DNA of 64,000 bases, taken from contig NC_058342.1 in assembly GCF_905475395.1 (NCBI RefSeq), forward strand, positions 2,803,001-2,867,000, read 5' to 3'. The notes beneath the pieces are model-generated. The model saw nothing but the letters and a program-made list of their open reading frames with translations. It made no database searches and was not told where the DNA came from. Numbering within the stretch: the first letter of the stretch is position 1; each line of letters starts with the position of its first letter. This DNA comes from Chrysoperla carnea (Eukaryota > Arthropoda > Insecta > Neuroptera > Chrysopidae). The position numbers and the translations under genes are program-made. Of this stretch, positions 1 to 64,000 are shown one piece after another.

Positions 1-782
1 GGAGCCGATGGGTATAGATGTTTCTTAATGATTTTTTTATACTTTAAACCTCTAGTTCCTTGAATTTGACCCCGAGAGTCATAATTCCGTCTATAAGCGT
101 TTGTTGATGTTACAATTTCTAAATAGTTACGCATGTCTTGCTCTGAATAATGTTTTGGTATCTGTTTTACTAAAAGCTCATATAAACCTGATGTCCCGTC
201 GTACCATTTTTCGTTGACTTGTATATCGTTATGCTTAATGTGAACCACTGAATTACCTACATATAATCTATCAGCAGCATTATCATAACGTAATCCGTAA
301 ATATTATCGATAAGCTTATCATCTTTATTCGATAATATAAAATAAATGTATTTACCGGCCATATCTCCATAAGTCTTTGTAAAATGCTGAAGTGCATGCT
401 GATTATTCTCTGGTGATTTTATAATCTCCCTAAATACAACATCAGGAGTGTGTAATGCATCATCCTCATAGGTGTCTGATAGATTTTGTTTTGTGACTAC
501 TGGAGTATCTTCAAATAATTTTCGAGCCTTCATTGGCGTATAATTTAATAGTTCATCTTTATTGTCTTCTAATGTATCATCTTCCATCTTGCGTTTTATA
601 TTAATTCGAGTAAAATCATTTTTGTTCTCTTGTTTTTCTACTAGCTTATTCAACGGATCAGTGATGGGCTTAAATGCTTTTTCTAATGAAATGGTCGCTG
701 TTTGTTCATCAGCTTTGAGTGCGTTATACTTTTTCTGTATAATATCTCTCAACTTAGCTAGCTGTTTCGTTGTCTGAAGCAT
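1..782 (-). CDS. GTSGLYELL-family protein (DUF8207-like), truncated by window edge
   Basis: An uninterrupted reading frame of 260 codons starts at an ATG (bases 782-780) and runs off the left edge. The N-terminal third is a basic, probably helical segment (MLQTTKQLAKLRDIIQKKY). A globular part with the landmarks YGLRYD, LYVGNSVVHI, KWYDGTSGLYELLVKQIPK and TNAYRRNYDSRG follows. From memory, this pattern matches a protein family common in insect and cnidarian Polinton-like elements and annotated as DUF8207; its function is unknown. A lysine-rich stretch (KYKKIIKKHLYP) lies at the truncated C-end. Neighbouring pX-like and ATPase genes support a viral-type role, but that is inference. Confidence 0.7.
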   Translation of the reverse strand, partial: MLQTTKQLAKLRDIIQKKYNALKADEQTATISLEKAFKPITDPLNKLVEKQENKNDFTRINIKRKMEDDTLEDNKDELLNYTPMKARKLFEDTPVVTKQNLSDTYEDDALHTPDVVFREIIKSPENNQHALQHFTKTYGDMAGKYIYFILSNKDDKLIDNIYGLRYDNAADRLYVGNSVVHIKHNDIQVNEKWYDGTSGLYELLVKQIPKHYSEQDMRNYLEIVTSTNAYRRNYDSRGQIQGTRGLKYKKIIKKHLYPSA

Positions 783-1036
783 GTTATCACATGAAAGATC
801 ACAAATTAAATGACCTATACAGTTGATAAACAGCGCTTAATAACCTAACAAGCATCAGCAATCAACCTAGATAATAAGCTCTTTATAAGGAATAATAATA
901 AATCAACTTGTACTACAGATTAGATAAAAAAAAAATTTTATTTAAAAAAAAATTACAATTTTAGATTAAAACAAAATACATAAATGATTTTTAATAAGAA
1001 ATTACTAATTTTATGTTAAAAGTTAATATCAACTTG
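783..1036. other. AT-rich intergenic spacer
   Basis: About 250 bases of A/T-rich sequence with poly-A and poly-T runs lie between the DUF8207-like gene and the zinc-finger gene. I see no coding potential. It should contain the promoter of the minus-strand gene to its left, but I cannot point to a convincing TATA/Inr pair. Confidence 0.4.
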
Positions 1037-1555
1037 TTATTTAATTATATTTGTTTTTCGCAAGTGATGAATTATAGACAGTATTTCTTTTCCAACATCT
1101 GTAGAATATAGACTTCTTAATGTATCAATTAATACATTGGGATCAACATTATAATAAGAAATATTTTCATCAACCTCTAGGACACTCTTACTATTCATAG
1201 CTGATTCATATTCCTTGTATTGTTTAGTTTGTGAATTATCCAATTTGCTTCTATCACTACTCATTTCCAGATTAAACCTTTGATTGCTACTCTCTGATTC
1301 ATTAAATGAAATATCATCATATGATTCATCATCATTTGGTTTTAACTTTGAAGTTTTAGCAACGATAGATTCCGAACTCTTTGAAGAATTGCTCAATGTT
1401 CGTTTTCTTTTACTAGATTCAGCAATAGAACAATCTTTATCATTATGTATATTTTGAATAGCATTGTTGAAATCAGAGGCGTGACAACGCTGAATGTGTC
1501 TATTTTTATTAAATTTCCGAGAAAATATGAGATCACAATATTCACATTTAAACAT
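1037..1555 (-). CDS. single C2H2 zinc-finger protein, 172 aa
   Basis: The ORF opens with a classical C2H2 finger (FKCEYC, then HIQRCH) within the first 26 residues. A long low-complexity serine- and acid-rich middle (SNSSKSSES, DDESYDDISFNESESS) follows. It ends in a short possibly helical tail (LIDTLRSLYSTDVGKEILSIIHHLRK). I chose the ATG at 1555, because the upstream extension to 1564 would start at TTG. The finger suggests nucleic-acid binding. The acid-rich linker and C-terminal helix resemble a small transcription regulator, but no family beyond the finger is recognised. The frame is intact in this P0 copy. Confidence 0.6.
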   Translation of the reverse strand: MFKCEYCDLIFSRKFNKNRHIQRCHASDFNNAIQNIHNDKDCSIAESSKRKRTLSNSSKSSESIVAKTSKLKPNDDESYDDISFNESESSNQRFNLEMSSDRSKLDNSQTKQYKEYESAMNSKSVLEVDENISYYNVDPNVLIDTLRSLYSTDVGKEILSIIHHLRKTNIIK

Positions 1556-1616
1556 GTTTATCAAAAAAAAACTGTATCGGTTGTGAACTGACTGATGGAG
1601 TAACTTGAAATAATAG

Positions 1617-1735
1617 GTCTGTTTAGAAACAGGTCTGTTTAATACTGGTTTTGACCGGTTTAATACTGGTCTGTTTAGAAACAGGTCTGTTTAATACTGG
1701 TTTTGACCAGTTTAATACTGGTCTGTTTAGAAACA
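1617..1735. repeat. mixed minisatellite (AAACAG/CTGTTT and TTTAATACTGG units)
   Basis: Alternating units of the two minisatellite families of this window occur side by side here: the CTGTTTAGAAACAG type and the CTGTTTAATACTGG type. This block replaces the C-terminal part of the pX-like gene. It shows the 16-bp and 21-bp families are related. Confidence 0.75.
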
Positions 1736-1817
1736 AGGCATTTCGTGCCTTTCGCACTGATGCTATAAAGTTTATAGTTTTCTTTGCCTTTTTCGTCTTT
1801 TTCTTTTTTAATCCCAT
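1623..1817 (-). pseudogene. pX-like basic protein, truncated by minisatellite
   Basis: A 64-codon frame begins with a true ATG. Its first 30 residues are strongly basic (MGLKKKKTKKAKKTINF, then VRKARNAL). The remainder simply translates the minisatellite (NRPVL/KTSIKQ repeats). Lysine-rich N-termini followed by an 'INF..AVKKAR.AL' stretch are, from memory, typical of adenovirus pX-like core or minor capsid proteins in Polinton-like elements, whose C-terminal hydrophobic part is absent here. I infer a gene whose 3' part was lost to minisatellite spread. It could also be a chance basic peptide. Confidence 0.4.
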
Positions 1818-2217
1818 ACTGTAGTGTCACCAATACTTTGTGTGTTTTTTCAGATTCATAATAATAATTTTTTTCTGTAAATTTTTTTTAAAATGTAAAT
1901 TTTAATCATTAATAAATAAAAAAAAAATATTTATAAGATTTTTATTAAATAAAACCTTTATTCTAATCTCATAACACGTGTAAAATTATTTTAAGATCTA
2001 ATGCGATTCAAACAAGTTTAAACATGTTCAAACAAGTTTGAACATGTATTTTTATTCAAACAAGTTTGAACTTGTAACAGGATTATGATATCATATTTTT
2101 CAAAGTCAAATCTATTTCAACATATTTTTGAGAATAGCTGACACGTGTAAAATTATTTTAAGATCAAAGTCCATTTAAACAAGTTTGAACATGTATTTTT
2201 ATTATGTAAATTTCAAG
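1818..2217. repeat. 400-bp direct repeat, copy 1
   Basis: Starting at ACTGTAGTGTCACC, these 400 bases are nearly identical to 2894-3293, in the same orientation. The repeat holds poly-A/T sequence and one AT-rich palindrome unit with CACGTG and TTCAAACAAGTTTGAA sites. Copy 2 begins in the final codons of the packaging ATPase, and copy 1 abuts the start of the pX-like gene. The repeat therefore looks like a duplicated intergenic segment with a breakpoint at a gene end. Confidence 0.85.
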
Positions 2218-2330
2218 TGTCATATTACATTGCTTAATCATAAAAAAATATTAATATCCGGTCACGTGTTTTGACACATGTAAAATTATTTCAAACAAGT
2301 TTGAACTTGTTACAAGATGATGATATCATA

Positions 2331-2900
2331 TGTGGCCCTAGTGGTTGTGGTAAAACCAATGTTATGTTGAATTTAATTTAAGATGAAAATGGTTTACACT
2401 TTGAAAACATTTATGTTTACAGTAAATCTGTTTACTAACCGAAATATCAATTACTAGAAGAGACTTTAAAATTAGTGGAAGGGGTTGGATATTTTCCATT
2501 TAGTGATACTAGTGAAATTCTTAGTCCGAATGAAGCTCGAGAAAAAAGTCTTTTCATTTTTGATGATGTGAGCTGTCATTCACAACAGAGAATTAGAGAA
2601 TACTTTAGTATGGGCCGTCATCGAAAAATTGATTGTTTCTATCTATGTCAGAGCTACGCACGTGTTCCAAAGCATAACATAAGGGACAATGTTAATTGCT
2701 TGGTGTTATTCAAAACGGACGAAATGAATCTAAAACACATATTCTACGATCATGTTGGCTCTGATATGAATTTTCAAAAATTTCATGATTTATGTCGACA
2801 TTGTTGGAGTTCACCAAATGGATTTGTTGTAATAATGAAAAATTTCTCTATGAATGCAGGTCGTTATAGGAATGGATTTGATGAATTTATTGAACTGTAG
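2331..2900 (+). pseudogene. A32/FtsK-like packaging ATPase, broken
   Basis: A Walker A motif (GPSGCGKTN) begins at about 2334 and is in frame with the ORF at 2475-2900. That ORF has Walker B (SLFIFDDVS) and the downstream segments QSYARVPKH, RDNVNCLVLFK and HVGSDM typical of Polinton/adintovirus genome-packaging ATPases (FtsK-HerA superfamily, poxvirus A32 relatives). Two in-frame TAA codons at about 2379 and 2436 separate Walker A from the rest, and the N-terminus is lost into AT-repeat DNA at 2330. In intact relatives the protein pumps viral DNA into capsids. This copy is inactive unless stops are read through. It is followed directly by the second 400-bp repeat. Confidence 0.8.
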
Positions 2901-3293
2901 TGTCACCAATACTTTGTGTGTTTTTTCAGATTCATAATAATAATTTTTTTCTGTAAATTTTTTTTAAAATGTAAATTTTAATCATTAATAAATAAAAAAA
3001 AAATATTTATAAGATTTTTATTAAATAAAACCTTTATTCTAATCTCATAACACGTGTAAAATTATTTTAAGATCTAATGCGATTCAAACAAGTTTAAACA
3101 TGTTCAAACAAGTTTGAACATGTATTTTTATTCAAACAAGTTTGAACTTGTAACAGGATGATGATATCATATTTTTCAAGGTCAAATCTATTTCAACATA
3201 TTCTTGAGAATAGCTGACACGTGTAAAATTATTTTAAGATCAAAGTCCATTCAAACAAGTTTGAACATGTATTTTTATTATGTAAATTTCAAG
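2894..3293. repeat. 400-bp direct repeat, copy 2
   Basis: This copy matches 1818-2217 base for base apart from a few substitutions (for example TCAAGG for TCAAAG) and diverges after TTTCAAG. The repeats bracket the packaging ATPase fragment. Confidence 0.85.
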
Positions 3294-3536
3294 CAATATA
3301 AAAATATTGTTGTAATACAAATGTTTTTTGATTCATGTTTATTACTCAAAATTACTTGATGGTGCGAATATAATTATCACAAACAAGGTGTATTTATAAC
3401 CTGAAAATAAGGTGGTGAGGTCATTTCATAGATAAAACAAAACAATGATTAATTAAATTATAGGTGTTTTTTATTGTAAATACAAACACATTTTTAAAAA
3501 AACTTATCATAGACAATTATATTCATGTTTTTATTT
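3294..3536. other. spacer with a motif shared with P1
   Basis: AT-rich sequence without an ORF. It contains a block (about 3408-3466, GGTGGTGAGGTCATTTCATA onward) that recurs just inside the left terminal repeat of P1 at about 8232-8287. That suggests P1 is an internally deleted relative of P0. Confidence 0.55.
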
Positions 3537-4209
3537 CTATATACAATCATGATCATCACTATTTCTTCCACAATCACATCTGTCTATTTCATTACAATTT
3601 GTAGCACATATCCATGGCTCGAACCATTTCGGTATATTTCCACCATCCATTTGTTGGTATAGCATTCTACAGAGAATTTTAGGATCTATTTGTTCATACC
3701 ATAAAAACATTCTCTCATCATGTCTAGCACTATCACCAATCCATTGTTTTCGGCGGATATCGTATGTACCCCAATTTTTTCTCAAGTTACTTCCATGAGT
3801 AAGATCATCACAACATTCATTTAGTAATATTTCAAACTGATTGAAATCTCTTTTAAAGTAGTTGAACTTTTTCGCATAATTTACAAATAAGATTGCATCC
3901 AAACAATTTCTTACTATAAATGCAGCAATATGAAAGCAATCATCAACTTCTAAATAAGAATACCGTAATGTGTCGATTAACTTTGTAGGTATACTCCAAC
4001 GACATGCCTCCATAAGTTGATAAAATTCCATCTATAAAAATATTTGGCTACAATTTTCTAAACAGATCTTATCAAACAATACTCACATTAAAATATTCTG
4101 GGTAAATCATCTCCGAATTTTGAAACAGATCAATATGATTTTGTAGCGACATTGTACCCCATAATTGTAATGAATTGAAATAAACACCATTTTTTACAAA
4201 AATATCCAT
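3537..4209 (-). CDS. two-exon gene, 205-aa protein of unknown function
   Basis: Exon 1 is 4209-4087 (ATG, 41 codons, starts MDIFVKNGVYF). A 55-nt intron at 4086-4032 has a GTGAGT donor and a TTTTTATAG acceptor. Exon 2 is 4031-3537 (164 codons). The splice is phase 0 and keeps the frame. The protein is rich in aromatic and acidic residues, contains NWGTYDIRRKQWIGD and ends in a Cys/His/Asp cluster (CATNCNEIDRCDCGRNSDDH) that could bind metal. I do not recognise the family. Its position between the packaging ATPase and the 134-aa gene suggests a conserved element gene. The intact frame and clean splice sites argue that it is real. Confidence 0.65.
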
Positions 4210-4330
4210 AATTTATTTAGTATTATTTTTTTTTTAAATATCAAAAACCTAAACTTTACAATTTTTTTATAACAATAACAATAAAATATATATATCTTGC
4301 AGTAATAAAATTCAATATAGGAATGATTTG

Positions 4331-4735
4331 TTAAAAATTTTGATGTTCTTGAACATAGTCATCATCATCATCATCACCATCGTCTTCGAATAGGCGCAGT
4401 CTCAGTTGGTGACTTCTTCCAATTTTCTCCTCCACCATCAAATACCCCGGTTTTGTGTTAAATAACTTAATCATGTTGTCCGTCAACACTGCAAACCTAG
4501 ATGGTAGAAAAACCCACTCGTTTTCTGTACCATCTAGGCTTATATCCAGTGAAACTTTTATTGATGGCCCATGTTTCGTTAGAATCCGCTCCATTTTTAG
4601 TATTTTTAATTTTTTTTTCAGTGGTAAGTCGTCCATTTTTATGCATGGTCGCACTAAACAACTATCAAATAATTTTAATTCTGCTCTATTCATTTTGATT
4701 AATATTATGAAAAATTTTAATTCTGCTCTATTCAT
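4331..4735 (-). CDS. small basic/acidic protein, 134 aa, three copies in window
   Basis: The frame is intact from ATG 4735. A 42-base tandem duplication at the 5' end repeats MNRAELK, so the ATG at 4693 may be the ancestral start. The sequence has a lysine-rich segment (PLKKKLKILKMERILTK), a core (GTENEWVFLPSRFAVLTDNM) and a run of aspartates before the stop. Damaged copies lie at 9676-10033 and 27545-27775. The core 'WVFLPSRFAVLTDNMIKLF' faintly recalls PC4-type ssDNA-binding coactivators; this is a guess. An ATATAAAA box and a TCAGTT initiator lie upstream (4765-4803). Confidence 0.55.
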   Translation of the reverse strand: MNRAELKFFIILIKMNRAELKLFDSCLVRPCIKMDDLPLKKKLKILKMERILTKHGPSIKVSLDISLDGTENEWVFLPSRFAVLTDNMIKLFNTKPGYLMVEEKIGRSHQLRLRLFEDDGDDDDDDYVQEHQNF

Positions 4736-4764
4736 TTTGATTAATATTATGAAAATTTAATGAA

Positions 4765-4803
4765 AACTGATATTACCGTAATGTTGAGCGCCTTTTTTAT
4801 ATG
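4765..4803 (-). promoter_or_regulatory. TATA/Inr promoter of the 134-aa gene
   Basis: On the minus strand, ATATAAAAAA (around 4803-4793) is followed about 31-34 bases later by TCAGTT (4770-4765), the arthropod initiator. The block is conserved in the other two copies of this gene (around 10045-10105 and 27798-27845). Confidence 0.5.
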
Positions 4804-4845
4804 ATTACCACCACTCCAAAAATCCCCCACCAGCAGAAATTATTA

Positions 4846-5690
4846 TCTAATCTCATAACACGTGTAAAATTATTTTAAGATCTAATGCGATTCAAACAAG
4901 TTTAAACATGTTCAAACAAGTTTGAACATGTATTTTTATTCAAACAAGTTTGAACTTGTAGCAAGATGATGATATCATATTTTTCAAGGTCAAATCTATT
5001 TCAACATATTCTTGAGAATAGCTGACACGTGTAAAATTATTTTAAGATCAAAGTCCATTCAAACAAGTTTGAACATGTATTTTTATTATGTAAATTTCAA
5101 GTGTCATATTATATTGCTGATTCAATAAAAAAATATTAACATCCGGTCACGTATCTTGAATTTTATCGTGTATACTTAAAGTGTCAAATTACAATATTTT
5201 TCAAGGTTAGATGATATCTATTTCAACATATTCTTGAAAATTGCTGACTCATAATATTCTTTTCTTGGAATTCAGATTTGCAAATTATTATCTAACACGT
5301 TCAAGTGTCATATTACATTGCTTAATCATAAAAAAATATTAGCATCCGGTCACGTGTTTTGACACATGTAAAATTATTTCAAACAAGTTTGAACTTGTTA
5401 CAAGATGATGATATCATATTTTTCAAGGTCAAATTAACATATTCTTGAAAATTGCTGACACGTGTGAAATTATTTTAAGATCAAAGTCCATTTAAACAAG
5501 TTTGAACATGTATTTTTATTATGTAAATTTCAAGTGTCATATTACATTGCTTAATCATAAAAAAATATTAACATCCGGTCACGTATCTTGAATTTTATCA
5601 TGTATATTTAAAGTGTCAAATTACAATATTTTTCAAGGTCAAATTAACATATTCTTGAAAATTGCTGACTAATGTCAACGTCCCGCCCCC
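4846..5690. repeat. AT-rich palindrome repeat array (254-bp family)
   Basis: Several partial units of the 254-bp family are chained here. Each carries combinations of ACACGTGT, TTCAAACAAGTTTGAA, ATGATATCAT and the segment TTCAAGTGTCATATTACATT. Units are irregularly truncated relative to 26446-27050. There is no coding potential. Confidence 0.85.
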
Positions 5691-6129
5691 CGTTCACTCT
5701 CCGTCAAGCGCCACTATTGGTTAAAGCCAACCCCCCGTTTAGCCATTCCTCACCCCACCACACCTCCCAACGCCATCTTGATTTTTACAGCGCTACTATT
5801 GGTCAAAGCCAATGACGTCCCCCCCTCCAACTTCGCATTCAACCGAGGTTTGCCCTTTTTGGAAAAGTGTACCATCCAACTGGGCTGAATTCGATTATCT
5901 CATCTAACGTCCAATTCCCGCCCCCTTTAACCCCCACTTCCAAAACCGCGCCCACCACTTTAAGCCCCACTTCCGCCAAGAAACACACTAACGCTCTGTC
6001 AGCCACGCCCCACCACACCTCCCAACGCCATCTTGATTTACTATTGGTCAATGACGTCATCTATCCCCTCCAACTTCCGAGGTTTCCAACATTCACCTAG
6101 GTTTGCCCTTTTTGGAAAAGTGTACCATC
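5672..6129. repeat. GC-rich terminal-repeat units (P0 right end)
   Basis: At least two tandem, diverged units of the GC-rich terminal repeat occur, each ending in the shared CCTTTTTGGAAAAGTGTACC block. They carry ATTGG/CCAAT boxes, TGACGTCA (near 6051), CGCCATCTTGAT (reverse of AAGATGGCG) and C-rich GC boxes. The outermost end, CTATACTACT, is missing. At 6129 the repeat is joined directly to a LINE ORF1 fragment. Confidence 0.8.
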
Positions 6130-6562
6130 CGGGGTTACTTGAGGTCAAACTGTGCCAGGACCGCTGTGACTCTTCTACTTTCATGCCCCAAGTTGTCAAT
6201 CCAACCAATACAGGTCTACATTTTCCCACAGATTTTTCGCCTAATCTTTTGACAAAATCTATATCAAGCCGATTACATTCTATGTCCAAATTTTCTTTTA
6301 ATACTTTTTTTATCAACGCATCTAATTCGAAGTAGTTTGTTTCAGATTCCATAATTCCATACATTACAATATTTTTCCTTCGACGTTCTTCGTCATAAGT
6401 TTCCCATTTTTTGCTTAATTCAGTTTGTTGTTTTGCAAACAAGGCTTGGGTTTCATTAATTTGTTGAATTTGATTGCAGATATTAATGTTAATATTGTTT
6501 AAATCTTGTCTAACATTCGATTCTGATTTTTGTATTGCTTCTAATATCAATTCTAAATTCAT
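6130..6562 (-). pseudogene. LINE (non-LTR retrotransposon) ORF1 fragment
   Basis: From ATG 6562 the frame gives a coiled-coil-like region (ILEAIQKSESN to QQTELSKKWETYDEE). This is followed by RRKNIVMYGIMESE and VKRLGEKSVGKCRPVLV, the layout of L1/CR1-type ORF1 proteins (coiled coil, then an RRM-like nucleic-acid-binding domain). The frame loses homology at about 6130, where the GC-rich terminal repeat of P0 begins. It is therefore a 3'-truncated remnant in host DNA or fused to P0 by rearrangement. No reverse transcriptase is present. Confidence 0.65.
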
Positions 6563-6669
6563 TGTTAATTTTTTGTTTTTGTTTTTATGTATATAATAAC
6601 AATATTTTATGATCCGCTGCTCTTTCAAAAATAATTTAAAAAGAATAACTTAAAACAAAATTTTTTTTA

Positions 6670-6756
6670 CTTCAGATGGATTTGAACCTTCAATGGTCAC
6701 TGTGTATTATTTTCAAGTCCAATCACTTAACCACACAACCACACTGGTACTTACAA
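6670..6756 (-). repeat. tRNA-like SINE head
   Basis: On the minus strand, GTGTGGTTAAGTGATTGG resembles the Ser/Leu tRNA A-box region. GGTTCAAATCC, a near-perfect B box, follows about 45 bases later. The acceptor arms do not pair, so this is a tRNA-derived retroposon or pseudo-tRNA rather than a functional tRNA. Confidence 0.5.
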
Positions 6757-6779
6757 ACAATATAGTTTTGTATAATCAA

Positions 6780-7224
6780 CTTCAATTATTTGAATGACCC
6801 ACTATTTTTTATTTTTTTAATTATGTTTTAAGATTTTTTTTTAAAAATTAGATGACTTTCCTTCACCCAATTTATTTTATTTATTTATTTTTTTTTTTTT
6901 TAAACACTTTCAAGTCCACACTTTTGGATAAATACACTTCAAACTTTGCACAATAATTTTTAAATTTTAAATCCTCAAAGATTAAATTAATACCTAAATG
7001 TTATTTTTATTTTTAGGTTATTGAAGTATAAGATTTTGAATAACTTTTATTTAAATATTAAATAAATGCCTAATTTCTAACACTTTCACGAAAGAAATTA
7101 ACTATCGTTATTTATATTGATTTTAAAATTTTTTGGATTTTAAGTAATTGCTAATTTATTTTTACAAACACTTTATTCATGTAGCTTCACTAATTCATGT
7201 ATATACTGTTTATTAATTTAATGC

Positions 7225-7226
<2 letters not shown>
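6780..7226. other. AT-rich sequence, nothing recognised
   Basis: Very AT-rich DNA with poly-T runs. No ORF, repeat family member or RNA gene is evident. Confidence 0.5.

Positions 7227-7301
<75 letters not shown>
7227..7301. repeat. (AT)n microsatellite
   Basis: About 35 uninterrupted TA dinucleotides. Confidence 0.95.
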
Positions 7302-7305
<4 letters not shown>

Positions 7306-7555
7306 GATGAAAAATATTAAGGAAGCATCCGGTCATCCAAACGACAACGTGACAGCAGGTGATGTTGGACAGCCAACAATTTTTTTATCCAAACTCTTTT
7401 TTTATTATGCAAACTATTGACACCGTTTTTTGTTAGTTTGATCACACTTACGTCGTTGAGTTTAATACAATCGTTACTTATTTTTGACCACATTGATTCC
7501 AAAATTTGCTTGCATATCATATTAGATGTTTGCATTTTTGTAATTCTACTATGGT

Positions 7556-7835
7556 TTCGTGTTTAGTGACCCCGAAAACGCCAAGGAGTATATTTCCAAG
7601 TTGAAATTTAACATTTTCAAAAAAGTTTTATCACTATTACTTCTATGGGTGGTTTTAATAGGGCTGCAACCATCCTCAGTTGTTTTTTGACCTCGGACTC
7701 GTGAATAGCGATCCAAAAAACCCCGCAAGACGATTTTTGAGGTAAAATTTTTGAATTTAATATATTGTTTATCTTTGTCACTTCTAGAGGTAGTTCTAAT
7801 GGGGTAGCAACCATATTCCGTTGCCCTTAAGCCTT
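7556..7835. repeat. imperfect tandem repeat, about 130-bp unit
   Basis: Two imperfect copies contain the same ordered blocks on the minus strand: an ATGGTTGC..CC(T/C)ATTA block with a pair of Pro/Leu-like codons, then a GGGGTTTTTTGG/GGGTCACTAAACACG-like block. This resembles dispersed arthropod satellite-like repeats of the 'CCCCGAAA...GTGTTTAGTGACC' type. The minus-strand ORF here is a by-product. Confidence 0.4.
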
Positions 7836-7899
7836 GAATTAGCCAGAATTATCTTTTGGTTTACGAAGCGTTACGATTTTGCTTCAACAATAAAAGGCG

Positions 7900-8010
7900 T
7901 ATAGCCAGTTTCTATTTGCAAAAATTGGAGAATATAAGACAAGCCCTTTTTTGAACTTGAATAACTTAAATTTATTTCTCACCATTTATGAAACTGCTGT
8001 AAAGTCTATT
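7900..8010 (+). pseudogene. BEL/Pao element 1, gag fragment (5' side of P1 insertion)
   Basis: The codons just before P1 (TIYETAVKSI) continue without a gap into the codons just after P1 (RSMDLPDLIDF) when P1 and one TSD copy are ignored. That gives a BEL/Pao gag-like helix-rich segment. It shows P1 landed in a BEL/Pao gag. Upstream the frame is degenerate and I cannot place the LTR. Confidence 0.6.
8005..8010. repeat. 6-bp target site duplication of P1 (left), TCTATT
   Basis: TCTATT directly precedes AGTAGTATAG and is repeated exactly at 28404-28409 directly after CTATACTACT. Six-base duplications are characteristic of Polinton integrases. Confidence 0.85.
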
Positions 8011-8232
8011 AGTAGTATAGTCTCAGGGATCCTGGCCCAAAAGAATGGTACACTTTTCCAAAAAGGGCAAACCTAGGTGAATGTTGGAAACCTCGGTTGA
8101 ATGCGAAGTTGGAGGGGATAGATGACGTCATTGACCAATAGTAAATCAAGATGGCGTTGGGAGGTGTGGTGGGGGGAAGGAATGGCTGCCTAAGCATTGA
8201 TGACGTCATTGGCTTTGACCAATAGTGGCGAT
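8011..8232. promoter_or_regulatory. P1 left terminal inverted repeat with promoter-like motif array
   Basis: Ordered motifs are visible: TGACGTCA (8123-8130), CCAAT (8135-8139), CAAGATGGCG (8147-8156), a second TGACGTCA (8201-8208) overlapping ATTGG (8208-8212), and CCAAT (8219-8223). These match consensus sites for CREB/ATF, NF-Y and YY1 in animals. The inverted partner is 28150-28403, with few differences. GC content is much higher than in the surroundings. Whether it is bound or transcribed is inference. Confidence 0.75.
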
Positions 8233-8286
8233 AAGGTGGTGAGGTCATTTCATAGATAAAACAAAACAATGATTAATTAAATTATA

Positions 8287-9157
8287 GTTTGACCTGTTTA
8301 ATACTGGTCTTTATCTGTTTAATACTGGTTTTGACCTGTTTAATACTGGTCTGTATCTGTTTAATACTGGTTTTAACCTGTTTAATACTGGTGTTGACCT
8401 GTTTAATACTGGTCTGTATCTGTTTAATACTGGTTTTAACCTGTTTAATACTGGTCTGTATCTGTTTAATACTGGTTTTGATCTGTTTAATACTGGTCTG
8501 TATCTGTTTAATACTGGTTTTGACCTGTTTAATACTGGTCTGTATCTGTTTAATACTGGTTTTGACCTGTTTAATACTGGTTTTGACCTGTTTAATACTG
8601 GTCTGTATCTGTTTCATACTGGTTTTGACCTGTTTAATACTGGTTTTGACCTGTTTAATACTGGTTTTAACCTGTTTAATACTGGTCTGTATCCGTTTAA
8701 GACTGGTTTTGACCAGTTTAATACTGGTCTGTATCTGTTTAATACTGGTTTTAACCTGTTTAATACTGGTGTTGACCTGTTTAATACTGGTCTGTATCTG
8801 TTTAATACTGGTTTTAACCTGTTTAATACTGGTCTGTATCTGTTTAATACTGGTTTTGATCTGTTTAATACTGGTCTGTATCTGTTTAATACTGGTTTTG
8901 ACCTGTTTAATACTGGTCTGTATCTGTTTAATACTGGTTTTGACCTGTTTAATACTGGTTTTGACCTGTTTAATACTGGTCTGTATCTGTTTCATACTGG
9001 TTTTGACCTGTTTAATACTGGTTTTGACCTGTTTAATACTGGTTTTGACCTGTTTAATACTGGTCTGTATCTGTTTAATACTGGTTTTAACTTGTTTAAT
9101 ACTGGTCTGTATCTGTTTAATACTGGTTTTAACCTGTTTAATACTGGTCTGTATCTG
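8287..9157. repeat. 21-bp minisatellite array with 378-bp higher-order repeat
   Basis: About 41 units of 21 bases share the core CTGTTTAATACTGG and alternate between TCTGTAT and TTTTGAC spacers (42-bp dimers). The diagnostic variant GTGTTGACCT recurs at 8391 and 8769, exactly 378 bases (18 units) apart, which shows segmental duplication of the array. As 21 is a multiple of 3, both strands stay open for hundreds of codons. Those ORFs are artefacts. The array runs directly into the integrase tail at 9160. Confidence 0.95.
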
Positions 9158-9159
9158 CT

Positions 9160-9466
9160 TACATACCCAAGAAAATATTTACTGAAGGACTACAACAACG
9201 ATGATATAAAGGGTGCTTTCTATACCGAAGAATTACAAAAAGCACACGATTCAAACATTTATTTAGTGGGAAAGGTCTTAGCTAAACGTGGATCCAAAGT
9301 TAAAGTCCGCTGGTTAGGGTTCGACTCTTTACATGATTCATATATTGATAAAAAAAAGCCTCCTTTTATAGTGGAACGTTTTTGCGAACATACTTGTAAC
9401 AAAAAAAAAAAAAAAAAAAAATTTGTTATAGTAGACCGCTTTTGTGAACATACTTGTGATTTATAA
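9160..9466 (+). pseudogene. Polinton integrase C-terminal tail with chromodomain
   Basis: The frame reads KYLLKDYNNDDIKGAFYTEEL, then IYLVGKVLAKRGSKVKVRWLGF and HDSYIDKK. This is the C-terminal region and chromodomain of Polinton/Ginger-type retroviral-like integrases. The catalytic DDE core is absent: upstream is only minisatellite. The last 14 codons (VERFCEHTC) are duplicated around an 18-base poly-A, producing a second VDRFCEHTC before the stop. Relatives at 17141-17400, 19024-19290 and 51936-52212 show the same tail. In intact elements this domain targets the integrase to chromatin. Confidence 0.75.
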
Positions 9467-9675
9467 AAAAAATAAAAAATATCACATTGTAAAAATATTA
9501 TTTTTATTGTAAGTTTCTTATTTAAAAAAACAGTGTTGTATTATAAATATTTAAAAATAAAAATACATAGATTTTATAAAATGATTTTTTATTCAGAAAT
9601 TTCTGATGTTTTTAATACAAAACGTCTGTTGTATTAGAATTACCCATGGGATTAATTCGCTTGGTTGATCAGGCT
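9467..9675. other. AT-rich spacer
   Basis: Short AT-rich 3' region after the integrase tail. It includes TATTTTTATTGTAA-type sequence also found after the integrase fragment at 52230-52265. No gene. Confidence 0.5.
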
Positions 9676-10033
9676 CTATTTGTTCAACATTGGGTTGATC
9701 TGGTTTCCATCTTCGTAAACATCGTCTTCGAATAGGCGCAGCGTTAATTGGTGACTTCTTCCAATTTTCTCCTCCACCCTCAAATACCCCGGTTTCGTGT
9801 TAAATAATTTAATCATATTGTCCGTCAACACTGCAAACCTAGATGGTAGAAAAACTCCCTCGTTTTCTGTACCATCTAGGCTTATATCCAGAAACTTTTA
9901 TTGATGGCCCATGTTTCGTTAGAATCCGCTCCATTTTTAGTATTTTTAATTTTTTTTTCAGTGGCAAGTAGTCCATTTTTATGCATGGTCGCACTAAACA
10001 ACTATCTAATAATTTTAATTCTGCTCTATTCAT
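9676..10033 (-). pseudogene. 134-aa protein gene, copy 2, frameshifted
   Basis: This copy is colinear with 4331-4735 from MNRAELKLLDSCLV onward. A 2-base deletion near 9891 shifts the frame in the region equivalent to the GTENEWVFLPS core, and the C-terminal tail differs (EDDVYEDGNQ). The same upstream block with TATA and TCAGTT follows at 10034-10105. Its 5' flank contains the insertion point of P2. Confidence 0.7.
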
Positions 10034-10151
10034 TTTGATTAATATTATGAATATTTAATGAAAACTGATATTACCGTAATGTCGAGCGCCTTTTTTATAT
10101 GATTACCACCACTCCAAAAATCCCCCACCATCAGAAATTATTATCTAATCT

Positions 10152-10157
10152 CATAAC
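10152..10157. repeat. 6-bp target site duplication of P2 (left), CATAAC
   Basis: CATAAC precedes AGTAGATAAGC here and follows GCTTATCTACT at 26007-26012. The unoccupied version of the target (TCTCATAACACGTGTAAAA) is present at about 27890-27910 in the paralogous segment of P1 and at about 4850-4870 in P0. Confidence 0.9.
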
Positions 10158-11884
10158 AGTAGATAAGCTATGCCGATCCGGGCTCACTTTGGGTCATTTT
10201 TACATGTTATTTCTTATGGGAAATTCTAAGGTTCATTTTGCACTTTTTTGTTCCTTTTTATGTAATGCTGGTTGCCTAACCTTAACGCATATTTATTATT
10301 AATGTATGTATATTGTATTCAATTACAACTCATCTGAATCACACTTTTTAACACACTTACATCATACTCTTTACTTACCATTATTTGTAATTTAGCATAC
10401 GTAGTGTACGTTGATATAATTGTCAACATAACTTCTTCATGTATTAACAGCGAATATTATTAATTTTATATAGATTGCTTAAAAAAATTTTACTTACTAC
10501 TATAAGATTTGAACGCGGGCCCTCATAAGTGGAAGTCTACTATGCTAACCACTCCACAAGACCTTCTTACAACATAGACAAAAAAAGTTAATAACTTAAA
10601 AACGTTTTTACAAAAAAAAATTTAAAATATTATATTCATGAAGGTCAACAACTGTTATTAATTAATATTCAAGTATATTATTTATACATAGTTTTCAATA
10701 TAATCTTTTTGAATGTAATTTGATATTTAATTGTTTGTTACGTATATATTTTAGTAAACATTAAAGTAGAAATCATTAATTTGATTCCCATTTCTTAACT
10801 TTTTCTCACATCCAAATGTATGTATGTATTATATATTTTTTATTTAAAGGAATATGATTAATTTTTCCAATAATAAAAGTTATGAATTATTATTATTTAA
10901 CATTCACAACTATAAATGCAACTTATATAGGCTAATTCAAAGGTACCTCACCTACTAACTTGGCATGACTGCATTTAATATACAGTTTTATATAATACTT
11001 ATCGAATGTAACAGATACCAATCATACAGATAACAACAATTATGCAGCATTTTACAAGCGAGACCATCTGAACATAATTAATTTATAAAACTAATTGCGT
11101 ATTATAAAAACATCATGAAGATCATTACCAAATGTAATTAACAGCATTTTTTCTCCAGAAACTTACCTGCAATAACATCTACATAAAAAATTAGAAGCTC
11201 ATCTGTAATAATGTTTAGATACAAATTTGTATCCAGGGAATATTATTTAAAGTGTTTTGTAAAAAGAAACTCAATTACATTATTTAGATTTTTATTTTAT
11301 TAGTAAACAATATTGATATACAGTATAATAATATTAATATATACTAAATTATAAATAGATAGATAATTTACAAGGTAATAATAATTCAATGGTTAAAGGA
11401 AACTAATACATTTTTTAATTTATTGGTAAACAATTGATATACAATACAATAATATTAATACTAAATTATAAATAGATAATTAATTTATAAGATAACAATT
11501 CTATTGCTAAAAGAAAACTCTAATTAATTTGTTTAATTATATGTAAATAATTTAATATATAAGTTTCTGCAAGTCCTATGACAAATTTTAAAACATACGA
11601 TTTTTTTTTTATAAATGAGCATATATTCAATTTCTTTTAGAGGTTATAAAAATTAATTTTACGTTACACACACAATCACACCTCAATGAGATGACATTTT
11701 AAAAATCAACAAAAAAAAAACATTTTAACATAATATTAAATAGGTAATAATTAATTAATTAATTAAAGTTTACACTGATTTTTTTAATAATATTGAGATT
11801 ATTGAGATAACTTATGAATTCAAGAATTTCACTATAAATGATATTAGCATCGATCTCTTCAATGAATAAGTGATATTGTCATGC
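10158..11884. other. P2 left outer arm: type-1 terminal repeat and pPolB 3' flank
   Basis: About 1.7 kb of AT-rich noncoding DNA lie between the element end and the pPolB stop codon. It contains the tRNA-like block (10500-10563), but no ORF of note. The mirror copy is 24286-26006; the first 600 bases recur at the left end of P3 (35450-36058). Confidence 0.85.
10500..10563 (-). ncRNA. tRNA-like sequence with Pol III A and B boxes (left arm)
   Basis: On the minus strand GAGTGGTTAGCATAG resembles an A box and GCGTTCAAATCTT a B box (GTTCAAATC fits GWTCRANNC), about 35 bases apart. A canonical cloverleaf does not form, because the acceptor and T stems mispair. Copies: 25598-25665 (mirror) and 35780-35844. 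It is either a captured tRNA-derived SINE or a Pol III promoter of the element. Confidence 0.5.
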
Positions 11885-14800
11885 TCACGAATTAACTATA
11901 CATTTTTTCTTTTTGATGCAAGGTTCATCTATATATTCAGCTTTTCGTTTATAGGTTGTAGTATTCAAAGAATAGTGACCCCAGGGTAGTGTATCACAGG
12001 AACCAGGTATAATATATCGCTTATCATCATAAGGGCTTAGAGCAATTTTTGTCTGAGTTTGGGTGTAAAGCTTAAGTTTATCAGAATTTATGAGGTTTTG
12101 ATCAACTGATATCTCTTTAAATTCCTCCAAACATTCAACATAATCTTCAAATGTTATTTTCGTACTAAGAACTGACCTTTTAACTCCCTTAGCTTTTTTT
12201 GTTAACCCAAGATTATTTGATTCTTGTTTAATATTCCCATGATTAAATATAGAATCATCAAGCGATTTTGTTTGTTTTTCTAGAGGGGTTGCTATTTTTA
12301 ATGTATATAATTTTGATCGTAATCCTACAAAATGAGTCATAGGAGTTCCATTGTTTTCATCCTTCATCATACCAAGCACTTTCTTATTAACGCAAGGTAT
12401 ATTATAAACATTAGAAGGATGGTAATCACTGGTATCAAAATACTTGTGACAATCTCTTTTTATCATTTCATAAGGATCATGGTTTTTAATTTCGTAAATA
12501 ACCGAGTCAGTATCTGTATAGATAGCGGTAGAATCATCACCCAGCTGTGGAATCATATAGCCATAATGAAAATCATAAATTGTAGTTTTAGCTAAATCTA
12601 AGATTGCCATACCAATATACAAAGGCTTATTGAAGAATATCTCCATCTTTTTCAACTCAATGGCCACCAAGTTTGAATTGAAAATTGTACAAGAATGAAA
12701 TTGGGGTTTAGATATATAAGCTTCTGCCCCATATCGACCCTCCCATTTTGTAACAAGCTTTACATTAGAATGTTTCCTAATATTTTCCATTGTTTTTCCA
12801 AAGACGGCATTGTTCATTAATTTATACAAATTTTTCTCAAAATCATTATTAGCATTCTTTCGTAGTTTGGTATTTAAATCAATATATGATTGAAGCCAAG
12901 GCGACTGTTTAAATTTTAAAACTTTATGAATTTTTTCTAATTTTAGCCCATTGTTTAATGCCTGCTTCAATGTTCTATAATGAATTACATATCGCTCTTT
13001 ATCATGAAGAGTACCCATCAATTTACTCTGTTTAGAATTAGGTGCTGATCTATGTTCAGGGCAAAAAGGTAAATCCTTATGTTTATCATGAAGTTTTTCA
13101 GGATATTTGAAATCAACTTCTAAGAAATATCCATTATCGGCATCATCCGAAATCATTGAAACATCAATATTTGTATCACACCACTCAAAACCACTGTAAG
13201 GAAGACACTGACTCATCGCCCATCCATATTGATTGTTAATGTCTAAATAAAGTAAATGCACTTCAGGCTTGGATGAATCAAATCCTGAAACGTATTTATT
13301 ATTCGCTGTAGAACGTCGTTTCATACATTGACTCAAACCACCGCGAATTCCTCGTTCAACAAACATCATCATATCTATATCAGTCAACAATTCGAGCTCA
13401 ATATTTGTATACTTCAACATACATTCCCACGTATATCCCGCTAATGTATAGTAATTTCCCGGGTCAAGGTTGTATGTAGACAGGCAGGTTGCTCTAAACG
13501 TTTCGAAAATATCCGTAAGTAGCATTATATCCGTTTCCATATAGAGATCTACATAATCACCTAAATTTGAACAATTAAATGCTGACCAAACGTTTTGCGC
13601 ATGATGATACATTTGTCTAGAACACTGTTTCTCCTCCAATCGATTATAGAATGCTTCTATGTTCGGTAGTTGAGTGCAATTAAATTTATCAAACGAATCA
13701 ACAAAATCATATGGCATTACACCTTTCTTTGTCAACAATTGAAACTGATTTTCCGAAATTTTAGAAAAATGCTTCCTCATGTTGGGAAATTCCAACAAGT
13801 ATGATGCTAGCTTATCGAGGGAAGACGCTAAAAATCTATACGAATCTATGAAACGGAATTTAATAGATGAATCATCAATGTTTTTGGTAAAATAAATATA
13901 TTTTTCTTTAGTAACAGGTAGTAGTTCAACGCGTCCACCAATCTTTGTTGCAACATCCTCCACAATCAATATACCATCATAATTCGACATATTATGGAAA
14001 ACTACAGGAACCACATGACTGTCTTGATAGTTAATATTACATGATTCATGTGCGGGACCTCTATAATTAGTTCCATCTCTATATCCACCACTTTTCGACA
14101 TAAGATGAAAATGGTCTCGAACTTTTTTCTCTCCATCAACAAACGGCTTATTGCATATATGGCAACATGATGATTTTAGAAAATCTTCCTCTTCAATGAT
14201 AGTTAATGGATCCATCTCATATGAACATAAAAATATTGTTTCTACTTCTTCAGATATTCGCATCAATTCCTTTGTAAACCAATCCATACAATCCATTCCC
14301 CGATATGAACGATAATAAGATAGGGAATCATCATGAGCACATTTAAAATAATACCCCACAACAGCAGGTATATGTTTTTGATATCGAATTTTATCATCCA
14401 TTGGTTCCAATACACTTTCAATGTCTGCGTAGATAATAAAAGGTGTTTTCTCTTTATTTTTAAAATTTTTAAACTTTAAAATATTTTCTCCAACTTTCGG
14501 CATTCTTATCGCACAGGCATTTATTTTCTTACAATTCTCATAATGGGTGTTCAATTTTTCTTCCGTGTAGAAATAATGTAAGCATCGCTCACAGAAAAAC
14601 TTTTTGTGACCTTGTTTATTCAGTTGAGTTGAAACCAAACGGGATAGATTTTTAATCCAAACGTAATGATAACGAGTAGGTAATAAATTATCATTACAAT
14701 CATCCTCAATATCATCATAATGATTCTGAATCATCAATAAGTTTATATGTTTAGTCATTTTATTTTTGCTCAGATAGCATGGTACAACATTAAAGTTTTT

Positions 14801-15742
14801 TCGATGTTTCTTCAGTACATAAACATTTATCGATACTTCATTTTGATTTTCAAAATTTGGAATCTGCTTCAAGGTCATAGGGAATTGGATACTTTTCAAT
14901 TTCAATACCTTTGAATAATGTGGGTATCTTAATACTCGATCATGATTCTTCTCAACAGGATACAATGCTGACGTCACAGAACGCGCAAAGCATGCATTAT
15001 CATCATTCTTTACGTTTATACAAGCTTCTAGTCGTTTGATTTGGGTAGGTAGTTCAATATATGACGATCCAAGTAATGGTGTATATTTATTTATATTAAC
15101 ACCAAGGTTAATAATGTTTACTAAAGTCCAACCACTGTTGCGTTCCTCGAATTCTTCCAAATCACGTGTTATCGGACCGACAACATTCTTCCCAAACCAT
15201 TCATTCACATCAGTATTCTGATATATTGGATTATTTGAAGTAGTGAAGTATTTGTGTTCAGTTATCATTTTGTTTGCAGATACAATTTGAAATTCTCCAC
15301 AGAAAATAACGTTAACTTTTATAGCTTCATGAATTTTCAGAACGTTACTTATTCTTCGTCGAAAAAGTGCTTCACAATCCTTCAAAAATGCTTTAGGATT
15401 TTTATGTTTCAGATTACTAATAATACCAGTTCTAAGCCGACTCTCAAATGCAGATAGGGAATCATCCCATCGTACTCTCTTTGCAGCCGTCTCTTTTCGA
15501 CTTTGAACACCTGCTCCGTGCTTTAACATACACTTAAGATTGCAACGATAACTTTTTACAAGAGCCAAGTTTGCTAACAAATTCTGCTTTTTACCAACAG
15601 ATTTTGCAGCTTTCAATTTTTTACATATCCGTCGAACAGCAATATTGCAATTTTTCAATCCATCTCCAATATTCAATTTATTAGCAGTCATGGTGTCGAT
15701 AGATTTTATTTTCTCCAACAAAGTAGACATTGAGTACATCAT
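11885..15742 (-). CDS. protein-primed family B DNA polymerase (pPolB), left arm
   Basis: 1285 codons from ATG 15742 (a longer frame to 15829 would read back through the leader intron). Motifs and approximate positions: C2H2-like finger CERCLHYFYTEEKLNTHYENC (~383-403 region), ExoI YADIES (~437), a Cys/His cluster CCHICNKPF...HESCN (~525-567) resembling an endonuclease VII-type zinc site, ExoII NMSNYDG (~583), ExoIII YMETDIMLL (~733), Pol A LDINNQYG (~832), Pol B KLMNNAVFGKTMEN (~973), Pol C YTDTDS (~1074), and KLY in VGLRSKLYTL (~1140). All catalytic acidic residues are present. It would replicate linear DNA from a terminal protein. It differs from the right copy at roughly 11 residues. The size is at the long end for Polinton pPolB. 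Confidence 0.95.
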   Translation of the reverse strand: MMYSMSTLLEKIKSIDTMTANKLNIGDGLKNCNIAVRRICKKLKAAKSVGKKQNLLANLALVKSYRCNLKCMLKHGAGVQSRKETAAKRVRWDDSLSAFESRLRTGIISNLKHKNPKAFLKDCEALFRRRISNVLKIHEAIKVNVIFCGEFQIVSANKMITEHKYFTTSNNPIYQNTDVNEWFGKNVVGPITRDLEEFEERNSGWTLVNIINLGVNINKYTPLLGSSYIELPTQIKRLEACINVKNDDNACFARSVTSALYPVEKNHDRVLRYPHYSKVLKLKSIQFPMTLKQIPNFENQNEVSINVYVLKKHRKNFNVVPCYLSKNKMTKHINLLMIQNHYDDIEDDCNDNLLPTRYHYVWIKNLSRLVSTQLNKQGHKKFFCERCLHYFYTEEKLNTHYENCKKINACAIRMPKVGENILKFKNFKNKEKTPFIIYADIESVLEPMDDKIRYQKHIPAVVGYYFKCAHDDSLSYYRSYRGMDCMDWFTKELMRISEEVETIFLCSYEMDPLTIIEEEDFLKSSCCHICNKPFVDGEKKVRDHFHLMSKSGGYRDGTNYRGPAHESCNINYQDSHVVPVVFHNMSNYDGILIVEDVATKIGGRVELLPVTKEKYIYFTKNIDDSSIKFRFIDSYRFLASSLDKLASYLLEFPNMRKHFSKISENQFQLLTKKGVMPYDFVDSFDKFNCTQLPNIEAFYNRLEEKQCSRQMYHHAQNVWSAFNCSNLGDYVDLYMETDIMLLTDIFETFRATCLSTYNLDPGNYYTLAGYTWECMLKYTNIELELLTDIDMMMFVERGIRGGLSQCMKRRSTANNKYVSGFDSSKPEVHLLYLDINNQYGWAMSQCLPYSGFEWCDTNIDVSMISDDADNGYFLEVDFKYPEKLHDKHKDLPFCPEHRSAPNSKQSKLMGTLHDKERYVIHYRTLKQALNNGLKLEKIHKVLKFKQSPWLQSYIDLNTKLRKNANNDFEKNLYKLMNNAVFGKTMENIRKHSNVKLVTKWEGRYGAEAYISKPQFHSCTIFNSNLVAIELKKMEIFFNKPLYIGMAILDLAKTTIYDFHYGYMIPQLGDDSTAIYTDTDSVIYEIKNHDPYEMIKRDCHKYFDTSDYHPSNVYNIPCVNKKVLGMMKDENNGTPMTHFVGLRSKLYTLKIATPLEKQTKSLDDSIFNHGNIKQESNNLGLTKKAKGVKRSVLSTKITFEDYVECLEEFKEISVDQNLINSDKLKLYTQTQTKIALSPYDDKRYIIPGSCDTLPWGHYSLNTTTYKRKAEYIDEPCIKKKKCIVNS

Positions 15743-15758
15743 TTTCACTGTATGAAAC

Positions 15759-16458
15759 CTAGAAATGATATAAGAAAAAATAGGTTTTAATCGTATAATA
15801 TATAAACAATAATTATAATTCAAATACATGAAGATAAACGAACTTTTACAAATATTACTGATATTATCACATAGAAAAAATAAAATTTTATATATATGTG
15901 TACAGTAATGCTGAACCTAAAACATAATTTTGTAATAGTTTAGATTTTCATATAAACCAAACATTCTCAATATCTATGTTTTATATACCTAAATCATATA
16001 GATAACTGCCCGTTTTGTAAGCGGGTGTTACAGATATCATGATTTGATACAATCACCCATATAGAGCTACTTCATTAATACACAGATAGAAAACGTTGAT
16101 TTTAATAGTATACAATCTAATCGAAACAATAAAACTATTTAATTTTTCACTTTACTTCAAACCCTTTACGACTCTAAGATCCTATAAGTAGCTCAATTTT
16201 CATATAAACCAAACATTCTCAATATCTATGTTTTATATACCTAAATCATATAGATAACTGCCCGTTTTGTAAGCGGGTCTTACAGATATCATGATTTGAT
16301 ACAATCACCCATATAGAGCTACTACATTAATACACAGATAGAAAACGTTGATTTTAATAGTATACAATCTAATCCAAACAAAAATATATTCTAGTTTTCA
16401 CTTCGCTTTATCATTACAAAGTAATAGATAGATGACGTGTTCGTGTTATGAAACTTAC
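15759..16458 (-). other. leader intron of left pPolB, 700 nt, with internal 250-bp duplication
   Basis: The donor AAG|GTAAGT is at 16458 and the acceptor TTTCTAG at 15759, mirroring the right arm. The left intron is 252 bases longer because the segment beginning TTTCATATAAACCAAACATT occurs twice (about 15945 and 16197). Confidence 0.75.
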
Positions 16459-16611
16459 CTTACAACAACAATAATCAACAGTTATATATTTTTTAAGACA
16501 CACAAACTTTACAACAATGTTCACGATATATAACACACTTTTATTATAATAATTTTTAAGGCACTTTTATTATGATTATTAATAACTTGTTCACTTTCAC
16601 TGTAAATATTC

Positions 16612-16648
16612 AACTGAGTCAGGTCAAGGTAATAACTCTGCTTATATA
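16612..16648 (-). promoter_or_regulatory. pPolB promoter, left arm (TATATAAG, TCAGTT)
   Basis: TATATAAG (16648-16641) and TCAGTT (16617-16612) are separated by four more bases than in the right arm, putting the initiator A at +33 rather than +29 from the first T of the TATA box. The extra bases lie in GCAGAGTTATTACC versus GCAGATTACC. Confidence 0.7.
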
Positions 16649-16829
16649 CGTTTTTCAAAATTGAAATATTTGAACATGTTTTGACATGTAAAAAATTGTT
16701 CTAGAACATTATTTTATAGTTAAATTGAAAAATAGATTAAATATAATGGACAAGAAAGTTTTTATAAATAATAGTTGTTACATTTCCATTTTTAATGTTT
16801 TTTTTTTTTGTTTTTTTTCAAAGTAAGCA

Positions 16830-17070
16830 ATATGACACTTGAAATTTACATAATAAAAATACATGTTCAAACTTGTTTGAATCGACTTTGATCTTAAAAT
16901 AATTTTACACGTGTACTTTAGTCAGCAATTTTCAAGAATATGTTGAAATAGATTTGACCTTGAAAAATATGATATCATCATCCTGTTACAAGATCAAACT
17001 TGTTTGAATCGACTTAAAATAATTTTACATGTGTCAAGACACGTGAGCGGATGTTAATATTTTTTTATTG
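16830..17070. repeat. AT-rich palindrome unit (254-bp family), left arm
   Basis: One unit in reverse orientation with CACGTG, TTCAAACTTGTTTGAA, ATGATATCAT and the ATGTTGAAATAGATTTGACC segment. It mirrors 19340-19605 and sits upstream of the pPolB promoter. Confidence 0.85.
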
Positions 17071-17140
17071 AATCAGCAAATATTTTTTTTTTTTTTTTAA
17101 TGAAATAAGATGAATCAGCAGTGTAATTTTATAAATCACA

Positions 17141-17400
17141 AGTATGTTCACAAAAACGGTCCACTATGACAAATTTTTATTGTTACAAGTATGTTCATAA
17201 AAACGGTCCACTATGAAATAAGACCTTTTTTATCAATATATGAATCGTGTAAAGAGTCGAACCCTAACCACCGGACTTTAAATTTGGAGCTACGACCTTT
17301 TCCACTAAATAAATGTTTGGATCGTGAACTTTTTGTAATTCTTCGGCATAGAAACCACCCTATATATCTTCGTTGCTGTAATCCTTCAATAAATATGCAG
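17141..17400 (-). pseudogene. integrase chromodomain tail remnant, left arm
   Basis: Reverse-strand homologue of 9160-9466. It has stop codons and small deletions (for example in the region equivalent to AKRGSKVKVRW) and the same duplicated HTC tail. It adjoins the central minisatellite exactly as the 9160 copy adjoins its array. Non-functional. Confidence 0.65.
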
Positions 17401-19023
17401 GTCTGTTTCTAAACAGGTCTGTTTCTAAACAGGTCTCTTTCTAAACAGGTCTGTTTCTAAACAGGTCTGTTTCTAAACAGGTCTCTTTCTAAACAGGTCT
17501 GTTTCTAAACAGGTCTGTTTCTAAACAGGTCTGTTTTTAAACAGGTCTGTTTCTAAACAGGTCTCTTTCTAAACAGGTCTGTTTCTAAACAGGTCCCTTT
17601 TTAAACAGGTCTGTTTCTAAACAGGTCTGTATCTAAACAGGTCTCTTTCTAAACAGGTCTCTTTATAAACAGGTCTGTTTCTAAACAGGTCTGTTTCTAA
17701 ACAGGTCTCTTTCTATACAGGTCTGTTTCTAAACAGGTCTGTTTCTAAACAGGTCTGTTTCTAAACAGGTCTGTTTCTAAACAGGTCTGTTTCTAAACAG
17801 GTCTGTTTCTAAACAGGTCTGTATCTAAACAGGTCTCTTTCTAAAAAGGTCTCTTTCTAAACAGGTCTGTTTCTAAACAGGTCTCTTTCTAAACAGGTCT
17901 GTTTCTAAACAGGTCTGTTTCTAAACAGGTCTCTTTCTAAACAGGTCTCTTTCTAAACAGGTCTGTTTCTAAACAGGTCTCTTTCTAAACAGGTCTGTTT
18001 CTAAACAGGTCTCTTTTTAAACAGGTCTGTTTCTAAACAGGTCTCTTTCTAAACAGGTCTCTTTCTAAACAGGTCTCTTTCTTAACAGGTCTGTTTCTAA
18101 ACAGGTCTGTTTCTAAACAGGTCTCTTTCTAAACAGGTCTGTTTCTAAACAGGTCTCTTTTTAAACAGGTCTGTTTCTAAACAGGTCTGTATCTAAACAG
18201 GTCTCTTTCTAAACAGGTCTCTTTATAAACAGGTCTGTTTCTAAACAGGTCTGTTTCTAAACAGGTCTCTTTCTAAACAGGTCTCTTTCTAAACAGGTCT
18301 GTTTCTAAACAGGTCTGTTTCTAAACAGGTCTGTTTCTAAACAGGTCTGTTTCTAAACAGGTCTGTTTCTAAACAGGTCTGTATCTAAACAGGTCTCTTT
18401 CTAAAAAGGTCTCTTTCTAAACAGGTCTGTTTCTAAACAGGTCTCTTTCTAAACAGGTCTGTTTCTAAACAGGTCTGTTTCTAAACAGGTCTCTTTCTAA
18501 ACAGGTCTCTTTCTAAACAGATCTGTTTCTAAACAGGTCTCTTTCTAAACAGGTCTGTTTCTAAACAGGTCTCTTTTTAAACAGGTCTGTTTCTAAACAG
18601 GTCTCTTTCTAAACAGGTCTCTTTCTAAACAGGTCTGTTTCTAAACAGGTCTGTTTCTAAACAGGTCTCTTTCTAAACAGGTCTGTTTCTAAACAGGTCT
18701 CTTTCTAAACAGGTCTCTTTCTAAACAGGTCTGTTTCTAAACAGGTCTGTTTCTAAACAGGTCTCTTTCTAAACAGGTCTCTTTCTAAACAGGTCTCTTT
18801 CTAAACAGGTCTGTTTCTAAACAGGTATGTTTCTAAACAGACCAGTATTAAACAGGTCAAAACCTGTATTAAACAGATACAGACCAGAAAGAGACCTGTT
18901 TAGATACAGAACTGTTTAGAAACAGACCTGTTTAGAAAGAGACCTGTTTAGAAAGAGACCTGTTTAGATACAGACCTGTTTAAAAAGAGACCTGTTTAGA
19001 AACAGACCTGTTTAGAAACAGAC
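17401..19023. repeat. P2 central 16-bp minisatellite with orientation switch and 560-bp higher-order unit
   Basis: About 90 units of AAACAGGTCTGTTTCT or AAACAGGTCTCTTTCT fill 17401-18840. The G variant contains the perfect inverted repeat AAACAG-GT-CTGTTT. Diagnostic variants recur exactly 560 bases (35 units) apart (GTATCTAAAC at 17821 and 18381; CTTTATAAAC at 17661 and 18221). At about 18840-18890 a few TTTAATACTGG-type units occur and the array switches strand (AGACCTGTTTAGAAAC) until 19023. The switch marks the true symmetry point of the palindrome, which has become off-centre through array expansion. Confidence 0.95.
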
Positions 19024-19290
19024 CTACATATTTATTGAAGGATTACAGCAACGAAGATATATAGGGTGGTTTCTATGCCGAAGAATTACAAAAAGTTCAC
19101 GATCCAAACATTTATTTAGTGGAAAAGGTCTTAGCTCCAAATTTAAAGTCCGGTGGTTAGGGTTCGACTCTTTACACGATTCATATATTGATAAAAAAGG
19201 TCTTATTTCATAGTGGACCGTTTTTATGAACATACTTGTAACAATAAAAATTTGTCATAGTAGACCGCTTTTGTGAACATACTTGTGATT
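19024..19290 (+). pseudogene. integrase chromodomain tail remnant, right arm
   Basis: Mirror of 17141-17400. It begins at YIY/LLKD-like codons after the minisatellite, contains a TAG soon after EDI, and ends with the doubled ERFYEHTC/DRFCEHTC tail. Non-functional. Confidence 0.65.
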
Positions 19291-19339
19291 TATAAAATTA
19301 CACTGCTGATTCATCTTATTTCATTAAAAAAAAAATAAA

Positions 19340-19605
19340 AATATTTGCTGATTCAATAAAAAAATATTAACATCCGCTCACGTGTCTTGACACATGTAAA
19401 ATTATTTTAAGTCGATTCAAACAAGTTTGAACTTGTAACAGGGTGATGATATCATATTTTTCAAGGTCAAATCTATTTCAACATATTCTTGAAAATTGCT
19501 GACTAAAGTACACGTGTAAAATTATTTTAAGATCAAAGTCGATTCAAACAAGTTTGAACATGTATTTTTATTATGTAAATTTCAAGTGTCATATTGCTTA
19601 CTTTG
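19340..19605. repeat. AT-rich palindrome unit (254-bp family), right arm
   Basis: Mirror of 16830-17070: CACGTG, TTCAAACAAGTTTGAA twice, and ATGATATCAT, ending in ATTTCAAGTGTCATATTGC. It lies about 170 bases upstream of the pPolB TATA box. Confidence 0.85.
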
Positions 19606-19777
19606 AAAAAAAACAAAAAAAAAACATTAAAAATGGAAATGTAACAACTATTATTTATAAAAACTTTCTTGTCTATTATATATAATCTATTTTTCAAATT
19701 GTTAAACTATAAAATAATGTTCTAGAACAATTTTTTACATGTCAAAACATGTTCAAATATTTCAATTTTGAAAAATG

Positions 19778-19810
19778 TATATAAGCAGATTACCTTGACC
19801 TGACTCAGTT
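19778..19810 (+). promoter_or_regulatory. pPolB promoter, right arm (TATATAAG, TCAGTT)
   Basis: TATATAAG is at 19778-19785 and the arthropod initiator TCAGTT at 19805-19810, with the predicted +1 A at 19807, 29 bases after the first T of the TATA box. This is textbook RNA polymerase II spacing and implies host transcription of the polymerase gene. Confidence 0.8.
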
Positions 19811-19963
19811 GAATATTTACAGTGAAAGTGAACAAGTTATTAATAATCATAATAAAAGTGCCTTAAAAATTATTATAATAAAAGTGTGTTATATATCGTG
19901 AACATTGTTGTAAAGTTTGTGTGTCTTAAAAAATATATAACTGTTGATTATTGTTGTTGTAAG

Positions 19964-20411
19964 GTAAGTTTCATAACACGAACACGTCATCTATCTATTA
20001 CTTTGTAATGATAAAGCGAAGTGAAAACTAGAATATATTTTTGTTTGGATTAGATTGTATACTATTAAAATCAACGTTTTCTATCTGTGTATTAATGTAG
20101 TAGCTCTATATGGGTGATTGTATCAAATCATGATATCTGTAAGACCCGCTTACAAAACGGGCAGTTATCTATATGATTTAGGTATATAAAACATAGATAT
20201 TGAGAATGTTTGGTTTATATGAAAATCTAAACTATTACAAAATTATGTTTTAGGTTCAGCATTACTGTACACATATATATAAAATTTTATTTTTTCTATG
20301 TGATAATATCAGTAATATTTGTAAAAGTTCGTTTATCTTCATGTATTTGAATTATAATTATTGATTATATATTATACGATTAAAACCTATTTTTTCTTAT
20401 ATCATTTCTAG
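19964..20411 (+). other. leader intron of right pPolB, 448 nt
   Basis: The donor AAG|GTAAGT at 19964 and the acceptor TTTCTAG ending at 20411 are strong GT-AG sites between the predicted transcription start (19807) and the pPolB ATG (20428). Exon 1 would be a 157-nt untranslated leader. Confidence 0.75.
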
Positions 20412-20427
20412 GTTTCATACAGTGAAA

Positions 20428-23400
20428 ATGACGTACTCAATGTCTACTTTGTTGGAGAAAATAAAATCTATCGACACCATGACTGCTAATAAATTGAATA
20501 TTGGAGATGGATTGAAAAATTGCAATATTGCTGTTCGACGGATATGTAAAAAATTGAAAGCTGCAAAATCTGTTGGTAAAAAGCAGAATTTGTTAGCAAA
20601 CTTGGCTCTTGTAAAAAGTTATCGTTGCAATCTTAAGTGTATGTTAAAGCACGGAGCAGGTGTTCAAAGTCGAAAAGAGACGGCTGCAAAGAGAGTACGA
20701 TGGGATGATTCCCTATCTGCATTTGAGAGTCGGCTTAGAACTGGTATTATTAGTAATCTGAAACATAAAGATCCTAAAGCATTTTTGAAGGATTGTGAAG
20801 CACTTTTTCGACGAAGAATAAGTAACGTTCTGAAAATTCATGAAGCTATAAAAGTTAACGTTATTTTCTGTGGAGAATTTCAAATTGTATCTGCAAACAA
20901 AATGATAACTGAACACAAATACTTCACTACTTCAAATAATCCAATATATCAGAATACTGATGTGAATGAATGGTTTGGGAAGAATGTTGTCGGTCCGATA
21001 ACACGTGATTTGGAAGAATTCGAGGAACGCAACAGTGGTTGGACTTTAGTAAACATTATTAACCTTGGTGTTAATATAAATAAATATACACCATTACTTG
21101 GATCGTCATATATTGAACTACCTACCCAAATCAAACGACTAGAAGCTTGTATAAACGTAAAGAATGATGATAATGCATGCTTTGCGCGTTCTGTGACGTC
21201 AGCATTGTATCCTGTTGAGAAGAATCATGATCGAGTATTAAGATACCCACATTATTCAAAGGTATTGAAATTGAAAAGTATCCAATTCCCTATGACCTTG
21301 AAGCAGATTCCAAATTTTGAAAATCAAAATGAAGTATCGATAAATGTTTATGTACTGAAGAAACATCGAAAAAACTTTAATGTTGTACCATGCTATCTGA
21401 GCAAAAATAAAATGACTAAACATATAAACTTATTGATGATTCAGAATCATTATGATGATATTGAGGATGATTGTAATGATAATTTATTACCTACTCGTTA
21501 TCATTACGTTTGGATTAAAAATCTATCCCGTTTGGTTTCAACTCAACTGAATAAACAAGGTCACAAAAAGTTTTTCTGTGAGCGATGCTTACATTATTTC
21601 TACACGGAAGAAAAATTGAACACCCATTATGAGAATTGTAAGAAAATAAATGACTGTGCGATAAGAATGCCGAAAGTTGGAGAAAATATTTTAAAGTTTA
21701 AAAATTTTAAAAATAAAGAGAAAACACCTTTTATTATCTACGCAGACATTGAAAGTGTATTGGAACCAATGGATGATAAAATTCGATATCAAAAACATAT
21801 ACCTGCTGTTGTGGGGTATTATTTTAAATGTGCTCATGATGATTCCCTATCTTATTATCGTTCATATCGGGGAATGGATTGTATGGATTGGTTTACAAAG
21901 GAATTGATGCGAATATCTGAAGAAGTAGAAACAATATTTTTATGTTCATATGAGATGGATCCATTAACTATCATTGAAGAGGAAGATTTTCTAAAATCAT
22001 CATGTTGCCATATATGCAATAAGCCGTTTGTTGATGGAGAGAAAAAAGTTCGAGACCATTTTCATCTTATGTCGAAAAGTGGTGGATATAGAGATGGAAC
22101 TAATTATAGAGGTCCCGCACATGAATCATGTAATATTAACTATCAAGACAGTCATGTGGTTCCTGTAGTTTTCCATAATATGTCGAATTATGATGGTATA
22201 TTGATTGTGGAGGATGTTGCAACAAAGATTGGTGGACGCGTTGAACTACTACCTGTTACTAAAGAAAAATATATTTATTTTACCAAAAACATTGATGATT
22301 CATCTATTAAATTCCGTTTCATAGATTCGTATAGATTTTTAGCGTCTTCCCTCGATAAGCTAGCATCATACTTGTTGGAATTTCCCAACATGAGGAAGCA
22401 TTTTTCTAAAATTTCGGAAAATCAGTTTCAATTGTTGACAAAGAAAGGTGTAATGCCATATGATTTTGTTGATTCGTTTGATAAATTTAATTACACTCAA
22501 CTACCGAACATAGAAGCATTCTATAATCGATTGGAGGAGAAACAGTGTTCTAGACAAATGTATCATCATGCGCAAAACGTTTGGTCAGCATTTAATTGTT
22601 CAAATTTAGGTGATTATGTAGATCTCTATATGGAAACGGATATAATGCTACTTACGGATATTTTCGAAACGTTTAGAGCAACCTGCCTGTCTACATACAA
22701 CCTTGACCCGGGAAATTACTATACATTAGCGGGATATACGTGGGAATGTATGTTGAAGTATACAAATATTGAGCTCGAATTGTTGACTGATATAGATATG
22801 ATGATGTTTGTTGAACGAGGAATTCGCGGTGGTTTGAGTCAATGTATGAAACGACGTTCTACAGCGAATAATAAATACGTTTCAGGATTTGATTCATCCA
22901 AGCCTGAAGTGCATTTACTTTATTTAGACATTAACAATCAATATGGATGGGCGATGAGTCAGTGTCTTCCTTACCGTGGTTTTGAGTGGTGTGATACAAA
23001 TATTGATGTTTCAATGATTTCGGATGATGCCGATAACGGATATTTCTTAGAAGTTGATCTCAAATATCCTGAAAAACTTCATGATAAACATAAGGATTTA
23101 CCTTTTTGCCCTGAACATAGATCAGCACCTAATTCTAAACAGAGTAAATTGATGGGTACTCTTCATGATAATGAGCGATATGTAATTCATTATAGAACAT
23201 TGAAGCAGGCATTAAACAATGGGCTAAAATTAGAAAAAATTCATAAAGTTTTAAAATTTAAACAGTCGCCTTGGCTTCAATCATATATTGATTTAAATAC
23301 CAAACTACGAAAGAATGCTAATAATGATTTTGAGAAAAATTTGTATAAATTAATGAACAATGCCGTCTTTGGAAAAACAATGGAAAATATTAGGAAACAT

Positions 23401-24285
23401 TCTAATGTAAAGCTTGTTACAAAATGGGAGGGTCGATATGGGGCAGAAGCTTATATATCTAAACCCCAATTTCATTCTTGTACAATTTTCAATTCAAACT
23501 TGGTGGCCATTGAGTTGAAAAAGATGGAGATATTCTTCAATAAGCCTTTGTATATTGGTATGGCAATCTTAGATTTAGCTAAAACTACAATTTATGATTT
23601 TCATTATGGCTATATGATTCCACAGCTGGGTGATGATTCTACCGCTATCTATACAGATACTGACTCGGTTATTTACGAAATTAAAAACCATGATTCTTAT
23701 GAAATGATAAAAAGAGATTGTCACAAGTATTTTGATACCAGTGATTACCATCCTTCTAATGTTTATAATATACCTTGCGTTAATAAGAAAGTGCTTGGTA
23801 TGATGAAGGATGAAAACAATGGAACTCCTATGACTCATTTTGTAGGATTACGATCAAAATTATATACATTAAAAATAGCAACCCCTCTAGAAAAACAAAC
23901 AAAATCGCTTGATGATGCTATATTTAATCATGGGAATATTAAACAAGAATCAAATAATCTTGGGTTAACAAAAAAAGCTAAGGGAGTTAAAAGGTCAGTT
24001 CTTAGTACGAAAATAACATTTGAAGATTATGTTGAATGTTTGGAGGAATTTAAAGAGATATCAGTTGATCAAAACCTCATAAAATCTGATAAACTTAAGC
24101 TTTACACCCAAACTCAGACAAAAATTGCTCTAAGCCCTTATGATGATAAGCGATATATTATACCTGGTTCCTATGATACACTACCCTGGGGTCACTATTC
24201 TTTGAATACTACAACCTATAAACGAAAAGCTGAATATATAGATGAACCTTGCATCAAAAAGAAAAAATGTATAGTTAATTCGTGA
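20428..24285 (+). CDS. protein-primed family B DNA polymerase (pPolB), right arm
   Basis: 1285 codons from ATG 20428 (an apparent start six bases upstream is GTG). The domain layout is as in the left copy: an unassigned basic N-terminal region that includes NDDNACFARSVTSALYP (~245), a C2H2-like finger, ExoI-III, a zinc cluster between ExoI and ExoII, and Pol A, B and C with YTDTDS. Substitutions relative to the left copy include N/D, A/D, C/Y, S/R, F/L, K/N, P/S, S/A, N/K and C/Y; none is in a catalytic motif. Two intact copies at ~99% identity mean either recent duplication or ongoing conversion between arms. The C-terminus is basic (IKKKKC). Confidence 0.95.
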   Translation: MTYSMSTLLEKIKSIDTMTANKLNIGDGLKNCNIAVRRICKKLKAAKSVGKKQNLLANLALVKSYRCNLKCMLKHGAGVQSRKETAAKRVRWDDSLSAFESRLRTGIISNLKHKDPKAFLKDCEALFRRRISNVLKIHEAIKVNVIFCGEFQIVSANKMITEHKYFTTSNNPIYQNTDVNEWFGKNVVGPITRDLEEFEERNSGWTLVNIINLGVNINKYTPLLGSSYIELPTQIKRLEACINVKNDDNACFARSVTSALYPVEKNHDRVLRYPHYSKVLKLKSIQFPMTLKQIPNFENQNEVSINVYVLKKHRKNFNVVPCYLSKNKMTKHINLLMIQNHYDDIEDDCNDNLLPTRYHYVWIKNLSRLVSTQLNKQGHKKFFCERCLHYFYTEEKLNTHYENCKKINDCAIRMPKVGENILKFKNFKNKEKTPFIIYADIESVLEPMDDKIRYQKHIPAVVGYYFKCAHDDSLSYYRSYRGMDCMDWFTKELMRISEEVETIFLCSYEMDPLTIIEEEDFLKSSCCHICNKPFVDGEKKVRDHFHLMSKSGGYRDGTNYRGPAHESCNINYQDSHVVPVVFHNMSNYDGILIVEDVATKIGGRVELLPVTKEKYIYFTKNIDDSSIKFRFIDSYRFLASSLDKLASYLLEFPNMRKHFSKISENQFQLLTKKGVMPYDFVDSFDKFNYTQLPNIEAFYNRLEEKQCSRQMYHHAQNVWSAFNCSNLGDYVDLYMETDIMLLTDIFETFRATCLSTYNLDPGNYYTLAGYTWECMLKYTNIELELLTDIDMMMFVERGIRGGLSQCMKRRSTANNKYVSGFDSSKPEVHLLYLDINNQYGWAMSQCLPYRGFEWCDTNIDVSMISDDADNGYFLEVDLKYPEKLHDKHKDLPFCPEHRSAPNSKQSKLMGTLHDNERYVIHYRTLKQALNNGLKLEKIHKVLKFKQSPWLQSYIDLNTKLRKNANNDFEKNLYKLMNNAVFGKTMENIRKHSNVKLVTKWEGRYGAEAYISKPQFHSCTIFNSNLVAIELKKMEIFFNKPLYIGMAILDLAKTTIYDFHYGYMIPQLGDDSTAIYTDTDSVIYEIKNHDSYEMIKRDCHKYFDTSDYHPSNVYNIPCVNKKVLGMMKDENNGTPMTHFVGLRSKLYTLKIATPLEKQTKSLDDAIFNHGNIKQESNNLGLTKKAKGVKRSVLSTKITFEDYVECLEEFKEISVDQNLIKSDKLKLYTQTQTKIALSPYDDKRYIIPGSYDTLPWGHYSLNTTTYKRKAEYIDEPCIKKKKCIVNS

Positions 24286-26006
24286 GCATGACAATATCAC
24301 TTATTCATTGAAGAGATCGATGCTAATATCATTTATAGTGAAATTCTTGAATTCATAAGTTATCTCAATAATCTCAATATTGTTAAAAAATCAGTGTAAA
24401 CTTTATTAATTAATTAATTATTACCTATTTAATATTATGTTAAAATGTTTTTTTGTTGATTTTTAAAATGTCATCTCATTGAGGTGTGATTGTGTGTGTA
24501 ACGTAAAATTAATTTTTATAACCTCTAAAAGAAATTGAATATATGCTCATTTATAAAAAAAAAAATCGTATGTTTTAAAATTTGTCATAGGACTTGCAGA
24601 AACTTATATATTAAATTATTTACATATAATTAAACAAATTAATTAGAGTTTTCTTTTAGCAATAGAATTGTTATCTTATAAATTAATTATCTATTTATAA
24701 TTTAGTATTAATATTATTGTATTCTATATCAATTGTTTACCAATAAATTAAAAAATGTATTAGTTTCCTTTAACCATTGAATTATTATTACCTTGTAAAT
24801 TATCTATCTATTTATAATTTAGTATATATTAATATTATTATACTGTATATCAATATTGTTTACTAATAAAATAAAAATCTAAATAATGTAATTGAGTTTC
24901 TTTTTACAAAACACTTTAAATAATATTCCCTGGATACAAATTTGTATCTAAACATTATTACAGATGAGCTTCTAATTTTTTATGTAGATGTTATTGCAGG
25001 TAAGTTTCTGGAGAAAAAATGCTTTTAATTACATTTGGTAATGATCTTCATGATGTTTTTATAATACACAATTAGTTTTATAAATTAATTATGTTCAGAT
25101 GGTCTCGCTTGTAAAATGCTGCATAATTGTTGTTATCTGTATTATTGGTATCTGTTACATTCGATAAGTATTATATAAAACTGTATATTAAATGCAGTCA
25201 TGTCAAGTTAGTAGGTGAGGTACCTTTGAATTAGCCTATATAAGTTGCATTTATAGTTGTGAATGTTAAATAATAATAATTCATAACTTTTATTATTGGA
25301 AAAATTAATCATATTCCTTTAAATAAAAAATATATAATACATACATACATTTGGATGTGAGAAAAATTTAAGAAATGGGAATCAAATTAATGATTTCTAC
25401 TAAAATGTTTAAATATATACGTAACAAACAATTAAATATCAAATTACATTCAAAAAGATTATATTGAAAACTATGTATAAATAATATACTTGAATATTAA
25501 TTAATAACAGTTGTTGACCTTCATGAATATAATATTTTAAATTTTTTTTGTAAAAACGTTTTTAAGTTATTAACTTTTTTTGTCTATGTTGTAACAAGGT
25601 CTTGTGGGGGAGTGGTTAGCATAGTAGACTTCCACTTATGAGGGCCCGCGTTCAAATCTTATAGTAGTAAGTAAAATTTTTTTAAGCAATGCATATAATA
25701 TTAATAATATTCGCTGTTAATACATGAAGAAGTTATGTTGACAATTATATCAACGTACACTACGTATGCTAAATTACAAATAATGGTAAGTAAAGAGTAT
25801 GATGTAAGTGTGTTAACAAGTGTGATTCAGATGAGTTGTAATTGAATACAATATACATACATTAATAATAAGTATGCGTTAAGGTTAGGCAACCAGCATT
25901 ACATAAAAAGGAACAAAAAAGTGCAAAATGAACCTTAGAATTTCCCATAAGAAATAACATGTAAAAATGACCCAAAGTGAGCCCGGATCGGCATAGCTTA
26001 TCTACT
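24286..26006. other. P2 right outer arm: pPolB 3' flank and type-1 terminal repeat
   Basis: Inverted copy of 10158-11884, with no gene besides the tRNA-like block. It ends GCATAGCTTATCTACT at the TSD. Confidence 0.85.
25598..25665 (+). ncRNA. tRNA-like sequence with Pol III A and B boxes (right arm)
   Basis: GGGGGAGTGGTTAGCATAG and GCGTTCAAATCTT give A- and B-box matches in the order and spacing of a tRNA gene. This copy has four more G residues than the left arm. A partial anticodon-like hairpin (CATAG/TTATG) can form, but not a full cloverleaf. Confidence 0.5.
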
Positions 26007-26012
26007 CATAAC
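26007..26012. repeat. 6-bp target site duplication of P2 (right), CATAAC
   Basis: Exact copy of 10152-10157. The sequence after it (ACGTGTAAAATTATTTTAAG, then AAACAGGATGATG) matches the uninterrupted paralog at 27899-27930. Confidence 0.9.
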
Positions 26013-27053
26013 ACGTGTAAAATTATTTTAAGAAACAGGATGATGATATCATATTTTTCAAGGTTAGATGTTATCTATTTCAACATATTCTTGAGAATTG
26101 CTGACTCCCATAATAATATTCAAACTAATTATTTTTTCTTGGAATTCAGACTTGCAAATTATTATCTAACACGTGTAAAATTATTTTAAGATCAAATGCG
26201 ATTCAAACAAGTTTAAACATGTATTTTTATTATGTAAATTTCAAGTGTCATATTACATTGATGATTCATATAAAAATATTAACATCCGGTCACGTGTCTT
26301 GAATTTTATCATGTATATTTAAAGTGTCAAATTACAATATTTTTCAAGGTTAGATGATATCTATTTCAACATATTGTTGAAAATTGCTGACTCATAATAT
26401 TCTTTTCTTGGAATTCAGACTTGCAAATTATTATCTAACACGTTCAAGTGTCATATTACATTGCTGATTCAATAAAAAAATATTAACATCCGGTCACGTG
26501 TCTTGACACATGTAAAATTATTTTAAGTCGATTCAAACAAGTTTGAACTTGTAACAGGATGATGATATCATATTTTTCAAGGTCAAATCTATTTCAACAT
26601 ATTCTTGAGAATTGCTGACTAATGTACACGTGTAAAATTATTTTAAGATCAAAGTCGATTCAAACAAGTTTGACCATGTATTTTTATTATGTAAATTTCA
26701 AGTGTCATATTACATTGCTGATTCAATAAAAAAATATTTACATCCGGTCACGTGTCTTGACACATGTAAAATTATTTTAAGTCGATTCAAACAAGTTTGA
26801 ACTTGTAACAGGATGATGATATCATATTTTTCAAGGTCAAATCTATTTCAACATATTCTTGAGAATTGCTGACTAATGTACACGTGTAAAATTATTTTAA
26901 GATCAAAGTCGATTCAAACAAGTTTGAACATGTATTTTTATTATGTAAATTTCAAGTGTCATATTACATTGCTGATTCAATAAAAAAATATTAACATCCG
27001 GTCACGTGTCTTGACACATGTAAAGTCGATTCAAACAAGTTTGAACTTGTAAC
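26013..27053. repeat. tandem array of the 254-bp AT-rich palindrome unit
   Basis: The clearest array of this family: the landmark AAGTGTCATATT recurs at 26446, 26700 and 26954, exactly 254 bases apart, preceded by less regular units. Each full unit holds ACACGTGT and TCACGTGTCTTGACAC, two TTCAAACAAGTTTGAA inverted repeats and ATGATATCAT. It is noncoding. Confidence 0.95.
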
Positions 27054-27300
27054 AGTATAGTCACAGGGATCCTGGCCCAAAAGAATGGTACACTTTTCCA
27101 AAAAGGGCAAACCTAGGTGAATGTTGGAAACCTCGGTTGAATGCGAAGTTGGAGGGGATAGATGACGTCATTTACCAATAGTAAATCAAGATGGCGTTGG
27201 GAGGTGTGGTGGGGGGAAGGAATGGCTGCCTAAGCATTGATGCCGTCATTGGCTTTGACCAACAGTGGCGGAGAGTGAACGGGGGCGGGACGTTGACATT
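27054..27300. repeat. internal copy of the GC-rich terminal repeat in P1
   Basis: It begins AGTATAGTCACAGGG (the outermost AGT is lost) in the left-end orientation and ends with the GC box GGGGGCGGGACGTTGACATT. Motifs: TGACGTCA (~27164), CCAAT, CAAGATGGCG; the second CRE is mutated to TGCCGTCA. With 28150-28403 it forms an inverted pair about 850 bp apart, a potential mini-element. Confidence 0.8.
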
Positions 27301-27544
27301 AGTCAGCAATTCTCAAGAATATGTTGAAATAGATTTGACCTTGAAAAATATGATATCATCATCCTGTTACAAGTTTAAACTTGTTTGAATCGACTTTACA
27401 CGTGTCAAGACACGTGACCGGATGTTAATATTTTTTTATTGAATCAGCAATGTAATATGACACTTGAAATTTACATAATAAAATTACATGTTCAAATTTG
27501 TTTGAATCGACTTTGATCTTAAAATAATTTTACACGTGTACAAA
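27301..27544. repeat. AT-rich palindrome unit, reverse orientation
   Basis: A reverse-oriented 254-bp family unit linking the internal terminal repeat to the 134-aa gene fragment. It ends at ACACGTGTAC, abutting the gene fragment inside its coding part. Confidence 0.85.
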
Positions 27545-27775
27545 TAATTTAATCATATTGTCCGTCAACACTGCAAACCTAGATGGTAGAAAAACTCCCT
27601 CGTTTTCTGTACCATCTAGGCTTATATCCAGTAAAACTTTTATTGATGGCCCATGTTTCGTTAGAATCCGCTCCATTTTTAGTATTTTTAATTTTTTTTT
27701 CAGTGGCAAGTCGTCCATTTTTATGCATGGTCGCACTAAACAACTATCTAATAATTTTAATTCTGCTCTATTCAT
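27545..27775 (-). pseudogene. 134-aa protein gene, copy 3, C-terminally truncated
   Basis: It matches copy 1 from MNRAELKLLDSCLV through TDNMIKLF, then runs into the AT-rich repeat, which supplies three foreign codons and a stop. The GTENEGVFLPS core is intact apart from W to G. Its upstream sequence (27776-27900) is the unoccupied homologue of the P2 target. Confidence 0.75.
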
Positions 27776-27889
27776 TTTGATTAATATTATGAATATTTAA
27801 TGAAAACTGATATTACCGTAATGTCGAGCGCCTTTTTTATATGATTACCACCACTCCAAAAATCCCCCACCATCAGAAATTATTATCTA

Positions 27890-28149
27890 ATCTCATAACA
27901 CGTGTAAAATTATTTTAAGAAACAGGATGATGATATCATATTTTTCAAAGTTAGATGTTATCTATTTCAACATATTCTTGAGAATTGCTGACTAATGTAC
28001 ACGTGTAAAATTATTTTAAGATCAAAGTCGTGTCTTGACACATGTAAAATTATTTTAAGTCGATTCAAACAAGTTTGAACTTGTAACAGGATGATGATAT
28101 CATATTTTTCAAGGTCAAATCTATTTCAACATATTCTTGAGAATTGCTG
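27890..28149. repeat. AT-rich palindrome units adjoining P1 right end
   Basis: Two partial 254-bp family units, ending TTGAGAATTGCTGACTAATG exactly where the GC-rich terminal repeat begins. This AT-to-GC junction recurs at about 5672 and 61700. Confidence 0.85.
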
Positions 28150-28403
28150 ACTAATGTCAACGTCCCGCCCCCCGTTCACTCTCCGCCACTGTTGGTCAAA
28201 GAGAATGACGGCATCAATGCTTAGGCAGCCATTTCTTCCCCCCACCACACCTCCCAACGCCATCTTGATTTACTATGGGTCAATGACGTCATCTATCCCC
28301 TCCAACTTCGCATTCAACCGAGGTTTCCAACATTCACCTAGGTTTGCCCTTTTTGGAAAAGTGTACCATTCTTTTGGGCCAGGATCCCTGTGACTATACT
28401 ACT
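28150..28403. promoter_or_regulatory. P1 right terminal inverted repeat with promoter-like motif array
   Basis: Inverted partner of 8011-8232, including CGCCATCTTGAT, ATTGG-like boxes (one mutated to ATGGG), TGACGTCA and a CCCGCCCCCC GC box. It ends GTGACTATACTACT. The left repeat lacks the GC-box inner part because of a deletion at 8232. Confidence 0.8.
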
Positions 28404-28409
28404 TCTATT
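28404..28409. repeat. 6-bp target site duplication of P1 (right), TCTATT
   Basis: Exact copy of 8005-8010, directly after CTATACTACT. Confidence 0.85.
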
Positions 28410-30460
28410 CGTTCTATGGATCTTCCAGATTTGATTGATTTCATTTTCTTTCATTTTACATTAAATAATCTTGATGCTAATATGCTCCGAGAATTTGAAT
28501 TACGTCATTCAGACAAGGAAATTCCGTCATATACTGATCTTCTATAAATTAAACAAATATTCTTTGTCAAAACACAACTCTCAAATCTCAAAATGCATAC
28601 GACGCAGAGGGGAACATAATCTCGCAAATTGTCCATCGTATTTAAGAACGGAAGTGTTCGATAAATATCGTTATGTGCAATCACTCAATCGGTGTTTCAA
28701 CTAATTGGGTTCTCCTTTAAGAACGCAATGTGCTTCAAAAAATGTTTGTCGGAAGTGTGATTCAAACCAACATCATACTAGCCTACATCCAGGAGTTCAA
28801 CCACCGTTCAAGTCAGCTGCTAAAGCCTCTGTTTTGAATTCGATCACGTCTCCCTCCATTTCGGCTCCTCAACATCGGTAACGGTAATGACATCCCGGCG
28901 CTATCATGCACTTCATATGCCCAAAACCAAGGAATCTTACTGGACACAGCTCAAATTGTAATTCATACCCCTTGTGGTAACTATTTTTCCGTTCGGGCAC
29001 TTGTGGACCCTAGCTTCCACGTGTCAACCATTTCACTAGCATGTTCTCGTGCTCTGGTTTGACCTGGATTAAACCTACTTTAACTCAAATTTCTGGTATT
29101 GGCGCTACGGAAACCTCCTGCCACGGTACGGTTTCGTGCGTTTTGAAGTCTAAATATTCCGACATAAAAGTTTCTACAACAGCCTATGTCATGTCTACAG
29201 TTTCATTAAATTTACCCTCGATCAACTTGTCTCGCGAAGTCATCAGTCGCTTCGCTTCACTAAAATTAGCTAATACCTAATTTTACAGATCATTTTCTAA
29301 AAGGGGCTGATTTATTCCCCTCAATATTATCCTACACGGATTCACAACCCATTCAGGGATTTGCCGCCGCTATTAGAATTATTTTTGAGTGGTAAATTAT
29401 CGGTACCGTTGAGGGCAACCCCCCAACTCAACTCATTTCACTTCTGAGTACTGTTCAAATCAAAAATCAGCTTCAACATTTTTGGGAAACTGAAGAAGTT
29501 TCTGTTCCTATCCTATATAATCTATAAGATTCTCTGGCTGTACGCCATTTTAAAGATGTGATTCAACGGGTCGATACATTGTCGCTCTTCCGTTTCATCC
29601 GGGCAGCATACCTGTCCTTTGCAACAAGGAGCGCTGACTCGAATTCTTCATCAATTTTGAAAAGAGATTGTCCAAATGTCCTGAAAAATTTAAGGCTTAT
29701 ACTAATTTTTTATACGAACACATTGCACTGCAACACATGGCAGAGGCTACTAACGCATAGAGCTACATCATTTCCTATCATTCTGGCATTCTTTATTCCT
29801 TCCATTTCAATGCTATAGCCTTATGTTCTGGCATACGCATAATGTATCGACAGATTCCAGTATCCAGAAGATCGGTTACATCAGCACATCTTTTACCGAC
29901 CATCTTCTCAATCCGACGTCGTCGAATTTAATACCGTAACGAACGGTCTAGTTCCTTCAGCTTTTCTTGCAAAACGTTGCTTAAGACAATTAGTTATTGA
30001 CGAAGGCGATCCTTTTGCTTTGGCTTCTCAGGCCCCATTAAACAACACTTATTTTGATGACATTATTACCGGGGCTTCATCTTCTGGGGAAGTTTTGAGT
30101 TGCAAAAAAGGACCAGCAGCGATCCGTCTGTTTTGCCAATCTTCCTGTAGACAATATCGAACCCCGTTCCTTTTCAAAACAGAGACTGTTTTCAAAAGAC
30201 TTGGGCTGCTTTGGGACCCAACCACAGATAGTTTTCTGCCGAAAATGCATCCTGTAAAAATTATGGTTGGATCATGCATGTTAGGACAACCCTGTACCAC
30301 GACATATTTTTCAAATTTGGGTCGTCAATCAACAAAACATGCATCTTATACATTCGCATACCCCGCTTAGACGTGCTTTATGGTTTCATGATCCTACATT
30401 CACTTCGCAGCCTCTCGCCCAGTGGCCGCCTCCATTTTCATCGACAGCGCTCATAGGCAA
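28404..30460 (+). pseudogene. BEL/Pao element 1: degenerate gag-PR-RT remnant
   Basis: Fragments in several frames are in BEL/Pao order. They are a gag segment (MDLPDLIDFIFFHF), a CCHC-like knuckle region with LANCPSYLRTEVFDKY, and a protease-like domain followed by QISGIGATETSCHGTVS and STVSLNLPSINLS (~29040-29280). Then come linker segments such as LQHFWETEEVSVPI and the reverse transcriptase with FDDIITGASS (~30052) and TVFKRLGLLWDPTTD. Many stops and frameshifts are present; no integrase or LTR is found. The 5' part lies left of P1 at about 7900-8010. Confidence 0.7.
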
Positions 30461-31446
30461 CTTCAATCCTCTAAAATTATTTTTCAATTTTTTTTCACCA
30501 TTATATGTTTAAAATATCGATACTTTCAGTTTTTCCCCAAATTTATTTTTCCTTTTGTCGTGTTCCAAATATATTATACTTCGATGATTAATTTCCAATC
30601 ACTTTTGCCCGAATTTTAATACTCGAGAAAGACTTGGCAATCTTGTTAAAAGATGAGGAGGATCGTCACTTAGTTTTTTCGAGAGACGTAAGAAACGGAG
30701 CTCTAATTTAATAGCAAGTTCCTGTCGCGTTCGTTATTCTATTCTATAATTATTCTATCTAAAAACGTTTGTAGGTTTTGTCGAAATAATGAATAATTAT
30801 TTTACAGAATATTAAATCTTTGATTTATTAAAACAAAATTAAAACGATTATTAATATAATACAATAAAAATACAATGACATAATTTGAGCATTTATAAAT
30901 GATACCATCATCAGCTGATAACCATTAGCTGATGGAACCTGCTAACCATTTTAATACAGATGAACCAGCATTAATTAAACCTCTTTTTTATTTAGTAAGG
31001 CTATATGTTTGATGATGTAATTCTATAGACTTTAATAACGTTCTTATCTCTTGTATTTGTTGTCTTAATAATTTCATTTGTAATATGCATGTTGCTGCGT
31101 TAGAATTATTATGAGGTATCAGGTTACAGTAATTGTAAGATTTTTGAAAATTTTTTTTAGCCAATTCTGAATTATTTTTTAATATAGTAGTATTAGTGTA
31201 GTGGATTTAAGTTAATTTTTGGCTGCATACTTTTGCTTCGCCTAGTTTCTTGAAATATGCCCGATGATTTCAGTATTTGTTCCACCAGTATTTCTGGCAT
31301 CACGTGGGGTAGTAGTGTGGCATCGATTAGTGGGGGCGATATTTCCGTTATCTTGGTATAATAAGTCGAACCCGAAAAAAGTTTATTAATTCGAAGAAAA
31401 AGAAAAGGATTGGTGATACTTTATGATTAACTGGAAGTCTGTGTAG
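30461..31446. other. about 1 kb of AT-rich sequence, nothing recognised
   Basis: No ORF with recognisable similarity, no member of the window's repeat families and no RNA gene. Short T-rich tracts and one imperfect inverted repeat around ATCAGCTGATAACCATTAGCTGAT (two halves near 30911 and 30926). Confidence 0.5.
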
Positions 31447-31776
31447 AGTTTAAGTCTGTGGTTGACTTTAATCACTTATTTAGTCGAACATCATTTCCAA
31501 ACTGGACATAATTTTAAATTTGCTCAACGAACCGTTTTAGATTTAGAAAATAATTGGTTCAAAAGAAATGTAAGTGAAATTTTTCGCAAAAAAAGTAACA
31601 AAACAATTAATTTAAGAACAGACACCAATAACATAAGTTGCATTTATAACGAAATTGAATCATTTAATGCAAGAAACAGAGTCCAAAATGAATTGAACCT
31701 AACTGTTAGATCAGTGGTGACGCTGTTAGACTACGATTTAAAAGACATGTGTTCGAAACCGTATTCTATTTTTTAG
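31447..31776 (+). pseudogene. Penelope-like element C-terminal (GIY-YIG-linked) fragment
   Basis: The frame gives EHHFQTGHNFKF, then ENNWFKRNVSEI and RTDTNNISCIYN. This H..tGH.F / W.KR..sEi / TD..n....Y arrangement is what I expect from the end of the GIY-YIG endonuclease region of Penelope-like retroelements. The catalytic GIY...YIG part and the reverse transcriptase are missing. Confidence 0.6.
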
Positions 31777-31929
31777 CACAACCATAATACAATTTTTTAA
31801 AAATTTTTTAATTTATTTATTGGTTTTTAAGTGAGATTTGATAGTATGACGTATACTATCGCTCTGTATGACTTTCCAAAATTTAAAATCGATATTGCTA
31901 TAAATAACGAAAATATGAGGGTGTCTTCC

Positions 31930-32643
31930 GCTTAAATCCGACACACTGGATATTAGCAGTATTGGTTAATTGGAAGAACGTTCTCTGTTCTGACAGACCA
32001 TGAGCCATTAGAAAGTCTTAAAATTAAAGCAAGAACAGATGAAGAACTAGGCGATCTTGTATATTATCTTTCAAAATATAACTTAAAAGTAATTTATAGT
32101 CCGGGTAGAGATAATGTGGAAGCAGGCTCGTTATCGAGGAATTCAGTACTTGAAACATTTGAAATTAATAACGATATAATAATAATGCAAGAAATTGTAT
32201 ATGAGAAATATTTATATTTTTCAAGGCACATAAGGGGATCAAACGAATTTTTCTTTCTGAAAAAATAGACCGATTTTTCATTGCAAATTTGGTCATATTG
32301 GAGTTCACCTTACGTTACTAAAAATGCTCCCAAAATATTACTTTTACAAAATGCCCCAAAATGCAATTATTGCAATTCATATCACATTAGTAAGAAAAAT
32401 AAGTTTCGAAGGGGTCGACCTATTTAAATACTTTCTCATTTGGGTCAAGCAACTAGACCATATGAAATAATGTCTTTAGACCTAGTTAATGGATTTCGTG
32501 AGAATAATTCGTTATTTGCATATTTTGGCCGACCACTTTTCAATATTTGCATTTTGTTTGATTACGCTCGATTTGAGGATAGGCTTCGAGGTGGTTTGAG
32601 TGAAAAACAAACTTTGATTTACGAAATTATTGAACAAAAATGA
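31930..32643 (+). pseudogene. Ty3/gypsy-type RNase H and integrase remnant
   Basis: The first block carries the RNase H C-terminal signature (FSVLTDHEPLE) and a linker ending SPGRDNVEAGSLSRN. The second, after stops and an internal deletion, gives integrase-like ATRPYEIMSLDLVNGF and LSEKQTLIYEII. No zinc-binding HHCC or complete DDE triad remains. It is older and more degraded than the errantivirus-like element at 37123-48263 and is not closely related to it. Confidence 0.65.
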
Positions 32644-32775
32644 ATTCCACAATTGAAAATTAAATGTTTTAATTTGAACAAAAATATATATATAAACGAA
32701 TGCACAATAATTAATGCGACTAATTTACACAAAATATATAATTGATTTCACTACTGATTGCTTTGATAATTCAAG

Positions 32776-33112
32776 TTAATTACAGCCACGTGCACTCTCC
32801 ACTTTCGTGAACAACGATATGATACTGATGGCGGTCGGTATTCGTTGATCAAAAACACCTAGCGAGGAAGGTCTCGCTGATTGGCTGGCCCCCATTATGG
32901 TAGGAATGCTCAATTCATCAAACCACAGTTTCAGAGCCGATTTGAAATGACCATGTAAAGATAAAAAAAAGATATCATAAAAATTATGAATCGATTGAGA
33001 ATCGAACCCGGGGTCCTTTTGATTGCCAGCCAGATGAGCTATCGACTGCGTCACCACGACTAATGATATTAGAATACAAAAAACAATATTGATTGTAAAG
33101 ACTTTAAACATA
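32776..33112 (-). repeat. tRNA-derived SINE-like or LTR-adjacent sequence with a perfect B box
   Basis: On the minus strand, TAGTCGTGGTGACGCAGTCG leads into TAGCTCATCTGG (A-box-like), and GGGTTCGATTC (perfect B box) follows about 35 bases later near 33005. T-stem pairing is poor. It lies just beyond the 3' end of BEL/Pao element 2, so it could also belong to that element's LTR. The overlapping 118-codon ORF is not convincing as a protein. Confidence 0.45.
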
Positions 33113-33179
33113 CTCCCCCCCCCTTGCGCCAAATATTTGGAGCAAGGTATGATATTCCCTACCCTAGATACTTTTAGGT

Positions 33180-35449
33180 TTCTTCCTTGGATGTGGAGTC
33201 TATTATTGGGAGTAGACAGATATTGACGATGTGCCGTTTTAGGACCGAAGTAGCGGTCTTCAAGGTTACAACTCTAACTAGGTTGCCCGAGCCGGGGTGT
33301 AGTTCAATTACCCGTCCTAAGGGCCATTTTCATGGCGGATACCTCTCATCGAACACGAGAACTATAGCACCAATTTCGATATTTAATGACGGGAATTACC
33401 ACTTATATATCGCTTGTGTTTGTTGGAGGTATTCTCTCGACCACTTGACCCCAAAACTATCGATGATTTGTCGAGTAAGTTGCCAACGACTAAATCGAGA
33501 CACGGGAACGTTCTCCAAATTTAGTTCAGGAATAGAAGATAAAGGACCTCCGATAAGAAAGTGGCCTGGTGTTAGAACTGAGAACGGTAGTAAATTCTTC
33601 GTAAGTCAGTGATAAATTAAACCGACCACACGCTTTAAATGATGCAGAAGGGGGATTAAAATAGAAATCTGTCCCATCGTTTGCTAGCAATTTTCGGAGT
33701 TTTTGTGATTATGAGGATGCTGTAAGACGTTTGAGCTCCATATCAGCTCCACAAATGTTGTACCACAATCACTGGTGAGTGTTGAGCAAAGACTTCGACG
33801 TCCAGTGAATCGTATGTAGGCAGCTATGAAAGCATCGGCTGAGTAGTCTGATACTAACTCCAAATGAATTGCAGACGTTGCAGAGCAGATAAATAAACTA
33901 ACATAGCCTTTGTAACTCTTTGCATTCTTTCCACGCCAAGTTTTAATAAGGAATGGTCCAGCGTAATCCACCCCAGAATGTGAAAAAGGACGCGTTGGAG
34001 CTATTCGGCGAGGCGGAAGCTAATCCATAAGTTGTTGAGCTCTTTTACCTCCATAACGATAGCAGATGACGCACACAAAATCTCTTTTCGTACCGAAACT
34101 AAGCCCCCAAGGATCCGAAAGTGTTCTCGTATAGTGATACGGATAAGATATACGGATGCTTTATGTCATACTCTAGTGATGACTGATCTAGTCGATCAAC
34201 TAATCGAAGTAAACGGTCTTGATCCAGGAAAGGATTTATATTTCGAAGAGGACTAGAATTTGTGATGGATTGCTTCTTAATGAACTGCCTACTTGAATTC
34301 GAAAATGAAATACGTTGGGTAATGCCAACACCACAGTAACAAAGCTTCGTGAAGCTCGAGTGGAGAAAAATTTTTGAATACAGGGTTGATTTGATAGTGC
34401 GAAGCTGATTAAGAATCCCATGCAGGTTCCGGAATGATTTGTGATACATAGCTTTCCCTTCAGATCTCTGAAACTGCGGCTGATGAAGATGAGCAAATTC
34501 CTTCAGGCCATTGTTCTGCCGGTAGTGAGAGCCAATCAGGACCTTTCCACCAAAGTGGGTGGTTATTTAAAACCGTCGGTGAAATTCCTCGTGAGGCACA
34601 ATCAGCTGGATTTTCCTCTCCAGAAATAAATCTCCATCGAGTAGATGGTAGATGATCTTGAATAAAACTGACTCGATTTCGAACGAAAACCTTCCATTCA
34701 GAAGAGCAATAGGATGTAATTCAAGTTAAAACTGTGGATGATTCATCGATGGTTCTTTAGCATGACCTTTATGAAGAATGTTGGATAACACATTTGGAAC
34801 ATTGCTTATACATTTTTGAAGTGAAAAACAGCCAGCATTATAAAGACTATCTACCTCTTTAATGATTTGAGAGCATTCTGATAGAGAATCTGCTACACCG
34901 AAGATATCATCCACGTATGTTCCTTTATTAAGTGGTCCAATCTCTAATGGAAATTGATATCCATGGTCGATTATAAGTTGATTAATTGTCCGTAATGCCA
35001 AGAATGAAGCGCATACTAAACCATAAGTAACAGTTCGTTGATGAAACTATTGCAAGTTATTCTCTGAAAACCACAAAATTCTTTGTAGATCGCAGTCATC
35101 TTGATGAACGAGGATTTGTCGAAACATCTTTTCGATATCAGCAGCAAACACATATCGCTATTGCCGAAACCAGAGGAGCACATCGGAGATATTTGTTTGT
35201 AATTTAGCCCTGGTGTGAAGAATATCATTTAATGACACTCTAGTACAACTGCGATAAGATCCATTAAAGACAAATCGTAATTTAGTTGTCGAACTGACTT
35301 CTCGAAAAACTCCATAATGTGGAAGATAAAATGTTGGTTTCGTTTCCATTAATTTCGGTGATGCCTTTGAATTGTAATTAAGTACTTCGTACTTGCTAAA
35401 AATTCTGAGTATAAGTGATGACATTCAGAATTAGAGTTCAGCTTCCGTT
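33180..35449 (-). pseudogene. BEL/Pao element 2: RT to integrase C-terminus (3' part)
   Basis: Reading right to left: RT segments (STTKLRFVFNGS at ~35290, TYVDDIFGVADS at ~34910), scrambled RNase H/linker pieces, then integrase (MDYAGPFLIKTWRG at ~33960, SDCGTTFV at ~33770). It ends with the BEL/Pao integrase tail GRVIELHPGSGNLVRVVTLKTA-like codons near 33290 (read on the minus strand). Frameshifts and stops are frequent. At 35449 it is interrupted by P3; the missing 5' part resumes at 62346 on the same strand. Confidence 0.8.
35444..35449. repeat. 6-bp target site duplication of P3 (left), TCCGTT
   Basis: TCCGTT precedes AGTAGATAAGC and is repeated at 62346-62351 after CTATACTACT. Confidence 0.85.
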
Positions 35450-36058
35450 AGTAGATAAGCTATGCCGGTCCGGGCCCACTTTTGGTCATTTTTACATGTT
35501 CTTTCTTATGGGAAATTCTAAGGTTCATTTTGCACTTTTTTGTTCCTTTTTATGTAATGCTGGTTGCCTAACCTTAACGCATACTTACTAATTGTATACA
35601 AGTACAACCCATCTGAATCATACTTGTTAACACACTTACATCATACTCTTTACTTACCATTATTTGTAATTTAGCATACATAGCGTACGTTGGTATAATT
35701 GTCAACATAACTTCTTCATGTATTAACAGCGAATATTATTAATATTATATGGATTGCTTAAAAAAATTTTATTTACTACTATAAGTTTTGAACGCGGGCC
35801 CTCATAAGTGGAAGTCTACTATGCTAACCACTCCCCCACAAGACCTTGTTACAACATAGACAAAAAGTTAATAACTTAAAAACGTTTTTACAAAAATAAT
35901 TTAAAATATTATATTCATGAAGGTCAACAACTGTTATTAATTAATATTCAAGTATATTATTTATACATAGTTTTCAATATAATCTTTTTGAATGTAATTT
36001 GATATTTAATTGTTTGTTACGTATATATTTAAACATTTTAGTAGAAATCATTAATTTG
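35450..36058. repeat. type-1 terminal repeat at P3 left end
   Basis: Colinear with the outer 600 bases of P2 (10158-10790), including the tRNA-like block, then breaking off at ATTAATTTGAT where the 21-bp minisatellite begins. Confidence 0.85.
35780..35844 (-). ncRNA. tRNA-like sequence, P3 copy
   Basis: Third copy of the A/B-box block. The B box here is GTTCAAAAC, still matching GWTCRANNC. It retains the long G run like the P2 right arm. Confidence 0.45.
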
Positions 36059-36059
36059 A

Positions 36060-36260
36060 TGACCTGTTTAATACTGGTCTGTATCTGTTTAATACTGGTC
36101 TGTATCTGTTTTATACTGGTTTTGACCTGTTTAATACTGGTCTGTATCTGTTTAATACTGGTTTTGACCTGTTTAATACTGGTCTGTATCTGTTTAATAC
36201 TGGTTTTGACCTGTTTAATACTGGTCTGTATCTGTTTAATACTGGTTTTGACCAGTTTCC
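36060..36260. repeat. 21-bp minisatellite, short array
   Basis: About nine CTGTTTAATACTGG units with alternating TCTGTAT and TTTTGAC spacers, the same family as 8287-9157. It begins precisely at the break in the type-1 terminal repeat. Confidence 0.9.
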
Positions 36261-36685
36261 TAGCCTAGACTTTACCTATAATACATCGTTTATTATAAAA
36301 TACATCGAGATTTGTAAACATTTTACATCGTTCTAAATTCACACACAAGTATGTTGATGTATTTACAATTTATACTTTCCAAGTACCAGACAATTGTGAC
36401 GTCAGCCATCAGAACAACCATCGCGTGATCCTCTTTGGCCAATGATATTGGCGTATTTTATCACCAAATTTGGACAACTAAAAATAATAAAATCCTTCCA
36501 AAAACAAAATTAAATTAAAAATTATAGAATAAAAGACCCAAATCAAAAAAAATCCATTAAACTCTACTATTTCTTAATTTTAAATTCGAAATTATTCAAA
36601 ATTTTCTGTCATCGTTAAGCGAAACTTATATGTTTCCAATTTACTGCAATAATAAATAAAATAATAATAATATAAAAGTCACTTT
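36261..36685. other. noncoding segment with CRE and CCAAT boxes
   Basis: AT-rich except for a GC-richer island at about 36395-36455 that contains TGACGTCA, GGCCAATGATATTGG (facing CCAAT boxes) and ATCGCGTGATC. This could be a displaced element promoter. No ORF. It joins the truncated pPolB at 36686. Confidence 0.5.
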
Positions 36686-37118
36686 GGAAATTTTCCCTGT
36701 ACGCGTTAGTTCGAACACTGCGGGGCATCATCTACTGGCTGTGGAGAATGGGAACAGTCACCACTTTGGCTGGATAAAAAATTTAGCAAAGTTGAGTCGA
36801 TCGGGTGTAACAAAATACAAGAATAAAATTTATTTATGTGATCGATGTCTCAACTATTTTGCTACAGAAGTCAAACTCCAACAGCATTCAGTAAATTGTG
36901 GTGAAAAAGCAGCGGTGCGGGTACGAATGCCTGAAACTGATGACGAGCGGTTCGTTGAGTTCAAAGATTTCAACAGCAAGGAACGTGTTGAGTATATGGT
37001 GTACGCTGACTTTGAGGCACTATTGGTACCACAGGACCATGAACACATGGAAACGGATCATGAGTCTTATACAAAAAATATTCAAAAACATATACCCTAC
37101 AGTGTGGGGTATTATGTA

Positions 37119-37122
37119 CATT
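37119..37122. repeat. 4-bp target duplication of the provirus, CATT (left)
   Basis: CATT lies directly before the LTR start TGTTGTATAAC and recurs at 48264-48267 directly after the LTR end ATATATCA. Confidence 0.85.
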
Positions 37123-37986
37123 TGTTGTATAACCCACAAACAATAAGGCCCATTGTATTAAATCACTTAGTAAGCAAAATATTATTTTATTAATACTTAA
37201 TAAGCATAATATTATCTAATTAACTATTATATGTGGATCACCCACACTTAAAATAATACAATGTATATATTTAATTAATCACTTCTTTTTAACACGTAAG
37301 ATAAATAAAAATACAATGTATATATTTAACTAATCATTTCTTTTAAAACGTAAGATAAATAAAAATAAAAATAATAAACAATAATATTATAAACGAAATA
37401 GAATGTAATTCCAAGAATAGACATAACATAAGGGCAAGAGATCAAACTATCAAAATTAATAATCGTTATGACTATTCTTCGAAATTTGAAATAATGCACA
37501 TGTAATCAGAATTTGAAAACAAAGAAAACCTTTATCTAAAACAGTATAAATACCAAACATCCAAACAAGCCAAACTCATTCCTAAGTCAATTCTTAAATT
37601 CTCAAGTCAAATTTTAAGTCATTCTTAATTAAATATTTGTCAACGACATTACGTTCAATTATTGTTAAAGTGTTCAATATATTATTATTTTGCAAATAAT
37701 AAAATAATCAACTTAAATAAAATTAATTAAAAATTATTCAAAGTTTTATTATTGCAACAACGCCTTAAAAGTAAAATTAAATACAAATACAACGAGCACT
37801 AAAATTATCATCAACTTTATTCAAAAGAAAAACTATCAACATCAAGTGGAAGAAACATTTAACATTGACTAAGAATCGCTCGATGTCAATTGTCGAGTGT
37901 AAATAATTCATTGACTGGTGACAGCGAAACTGCAACGCAAGAACCAAAAACCTTTTGGTATATTGGAACAACTCCGGGATATATCA
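37123..37986 (+). repeat. 5' LTR, 864 bp
   Basis: It starts TGTTGTATAACCC and ends GGGATATATCA (TG...CA). TATAAA is at 37545-37550, with a TCATT initiator-like site near 37576, and A-rich polyadenylation-like AATAAA sites downstream. A TGG-initiated primer-binding-site candidate (TGGTGACAGCGG) lies 11 bases past the LTR, at 37998. Confidence 0.9.
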
Positions 37987-39226
37987 GAAACAATTTTTGG
38001 TGACAGCGGTGGGATACGCAAAAGGAATTATTGGAAATCACGCAACCAATAATACTCAACTGCAACAAGGAATATCCACTGGATTGAGGTGAAACCGAAC
38101 AAATACATACCTGCGACGTCACTCCCCAATCACCGGACTTCCTCCACACCCACAACTACAGCTACAAGATCACATCACCCAAGTGGAACGTCAAATCCGT
38201 TGAAAGCAAACCGACCTAACTGGAACGTCAATTCCACTGGAAACCGACCTAATTGGAACGTCAATACTTCAACAGGAACTACCGACCACATATTTGGACC
38301 GTCGATCCTGTACAACCTCACTTACTGGAAAATATCATACCGACTCGAAGCAAAGTAGGACGTCACTGTAAATTCTGGTAATCGTGAGTACAAAAACAAA
38401 TTTTATTTTATACATTTTTATATTTTTTTATTACGAGGAAACATATTTAAAGAAAAGCTATTAAAGCTAATTAATTATACGCCATTGCCTATTATCAAAA
38501 CAGCATAGGAACCCAGAATTATAAGGGAAGGTCTATTTTTATGTGTTAAATTTTACACAAGCAAATTTTATATTTTAAATACTCCAAGTAGAGTTTATTT
38601 TGTGCATACATGTTTTTTCATATAACCCAAAAATTAAAAAGGGAAAAATATTTTATTAATTATTATACGCCACAGCCTGTTATTTCAAAAGCACAGGAAC
38701 CCATAATGTAGGGAAGGTCTTTATTACATTATACGCCAAAGCCTGTTATTATAAAAGCACAGGAACCCATAATATAGGGAAGGTCTTTTATTACATTATA
38801 CGCCAAAGCCTGTTATTTTAAAAGCACAGGAACCCAAAATAAAGGGAAGGTCTTTTATTAATTTACTTAATACTCTATGCACATTTATTCCTCGAATTTA
38901 TAATACTTAATCGAATTTATAATACTTATTCGAATTTATAATATTTAATCGAATTTATAATATTTAAACAAATTTATGCATACGCATTTTAAAAAAAAGA
39001 AAATATATTTCAAGTTATTATAGTATTCTAAAATATTTTTTTTTTTAATTTATTAACTAAATTTAAAATTGACTAAATTGAAAAATATCATTTCTATATA
39101 TTATTGTCTAAAAATATTAAATATTATTCTTTTATTTGAAAGCAAAACCTTATATAAATTATTAAATTTTTACAAATTATTTTATAAATAAAATTATTAA
39201 ACAAAATTGCTTTCAAACCATATCAC
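37987..39226 (+). other. provirus 5' leader with tandem repeats
   Basis: A 1.2-kb untranslated leader. It holds a short repeat of GGAACGTCAA.TCC (three times near 38180-38265). It also holds four copies of a roughly 60-66-bp unit with landmarks TATACGCCA, GCCTGTTAT, AGCACAGGAACCC and GGGAAGGTCT (beginning near 38477, 38663, 38729 and 38797). The last three are tandem. No long ORF; the role is unknown. Confidence 0.7.
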
Positions 39227-40297
39227 ATGCCAAAGAAAGGTCACTTAGTTAAAATAAAAATGGCACCACCAGTCGAAAGTACCACAGCGACAGCAACAAT
39301 AGATCCAAAACAATGGATATGGATGTTATCAATGATCAAAGAATTCAATGGTAAAGATATTCAAAGTTTGGAAGAATATCTCAACAGCGTAAATACTGTG
39401 AAACAATTAATTGGAACAGATAACACAATGTTAAATGAAAAATTAGCTATCTGTGCATACAATAAAATACCAGCAAATACAGCATTGGAATTGGGATACG
39501 AATCGCCACCAGCATGGGACACATTAAGAACCAAGTTACAACAAATATATGGGGATAAGACTCATATGGACTTACGTATGGAACGGTTAGAAACCGCAAG
39601 ACAACTTCCATCTGAAAATGTTACGGAATATTATACGAGATTGAAGCAATTGGGAGACAAATGCGTTGTCTGTCTTAAACAATCCACACCCGCTGCTTCC
39701 TTACCGTATGAAGCCGCCATGATCAGAAGAACTTGTTTACGAAGATTCATTTACCACAGTCAACCCGAGATATCAAGAGTATTGCGAATTGTATCAAAAC
39801 TCGAATCATTGGAAGAAGCTTATACAAGAGCATTAGAAGAAGAATCGGCACAAAAAATTTATCAAGTCGCTTATAAAGAAAGAAATAAACCCAAGCTGTA
39901 TTGTACAAAATGCCATATGAATAATCATACATGGAAGACATGTAGACGTAAAAATTATAACAATTAACAATACAATAAAAACAATGGTACTTCGAACAAT
40001 TATAATAAAACAAACAACAATACAAATCGTAACAATACGAATATTGAAAATACTGCGCCAAAGACTTGTTTGTATTGTAAAAAAGTGGGTCATACAATTG
40101 ACAATTGTTTTAAAAAATTAAATAATGAAAAATATAGAAATCAAGCAGCTATTAATACTGTCATTGAAGATATGGATAATTTAAACTTGAACCAGGGAAC
40201 TGTCGAGATGTCCGTCAGCCAACCCCGAATTGTAGACATCAACAAAATCCAATCGAATCTATATACCATAATCATAAAAGAGGAACCATATGGATAG
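39227..40297 (+). pseudogene. provirus gag, one in-frame stop
   Basis: From ATG 39227 (an alternative at 39257 gives MAPPVES) the frame encodes a helical capsid-like region (LRTKLQQIYGDKTHMDLRME). Two CX2CX4HX4C zinc knuckles follow: CTKCHMNNHTWKTC before, and CLYCKKVGHTIDNC after, a TAA at 39965-39967. Both sides of the stop are in the same frame, so this is a single nonsense change or a readthrough site. Gag ends at 40297 and pol continues in the -1 frame. Confidence 0.85.
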
Positions 40298-40771
40298 AAA
40301 CTCCAAATACGGATTCTATCAAAGGCAATTTTAAATTATTAGTGGACACGGGAGCATCAATTTCAATAATCAAGCACGAAACTCTACATAACCAATGTGC
40401 ACGGGATTATCGAACACTACATCATATTAAGTTAGGAGCACTACCTTCAAACAGCAAAACATTTACTATTGGAAAAGCGTTAATATTATTAAATGGTTTA
40501 ACGTATACTCCATATATAATAACTGCTGAAGATGCGAATCTTGATTATGATGGAATTATTGGAAATGATTTTCTACGTCAAAATAATGCCGTGATCGACT
40601 ATCATCAAAAACTATTAATATTAAATAATAATGCCTGTTATAAATTATGTATGGACGAAATGGAACCTCACATTTATTTTACCCCGACAAATCGGATAAA
40701 TGAAATTTATAAAAGTGTTAGATTGGAACACTTAAATAAAGAATTAAAACAAGAAGTTTTTGAATTATTAA

Positions 40772-42105
40772 CCTTATGACTACTGGGCTTTTCAAATTTT
40801 TTTACACTACATGATAACTTTTGTCCCAAATGCGGGACATGAATTTTTAAAATGACTTTTTTTCGGTTATACCATCTTGTTTTGATTTCTGTAAGCTCTA
40901 TTACAGAAATAAACCTTTTTTTAAGTAAAATATGTCATTATCATCTCATTTATGGTATTACAACAATAAAATAATTGCATGTTTAAACAAGTGTTTGTTG
41001 TGTCATTCAAAGTGTGTTATTCATATAAGTGATTAAAGCGTTTTTTCGAAGGAAATCTGACGAGTTTCGTGAAAATTTTCATAAAATTGATTTTTCAAAT
41101 TATTAAAATAAAAACTATTAAAAAAAAAAATTAGAATTTTTTTATAATATTGTGATTAGAAAGGTTTTAAAATTAATGTCCCATATACTGGACAAAGTGA
41201 ATCATCGGTTGTAAATAAAAAACATGTACGTATTTTATGTATATCAATATTTTTGAATTTATATCTAAAAATTTATGTTTCATCTAATAATTTGTTGATT
41301 ATTTTTGGCAGAAAAATGGCCAGAAAACCTTTAAGCTCCAACGATATTCTCCAAATGTTGGAATCAGGCAATGTATCTGACATAGATTTATTGGAGGATG
41401 ATAAAGAAGATCTCATTGAAATAGCAGATGACGCTTTAATTTTTAACGACCCTGCATTAATTGGTAGAAGAGAAAATTTTGTAAGAGTAGGGGCGGATGT
41501 GATTCATAATAATGAGACCGAATTGCCTGAAGATTTAATTTTTGAAGAAAGTGACGATGAAAGTTCTAAAGAAAATATAGATACTTCGAACAAGCAAATT
41601 TCTACAAAAGCAGCTAAAATAAAAATACAGTGGAAAAAAGCTGAATTTCAAATAAAAAAACTGGACGCATGGGACAATAGTTTCGAATGCGAAGAAGTTG
41701 GGTATATACAAATATGTATTTTCGTATATACAAATACAATATACAAATATGTATTTTCGTATATTATTTTTGTTTTGTTTCGTATACTTTTTTTATAAAT
41801 ATTTTTGTATTTTCCCTGTAATTATTTTGAATTTTATAAGAATAAAAAATTTATTTTAGAACATATTTAAATAAATATATACAATCATTTAACAACCATA
41901 GACAACCAATGTCCCAAATATGGGACATTTTGAAACATGATAAGTAAATCATTTTTTTTTAAATTTTACGTTATATATCCCTTATTTAAACTAATAAAAT
42001 TAAATTTTAACAAAAAAAAAATTTTTTTTTCATTAGACAAAAATTTGGTACTCTGGGCACCATAAATTTTTTTGTCCCATATACGGGACACCAGTAGTCA
42101 AAAGG
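40772..42105 (+). mobile_element. piggyBac-like element, 1334 bp, internally deleted
   Basis: It is flanked by TTAA duplications (40768-40771 and 42106-42109). The ends are inverted repeats, CCTTATGACTACTGG and CCAGTAGTCAAAAGG. Internal TGTCCC..ATATGGGACA-type repeats are present near both ends (~40833, 41180, 41912, 42073). It contains only the N-terminal part of a transposase. Exact removal would restore the pol frame, showing clean TTAA insertion. Confidence 0.9.
41317..41798 (+). pseudogene. piggyBac transposase N-terminal fragment
   Basis: From ATG 41317 (MARKPLSSNDILQMLE) the frame is acidic (DLLEDDKEDL, FEESDDESSKEN) with a W-K-rich segment (KIQWKKAEFQIKKLDAWD), as in the disordered N-termini of piggyBac transposases. 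It then runs into low-complexity AT repeats; the DDD catalytic domain and the C-terminal RING-like zinc domain are absent. It would be non-functional as a transposase. Confidence 0.7.
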
Positions 42106-45100
42106 TTAATAAAATATAAAGAGTTACCCAAATTAAATAATGATGAACCAGGTCAAGCAATTGGATTTCAACACAAAATTGATACAACAGATGATCAACC
42201 CATTAAAAACAAAATATATCCATTACCAGAAATCCACCGACAAGAAGCGGATAGACAAATTAAGGAATTACTGGAAATGAATATTATTAGGGAAAGCGAA
42301 AGCCCATACAATTGTCCAGTTTGGATTGTACCAAAGAAAGAAGATGCAAGTGGAAAAAAGAAATGGAGAATGGTTATCGATTATAGGAAATTGAACGAAA
42401 AAACTATTCCCAATAATTATCCCTTGCCTAATATAAATGAAATACTGGGAAAATTAAATGGAAATTCATATTTCACAACCATCGATTTGGCTAGTGGATA
42501 TCATCAAATTCCAATTAAAGAAAGTGACATTCATAAAACAGCATTCTCTGTTAATGGAGAACATTACGAATTTGTACGAATGCCTTTTGGTTTGATAAAC
42601 GCACCAGCAACATTCCAAACAATGATGAATAAAATATTAAAACAAGAAATAGGTAAAACATGCCTAGTTTATTTGGATGACATAATAATCTTTGGAAAAA
42701 CGAAAGAAGAACATTTAAATAATATCGATAGAATATTCAAAATCATAAAACAAAATGGATTAAAAATACAGTTGGATAAATGCGAATTTTTGAAAGATAA
42801 TATAGAATACCTTGGACATACAGTCACAACAAAAGGAATTTTACCAAACAATAAGAAAATTGAAGCTATACAAAATGCGCCTGTACCTAACAACATGAAG
42901 CAAATACGACAATTTCTTGGACTAGCTGGATATTATCGAAAGTTCATTAAAAATTATGCTAAACTTACAAAACCATTAACCACATTATTAATGAAGGAAA
43001 AGAAATTTGAATGGACACCGAAATGCCAGGAAGCTTTCGAAAAAGTTAAAGCAGAATTAACTACGAGTCCGATATTAATACATCCAGACTTAACCAAAGA
43101 ATTCAGAATTACAACAGATGCATCAAATGAAGCTATAGGAGGAGTACTATCTCAAGAAATAGACGGAAAGGATCATCCTATCGCATTTTATTCACAAACC
43201 CTCATCGCAGCTGAACGAAATTATACCACTACGGAAAAGGAATGTTTAGCAATCATTAAAACAATTAAACACTTCCATCAATTTTTATATGGAAAAAAAT
43301 TTTTAATTCTAACGGATCATCGCCCTTTAATATGGCTACATAATGTCAAGGATCCAAGCAGTAGATTGATACGATGGAGACTAAAACTATTGGAATACCA
43401 GTATGAAATTAAATATAAAGAAGGAAGATTAAACACTAATGCTGATTATCTAAGTAGGATTTATTCAATTACTACGGAAAAAGAAAATTTGGAAAATTTC
43501 AATAAAATGGTGAAATTTATACCTACAAGAATTAAATGGGAAAAACAAGACATTTCTAAAGTAAAACATTTATTATTTATTACAAATAACAATCATAAAA
43601 TGCGCTTGAAAAGATACCTGGAAGAAAATACCGATTATAGTAATAGAGAAAAGGGAACTCTGGGAGAATTAAGTATCCTACAAAATAAAAACAATTATAC
43701 TCAAACGATTTATTTATTAATAGTGGCAAATGAAAAAGAAGAAATAAATATACCACTACTGTTTAGAGCTTTACATGTTCTAAAATATGAATACAATGTA
43801 CCCGAAATCACTTGTTTTGATTTCATCACCAAAGGAAAACAGCAGAAGATGCTATTAAAATTATTTTATTACTTTTTTGAAGAAAATTTTTGGATATTGA
43901 ATGACACGTCAATACCAAATAAATATTTCGACAATAAATCGTCTAAAACGACATTGAAAAACAATCAAGAAATAGTAGAAATAGAAGATAGTAGCGACGA
44001 AGAAGAAAATAATGAAGCTACACAAAGCCAACACAAAGATGCAATCAACGACTTAGAAAAAGAAGAAATGAATAATCAAATGAAAGAAAGAATTAAAACA
44101 GATATACCGCCAGAATTGGAAACCACATTGTTGATACGAATGACATGTGATTTAAATACATACAATGATAATTACCCATATTTCTCAAAACACGTAAATA
44201 TTGATGAAATTGGAGAAATAAGAAGAGGAGCATTCAAAATAATGCAAAATACAATACATCCTCACCAGAAAATAATAATATACTACTTTAAAAATTACTT
44301 CGACGAAGAAGATGATTATATAAATTTAAATAACGATTTAAAAATACTAAAACAAATATGTAGTGAACTAAAAATTAAAACATTAAGTGTTCTAAACGAA
44401 AATAATAACCAAATAAAAGAAGCATATTCAAATAATTTAAAAGAAATAAATTTACATTATTGTGAAGAATTAAAAACGGTCATAACTGATCCTGAGTTAA
44501 AACGACAAATACTAAGAGAATATCATAACGACTCCACGGGAGGACATACAGGAATGAACCGTACATATATGAAAATAAGAGAACAATATATGTGGAAAAA
44601 TATGAAAAGGGAAATTGAACAATACATTCAATCATGTCATGAATGTCAAGTAAATAAAGCAAATAACCAACCTACAAAATTACCAATGGTTATCACTTCT
44701 ACGGCAAATACATTCAACGAAATAATCGAAATGGATATATTAGGACCATTTCCTGAAACGAAGAATGAAAACCGTTATATTTTGGTTATAAGAGACAATT
44801 TAACCAAATTCACACAACTCTACCCTACTCCGAATAAATCAGGAGAAATCATCGCTCTAAAATATTTAAAATATTGTTTTACTTTTGGCTACCCTAACGT
44901 TATTTTAACCGATCAAGGAGGAGAATTTATAAATGAAATATTAAAAGATATAAATGCAATAATGCAAACGAAACATAAAATCGCAACACCATACCATCCA
45001 CAAACAAATGGATCTGTCGAAAAGATGAACCAAGTCATTAAAGAATATTTACGAAGTTATGTAAACGAATACAAAGATAATTGGGATGAATTTGCCGATA

Positions 45101-45513
45101 CTTGTGCTTATGCTTACAATACGACACAATGTGTATCTACGGGAGAATACCCATATCGACTCACATTTGGAAAAACCCCAAGAGACCTAAATTTGCAACG
45201 TTACAAAACTTATGATGAATATTTAAGAAACATATTACAAAAATTAGAATTCAGCAGGCAACGAGCGAAAGAAAATTTGACGAATTCAAAAGAAAAAAGC
45301 AAAGTCAAATATGACAATAAAATTAAAACGAGCAAAATCAAAGTAGGAGATTTTGTAACAATAATTTTAAAGGAAGGCAAAGCAAACTCAATAGGCAAAA
45401 TAATGGCCCGTATAAAGTATTAAAAGTTACCGAAAATAATGCTACCTTACAAATATCACCAACTACAACAAAAGAATACCATTTAAATTTACTCAGAAAA
45501 TATATTGTTCCAG

Positions 45514-47376
45514 ATGAAATTTAAAATAATATTATTCGCTATATTGTTACAAACCATTACTGCATTGGAACCAAATTATGAAACTAAAAAGATCGATAAA
45601 GGATCAGGACTACTCTTCAAACACTTAGAAAACGCTGAAGTATGTACCAAGAAAATCTCAATACTATTAACATATAATATGACGATATTATACAACTATT
45701 ATAAAAACATAAATCATCACGTTGGAAAACTAAACGATATGTGCCAAAGTGATTATAATAAACAAATAGATTATTGTAACAAGGAACACGAAAATCTATT
45801 ATATCGACTTACGAAAATTTATAAGAAACTATCTATATTGTCTGAACATATAACGTTAGACAAAAAGAAGAAACGAGGAATACTTGATGGATTATCATAT
45901 CCCATCAAATGGATATTTGGAACGCCGAATGCCGGCGACACCAAATTTTACGACGAATCATTACACGATTTAATTAATAACAAGAAAACTGAAGATATAA
46001 TTTTGAAAAATCAAGCCGACATTATCGATGCCGCGACAGAAAATTTTAAACACATTACTGAAAACTTAAAGGATACAGAAAAACGACTCGACAACAATTT
46101 GATAAAAATAAATAATCAACTAAATACAAATACAAAGAAAATAAATCAAATAAAAATTCAAGTATTAGCATTGGAACAAACGAATTATCTCAGAGACTCA
46201 ATGGATGATCTGGATGAAATGGTTTCAAACTACTTAAGTGACTACAATCTTATCCAGTATGGAATCGTCAACTACAATATCTTACCACCGTTACAATTTA
46301 AAGAAAAATTATACCAGATTGCAAAATCTTACAAATTACCGATCAACCCCAAAAACATCATGAATTTCTATGAATTATTAAAGCCTAGAGCTTTCATTCA
46401 AAATGACAAACTAAATGTAATATTAGACATTCCAACATGCAACCAATATAGATATCAGTTATACACTGTAACTAAATTACCAATACCTACAAAAGAACAT
46501 GTATTCTCATATATAGATTCTGAATACAAATACCTTTTATTGGAAATGGAAACAAACCAATATAGTCTGATAAAAGAATTAAATCAAGATATAATTCAAT
46601 TGGATACTGCATATGTAATTATGGAAAATTTACCATTCTACACAGCTACCGCCAATAAATGCGAAGGACTACTATTTTTCGGAAAAGGCATTGACAAAGA
46701 ATACCAATTTAACACAATTAAAGCCAAAACAAATATTTGGGAAAAACTAAACAAACAAACTTGGTTACACGTTCTCACTGAACCTTTAGAAATGCAAATA
46801 AAATGCAATGAAATTTTGACAGATATAATTTCCTTAAATGGAATAGGGACTCTAAAAATAAAAACAAATTGCATAGCAATAAGTCCTATGGTCATATTAA
46901 CCGCAGGATTTGAACCTATCGAAAAACTAAACATTTCATATGTAATACCTACACTGGGAATTCCAGATGAGTGTATTGAAAAAGAAACGGAATCTGAAAA
47001 ATTAAAACTTCAAACAATAGATTTGGACAATTTAAATTTCGACAATTTGGACATTACATTGAAGAAATTAAAAGATCAAAAACAAATATTGGACGCACAT
47101 CTAAAGGAACCATTTTTAGTACATCAAGGATCAAATACAATCTCAATAATATTAAAATTACTAGGAGTAATAATCATAGCAGTTATCAGTATAAATATAA
47201 TGAAGTGGCTGGGCATTTGCAGATTAATAAGAAGAATGTTTAGAAACAAAGAAAGTTGCACCAGTCCTTGTATTAAAGTCTGCCAGACATTAGTTTCTTG
47301 CGGACGTGGATCAAGAGTCATCCATACACATGATGATGAACTCGATTTGGAAGAACTAGGAACCACTCGAACCTGA
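45514..47376 (+). CDS. provirus env (errantivirus F-like fusion glycoprotein), intact frame
   Basis: 620 codons from ATG 45514, overlapping the pol tail. The start at 45505 would be TTG. An N-terminal signal peptide (IILFAILLQTITAL) is followed by a cysteine-containing ectodomain and a furin-like site KKKKR|G at residues ~117-121. A GILDGLSYPIKWIFGT segment resembling the fusion peptide of baculovirus F/errantivirus Env proteins comes next. A membrane anchor (LLGVIIIAVISINIM, ~548-563) and a short cytoplasmic tail complete it. Expression normally requires a spliced subgenomic mRNA. The ORF shows no stop or frameshift. Confidence 0.85.
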   Translation: MKFKIILFAILLQTITALEPNYETKKIDKGSGLLFKHLENAEVCTKKISILLTYNMTILYNYYKNINHHVGKLNDMCQSDYNKQIDYCNKEHENLLYRLTKIYKKLSILSEHITLDKKKKRGILDGLSYPIKWIFGTPNAGDTKFYDESLHDLINNKKTEDIILKNQADIIDAATENFKHITENLKDTEKRLDNNLIKINNQLNTNTKKINQIKIQVLALEQTNYLRDSMDDLDEMVSNYLSDYNLIQYGIVNYNILPPLQFKEKLYQIAKSYKLPINPKNIMNFYELLKPRAFIQNDKLNVILDIPTCNQYRYQLYTVTKLPIPTKEHVFSYIDSEYKYLLLEMETNQYSLIKELNQDIIQLDTAYVIMENLPFYTATANKCEGLLFFGKGIDKEYQFNTIKAKTNIWEKLNKQTWLHVLTEPLEMQIKCNEILTDIISLNGIGTLKIKTNCIAISPMVILTAGFEPIEKLNISYVIPTLGIPDECIEKETESEKLKLQTIDLDNLNFDNLDITLKKLKDQKQILDAHLKEPFLVHQGSNTISIILKLLGVIIIAVISINIMKWLGICRLIRRMFRNKESCTSPCIKVCQTLVSCGRGSRVIHTHDDELDLEELGTTRT

Positions 47377-47399
47377 GTGTCTCCTTTTAACGGCCGGGG

Positions 47400-48263
47400 T
47401 GTTGTATAACCCACAAACAATAAGGCCCATTGTATTAAATCACTTAGTAAGCAAAATATTATTTTATTAATACTTAATAAGCACAATATTATCTAATTAA
47501 CTATTATATGTGGATCACCCACACTTAAAATAATACAATGTATATATTTAATTAATCACTTCTTTTTAACACGTAAGATAAATAAAAATACAATGTATAT
47601 ATTTAACTAATCATTTCTTTTAAAACGTAAGATAAATAAAAATAAAAATAATAAACAATAATATTATAAACGAAATAGAATGTAATTCCAAGAATAGACA
47701 TAACATAAGGGCAAGAGATCAAACTATCAAAATTAATAATCGTTATGACTATTCTTCGAAATTTGAAATAATGCACATGTAATCAGAATTTGAAAACAAA
47801 GAAAACCTTTATCTAAAACAGTATAAATACCAAACATCCAAACAAGCCAAACTCATTCCTAAGTCAATTCTTAAATTCTCAAGTCAAATTTTAAGTCATT
47901 CTTAATTAAATATTTGTCAACGACATTACGTTCAATTATTGTTAAAGTGTTCAATATATTATTATTTTGTAAATAATAAAATAATCAACTTAAATAAAAT
48001 TAATTAAAAATTATTCAAAGTTTTATTATTGCAACAACGCCTTAAAAGTAAAATTAAATACAAATACAACGAGCACTAAAATTATCATCAACTTTATTCA
48101 AAAGAAAAACTATCAACATCAAGTGGAAGAAACATTTAACATTGACTAAGAATCGCTCGATGTCAATTGTCGAGTGTAAATAATTCATTGACTGGTGACA
48201 GCGAAACTGCAACGCAAGAACCAAAAACCTTTTGGTATATTGGAACAACTCCGGGATATATCA
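47400..48263 (+). repeat. 3' LTR, 864 bp
   Basis: Same length and termini as the 5' LTR, with about two visible base differences. A short purine-rich stretch (GGCCGGGG) directly precedes it as a weak polypurine-tract candidate. Confidence 0.9.
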
Positions 48264-50801
48264 CATTGTACTCATGATCCTAACCAATCATTCTACAAGG
48301 CATACCGTGGTGCTGATTGCGTCAAGTGGTTTGTTCGTGAACTGGAACAAGTAGCGTACTCATTAGAGCAAAAAATAAAACACGTTAAACCAATGTGTCC
48401 GCTCACCGTCGAACAAGAACTGGATTTTATGTCAGCAGAGAAGTGTCACATTTGTGGTAAAGATTTCGTATCCAATTCCATACGTGTTCGCGACCATTCA
48501 CATCGCACAGGTAATGCGAGTTATTTATTATTTTTTTAACTTCATCTAATTTTATATTAATCTATTTTAGGTATATACCGTGGAGCAGCACACCAATTTT
48601 GTAATCTGCATTATCAAGATTCAAGGGTGATACCTGTTGTGATGCACAACTTAAGTGGATACGATTCGCATTTTATTATTGAAGCTCTGCTGACGGAAAT
48701 CGACGGTCAAGTTGATGTGTTGCCCATCAACAAAGAAAAGTACATCAGTTTCACAAAGCACGTCTCGGACATGCAATTAAGATTCATCGATTCCTTCCGA
48801 TTTCTCGCAGACAAGTTAGAAAATCTGGCCTCATATTTAGATTATGATAAAAAATCCATTTTACATAAAAAGGTAAATGATAAAAAATAAATAATTTTTA
48901 ATACAGGGTTGTAATTTGTTTTTTAATTTTTTATAGGTCAGTAATGATGAACAATTTCAATTGCTAACGAGAAAAGGTGTATTTCCATATGAATACATGA
49001 GTAGCTGGGGACGTCTCCAAGTTACATACACTAGGTGATTATTCAGACCTGTATATGAAAACTGATGTGTTACTACTTGCGGATATTTTTGAAAATTTCC
49101 GTAATACTTGTATTCATAGCTATGGCCTCGATCCTAGTCACTATTACACACTTCCTGGCTATACGTGGAGCGCCATGTTGAAATACACCAATATCAAATT
49201 GGAATTGTTCACGGATATTGATGACTTGTTGTTTATCGAGAAAGGAATCACAGGCGGTGTAAGTCAATGTTCTAATCGCTATGCTAAGGCAAACAATAAG
49301 TACATGGAAGAGGGGCATGATAATACTCCAGAAGATGTCTACCTTATGTATTATGATGTGGTGAACCTATATGGTGCAGCAATGTGTGGATACCTTCCAA
49401 CAGGAAATTTTAAGTGGGTCGACACACCAAACATCGAGGATGTTGATGATTCACCAGTCGGGTACATTTTAGAAGTAGACCTTGAAATACCCCAACATCT
49501 ACATGATTACTTTAGCGATTTACCGCCATGTCCGGAGACAACGAAACCACCTGGATCAAAACAAAAATATCTTCTGTCAACCCTTTACAATAAGACCAAC
49601 TATGTCGTGCACTACAGGAATTTAAAACTGTATACACAACTCGGTGTTAAGGTAACAAAATACCACCGCGTGTTACAATTCGATCAATCTGCATGGTTGA
49701 AACCATATATTGATTTCAATACCGAAATGCGCAAGAACGCCTCAAATGAGTTTGAAAAAGCATTATTCAAACTCATGATTAATGCCATCTTCGGTAAAAC
49801 CATGGAGAATGTGAGGAAACATCGGGTTGCGTACATACGAAAAAATTGGGATGGAAAACATGGTGTGAAGAAATTAATTGCCAAACCCAATTTTCATAGT
49901 ATGATGGTGCTCGACAATGACGTTAGTATTGTTGAAATGAAAAAAACAAAGATACGTTTCAACAAACCCATCTATATAGGCTTCACAATTTTAGACGTAT
50001 CGAAAACGTTTGTGTATGACTTCCACTACAACTATATGTACCAACGGTACAACCCCACAAATGTCAGGTTATTATACACAGACACCGATAGTCTAATTTA
50101 TAGCGTGAGAAATACTGACGTCTATGAAGTCATGAAACAGGATATTAATCGTTTTGATACGGCTGACTATGCACCCGACAACGTCTATGGTATACCACTA
50201 CGTAATAAGAAAGTCAAGGGTTTAATGTCCGATGAAAATAATGGTGATGTTATGCTAGAATTTGTCGGATTACGTAGCAAAATGTATGCTATTCGGGTGC
50301 AAAATAAAAAAGAGACTAAACGATCCAAGGGTCTCAAGAAGTCAGCTATCCGAAAACTTACTTTTGAGGACTATAAGCGGTGTTTGCTTGAGAACCGTAA
50401 CTTTTACCGTGTTCAGCAAAGCATCCAATCCAAGCGACACCGCTTACATACCATCAAACAGCAGAAAGTGGGCTAGTCACCATTTGATCAAAAACGATAC
50501 ATTACTCACAATTCATGTGAAACAAAACCATGGGGCCACTATAGCATTATTTGTTGAGTGTAAGTATTTTATATTTTTATGTTTTAATATTTAGCTAATT
50601 TTTGCTGTTGTTTCAGAAATGTGTCCTGCTGTTGTTGTTGTGATGATCCTCAAAGTGGTTCGGTATTGTGATAGGTGTACCAACAATTGATAGAGTAGTG
50701 CGCATGAACAATCGATAGAGTAGTGGGGGGGGGGGGCAAAAAATTGATAGTTAGGTAGAATTATTGTAGAAAACAATTTAGTGTTAGTTTAAACATACAA
50801 A

Positions 50802-51227
50802 ATGCAAGACTTTGGTAATCATAATAGTGATTACAACTGTATTGTTAATATGATTAAAGATAATTGTAGTTTAAGTACTATAAACAATATGTTAACAAAG
50901 TATTTTAAAACATTAGTTAATATGGCAATTAAATGTGGTCGACCGGAAACTTTAAACTACCTTATTGATAAGGTAGAACAAATGGGCTTAGAAGTGAAAT
51001 TTTCACCATCGTCAGACGATGAAGACAAACAAATTTGGAACTGGATTTTAAAAAATATCCACTCTGGACAAACAGATGGAATTGTAGGACTATCCATTTT
51101 TGAACAATCTTACTACAGTGTATTTACATCAAACGAGTTATCCGACTATGTTCAAGTGAAAGAAATGACTGAAAATTATCTTATGAAGAGAGATGATGAT
51201 GATGACAATGGACACTTTTCAGAATAA
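50802..51227 (+). CDS. conserved 141-aa element protein, copy A (intact)
   Basis: ATG 50802 opens a complete frame MQDFGNHNSDYN...; an inverted copy lies at 52442-52882. Features: a basic helical segment (MLTKYFKTLVNMAIKCGRPE), ETLNYLIDKVEQMGLEVKF, an aromatic W-rich patch (KQIWNWILKNI) and a terminal run of acidic residues before HFSE. Family not recognised. It lies 245 bases after the type-II pPolB stop on the same strand, so it may be a small accessory factor of that replicon. The frame ends two bases before the AGTAGTATAG terminus at 51229. Confidence 0.6.
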   Translation: MQDFGNHNSDYNCIVNMIKDNCSLSTINNMLTKYFKTLVNMAIKCGRPETLNYLIDKVEQMGLEVKFSPSSDDEDKQIWNWILKNIHSGQTDGIVGLSIFEQSYYSVFTSNELSDYVQVKEMTENYLMKRDDDDDNGHFSE

Positions 51228-51228
51228 T

Positions 51229-51689
51229 AGTAGTATAGTCAGGTCACTTTCAGCGCAGATGGATGGTACACTTTTCCAAAAAGGGCAAACCTAGGTGAAT
51301 GTTGGAAACCTCGGTTGAATGCGAAGTTGGAGGGGATAGATGACGTCATTGACCAATAGTAAATCAAGATGGCGTTGGGAGGTGTGGTGGGGCGTGGCTG
51401 ACAGAGCGTTAGTGTGTTTCTTGGTGGAAGTGGGGCTTAAAGGGGGGCGGGAATTGGACGTTAGATGAGATAATCGAGCCCACTTTCAACCCCAAAGAAT
51501 GGTACACTTTTCCAAAAAGGGCAAACCTAGGTGAATGTTGGAAACCTCGGCATTGACCAATAGTAAATCAAGATGGCGTCGGGAGGTGTGGTGGGGAGAA
51601 GGAATGGCTGCCTAAGCATTGATGACGTCATTGGCTTTGACCAATAGTGACGAGGAGTGAACGGGGGGCGGGACGTTGACATTAGTCAG
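51229..51689. promoter_or_regulatory. internal type-2 terminal repeat (two units) in P3 centre
   Basis: It begins AGTAGTATAGTCAGG exactly after AATAAT and contains two diverged GC-rich units. Each has CCAAT, CAAGATGGCG and at least one TGACGTCA, and the second ends with GGGGGGCGGGACGTTGACAT. A GGGCGGGAATTGG site (E2F/Sp1-like) lies at ~51446. With the right end of P3 (61700-62345) it brackets an 11.1-kb segment as a possible separate element, but the duplications (AATAAT versus TCCGTT) disagree. Confidence 0.75.
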
Positions 51690-51775
51690 CAACCGATTTT
51701 ACTCCGACTTTCGCCGATTTTACTCCGGTTTTACTCCGGTTTTCACCGATTTTGCTCCAACTTTCGCCGATTTTA
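51690..51775. repeat. short direct repeats of CGATTTTACTCCG type
   Basis: Five to six imperfect copies of a 12-21-base unit alternating CCGATTTTACTCCG and ACTTTCGCCGATTTT. They are not found elsewhere in the window. Confidence 0.8.
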
Positions 51776-51935
51776 AGACCTGTTTAGAAAGAGACCTGTT
51801 TAGAAAGAGACCTGTTTAGAAAGAGACCTGTTTAGATACAGACCTGTTTAGATACAGGCCTGTTTAGAAAGAGACCTGTTTAGAAACAGACCTGTTTAGA
51901 AACAGACCTGTTTAGAAAGAGACCTGTTTAGATAC
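51776..51935. repeat. 16-bp minisatellite, short array
   Basis: About ten AGACCTGTTTAGAAAG/AGACCTGTTTAGATAC units, the reverse orientation of the P2 central array, again running directly into an integrase tail. Confidence 0.9.
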
Positions 51936-52212
51936 AGATCTGTATATTTATTGAAGGATAACAGCAACGAAGATATAAAGGGTGGTTTCTATGCCGAAGA
52001 ATTATAAAAAGTTCACGATCCAAACATTTATTTAGTGGAAAAGGTCTTAGCTCCAACGTTAAAGTCAGGTGGTTAGTGTTCGACTCTTTACACGATTCAT
52101 ATATTGACAAAAAAGTCTTATTTTATAGTGGACCGTTTTTATGAACATACTTGTAACAATAAAAAATTTGTCATAGTGGACCGTTTTTGCGAACATATTT
52201 GTGTTTTATAAA
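51936..52212 (+). pseudogene. integrase chromodomain tail remnant (P3)
   Basis: The frame gives YLLKDNSNEDIKGGFYAEEL followed by a TAA, then IYLVEKVLA and the doubled VDRFYEHTC/VDRFCEHIC end. A deletion removes the KRGSKV segment of the chromodomain. It is closest to the P2 arm copies, judged by the shared GGFYAEEL. Confidence 0.65.
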
Positions 52213-52269
52213 AAAAAAAAAAAAAAAAATATCACATTGTAAAAATATTATTTTTATTGTAAAATTTTA

Positions 52270-52447
52270 TCTATAACATATAAAAACAGAGGTGTATTAT
52301 AATAATATTTAAAAAATATATATTTATAAATTATCGAAAATACATTATAATTATTATTCTGAAAAGTATAAAAACAGAGTTGTATTATAATAATATTTAA
52401 AAAATATATATTTATAAATTATCGAAAATACATTATAATTATTATTC
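52270..52447. repeat. 88-bp direct repeat downstream of the inverted 141-aa gene
   Basis: The block from ATAAAAACAGAG through TTATTATTCTGAAAAGT occurs twice in tandem, 88 bases apart. The second copy includes the 3' codons of the 141-aa gene, so the duplication involved the gene end. Confidence 0.85.
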
Positions 52448-52882
52448 TGAAAAGTGTCCATTGTCATCATCATCATCATCATCATCATTATCTTTCTTCA
52501 TAAGATAATTTTCAATTATTTCTTTCACTTGAACATAGTCGGATAACTCGTTTGATGTAAATACACTGTAGTAAGATTGTTCAAAAATGGATAGTCCTAC
52601 AATTCCATCTGTTTGTCCAGAGTGGATATTTTTTAAAATCCAGTTCCAAATTTGTTTGTCTTCATCGTCTGACGATGGTGAAAATTTCACTTCTAAGCCC
52701 ATTTGTTCTACCTTATCAATAAGGTAGTTTAAAGTTTCCGGTCGACCACATTTAATTGCCATATTAACTAATGTTTTAAAATACTTTGTTAACATATTGT
52801 TTATAGTACTTTAACTACAATTATCTTTAATCATATTAACAATACAGTTGTTATCACTATTATGATTACCAAAGTCTTGCAT
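52442..52882 (-). pseudogene. conserved 141-aa element protein, copy B (one stop)
   Basis: Inverted homologue of 50802-51227, starting at ATG 52882. A TAA at the position of Leu 28 or so (NCS*STINN, near 52813) interrupts it. The aspartate run near the end is expanded. The rest is colinear and nearly identical. Confidence 0.75.
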
Positions 52883-53121
52883 TTTGTATGTTTAAACTAA
52901 CACTAAATTGTTTTCTACAATAATTCTACCTAACTATCAATTTTTGGACCCCCCACCACTACTCTATCGATTGTTCATGCGCACTACTCTATCAATTGTT
53001 GGTACACCTATCACAATACCGAACCACTTTGAGGATCATCACAACAACAGCAGGACACATTTCTGAAACAACAGCAAAAATTAGCTAAATATTAAGACAT
53101 AAAAATATAAAATACTTACAC

Positions 53122-56100
53122 TCAACAAATAATGCTATAGTGGCCCCATGGTTTTGTTTCACATGAATTGTGAGTAATGTATCGTTTCTGGTCAAATGGT
53201 GATAAGCCCACTTTCTGCTGTTTGATGGTATGAATTTTGTGGCGCTTCGATCGAATGCTTTGTTGATGATTATACGATTTCCGATTCTCTATCAAACATT
53301 TTTTATAATCATCAAAAGTAAGCTTTCGAATTGCTGACTTCTTGAGACCTTTTGATTTTTTCGTCTCTGTCTTGTTTTGCACCCGAACTGTATACATCTT
53401 ACTTCGCAATCCAACAAATTCCAACATTACTTCACCGTTGTTTTCATCAGACATTAAACCTTTTACTTTCTTATTACGAAGCGGTATTTTATAGATGTTA
53501 TCAGGTGCGAAGTCAGCAGTATCAAAGCGATCAATATCCTGCCTCATGACGTCATAGACGGAAATATTTGATATATCATAAACTAAACTGTCGGTATCTG
53601 TGTATAAAAGCTTAACATTTTCACGACCGTATCGAGGGTACATGTAATTATAATGAAAATCATACACATACGTCTTCGATACATCCAAAATAGTGAAGCC
53701 TACATAGATTTGTTTGTTTAAAAATATTTCAGTCTTTTTCAACTCTACAATACTGACGTCATTATCGAGCACTGTCATACTATGAAAATTGGGCTTAGCA
53801 ATCAATTTTTTTACTCCATGCTTTCCATCCCCATTTTTTCGTATGTAAACAACCCGGTGTTTTCTAATATTCTCCATGGTTTTACCGAATATTGCATTGA
53901 TCATCAATTTGAACAATGATTTTTCAAAATCATTCGTTGCGTTCTTACGCATTTCGGTATTGAAATCAATGTATGATTTCAACCATGGAGATTAATCAAA
54001 CTGTAACACACGATGGTATTTTGTTACTTTCACACCAAGTTGTATATATAATTTTAAAATTCTATAGTGCACGATACAGAGTTGTAAGCAGGTATTTTTG
54101 TTTTGAGCCTGGTGGTTTTGCTATCTCCGGACATGGTGGTAGATCGCTAAAGTAAGATTTTGGGGTATTTCCAGATCCACTTCTAAAATGAAACCGACTG
54201 GTGAATCGTCTGCAATTTCCATGACGTCTGGTGTGTCAACCCACTCGAAATTTCCAGTGGGTAAAGACGTAGACATTGCTGCTCCATATTCATTCACCAC
54301 ATCGTAATACATCAAATAATGTTGTGTTTCATTTGGATTATACCCCTCTGTCATGTACTTATTATTAGCTTTTGCATAGCGATTAGAGCAATGACTCACA
54401 CCACCTCTGATTCCTCTCTCGATAAACAGAAACTTATCTACATCAGTGAACAATTCCAGTTTCTTATCGGTGTATTTCAACATGGCTTCCCATGTGTAGC
54501 CAGCTAGTGTATAAGAGTGAGCTGGATCAAGGCCATATTTATGCAAACAAGTTTTACGGAAATTTTCAAAAATGTCCGCAAGTAGAAACACATCAGTTTT
54601 CATATACAGATCAGAGTATTAACCTAGTGTATGTAAACCAAATGTATTCCATACTTGTATAGCATGATTATAATCCTGATCCGTTATGTGCTCATCTGTT
54701 AATGCACTGTAGAACGCCTCTTTTGTGGGTAAGCTTACCTCATCAAGACGTTCCCAACTAGACATGTATTCATAAGGAAATACACCTTTTCTTGTTAACA
54801 ATTGAAATTGATCATCATCACTGACCTGCAAATAAAAAAAAGACACGGCTCTGTATAAAGTATTTATTTATTTATATTTTTTTTATGACTTACCTCTCTA
54901 TGTAAAATAGTTTTTTTATCATAATCTAAATAGGAAGCCAGATTATCTAATTTTTCAGAGACAAACTTAAAGGAATCAATGAATCGTAATTGAATGTCCG
55001 AGACGTGTTTGGTAAAACTGATGTACTTTTCTTTGTTGATGGGCAACACATCAACATGACCATCGAATTCTGTTAGCAGAGGTTCTATTATAAAATGTGC
55101 ATCATATCCGCTTAAATTATGCATCACAACAGGTATCACCTTTGAAGTTTGATAATTTAAGTTACAAATTTGGTGTGCTGGACCTCTGTAATAACCTGTA
55201 AAATAAATATTTAAATTAGATAAAATTTTAACAGTAATAAATATTAATACATACCTGTGATGTGTGAATGGTCACGCACACGGATACTATTTGTTGGTGT
55301 AAAAGATTTTTTACAAATATGACACTTTTCTGCACACAGAAACTCCATTTCTTGTTCGATGGTGAGCGGTATCATTGGTTCAACGTGTTTAATTTTCTTT
55401 TCCAATGTATACGCAACCTGTTCCAGTTCTTTAACAAACCATTTTGCGCAATCAGTACCACGGTATGCCTTATAAAACGATTGGTTGGGATCATGGGTAC
55501 AATGAACATAGTAACCTACACTGTAGGGTACATGTTTTTGAATATTTTGCGTATAAGACCCATGATCCATTTCCATGTCTTCATGATGTTGTGGTACCAA
55601 TAACGCCTCAAAATCTGCATATACAATATATGGAATTGGTTCTTGATGAGAAAATTTCTGAAACTCAACGAACCGCTCGTCATCAGTTTCAGGCATTCGT
55701 ACCCGCACCGCTTCTTTTTCACCACAATTTACTGAATGTTGCCGGAGTTTATCGTTGGTTGAAAAATAGTTGAGACATCGATCGCATAAAAATATTTTCT
55801 GTCTATCACTCTTTACACTCGATCGAGCCAACTTTGCTAAATTTTTTATTCAGCAAAAGTGGTGACTGTTCCCATTCTCCACAGCCAATAGATGAATTTT
55901 CTGCCCCGCAGTGTTCGAACTAACGCGTACAGGGAAAATTTCTAAACCACGAATAAAAGAGATATTGTAACCGTACACGTTAATCGATAGCTGCGGGTTC
56001 ATCTTTTCAAATTTATTAATTTGATCTAGAGGCATGGGAAACTTTAATCCATCACATTTTAAATGATGTTTATAGTGTGGGTACTTAGTTAAACGATGAG

Positions 56101-56580
56101 GATGCTTTTCAACCGGGTAAAGTGCTGACATTATCGACCATAAAAAGCAATATTGGTCATCATTCTGGACATTAATCACAGCCAATTTATTTCTGATGAC
56201 TGGTGGTAGTTCACAAAATGTTCCAGCTGTGATCGGAGAGTACTTATTCATGTGGACCCGAATATTTATGATCATGTCAAGAGCCCAACCGCTATCGCGT
56301 TCCTGGAATTCTTCCAATTTTTTCAACAAATAGTTTTTGACATGATCAGTGTACCACTCCTGCATGTCCGTAGTCAGATACATTTCCTTGGCCGACGTTA
56401 TAAAAGTTTTCAAATCCTCCTCTTTGGTGGTGGGCTTAATGAAATTGCCCGTGAACATAATATACACCTGAAATAAAATTCAAGATCTCATTAGACTATT
56501 TAAATTATAAATCTTAAATTTTACTTACCTTGAGGGGATGCTTCACTAGCGTTATATACGTTACCGAACGTTCAACACTA
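53122..56580 (-). pseudogene. type-II pPolB copy B, multi-exon, broken
   Basis: Reverse strand. It is more complete at the 5' end than copy A: an exon at about 56580-56529, an intron at 56468-56528, then exons split by introns at 55196-55254 (GTATGT...TTTACAG) and 54826-54893 (GTAAGT...TTTGCAG). Conserved parts: NVQNDDQYCFLWSIMSALYP (~56180), finger CDRCLNYFSTNDKLRQH, ExoI YADFEA, zinc cluster CHICKKSF, ExoII NLSGYDAH, ExoIII YMKTDVFLL, Pol A DVVNEYG (altered Leu to Glu), Pol B KLMINAIFGKTMEN and Pol C YTDTDSLVY. Breaks: TGA at 55850-55852, TAA at 54619-54621, a 7-base deletion near 54153, and TAA at 53992-53994. It runs tail to tail with copy A. Confidence 0.9.
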
Positions 56581-56656
56581 AAGTTAACTTACAAATGAGT
56601 AATAATTGTTTTTTTTATAAAATATATAGACTAAGTTTAGAATAATAAATATATCA

Positions 56657-56680
56657 AAATAATAATAATAATAATAATAA
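56657..56680. repeat. (TAA)n microsatellite, 5' side of R4/Dong-like element
   Basis: About eight TAA/AAT trinucleotides directly before GGGGCAATCC, the start of the retrotransposon. Confidence 0.9.
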
Positions 56681-56819
56681 GGGGCAATCCCTAACCTCAC
56701 GCCCGAGCCTAACACTAGGACACGTGCCATACCCGGTAACCATCAATTCCGCTCAAAGTGATGGGCTAACGAGGTGGGTCCGTGCTGACTCAGCGGAGCT
56801 AAATAAGTCAAATCCAAAA

Positions 56820-59800
56820 ATGTCAAATTTGAGAAGCAGATTTTTCGGTCCTCAGGCGGGTAGTAGTCGACCCAGTCCTACAGAACCCCGCCCCCCTGCA
56901 GGTGACGCTTCTGCCTTACCTATAGGGGGTAGCTCTCACGGATATGAGGGAGAGCAATCAAATTTGGCTTTGGATCCCAGGCTAGTCCCGGAGACTAGAC
57001 GTGCCGCTGACGACGAAGAGCCATCTCAAGGCACTTCTCAAGAAAGTCGAGCGAGCACACAAAACAGTCGTCTTCAGCGCTTTCAATGGACGAAGGCACT
57101 TAAGGCTGACCTGCTCACTTGTTACGAAGCAAGTGAACCATCTAGACGTGGCTATATGGGCAGGATGGACACCCTCTGGTGCGAAAAGCATCCCAAACTT
57201 TCCCATATGAAATCGCAACATCTACGCGATCAAGTATCCCGTCTCAAAAAAACCGGATTTGACAAACCCCGAACAGGACAAGCGAAACGATGCAGGACTA
57301 CGCAAGCGGAAGTGAATCGAGGTGATGAGATAGAGCCGGCTGCTATTGGTGTAGTTCATTCTACACGTGAGACATTAGTCGCTGAGACGCAGGATGGAAT
57401 ATCTCAGGATGAGCCAGTATTAGAGAGTGAGAGATCTGATACTGAGACACAGGATCGGGTATGTCAAAATACCCCACCTTCACCTGTGTTAGAGGCTTCA
57501 CCACCTACGCTTCCGATACCCGGAGATATCCCAGCACTACCTGTGTTAACGGCGGAAACGAACGTAGAGAAAACTCCGATCCTTCCTGCTGAGCCACCAA
57601 ACACTCGTTTGGAAGAGCTTAAAGAACGGTTTCAAAATATCCTGTTCAAAATCGATAATGACCTTTCCAAACGCAAACGTCCCAAGTACCGCAAAACGTT
57701 TGCCAAAGCACAAGACCCTGCTTTAATCAACCAGATCGTCGACGATCATCTGAATCACACAAGTAGCCTACTCGAAATCGATAGCTCAGTCTATGCTGCA
57801 ATGTGTGCTCTTTCCCCTGCCCCCAAGTCTACTGAGACAGCCGAGGAGAAAACACGCAAGCGTATAGAGCAACTTGACTCCAAGTTGACCCCTCTTCGAC
57901 AGACGGTATCACGTATCGAGTGTGTGTTAGAGTACCAGAAAGCTGGTAAACCCTTCACCCCAAAGGTGCGAGCCTTCGCGCGTGAACTCAGGCACCAACA
58001 CCACACACTAAACAAGGGTATCCTGCTCACTATCAAGCAGCGAAACATTGAAAAGATACGTGCACTAGCTCTCGCCCGAAAAAAGCTAGTTAAACGCGAG
58101 AAGTGTATTCGAGAGAACAAGATCTTTGTATCGAATCCTTCCCGTTTATTTACAAAACCCCCTTCTCTCGTCGAGAATCCACCTTCGATAGAGCAAATCG
58201 ATGGCTACTGGCGTGATTTATATGAAAAGTCGACTAGTGTAGATAAAAATATAAGACCAATCAAACTGTTCGAAAGGTTCTGCAACGCGCGCCTAGCAGA
58301 ACAAGCGGTCCTAACATCTGTTACCGCTGATGAAGTATCCCTTGCTTTCAAAGGCAAGAAGAATCATTCGGCGCCTGGCATGGATGCTGTGTCCAACTTC
58401 TGGTGGAAACGTTTAACTTCCACACACGCATCTTGCTAGGCACTTTACTTCATACATCCTTGGGTACGGGACCTTTCCAACGTGGTTCGCGGAAGGACGA
58501 ACAGTTTTGATTCCCAAGAAAGGAGACCTTTCAGTTCCGAGCAATTACCGCCCGATTACATGTCTCAATACCGTGTACAAAGCGTTCACCTCCATTCTTA
58601 ATGAACGCATACTCACAACCATAGAACCGGTTTGGCAGATGATATACGAGCAACGCGGCTCCAAACGAGGTATATCAGGTTGCAAAGATAATCTTCTTGT
58701 TGACAGATGTATCTGTCAAGACGCCCGTCAGTATCAACGCGACCTGAGTATGGCCTGGGTGGATTATAGGAAAGCATTTGACACTACCTCTCACCAACTC
58801 ATATTGGTGCTGCTCAAATGTTTGAAAATTCACCCCGATATCATCAGATGCATTGAAGAGCTGTTACCTTTGTGGAAGACCAAATTTACCATTAGATGTG
58901 GTAAACGTACTGTCTCAACAGATCTGGTAACGTATAAGCGTGGTGTCTATCAAGGCGACAGCCTTAGCCCGCTTTTATTCTGCATCTCCCTTATGCCCCT
59001 TTCCTTGCGCTTGCGAGAAGAAACTGGTTACCGTTGTGGTCCCCCGACAGATAGGAAGCATCAGGTAACTCATCTATTCTATATGGATGACCTGAAACTT
59101 TATGCTTCTTCTGAGAGCAGTCTATCTCAAGCTCTCAAAGCTGTCCATCAGTACACGAAGGCTATTGGCATGGAATTTGGACTCGATAAATGTGCCGTCA
59201 TTCATTGTAAGAGGGGTCGTGTCCCTGATTACGATGCAGACGTGCAGCTCACAGATGGAAGCATCGTGAAACATCTCGATGAAGAAGAGCTCTACACATA
59301 TTTGGGTGTCGGTGAAAACCACATTCAAAGTGTGTCTACTGTCAAGGAAGCTCTTCGCGGCAGGTATAGGCACCGTCTTCGACAAATCTGGCAATCAGAA
59401 TTGTCTGGGATCCATAAGATCCGTGCTACTAATATGCTTGCAATACCCATCCTTCTCTATTCTTTTGGTTCCATCAAATGGACAATAGAGGAGCTTAAGG
59501 AACTTGACAGAGGCACTCGCAAACTCATGAACGTCAATCGTAGTTTGCACCCACGTGCTTCTGTACCGCGTAATTACCTCCCACGCCAGCAAGGAGGTAG
59601 AGGTCTTCTATCCGTTGAATGTCTACATGATAGGGTAGTTTTAGGAATAGGTTGTCAGGTCATAAATAGTTCTGACCCTCTTATGGAACTCGTGCGCGAT
59701 CATGAGTTACAGGGTAAAGGAGCATTCTTGTTCTCTGCAGCACAACATGCAGCGTCTAAATTGGGCCTTGCTTTTGATCCGTCTAATCGTGATCTTGATG

Positions 59801-60673
59801 ATAACGTGGTCCTTCTCTCCAAATCTCGACTTCGTTCAGCTGTGAAACGAGCTGAAATACGCTCCCTCTTCGAATCATCGGAATCGTGACCATCAGGGAA
59901 TGTTCTACCGTCATCTAGACACCTGTAGTCTTTCCGTTGATCTTACGTTCTCTTTTCTGCGATCAGCTGGACTCAAGTCCGAAACAGAAGGCTTTATCAT
60001 CGCTGCCCAAGATGGTGTGATAGCGACGCTAACTCACCAAAAGTATGTATGTAAAGAAGCAGTCTCCACCACTATGTGCAGAGCGTGCAAATCTCAGCCG
60101 GAGACGCTGATGCACCTCATCTCGGCATGTCCTTCTTATGCCACTAACACCTACATACATCGCCATAACGCTGCCCTCCGCGTGCTGTACTACTTCTTGA
60201 GACACAAGTATGAAGTGGACCCTACGCCAGTCCTACCATATGCTCCAGGCGAGATCGAGTCCGTCGTCAAGAACGAGAAATGCATTATCTTCTGGAATTT
60301 CTCGTTTCCAACTACCAGGCAGCTCTCTGCTACTAAGCCTGATATAGTGCTCCAGGATATCTTATCTAAGACTATGTACGTCATCGAGTTCTCTGCGCCT
60401 GCAGAAACGAACATAGTCACGAAGGAGGAGCAAAAGCGGACTAAATATCTTGATCTCTTACAAGAACTACGACAACTACACCCTGGCTACTCAGTCAAAA
60501 TGGTTGTCCTCATTATCGGTTGCCTAGGCGGAATTCGTCCCACTCTCGAGACGAATTTATCTCAAATTCCGGTCTGCAGGTCTCATCTTCGTCACCTTAT
60601 CTCTTCTATGCAGAAGGCTGTCATTATAGGCACCCTTCGTACATTGAGATCGCATCAGACTGTCTTCAAGTAA
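56820..60673 (+). pseudogene. R4/Dong-like retrotransposon polyprotein, two frameshifts
   Basis: The ATG at 56820 (MSNLRSRFF) is the first good start; the longer frame begins with GTG. Order: low-complexity Pro/Ser region; RFQWTKALKADLLTCYEASE and HLRDQVSRLKKTG, a probable DNA-binding segment; a helical linker; RT from ~58370 (APGMDAVSNFWWKR, IPKKGDLSVPSNYRPITCL, DYRKAFDTTSHQ, YQGDSLSPLLFC, YMDDLKLYA at 59080). Next come a CX2C...H...C motif (CRACKSQPETLMHLISAC, ~60077) and the endonuclease (KPDIVLQD...VIEFSAP, ~60336). Frame changes near 58410 and 59885 break it. A functional protein nicks target DNA and primes reverse transcription. Confidence 0.85.
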
Positions 60674-60998
60674 CAGCCCTTGAAGTTTCTTTTTTCTTTT
60701 TCTTTTCTTTCTTTTAGTAGGTTCCACATCGCTGCGGTGCAGGGACGGAGCCTGCTTGACCAGGACATTAGACAGACTTACGTACCACCGACTCGGAAGA
60801 CAGACGGACCAACGGACGTCGCGTGGACTGACGGACGTACAGACTACACGGCCACAAGTCAGTGAACTTTCTTCAAAAGACGTAGCTGACTTGTGAAGAT
60901 TTATGTCTCTCAAGGAGATGGGAGGCTCTGGGGTGTAAATCCTGTATCCTCTCTCCCTCCTTGGCAGGCATGAATTCGTTAATTTCAAATTTTAAATA
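60674..60998 (+). other. R4/Dong-like 3' UTR
   Basis: About 320 bases, with a T/C-rich start (CTTTTTCTTTTCTTTC) and otherwise GC-richer than flanks. It ends at the downstream TAA repeat. The minus-strand ORF over it has no recognisable similarity. Confidence 0.6.
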
Positions 60999-60999
60999 A

Positions 61000-61040
<41 letters not shown>
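60999..61040. repeat. (TAA)n microsatellite, 3' side
   Basis: About 14 AAT/TAA units followed by AAAATAAAAATAA. It is either the target microsatellite or a tail added during target-primed reverse transcription. Confidence 0.9.
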
Positions 61041-61044
<4 letters not shown>

Positions 61045-61235
61045 TAAAAATAATGTAAAAAATATATGCAGAAAAAACTAACTGAAGCAAAGGTGAATTT
61101 CAAAAGAGATACTTCAACAGCTACGTACATCACTTTTTATAGCATTATCCCCCCCACTAAAAAAGTTGTAATTTGATATTTTTATAATCGTAATTCAAAC
61201 TAATTATTTTTTCTTGGAATTTAGACTTGTCCATA
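61041..61235. other. spacer, nothing recognised
   Basis: AT-rich with a CCCCCCC tract at 61149. No gene. Confidence 0.4.
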
Positions 61236-61700
61236 CTTGCAAATTATTATCTAACACGTGTAAAATTATTTTAAGATCAAACAAGTTTAAACATGTATTT
61301 TTATTATGTAAATTTCAAGTGTCATATTACATTGCTGATTCAATAAAAAAAAATATTAACATCCGGTCATGTGTCTTGACATGTGTAAAGTCGATTAAAA
61401 CAAGTTTGAACTTGTAACAGGATGATGATATCATATTTTTCAAGGTCAAATCTATTTCAACATATTCTTGAAAATTGCTGACTCACAATATTCTTTTCTT
61501 GGAATTCAGACTTGCAAATTATTATCTAACACGTTCAAGTGTCATATTACATTGCTCAATCATAAAAAAATATTAACATCCGGTCACGTGTCTTGACACG
61601 TGTAAAATTATTTCAAACAAGTTTGAACTTGTAACAGGATGATGATATCATATTTTTCAAGATCAAATCTATTTCAACATATTCTTGAGAATTGCTGACT
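61236..61700. repeat. AT-rich palindrome units before P3 right end
   Basis: Two to three 254-bp family units with CACGTG, TTCAAACAAGTTTGAA and ATGATATCAT, ending GAGAATTGCTGACTAATG at the junction with the GC-rich terminal repeat. Confidence 0.85.
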
Positions 61701-62345
61701 AATGTCAACGTCCCGCCCCCCGTTCAATGACTACTATTGGTCAATGACGTCACCCAACTTAAGAGGTTTCCAACATTCACCTAGGTTTGCCCTTTTCGGA
61801 AAAGTGTACCATTCTTTTGGGTTGAAAGTGGGCTCGATTATCTCATCTAACGTCCAATTCCCACCCCCTTTAACCCCCACTTCCAAGAAACACACTCCTG
61901 TCAACCACGCCCACCACTTTAAGCTCCACTTCCGCCAAGAAACACACTAACGCTCTGTTAGCCACCCCCCACCACACCTCCCAACGCCATCTTGATTTAC
62001 TATTGGTCAATGACGTCATCCAACTTCCGAGGTTTCCAATATTCACCTAGGTTTACCCTTTTTTGAAAAGTGTACCATCCAACTGCGCCAGAACATACAT
62101 GATGTCAACGTCCCGCCTCCCGTTCACTCCCCACAACTATTGGTCAAGCCCCGTTTATGTCATTCCTCACCCCCACCACACCTCCCAACGCCATCTTGAT
62201 TTTTACAGAGCTACTATTGGTCAATGACGTCATCTATCCCCTCCAACTTCGCATTCAACCGAGGTTTCCAACATCACCTAGGTTTGCCCTTTTTTGAAAA
62301 GTGTACCATCCAACTGGCCTGAAAGTGGGCTGACTATACTACTTC
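61701..62345. promoter_or_regulatory. P3 right terminal repeat, three iterated GC-rich units
   Basis: Three tandem diverged units, each ending in a GGTTT.CCCTTTT..GAAAAGTGTACC block, with several ATTGGTCAATGACGTCA composites (CCAAT box directly abutting a CRE), CGCCATCTTGAT and CCCGCCCCC boxes. The last unit ends GGGCTGACTATACTACT at the TSD. Confidence 0.8.
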
Positions 62346-62351
62346 CGTTGT
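62346..62351. repeat. 6-bp target site duplication of P3 (right), TCCGTT
   Basis: Exact copy of 35444-35449. Confidence 0.85.
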
Positions 62352-64000
62352 TGTGATTGATTCATCTTGATGGCCAAAGATCGAGTATCACCAAGCTTCT
62401 TTGTTGAATCTTTGAGTGGTAAACGAACGATTTACCGACCAGTTTCATTTCGAGATACGGTAGATACAAACTGCTGATCACAATCTTCCTCCTTGAGTGG
62501 TAATTCTGATTCTTGATTTTAACAATGGATTCTTGAATCCAAAACTGTTCCAGTTGTTTATCGAGGTGGAAGTCCAGTGAACAATGATGAATGTTGGCGA
62601 TTAAAACCGGCAAATCTTGAGCCACTGGATCTGATAAGACCCATCCGAAAATAGTTGATTGAGCAATAGGGCGGAGAGGACGTCCTTTGATAGTTTTGGG
62701 AAGAATAATGCTGCCGTAGTTCAGCCACAAGAATCAATTCGATTGTTCCCGGTTTCATAAATAATGGATTAGTGAGTTTAAGACATTTGATATGAGCCCG
62801 GCTGGATTCAGATGGTTTCATTGATGGTGGAATTGATGGTCAAATTGATGTGAGCCTAGGAAGAACATAAGTAGTTGCACCCAAACTTAATTCCGATTCG
62901 AACACTGGTGCTAGCTTGATGGAGACCACTCCTCGAGCATTGCACAACACTGACTCCGATAAGAGAAACTGATGCGTGTGACCTTTGTAAATGTAGCTGC
63001 TGAACGAGTCGTTCACTTATAAAAGATATTTGACATCCCTGATCTATGAGTGCTCTAGCTTTAGTAGTGTTTCCGCTGGGACTAGTAACCTTTACTTGAG
63101 CGGTTGCAAGTAAAACTGTTGATGTATGATTATGCACATTTTGTGAAATTGATGATTTACTGTCGCTTCAGGAGCTGCTGTTGATTCAGTCGGAGGCTCT
63201 GATGTTGAAGGTGATATTCCGCTTGCAGATAAAGTCGAATTCCAAGTGTCATGAATCAAAGAGTGATGACGTTTCTTGCACTTTAAACATGTTTTTTGAG
63301 ATCGGCAATCAATCACTTGATGAGGACCCAGACAGTTGTAACACAACTTTTTAAAAGTGACATACTCTCAACGTTGAGAGAGGAAAGGAGATATAGTGAT
63401 TGGAATTGCACAGAGAACAATAACCTGGCATGGGTTTTTCTAGAGCTGTAACGTGGGTATTGGCTGACTTAGAGATGCTGAATGGTTTTGATGTACATTT
63501 ATATGGTGTGGTCTTTGATCCTAGTTATGAACTGGTGATCCCATAGCTTTAAGCGCTCCAAGAGCATCGTTGACAGTTGCTAGTAAATTGCAAAGACTCT
63601 TTGATGATTTACGTTGCAGAGGTTTTTTTTAAAGATAGCATCCAAATGACTATTAATTAAAACCCGTTTATTTTCATATCGATTGACAAGTTTATCCCAT
63701 GCAGGGGTAAAATTATCTCCACTAACTTGAAAATTTGAGATGAGATTCGCAGCTTCTCCAATTTAGATAATGCATCTTCATAACTTTGGATAAGTCTTGA
63801 TTGGTAGCGATGAGTGAAGTAGACATATCGCTAAAGGAACGCCCATTGATAATCCCCAGAGAATTTCACTAGCTGAATTTTGGGTAACATGTGTCGGAAT
63901 GAAAACGAAGAAGATTCCATAGAAGTCCCAGGTAAAGTTGTTCCATCCAATGGATTAGCTGCAGTAATCGTAGCTAAAAGTTCCAACATCGTTGCCGTGT
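62352..64000 (-). pseudogene. BEL/Pao element 2: gag-PR-RT start (5' part), runs off window
   Basis: Reading right to left: degenerate gag (63350-64000), a zinc-knuckle pair (CYNCLGPHQVIDC and CLKCKKRHHSLIH, 63346-63260), a protease (ALIDQGCQISFISERLV at ~63040), then linker/RT segments (PIAQSTIFGWVLSDPV at ~62660). The reading frame at 62352 continues directly into the codons at 35443 on the same strand once P3 and one duplication are set aside. The two blocks are therefore one BEL/Pao element split by P3. Multiple frame breaks. Confidence 0.8.

Follow-up and report, generated by a model that had tools for sequence, protein, structure and literature searches.

A Polinton-derived family of mobile elements in Chrysoperla carnea probably (at an estimated probability of about 0.7) spreads as palindromes, which would arise by snap-back synthesis during protein-primed replication and would integrate by means of a borrowed integrase. 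One copy is contained in the window, i.e. the entire stretch of 64,000 nucleotides that was analysed, which corresponds to positions 2803001-2867000 of contig C6. Beyond the initial annotation of this stretch, the palindromes of the family were formed repeatedly, have spread, and have kept their arms matched.

Structure of the palindromic element

The element in the window occupies positions 10158-26006 (15,849 bp) and consists of two inverted arms of about 7 kb each, which are 99% alike, and a minisatellite at the centre. The left arm extends from 10158 to 17536 on the forward strand, the right arm from 18888 to 26006 on the reverse strand. The ends read AGTAGATAAGC...GCTTATCTACT at 10158 and 26006, such that AGTAGATAAGC is the end motif on both sides, and they are flanked by an exact 6-bp target site duplication, CATAAC, at 10152-10157 and 26007-26012. 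The outermost part of the left arm (10158-10657, forward strand) is a terminal repeat of about 0.5 kb with the AGTAGATAAGC end; its counterpart in the non-palindromic copy C5:71568512 is inverted over 509 bp. Each arm contains one open, outward-reading frame for a B-family DNA polymerase of the phi29-like, protein-primed type. The left-arm frame (11885-15829, reverse strand) comprises 1314 codons from an ATG and the right-arm frame (20422-24285, forward strand) 1287 codons from a GTG; the fold assignment is that of the right-arm copy. Apart from these two, the list of open reading frames contains none of at least 150 aa inside the element. Alignment of the two arms over 7205 bp yielded 45 mismatches and 13 gap openings. 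The arms, the duplication, the one open polymerase per arm and the minisatellite centre of the initial annotation were thus all confirmed.

The minisatellite has a 16-bp unit and runs forward from 17398 to 18858 (about 91 units) and reversed from 18886 to 19025 (about 9 units). This flip in orientation places the palindrome axis near 18.85k (18840-18886) in a lopsided array. Since the axis falls inside the minisatellite, neither a loop nor a microhomology is resolvable there. A 252-bp segment is duplicated in the left arm (at about 16.0-16.4k) and single in the right arm. The additional 252 bp and the lopsidedness of the minisatellite must be later changes. Chance is excluded by the length of the arms, the duplication and the existence of sister copies at other loci. 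A stretch near 10497-10570, which looks tRNA-like by eye, was rejected as a tRNA: ARAGORN yielded no tRNA in the window, and an Rfam scan with E up to 0.5 yielded none.

The centre contains more than a minisatellite. The inner left arm (16640-17398, forward strand) matches a second Polinton-type family: positions 16826-17127 of the inner arms correspond to the terminal repeat of that family, and the stretch from 17127 into the minisatellite corresponds to sequence downstream of its ankyrin-like ORF. The minisatellite centre described initially thus stands, with the correction that it represents part of the end of a further Polinton-type family. This second family is found at C6:8919500-8931700, where it carries its own polymerase, and its terminal repeat has at least 185 matches in the genome. 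At several places on C6 and C1, two copies of the centre repeat face each other at a distance of about 10-17 kb, and the second Polinton-type family is thus also represented by many copies. A piece of the second family may have inserted into a single-arm ancestor, followed by fold-back inside its minisatellite.

Further elements are found in the remainder of the window. Another terminus of the family lies at 35450-36060; it is 93% identical over about 630 bp and is ended by a CTGTTTAATACTGGT minisatellite. Fragments of a second Polinton-type polymerase, together with ankyrin-like ORFs, are located at 36683-37123, 48263-51224 and 52445-56550. Two of these fragments face in opposite directions around a minisatellite; their identities to the reference copy are 96% and 76%, and a common origin as the two arms of a single copy is therefore unlikely. 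Positions 39227-47376 are occupied by a Gypsy-type element with gag, a reverse transcriptase-RNase H-integrase frame of 1048 aa and an envelope-like ORF of 623 aa that matches Baculo_F, all of which are open. The tandem repeats at 37152-37367 and 47429-47644 are alike and may be the LTRs of this element.

Copies of the family in the genome

A search with the terminal 543 bp of the element yielded at least 61 matches in the genome. The number of copies obtained in this way is a minimum: 40 of 56 candidates were scored for the terminus, 36 of 566 for the polymerase and 40 of 327 for the centre repeat. By hand count, at least 38 matches start at the terminus, which means at base 1 or 2 of the query. 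Of these, 26 form 13 facing pairs, one belongs to C6:5890, and 11 are unpaired. Eight of the unpaired matches lie outside the retrieved set (C225, C6:6349771, C6:12465013, C6:7415075, C5:72757363, C5:72791709, C6:18783909 and C2:17645653). Among the 13 two-ended copies paired from the listed matches, inverted homology extends past the repeat of about 0.5 kb in 12, namely in the window copy, C5:66894030, C1:50103382, C3:57692045, C3:15586703, C4:36877545, C1:139329907, C6:6043010, C6:3468551, C197:1524240, C6:1254891 and C6:9271482. C1:139329907 contains 458 bp of family sequence followed by an inverted minisatellite, and C6:9271482 has an insertion within its left arm. C6:5890 is a fourteenth copy with inverted arms and a damaged left end. 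The exception among the two-ended copies is C5:71568512, which is inverted over 509 bp only and has a single, broken polymerase. Inside this non-palindromic copy (L020, 2431-4375), a DDE_Tnp_4 transposase adjoins a YqaJ-like recombinase ORF; this segment is probably a nested element.

Matching 6-bp duplications were found at 10 of the 13 two-ended copies, including the non-palindromic C5:71568512. Besides CATAAC in the window, these are CCTTTA, GAGGAC, AGGTTA, AATATA, AACAAG, GGTTCG, CGTCTG (C6:1254891), CTGGTG (C6:9271482) and TCCAGG (C197:1524240, whose left end has one extra base). Comparison of the flanks gave no matching duplication for C5:66894030, C1:139329907 and C6:6043010. The initial annotation had proposed a search for further end pairs with 6-bp duplications, which is answered by these copies, and had named as one of two refuting findings that all genome copies are single-armed with ordinary gene content; such a picture was not observed. 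Its notion of a single polymerase-only derivative, in contrast, gives way to a family with recurrent palindrome formation, as indicated by 12 of 13 copies and several axes.

Long palindromes are a recognised source of error in long-read sequencing. On the evidence of the assembled sequence, it is nonetheless hardly credible that the palindromes are artefacts of assembly, for example due to an overlooked sequencing adapter that produced a fold-back read. Such an artefact would run back into the flank from which it came, whereas the duplications match at most of the two-ended copies (one of the ten being non-palindromic). Moreover, the flanks are unique, the axes differ, and there are private differences between arms. 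The accessible portion of the assembly report describes HiFi data assembled with hifiasm (PMC10116181).

Loops and microhomology at the palindrome axes

At least six different palindrome axes were found, and the five resolved loops span 25-192 nt. In C3:15586703 (6.3 kb), the arms end near codon 801, inside the polymerase gene; the strand reaches arm position 3191 and returns from 3149, which leaves a 36-nt loop with a 6-bp word on both sides. In C197:1524240 (1.2 kb), the turn lies near arm position 550, the loop is 77 nt long and the microhomology comprises 4 bp. The loop of C6:5890 is 192 nt long; that of C6:3468551 measures 25 nt within a 19-bp perfect stem, corresponding to a gap of 103 nt if counted from the 308-bp perfect stems. 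C1:50103382, C3:57692045 and C5:66894030 have a common 32-nt loop adjoining another tandem array, and C1:139329907 turns in a minisatellite that is distinct from the 16-bp one of the window. In the C4 copy, the same internal stretch is missing from both arms with the same junction. Note that microhomology was testable at two junctions (6 bp and 4 bp), as the retrieved loci contain no unfolded relative of the axis for C6:5890, C6:3468 and the C1/C3/C5 group.

Because the axes differ, the palindrome did not form once only. Furthermore, each of these copies retains the sequence from the terminus up to its axis, save internal deletions or insertions, which is a prediction of fold-back from one end. 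Formation by fold-back, as claimed initially, is supported by the loops and the microhomology at the axes. At the level of sequence, the junctions and the similarity of the two halves suggest that the polymerase, having folded back, copied the strand it had just made. The 16-bp units of the window minisatellite (17398-18858) look close to self-complementary (AAACAGGTCTGTTT), and such near-self-complementary arrays may be hot spots of fold-back.

A similar product would result from an expansion of the terminal repeat, in which end-to-end recombination in an ordinary linear element swaps one end for a copy of the other. C5:71568512 with its short inverted repeat and single polymerase resembles the unexpanded form, and the middles of C6:1254891 (33 kb) and C6:9271482 (28 kb), which were read at their ends only, could hold a unique middle. 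However, expansion should often leave a unique middle with genes of the other half, whereas at five axes just 25-192 nt are present, and we consider it unlikely.

The polymerase would be uninvolved in making the palindromes if host break repair had folded a chromosomal copy, which an integrase then moved by cut-and-paste. For yeast, the accessible part of a published study describes short inverted duplications that result from fold-back at breaks (PMC11724301). For the lacewing family such an origin is very improbable. The 12 palindromic copies among the 13 two-ended ones bear the terminus of the element twice, an arrangement that would not be re-created by the repair of a random break; in addition, purifying selection acts on the polymerase between copies.

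Similarity and concerted evolution of the arms

In seven copies that were compared, the arms of one copy differ by 0-0.62%. The difference between copies is 1.3-11%, but stays within 0.1% inside the recent C1/C3/C5/C4 group. Less alike are the arms of C6:5890 (98.5-99.4%, with one stretch of 93.9%), C6:3468 (98.1-99.5%), C197 (97.5%), C6:2187-2202 (96.4% including the minisatellite) and C6:9271 (96.3-99.2%). A tree was calculated from 28 arm ends, in which 13 copies are represented by both arms. The arms pair by copy in 9 of these 13 pairs: C3:15586703, C6:1254, C6:3468, C6:6043 and C197 with starred support, and C1:139, C1:50, C3:57 and C4 with identical arms. The two arms of the window copy and the C6:2202 arm form a trio without internal resolution, in which the window arms are no closer to each other than to C6:2202. 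The pairs of C5:66, C5:71 and C6:5890 were not recovered on this tree; the left arm of C6:5890 forms a long branch, probably due to an insertion.

The C1, C3 and C5 copies share their axis, and their ancestor was therefore already palindromic. Along 6.3 kb of arm (arms cut at 6340 bp, last 15 alignment columns excluded), seven events affect both arms of one copy, four affect a single arm, and none is conflicting. Four of the both-arm events occurred in C1 (one of them breaks the polymerase frame), one in C3 and two in C5. As these copies have the axis in common, the mutations reached both arms after the palindrome existed.

In-place gene conversion could likewise place one mutation in both arms. 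The palindromes might thus be old and their arms kept alike in the manner of sex-chromosome palindromes. The near-identical arms inside copies that diverge strongly from one another, the both-arm mutations and the large number of copies on contig C6 are in favour of this explanation, which we nevertheless regard as rather unlikely: it leaves unexplained the several axes, the short palindromes with a loop and microhomology and the intact 6-bp duplications. In addition, the arm differences in the window fit neutral drift, and in C6:6043 the frame breaks are at different places in the two arms, such that conversion is incomplete there. The mutation rate of insects is roughly 3e-9 per site per generation. 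If the arms were identical at insertion, the 0.6% of the window copy would correspond, as an order of magnitude only, to about a million generations. Under the same assumptions and with the same precision, the C1, C3 and C5 copies would be far younger.

The polymerase and its selection

Both polymerase frames match Pfam DNA_pol_B_2 with E of about 1e-26. The database protein LOC123302552 from Chrysoperla carnea is identical across 66% of the polymerase, and PolB of a Megastigmus wasp adintovirus shows 47% identity with 97% of the query covered. Further database relatives come from beetles and wasps. No polymerase was matched in a sequence-based profile search of the PDB; the predicted fold of the right-arm polymerase did match one, and the match is phi29-like. 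This modelled fold is consistent with protein priming.

Across the 1282 codons shared by the two window polymerases (stop included), 11 differ and 10 of these differences are non-synonymous, which is the pattern expected of neutral drift. In contrast, dN/dS between copies is 0.13-0.17 in six comparisons of 735-1282 codons and 0.25-0.39 in three comparisons of 322-661 codons. The low values between copies and the neutral differences between arms argue that the polymerase is kept during spread and drifts after landing. Among the retrieved copies, the full frame is open in both arms in the window copy, C5:66894030 and C3:57692045 only.

Five contigs from bacterial bins (L030-L034; 3-7 kb) encode polymerases that are 30-42% identical, and one related polymerase protein (P0013) is labelled Rickettsia endosymbiont of Ceutorhynchus assimilis. 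These relatives with bacterial labels are more likely stray eukaryotic or viral DNA. The viral contig set contained no relatives of the polymerase.

Candidate sources of the integrase

Among the ORFs of at least 150 aa in the window copy, there is no gene for an integrase, a capsid protein, a packaging ATPase or a protease. Elsewhere, an integrase ORF (PF00665) adjoins the arm at C5:73336; it has 4466 database relatives, and a chromodomain is present in 8 of 120 among the matches listed. This locus is doubtful as a complete parent: it has only spacer parts in common with the inner arms of C6:3468 and C6:5890, and its integrase was found in neither of these inner arms. The orientation of the locus also differs from that of the full Polinton described below. 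An ankyrin-repeat ORF near the integrase-bearing arm (L029, 7643-8182) recalls the ORF beside the polymerase of the second family.

The region at C3:6505350 (L043) encodes a polymerase that is 54% identical to that of the family. Its ORFs above the Pfam cut-offs comprise an integrase, a Pox_A32-like ATPase, a PLA2-like protein and a double-jelly-roll capsid protein (in two adjoining ORFs); below the cut-off, there are matches to an adenovirus endoprotease (adenain-like) and to the chromodomain of the integrase. A full Polinton is present in the genome of Chrysoperla carnea. Its integrase is 76% identical to the one by the C5:73336 arm. In a tblastn search that covered the window and the loci retrieved by that point, the L028 integrase matched only L028 and, weakly, L029. 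Candidate helper integrases are those of L028 and L043, the fragment in L029 and the same-species database protein P0131.

Comparison with known systems

The family resembles Polintons/Mavericks and adintoviruses in its phi29-like polymerase, its 6-bp duplications, its AGT-type ends and, in the unfolded copy, its repeat of about 0.5 kb. For intact vertebrate Mavericks, the accessible text reports (AGT)2 as the end motif, duplications of 6 bp and repeats that measure 46-1447 bp (PMC8097293). Of the features that define Polintons, the family thus has the polymerase of protein-primed type, the 6-bp duplication and the terminal inverted repeats with AG(T)-type ends, whereas the window copy lacks the internal retroviral-like integrase as well as the capsid, packaging ATPase and protease genes. 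Its repeats reach half of the element, and it has two polymerase genes head to head. With respect to adintoviruses, the type of polymerase agrees (47% identity), but the virion genes are absent from the window copy. The ordinary Polinton at C3:6505350, unlike the window copy, possesses integrase, ATPase, protease, PLA2-like and capsid ORFs, and the listed polymerase matches (36 of 566 candidates scored) include no inverted partner of its polymerase. On the basis of gene content, the window element is best described as Polinton-derived and not as a Polinton. A palindromic Polinton was not found in the open-licence literature, where absence is weak evidence.

Snap-back palindromes of linear protein-primed DNA have a short loop and microhomology at the axis, and both occur among the sister copies. 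SYREC, the symmetric recombinant DNA of adenovirus 12, is reportedly a palindrome of a protein-primed genome with one viral end twice and foreign DNA at its centre; it differs in being a laboratory product in virions and not a spreading transposon family. Fungal invertron plasmids are protein-primed as well. The mitochondrial plasmids pAL2-1 and kalilo are described, in the accessible part of the source, as linear with terminal inverted repeats, and their integrated copies lie amid long inverted repeats that are ascribed to racquet or panhandle intermediates (PMC1864894). There, however, the inverted repeats are host mitochondrial DNA flanking the plasmid, whereas in the lacewing they are the element's own arms.

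Proposed mechanism and its implications

According to snap-back synthesis, which we favour, a linear protein-primed parent with a terminal repeat of about 0.5 kb would be copied inward from the polymerase-side end. The growing (or displaced) strand would fold back, either at a short word complementary to itself or within a minisatellite, and the polymerase, with its own strand as template, would synthesise back to the start. The resulting hairpin would become a linear palindrome that lacks the distal part of the parent and has two ends of the same origin; each arm would carry the polymerase gene provided that the fold lay beyond this gene. Such a palindrome would integrate with a 6-bp duplication by means of an integrase supplied by full Polintons of the same genome. 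During propagation, one arm would template both, such that the arms would be identical at insertion and diverge neutrally afterwards. We infer off-chromosome replication, a terminal protein, the identity of the folding strand and the supply of the integrase in trans. More tentatively, and at somewhat less than even odds, the palindrome could itself be the propagating genome, in which one arm is rewritten into two in each cycle via a hairpin, with concerted arms and a borrowed integrase.

The mode of Polinton replication has so far been inferred from gene content. The lacewing genome preserves a series of junctions that resemble frozen replication intermediates, and copies in which fresh mutations are common to both halves. 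Sequence data and simple DNA assays can thereby test whether a eukaryotic protein-primed polymerase performs fold-back synthesis and whether Polinton replication takes place off the chromosome. The family would also outline a route from a virus-like element via a stripped, polymerase-only mobile element to short palindromes without a polymerase.
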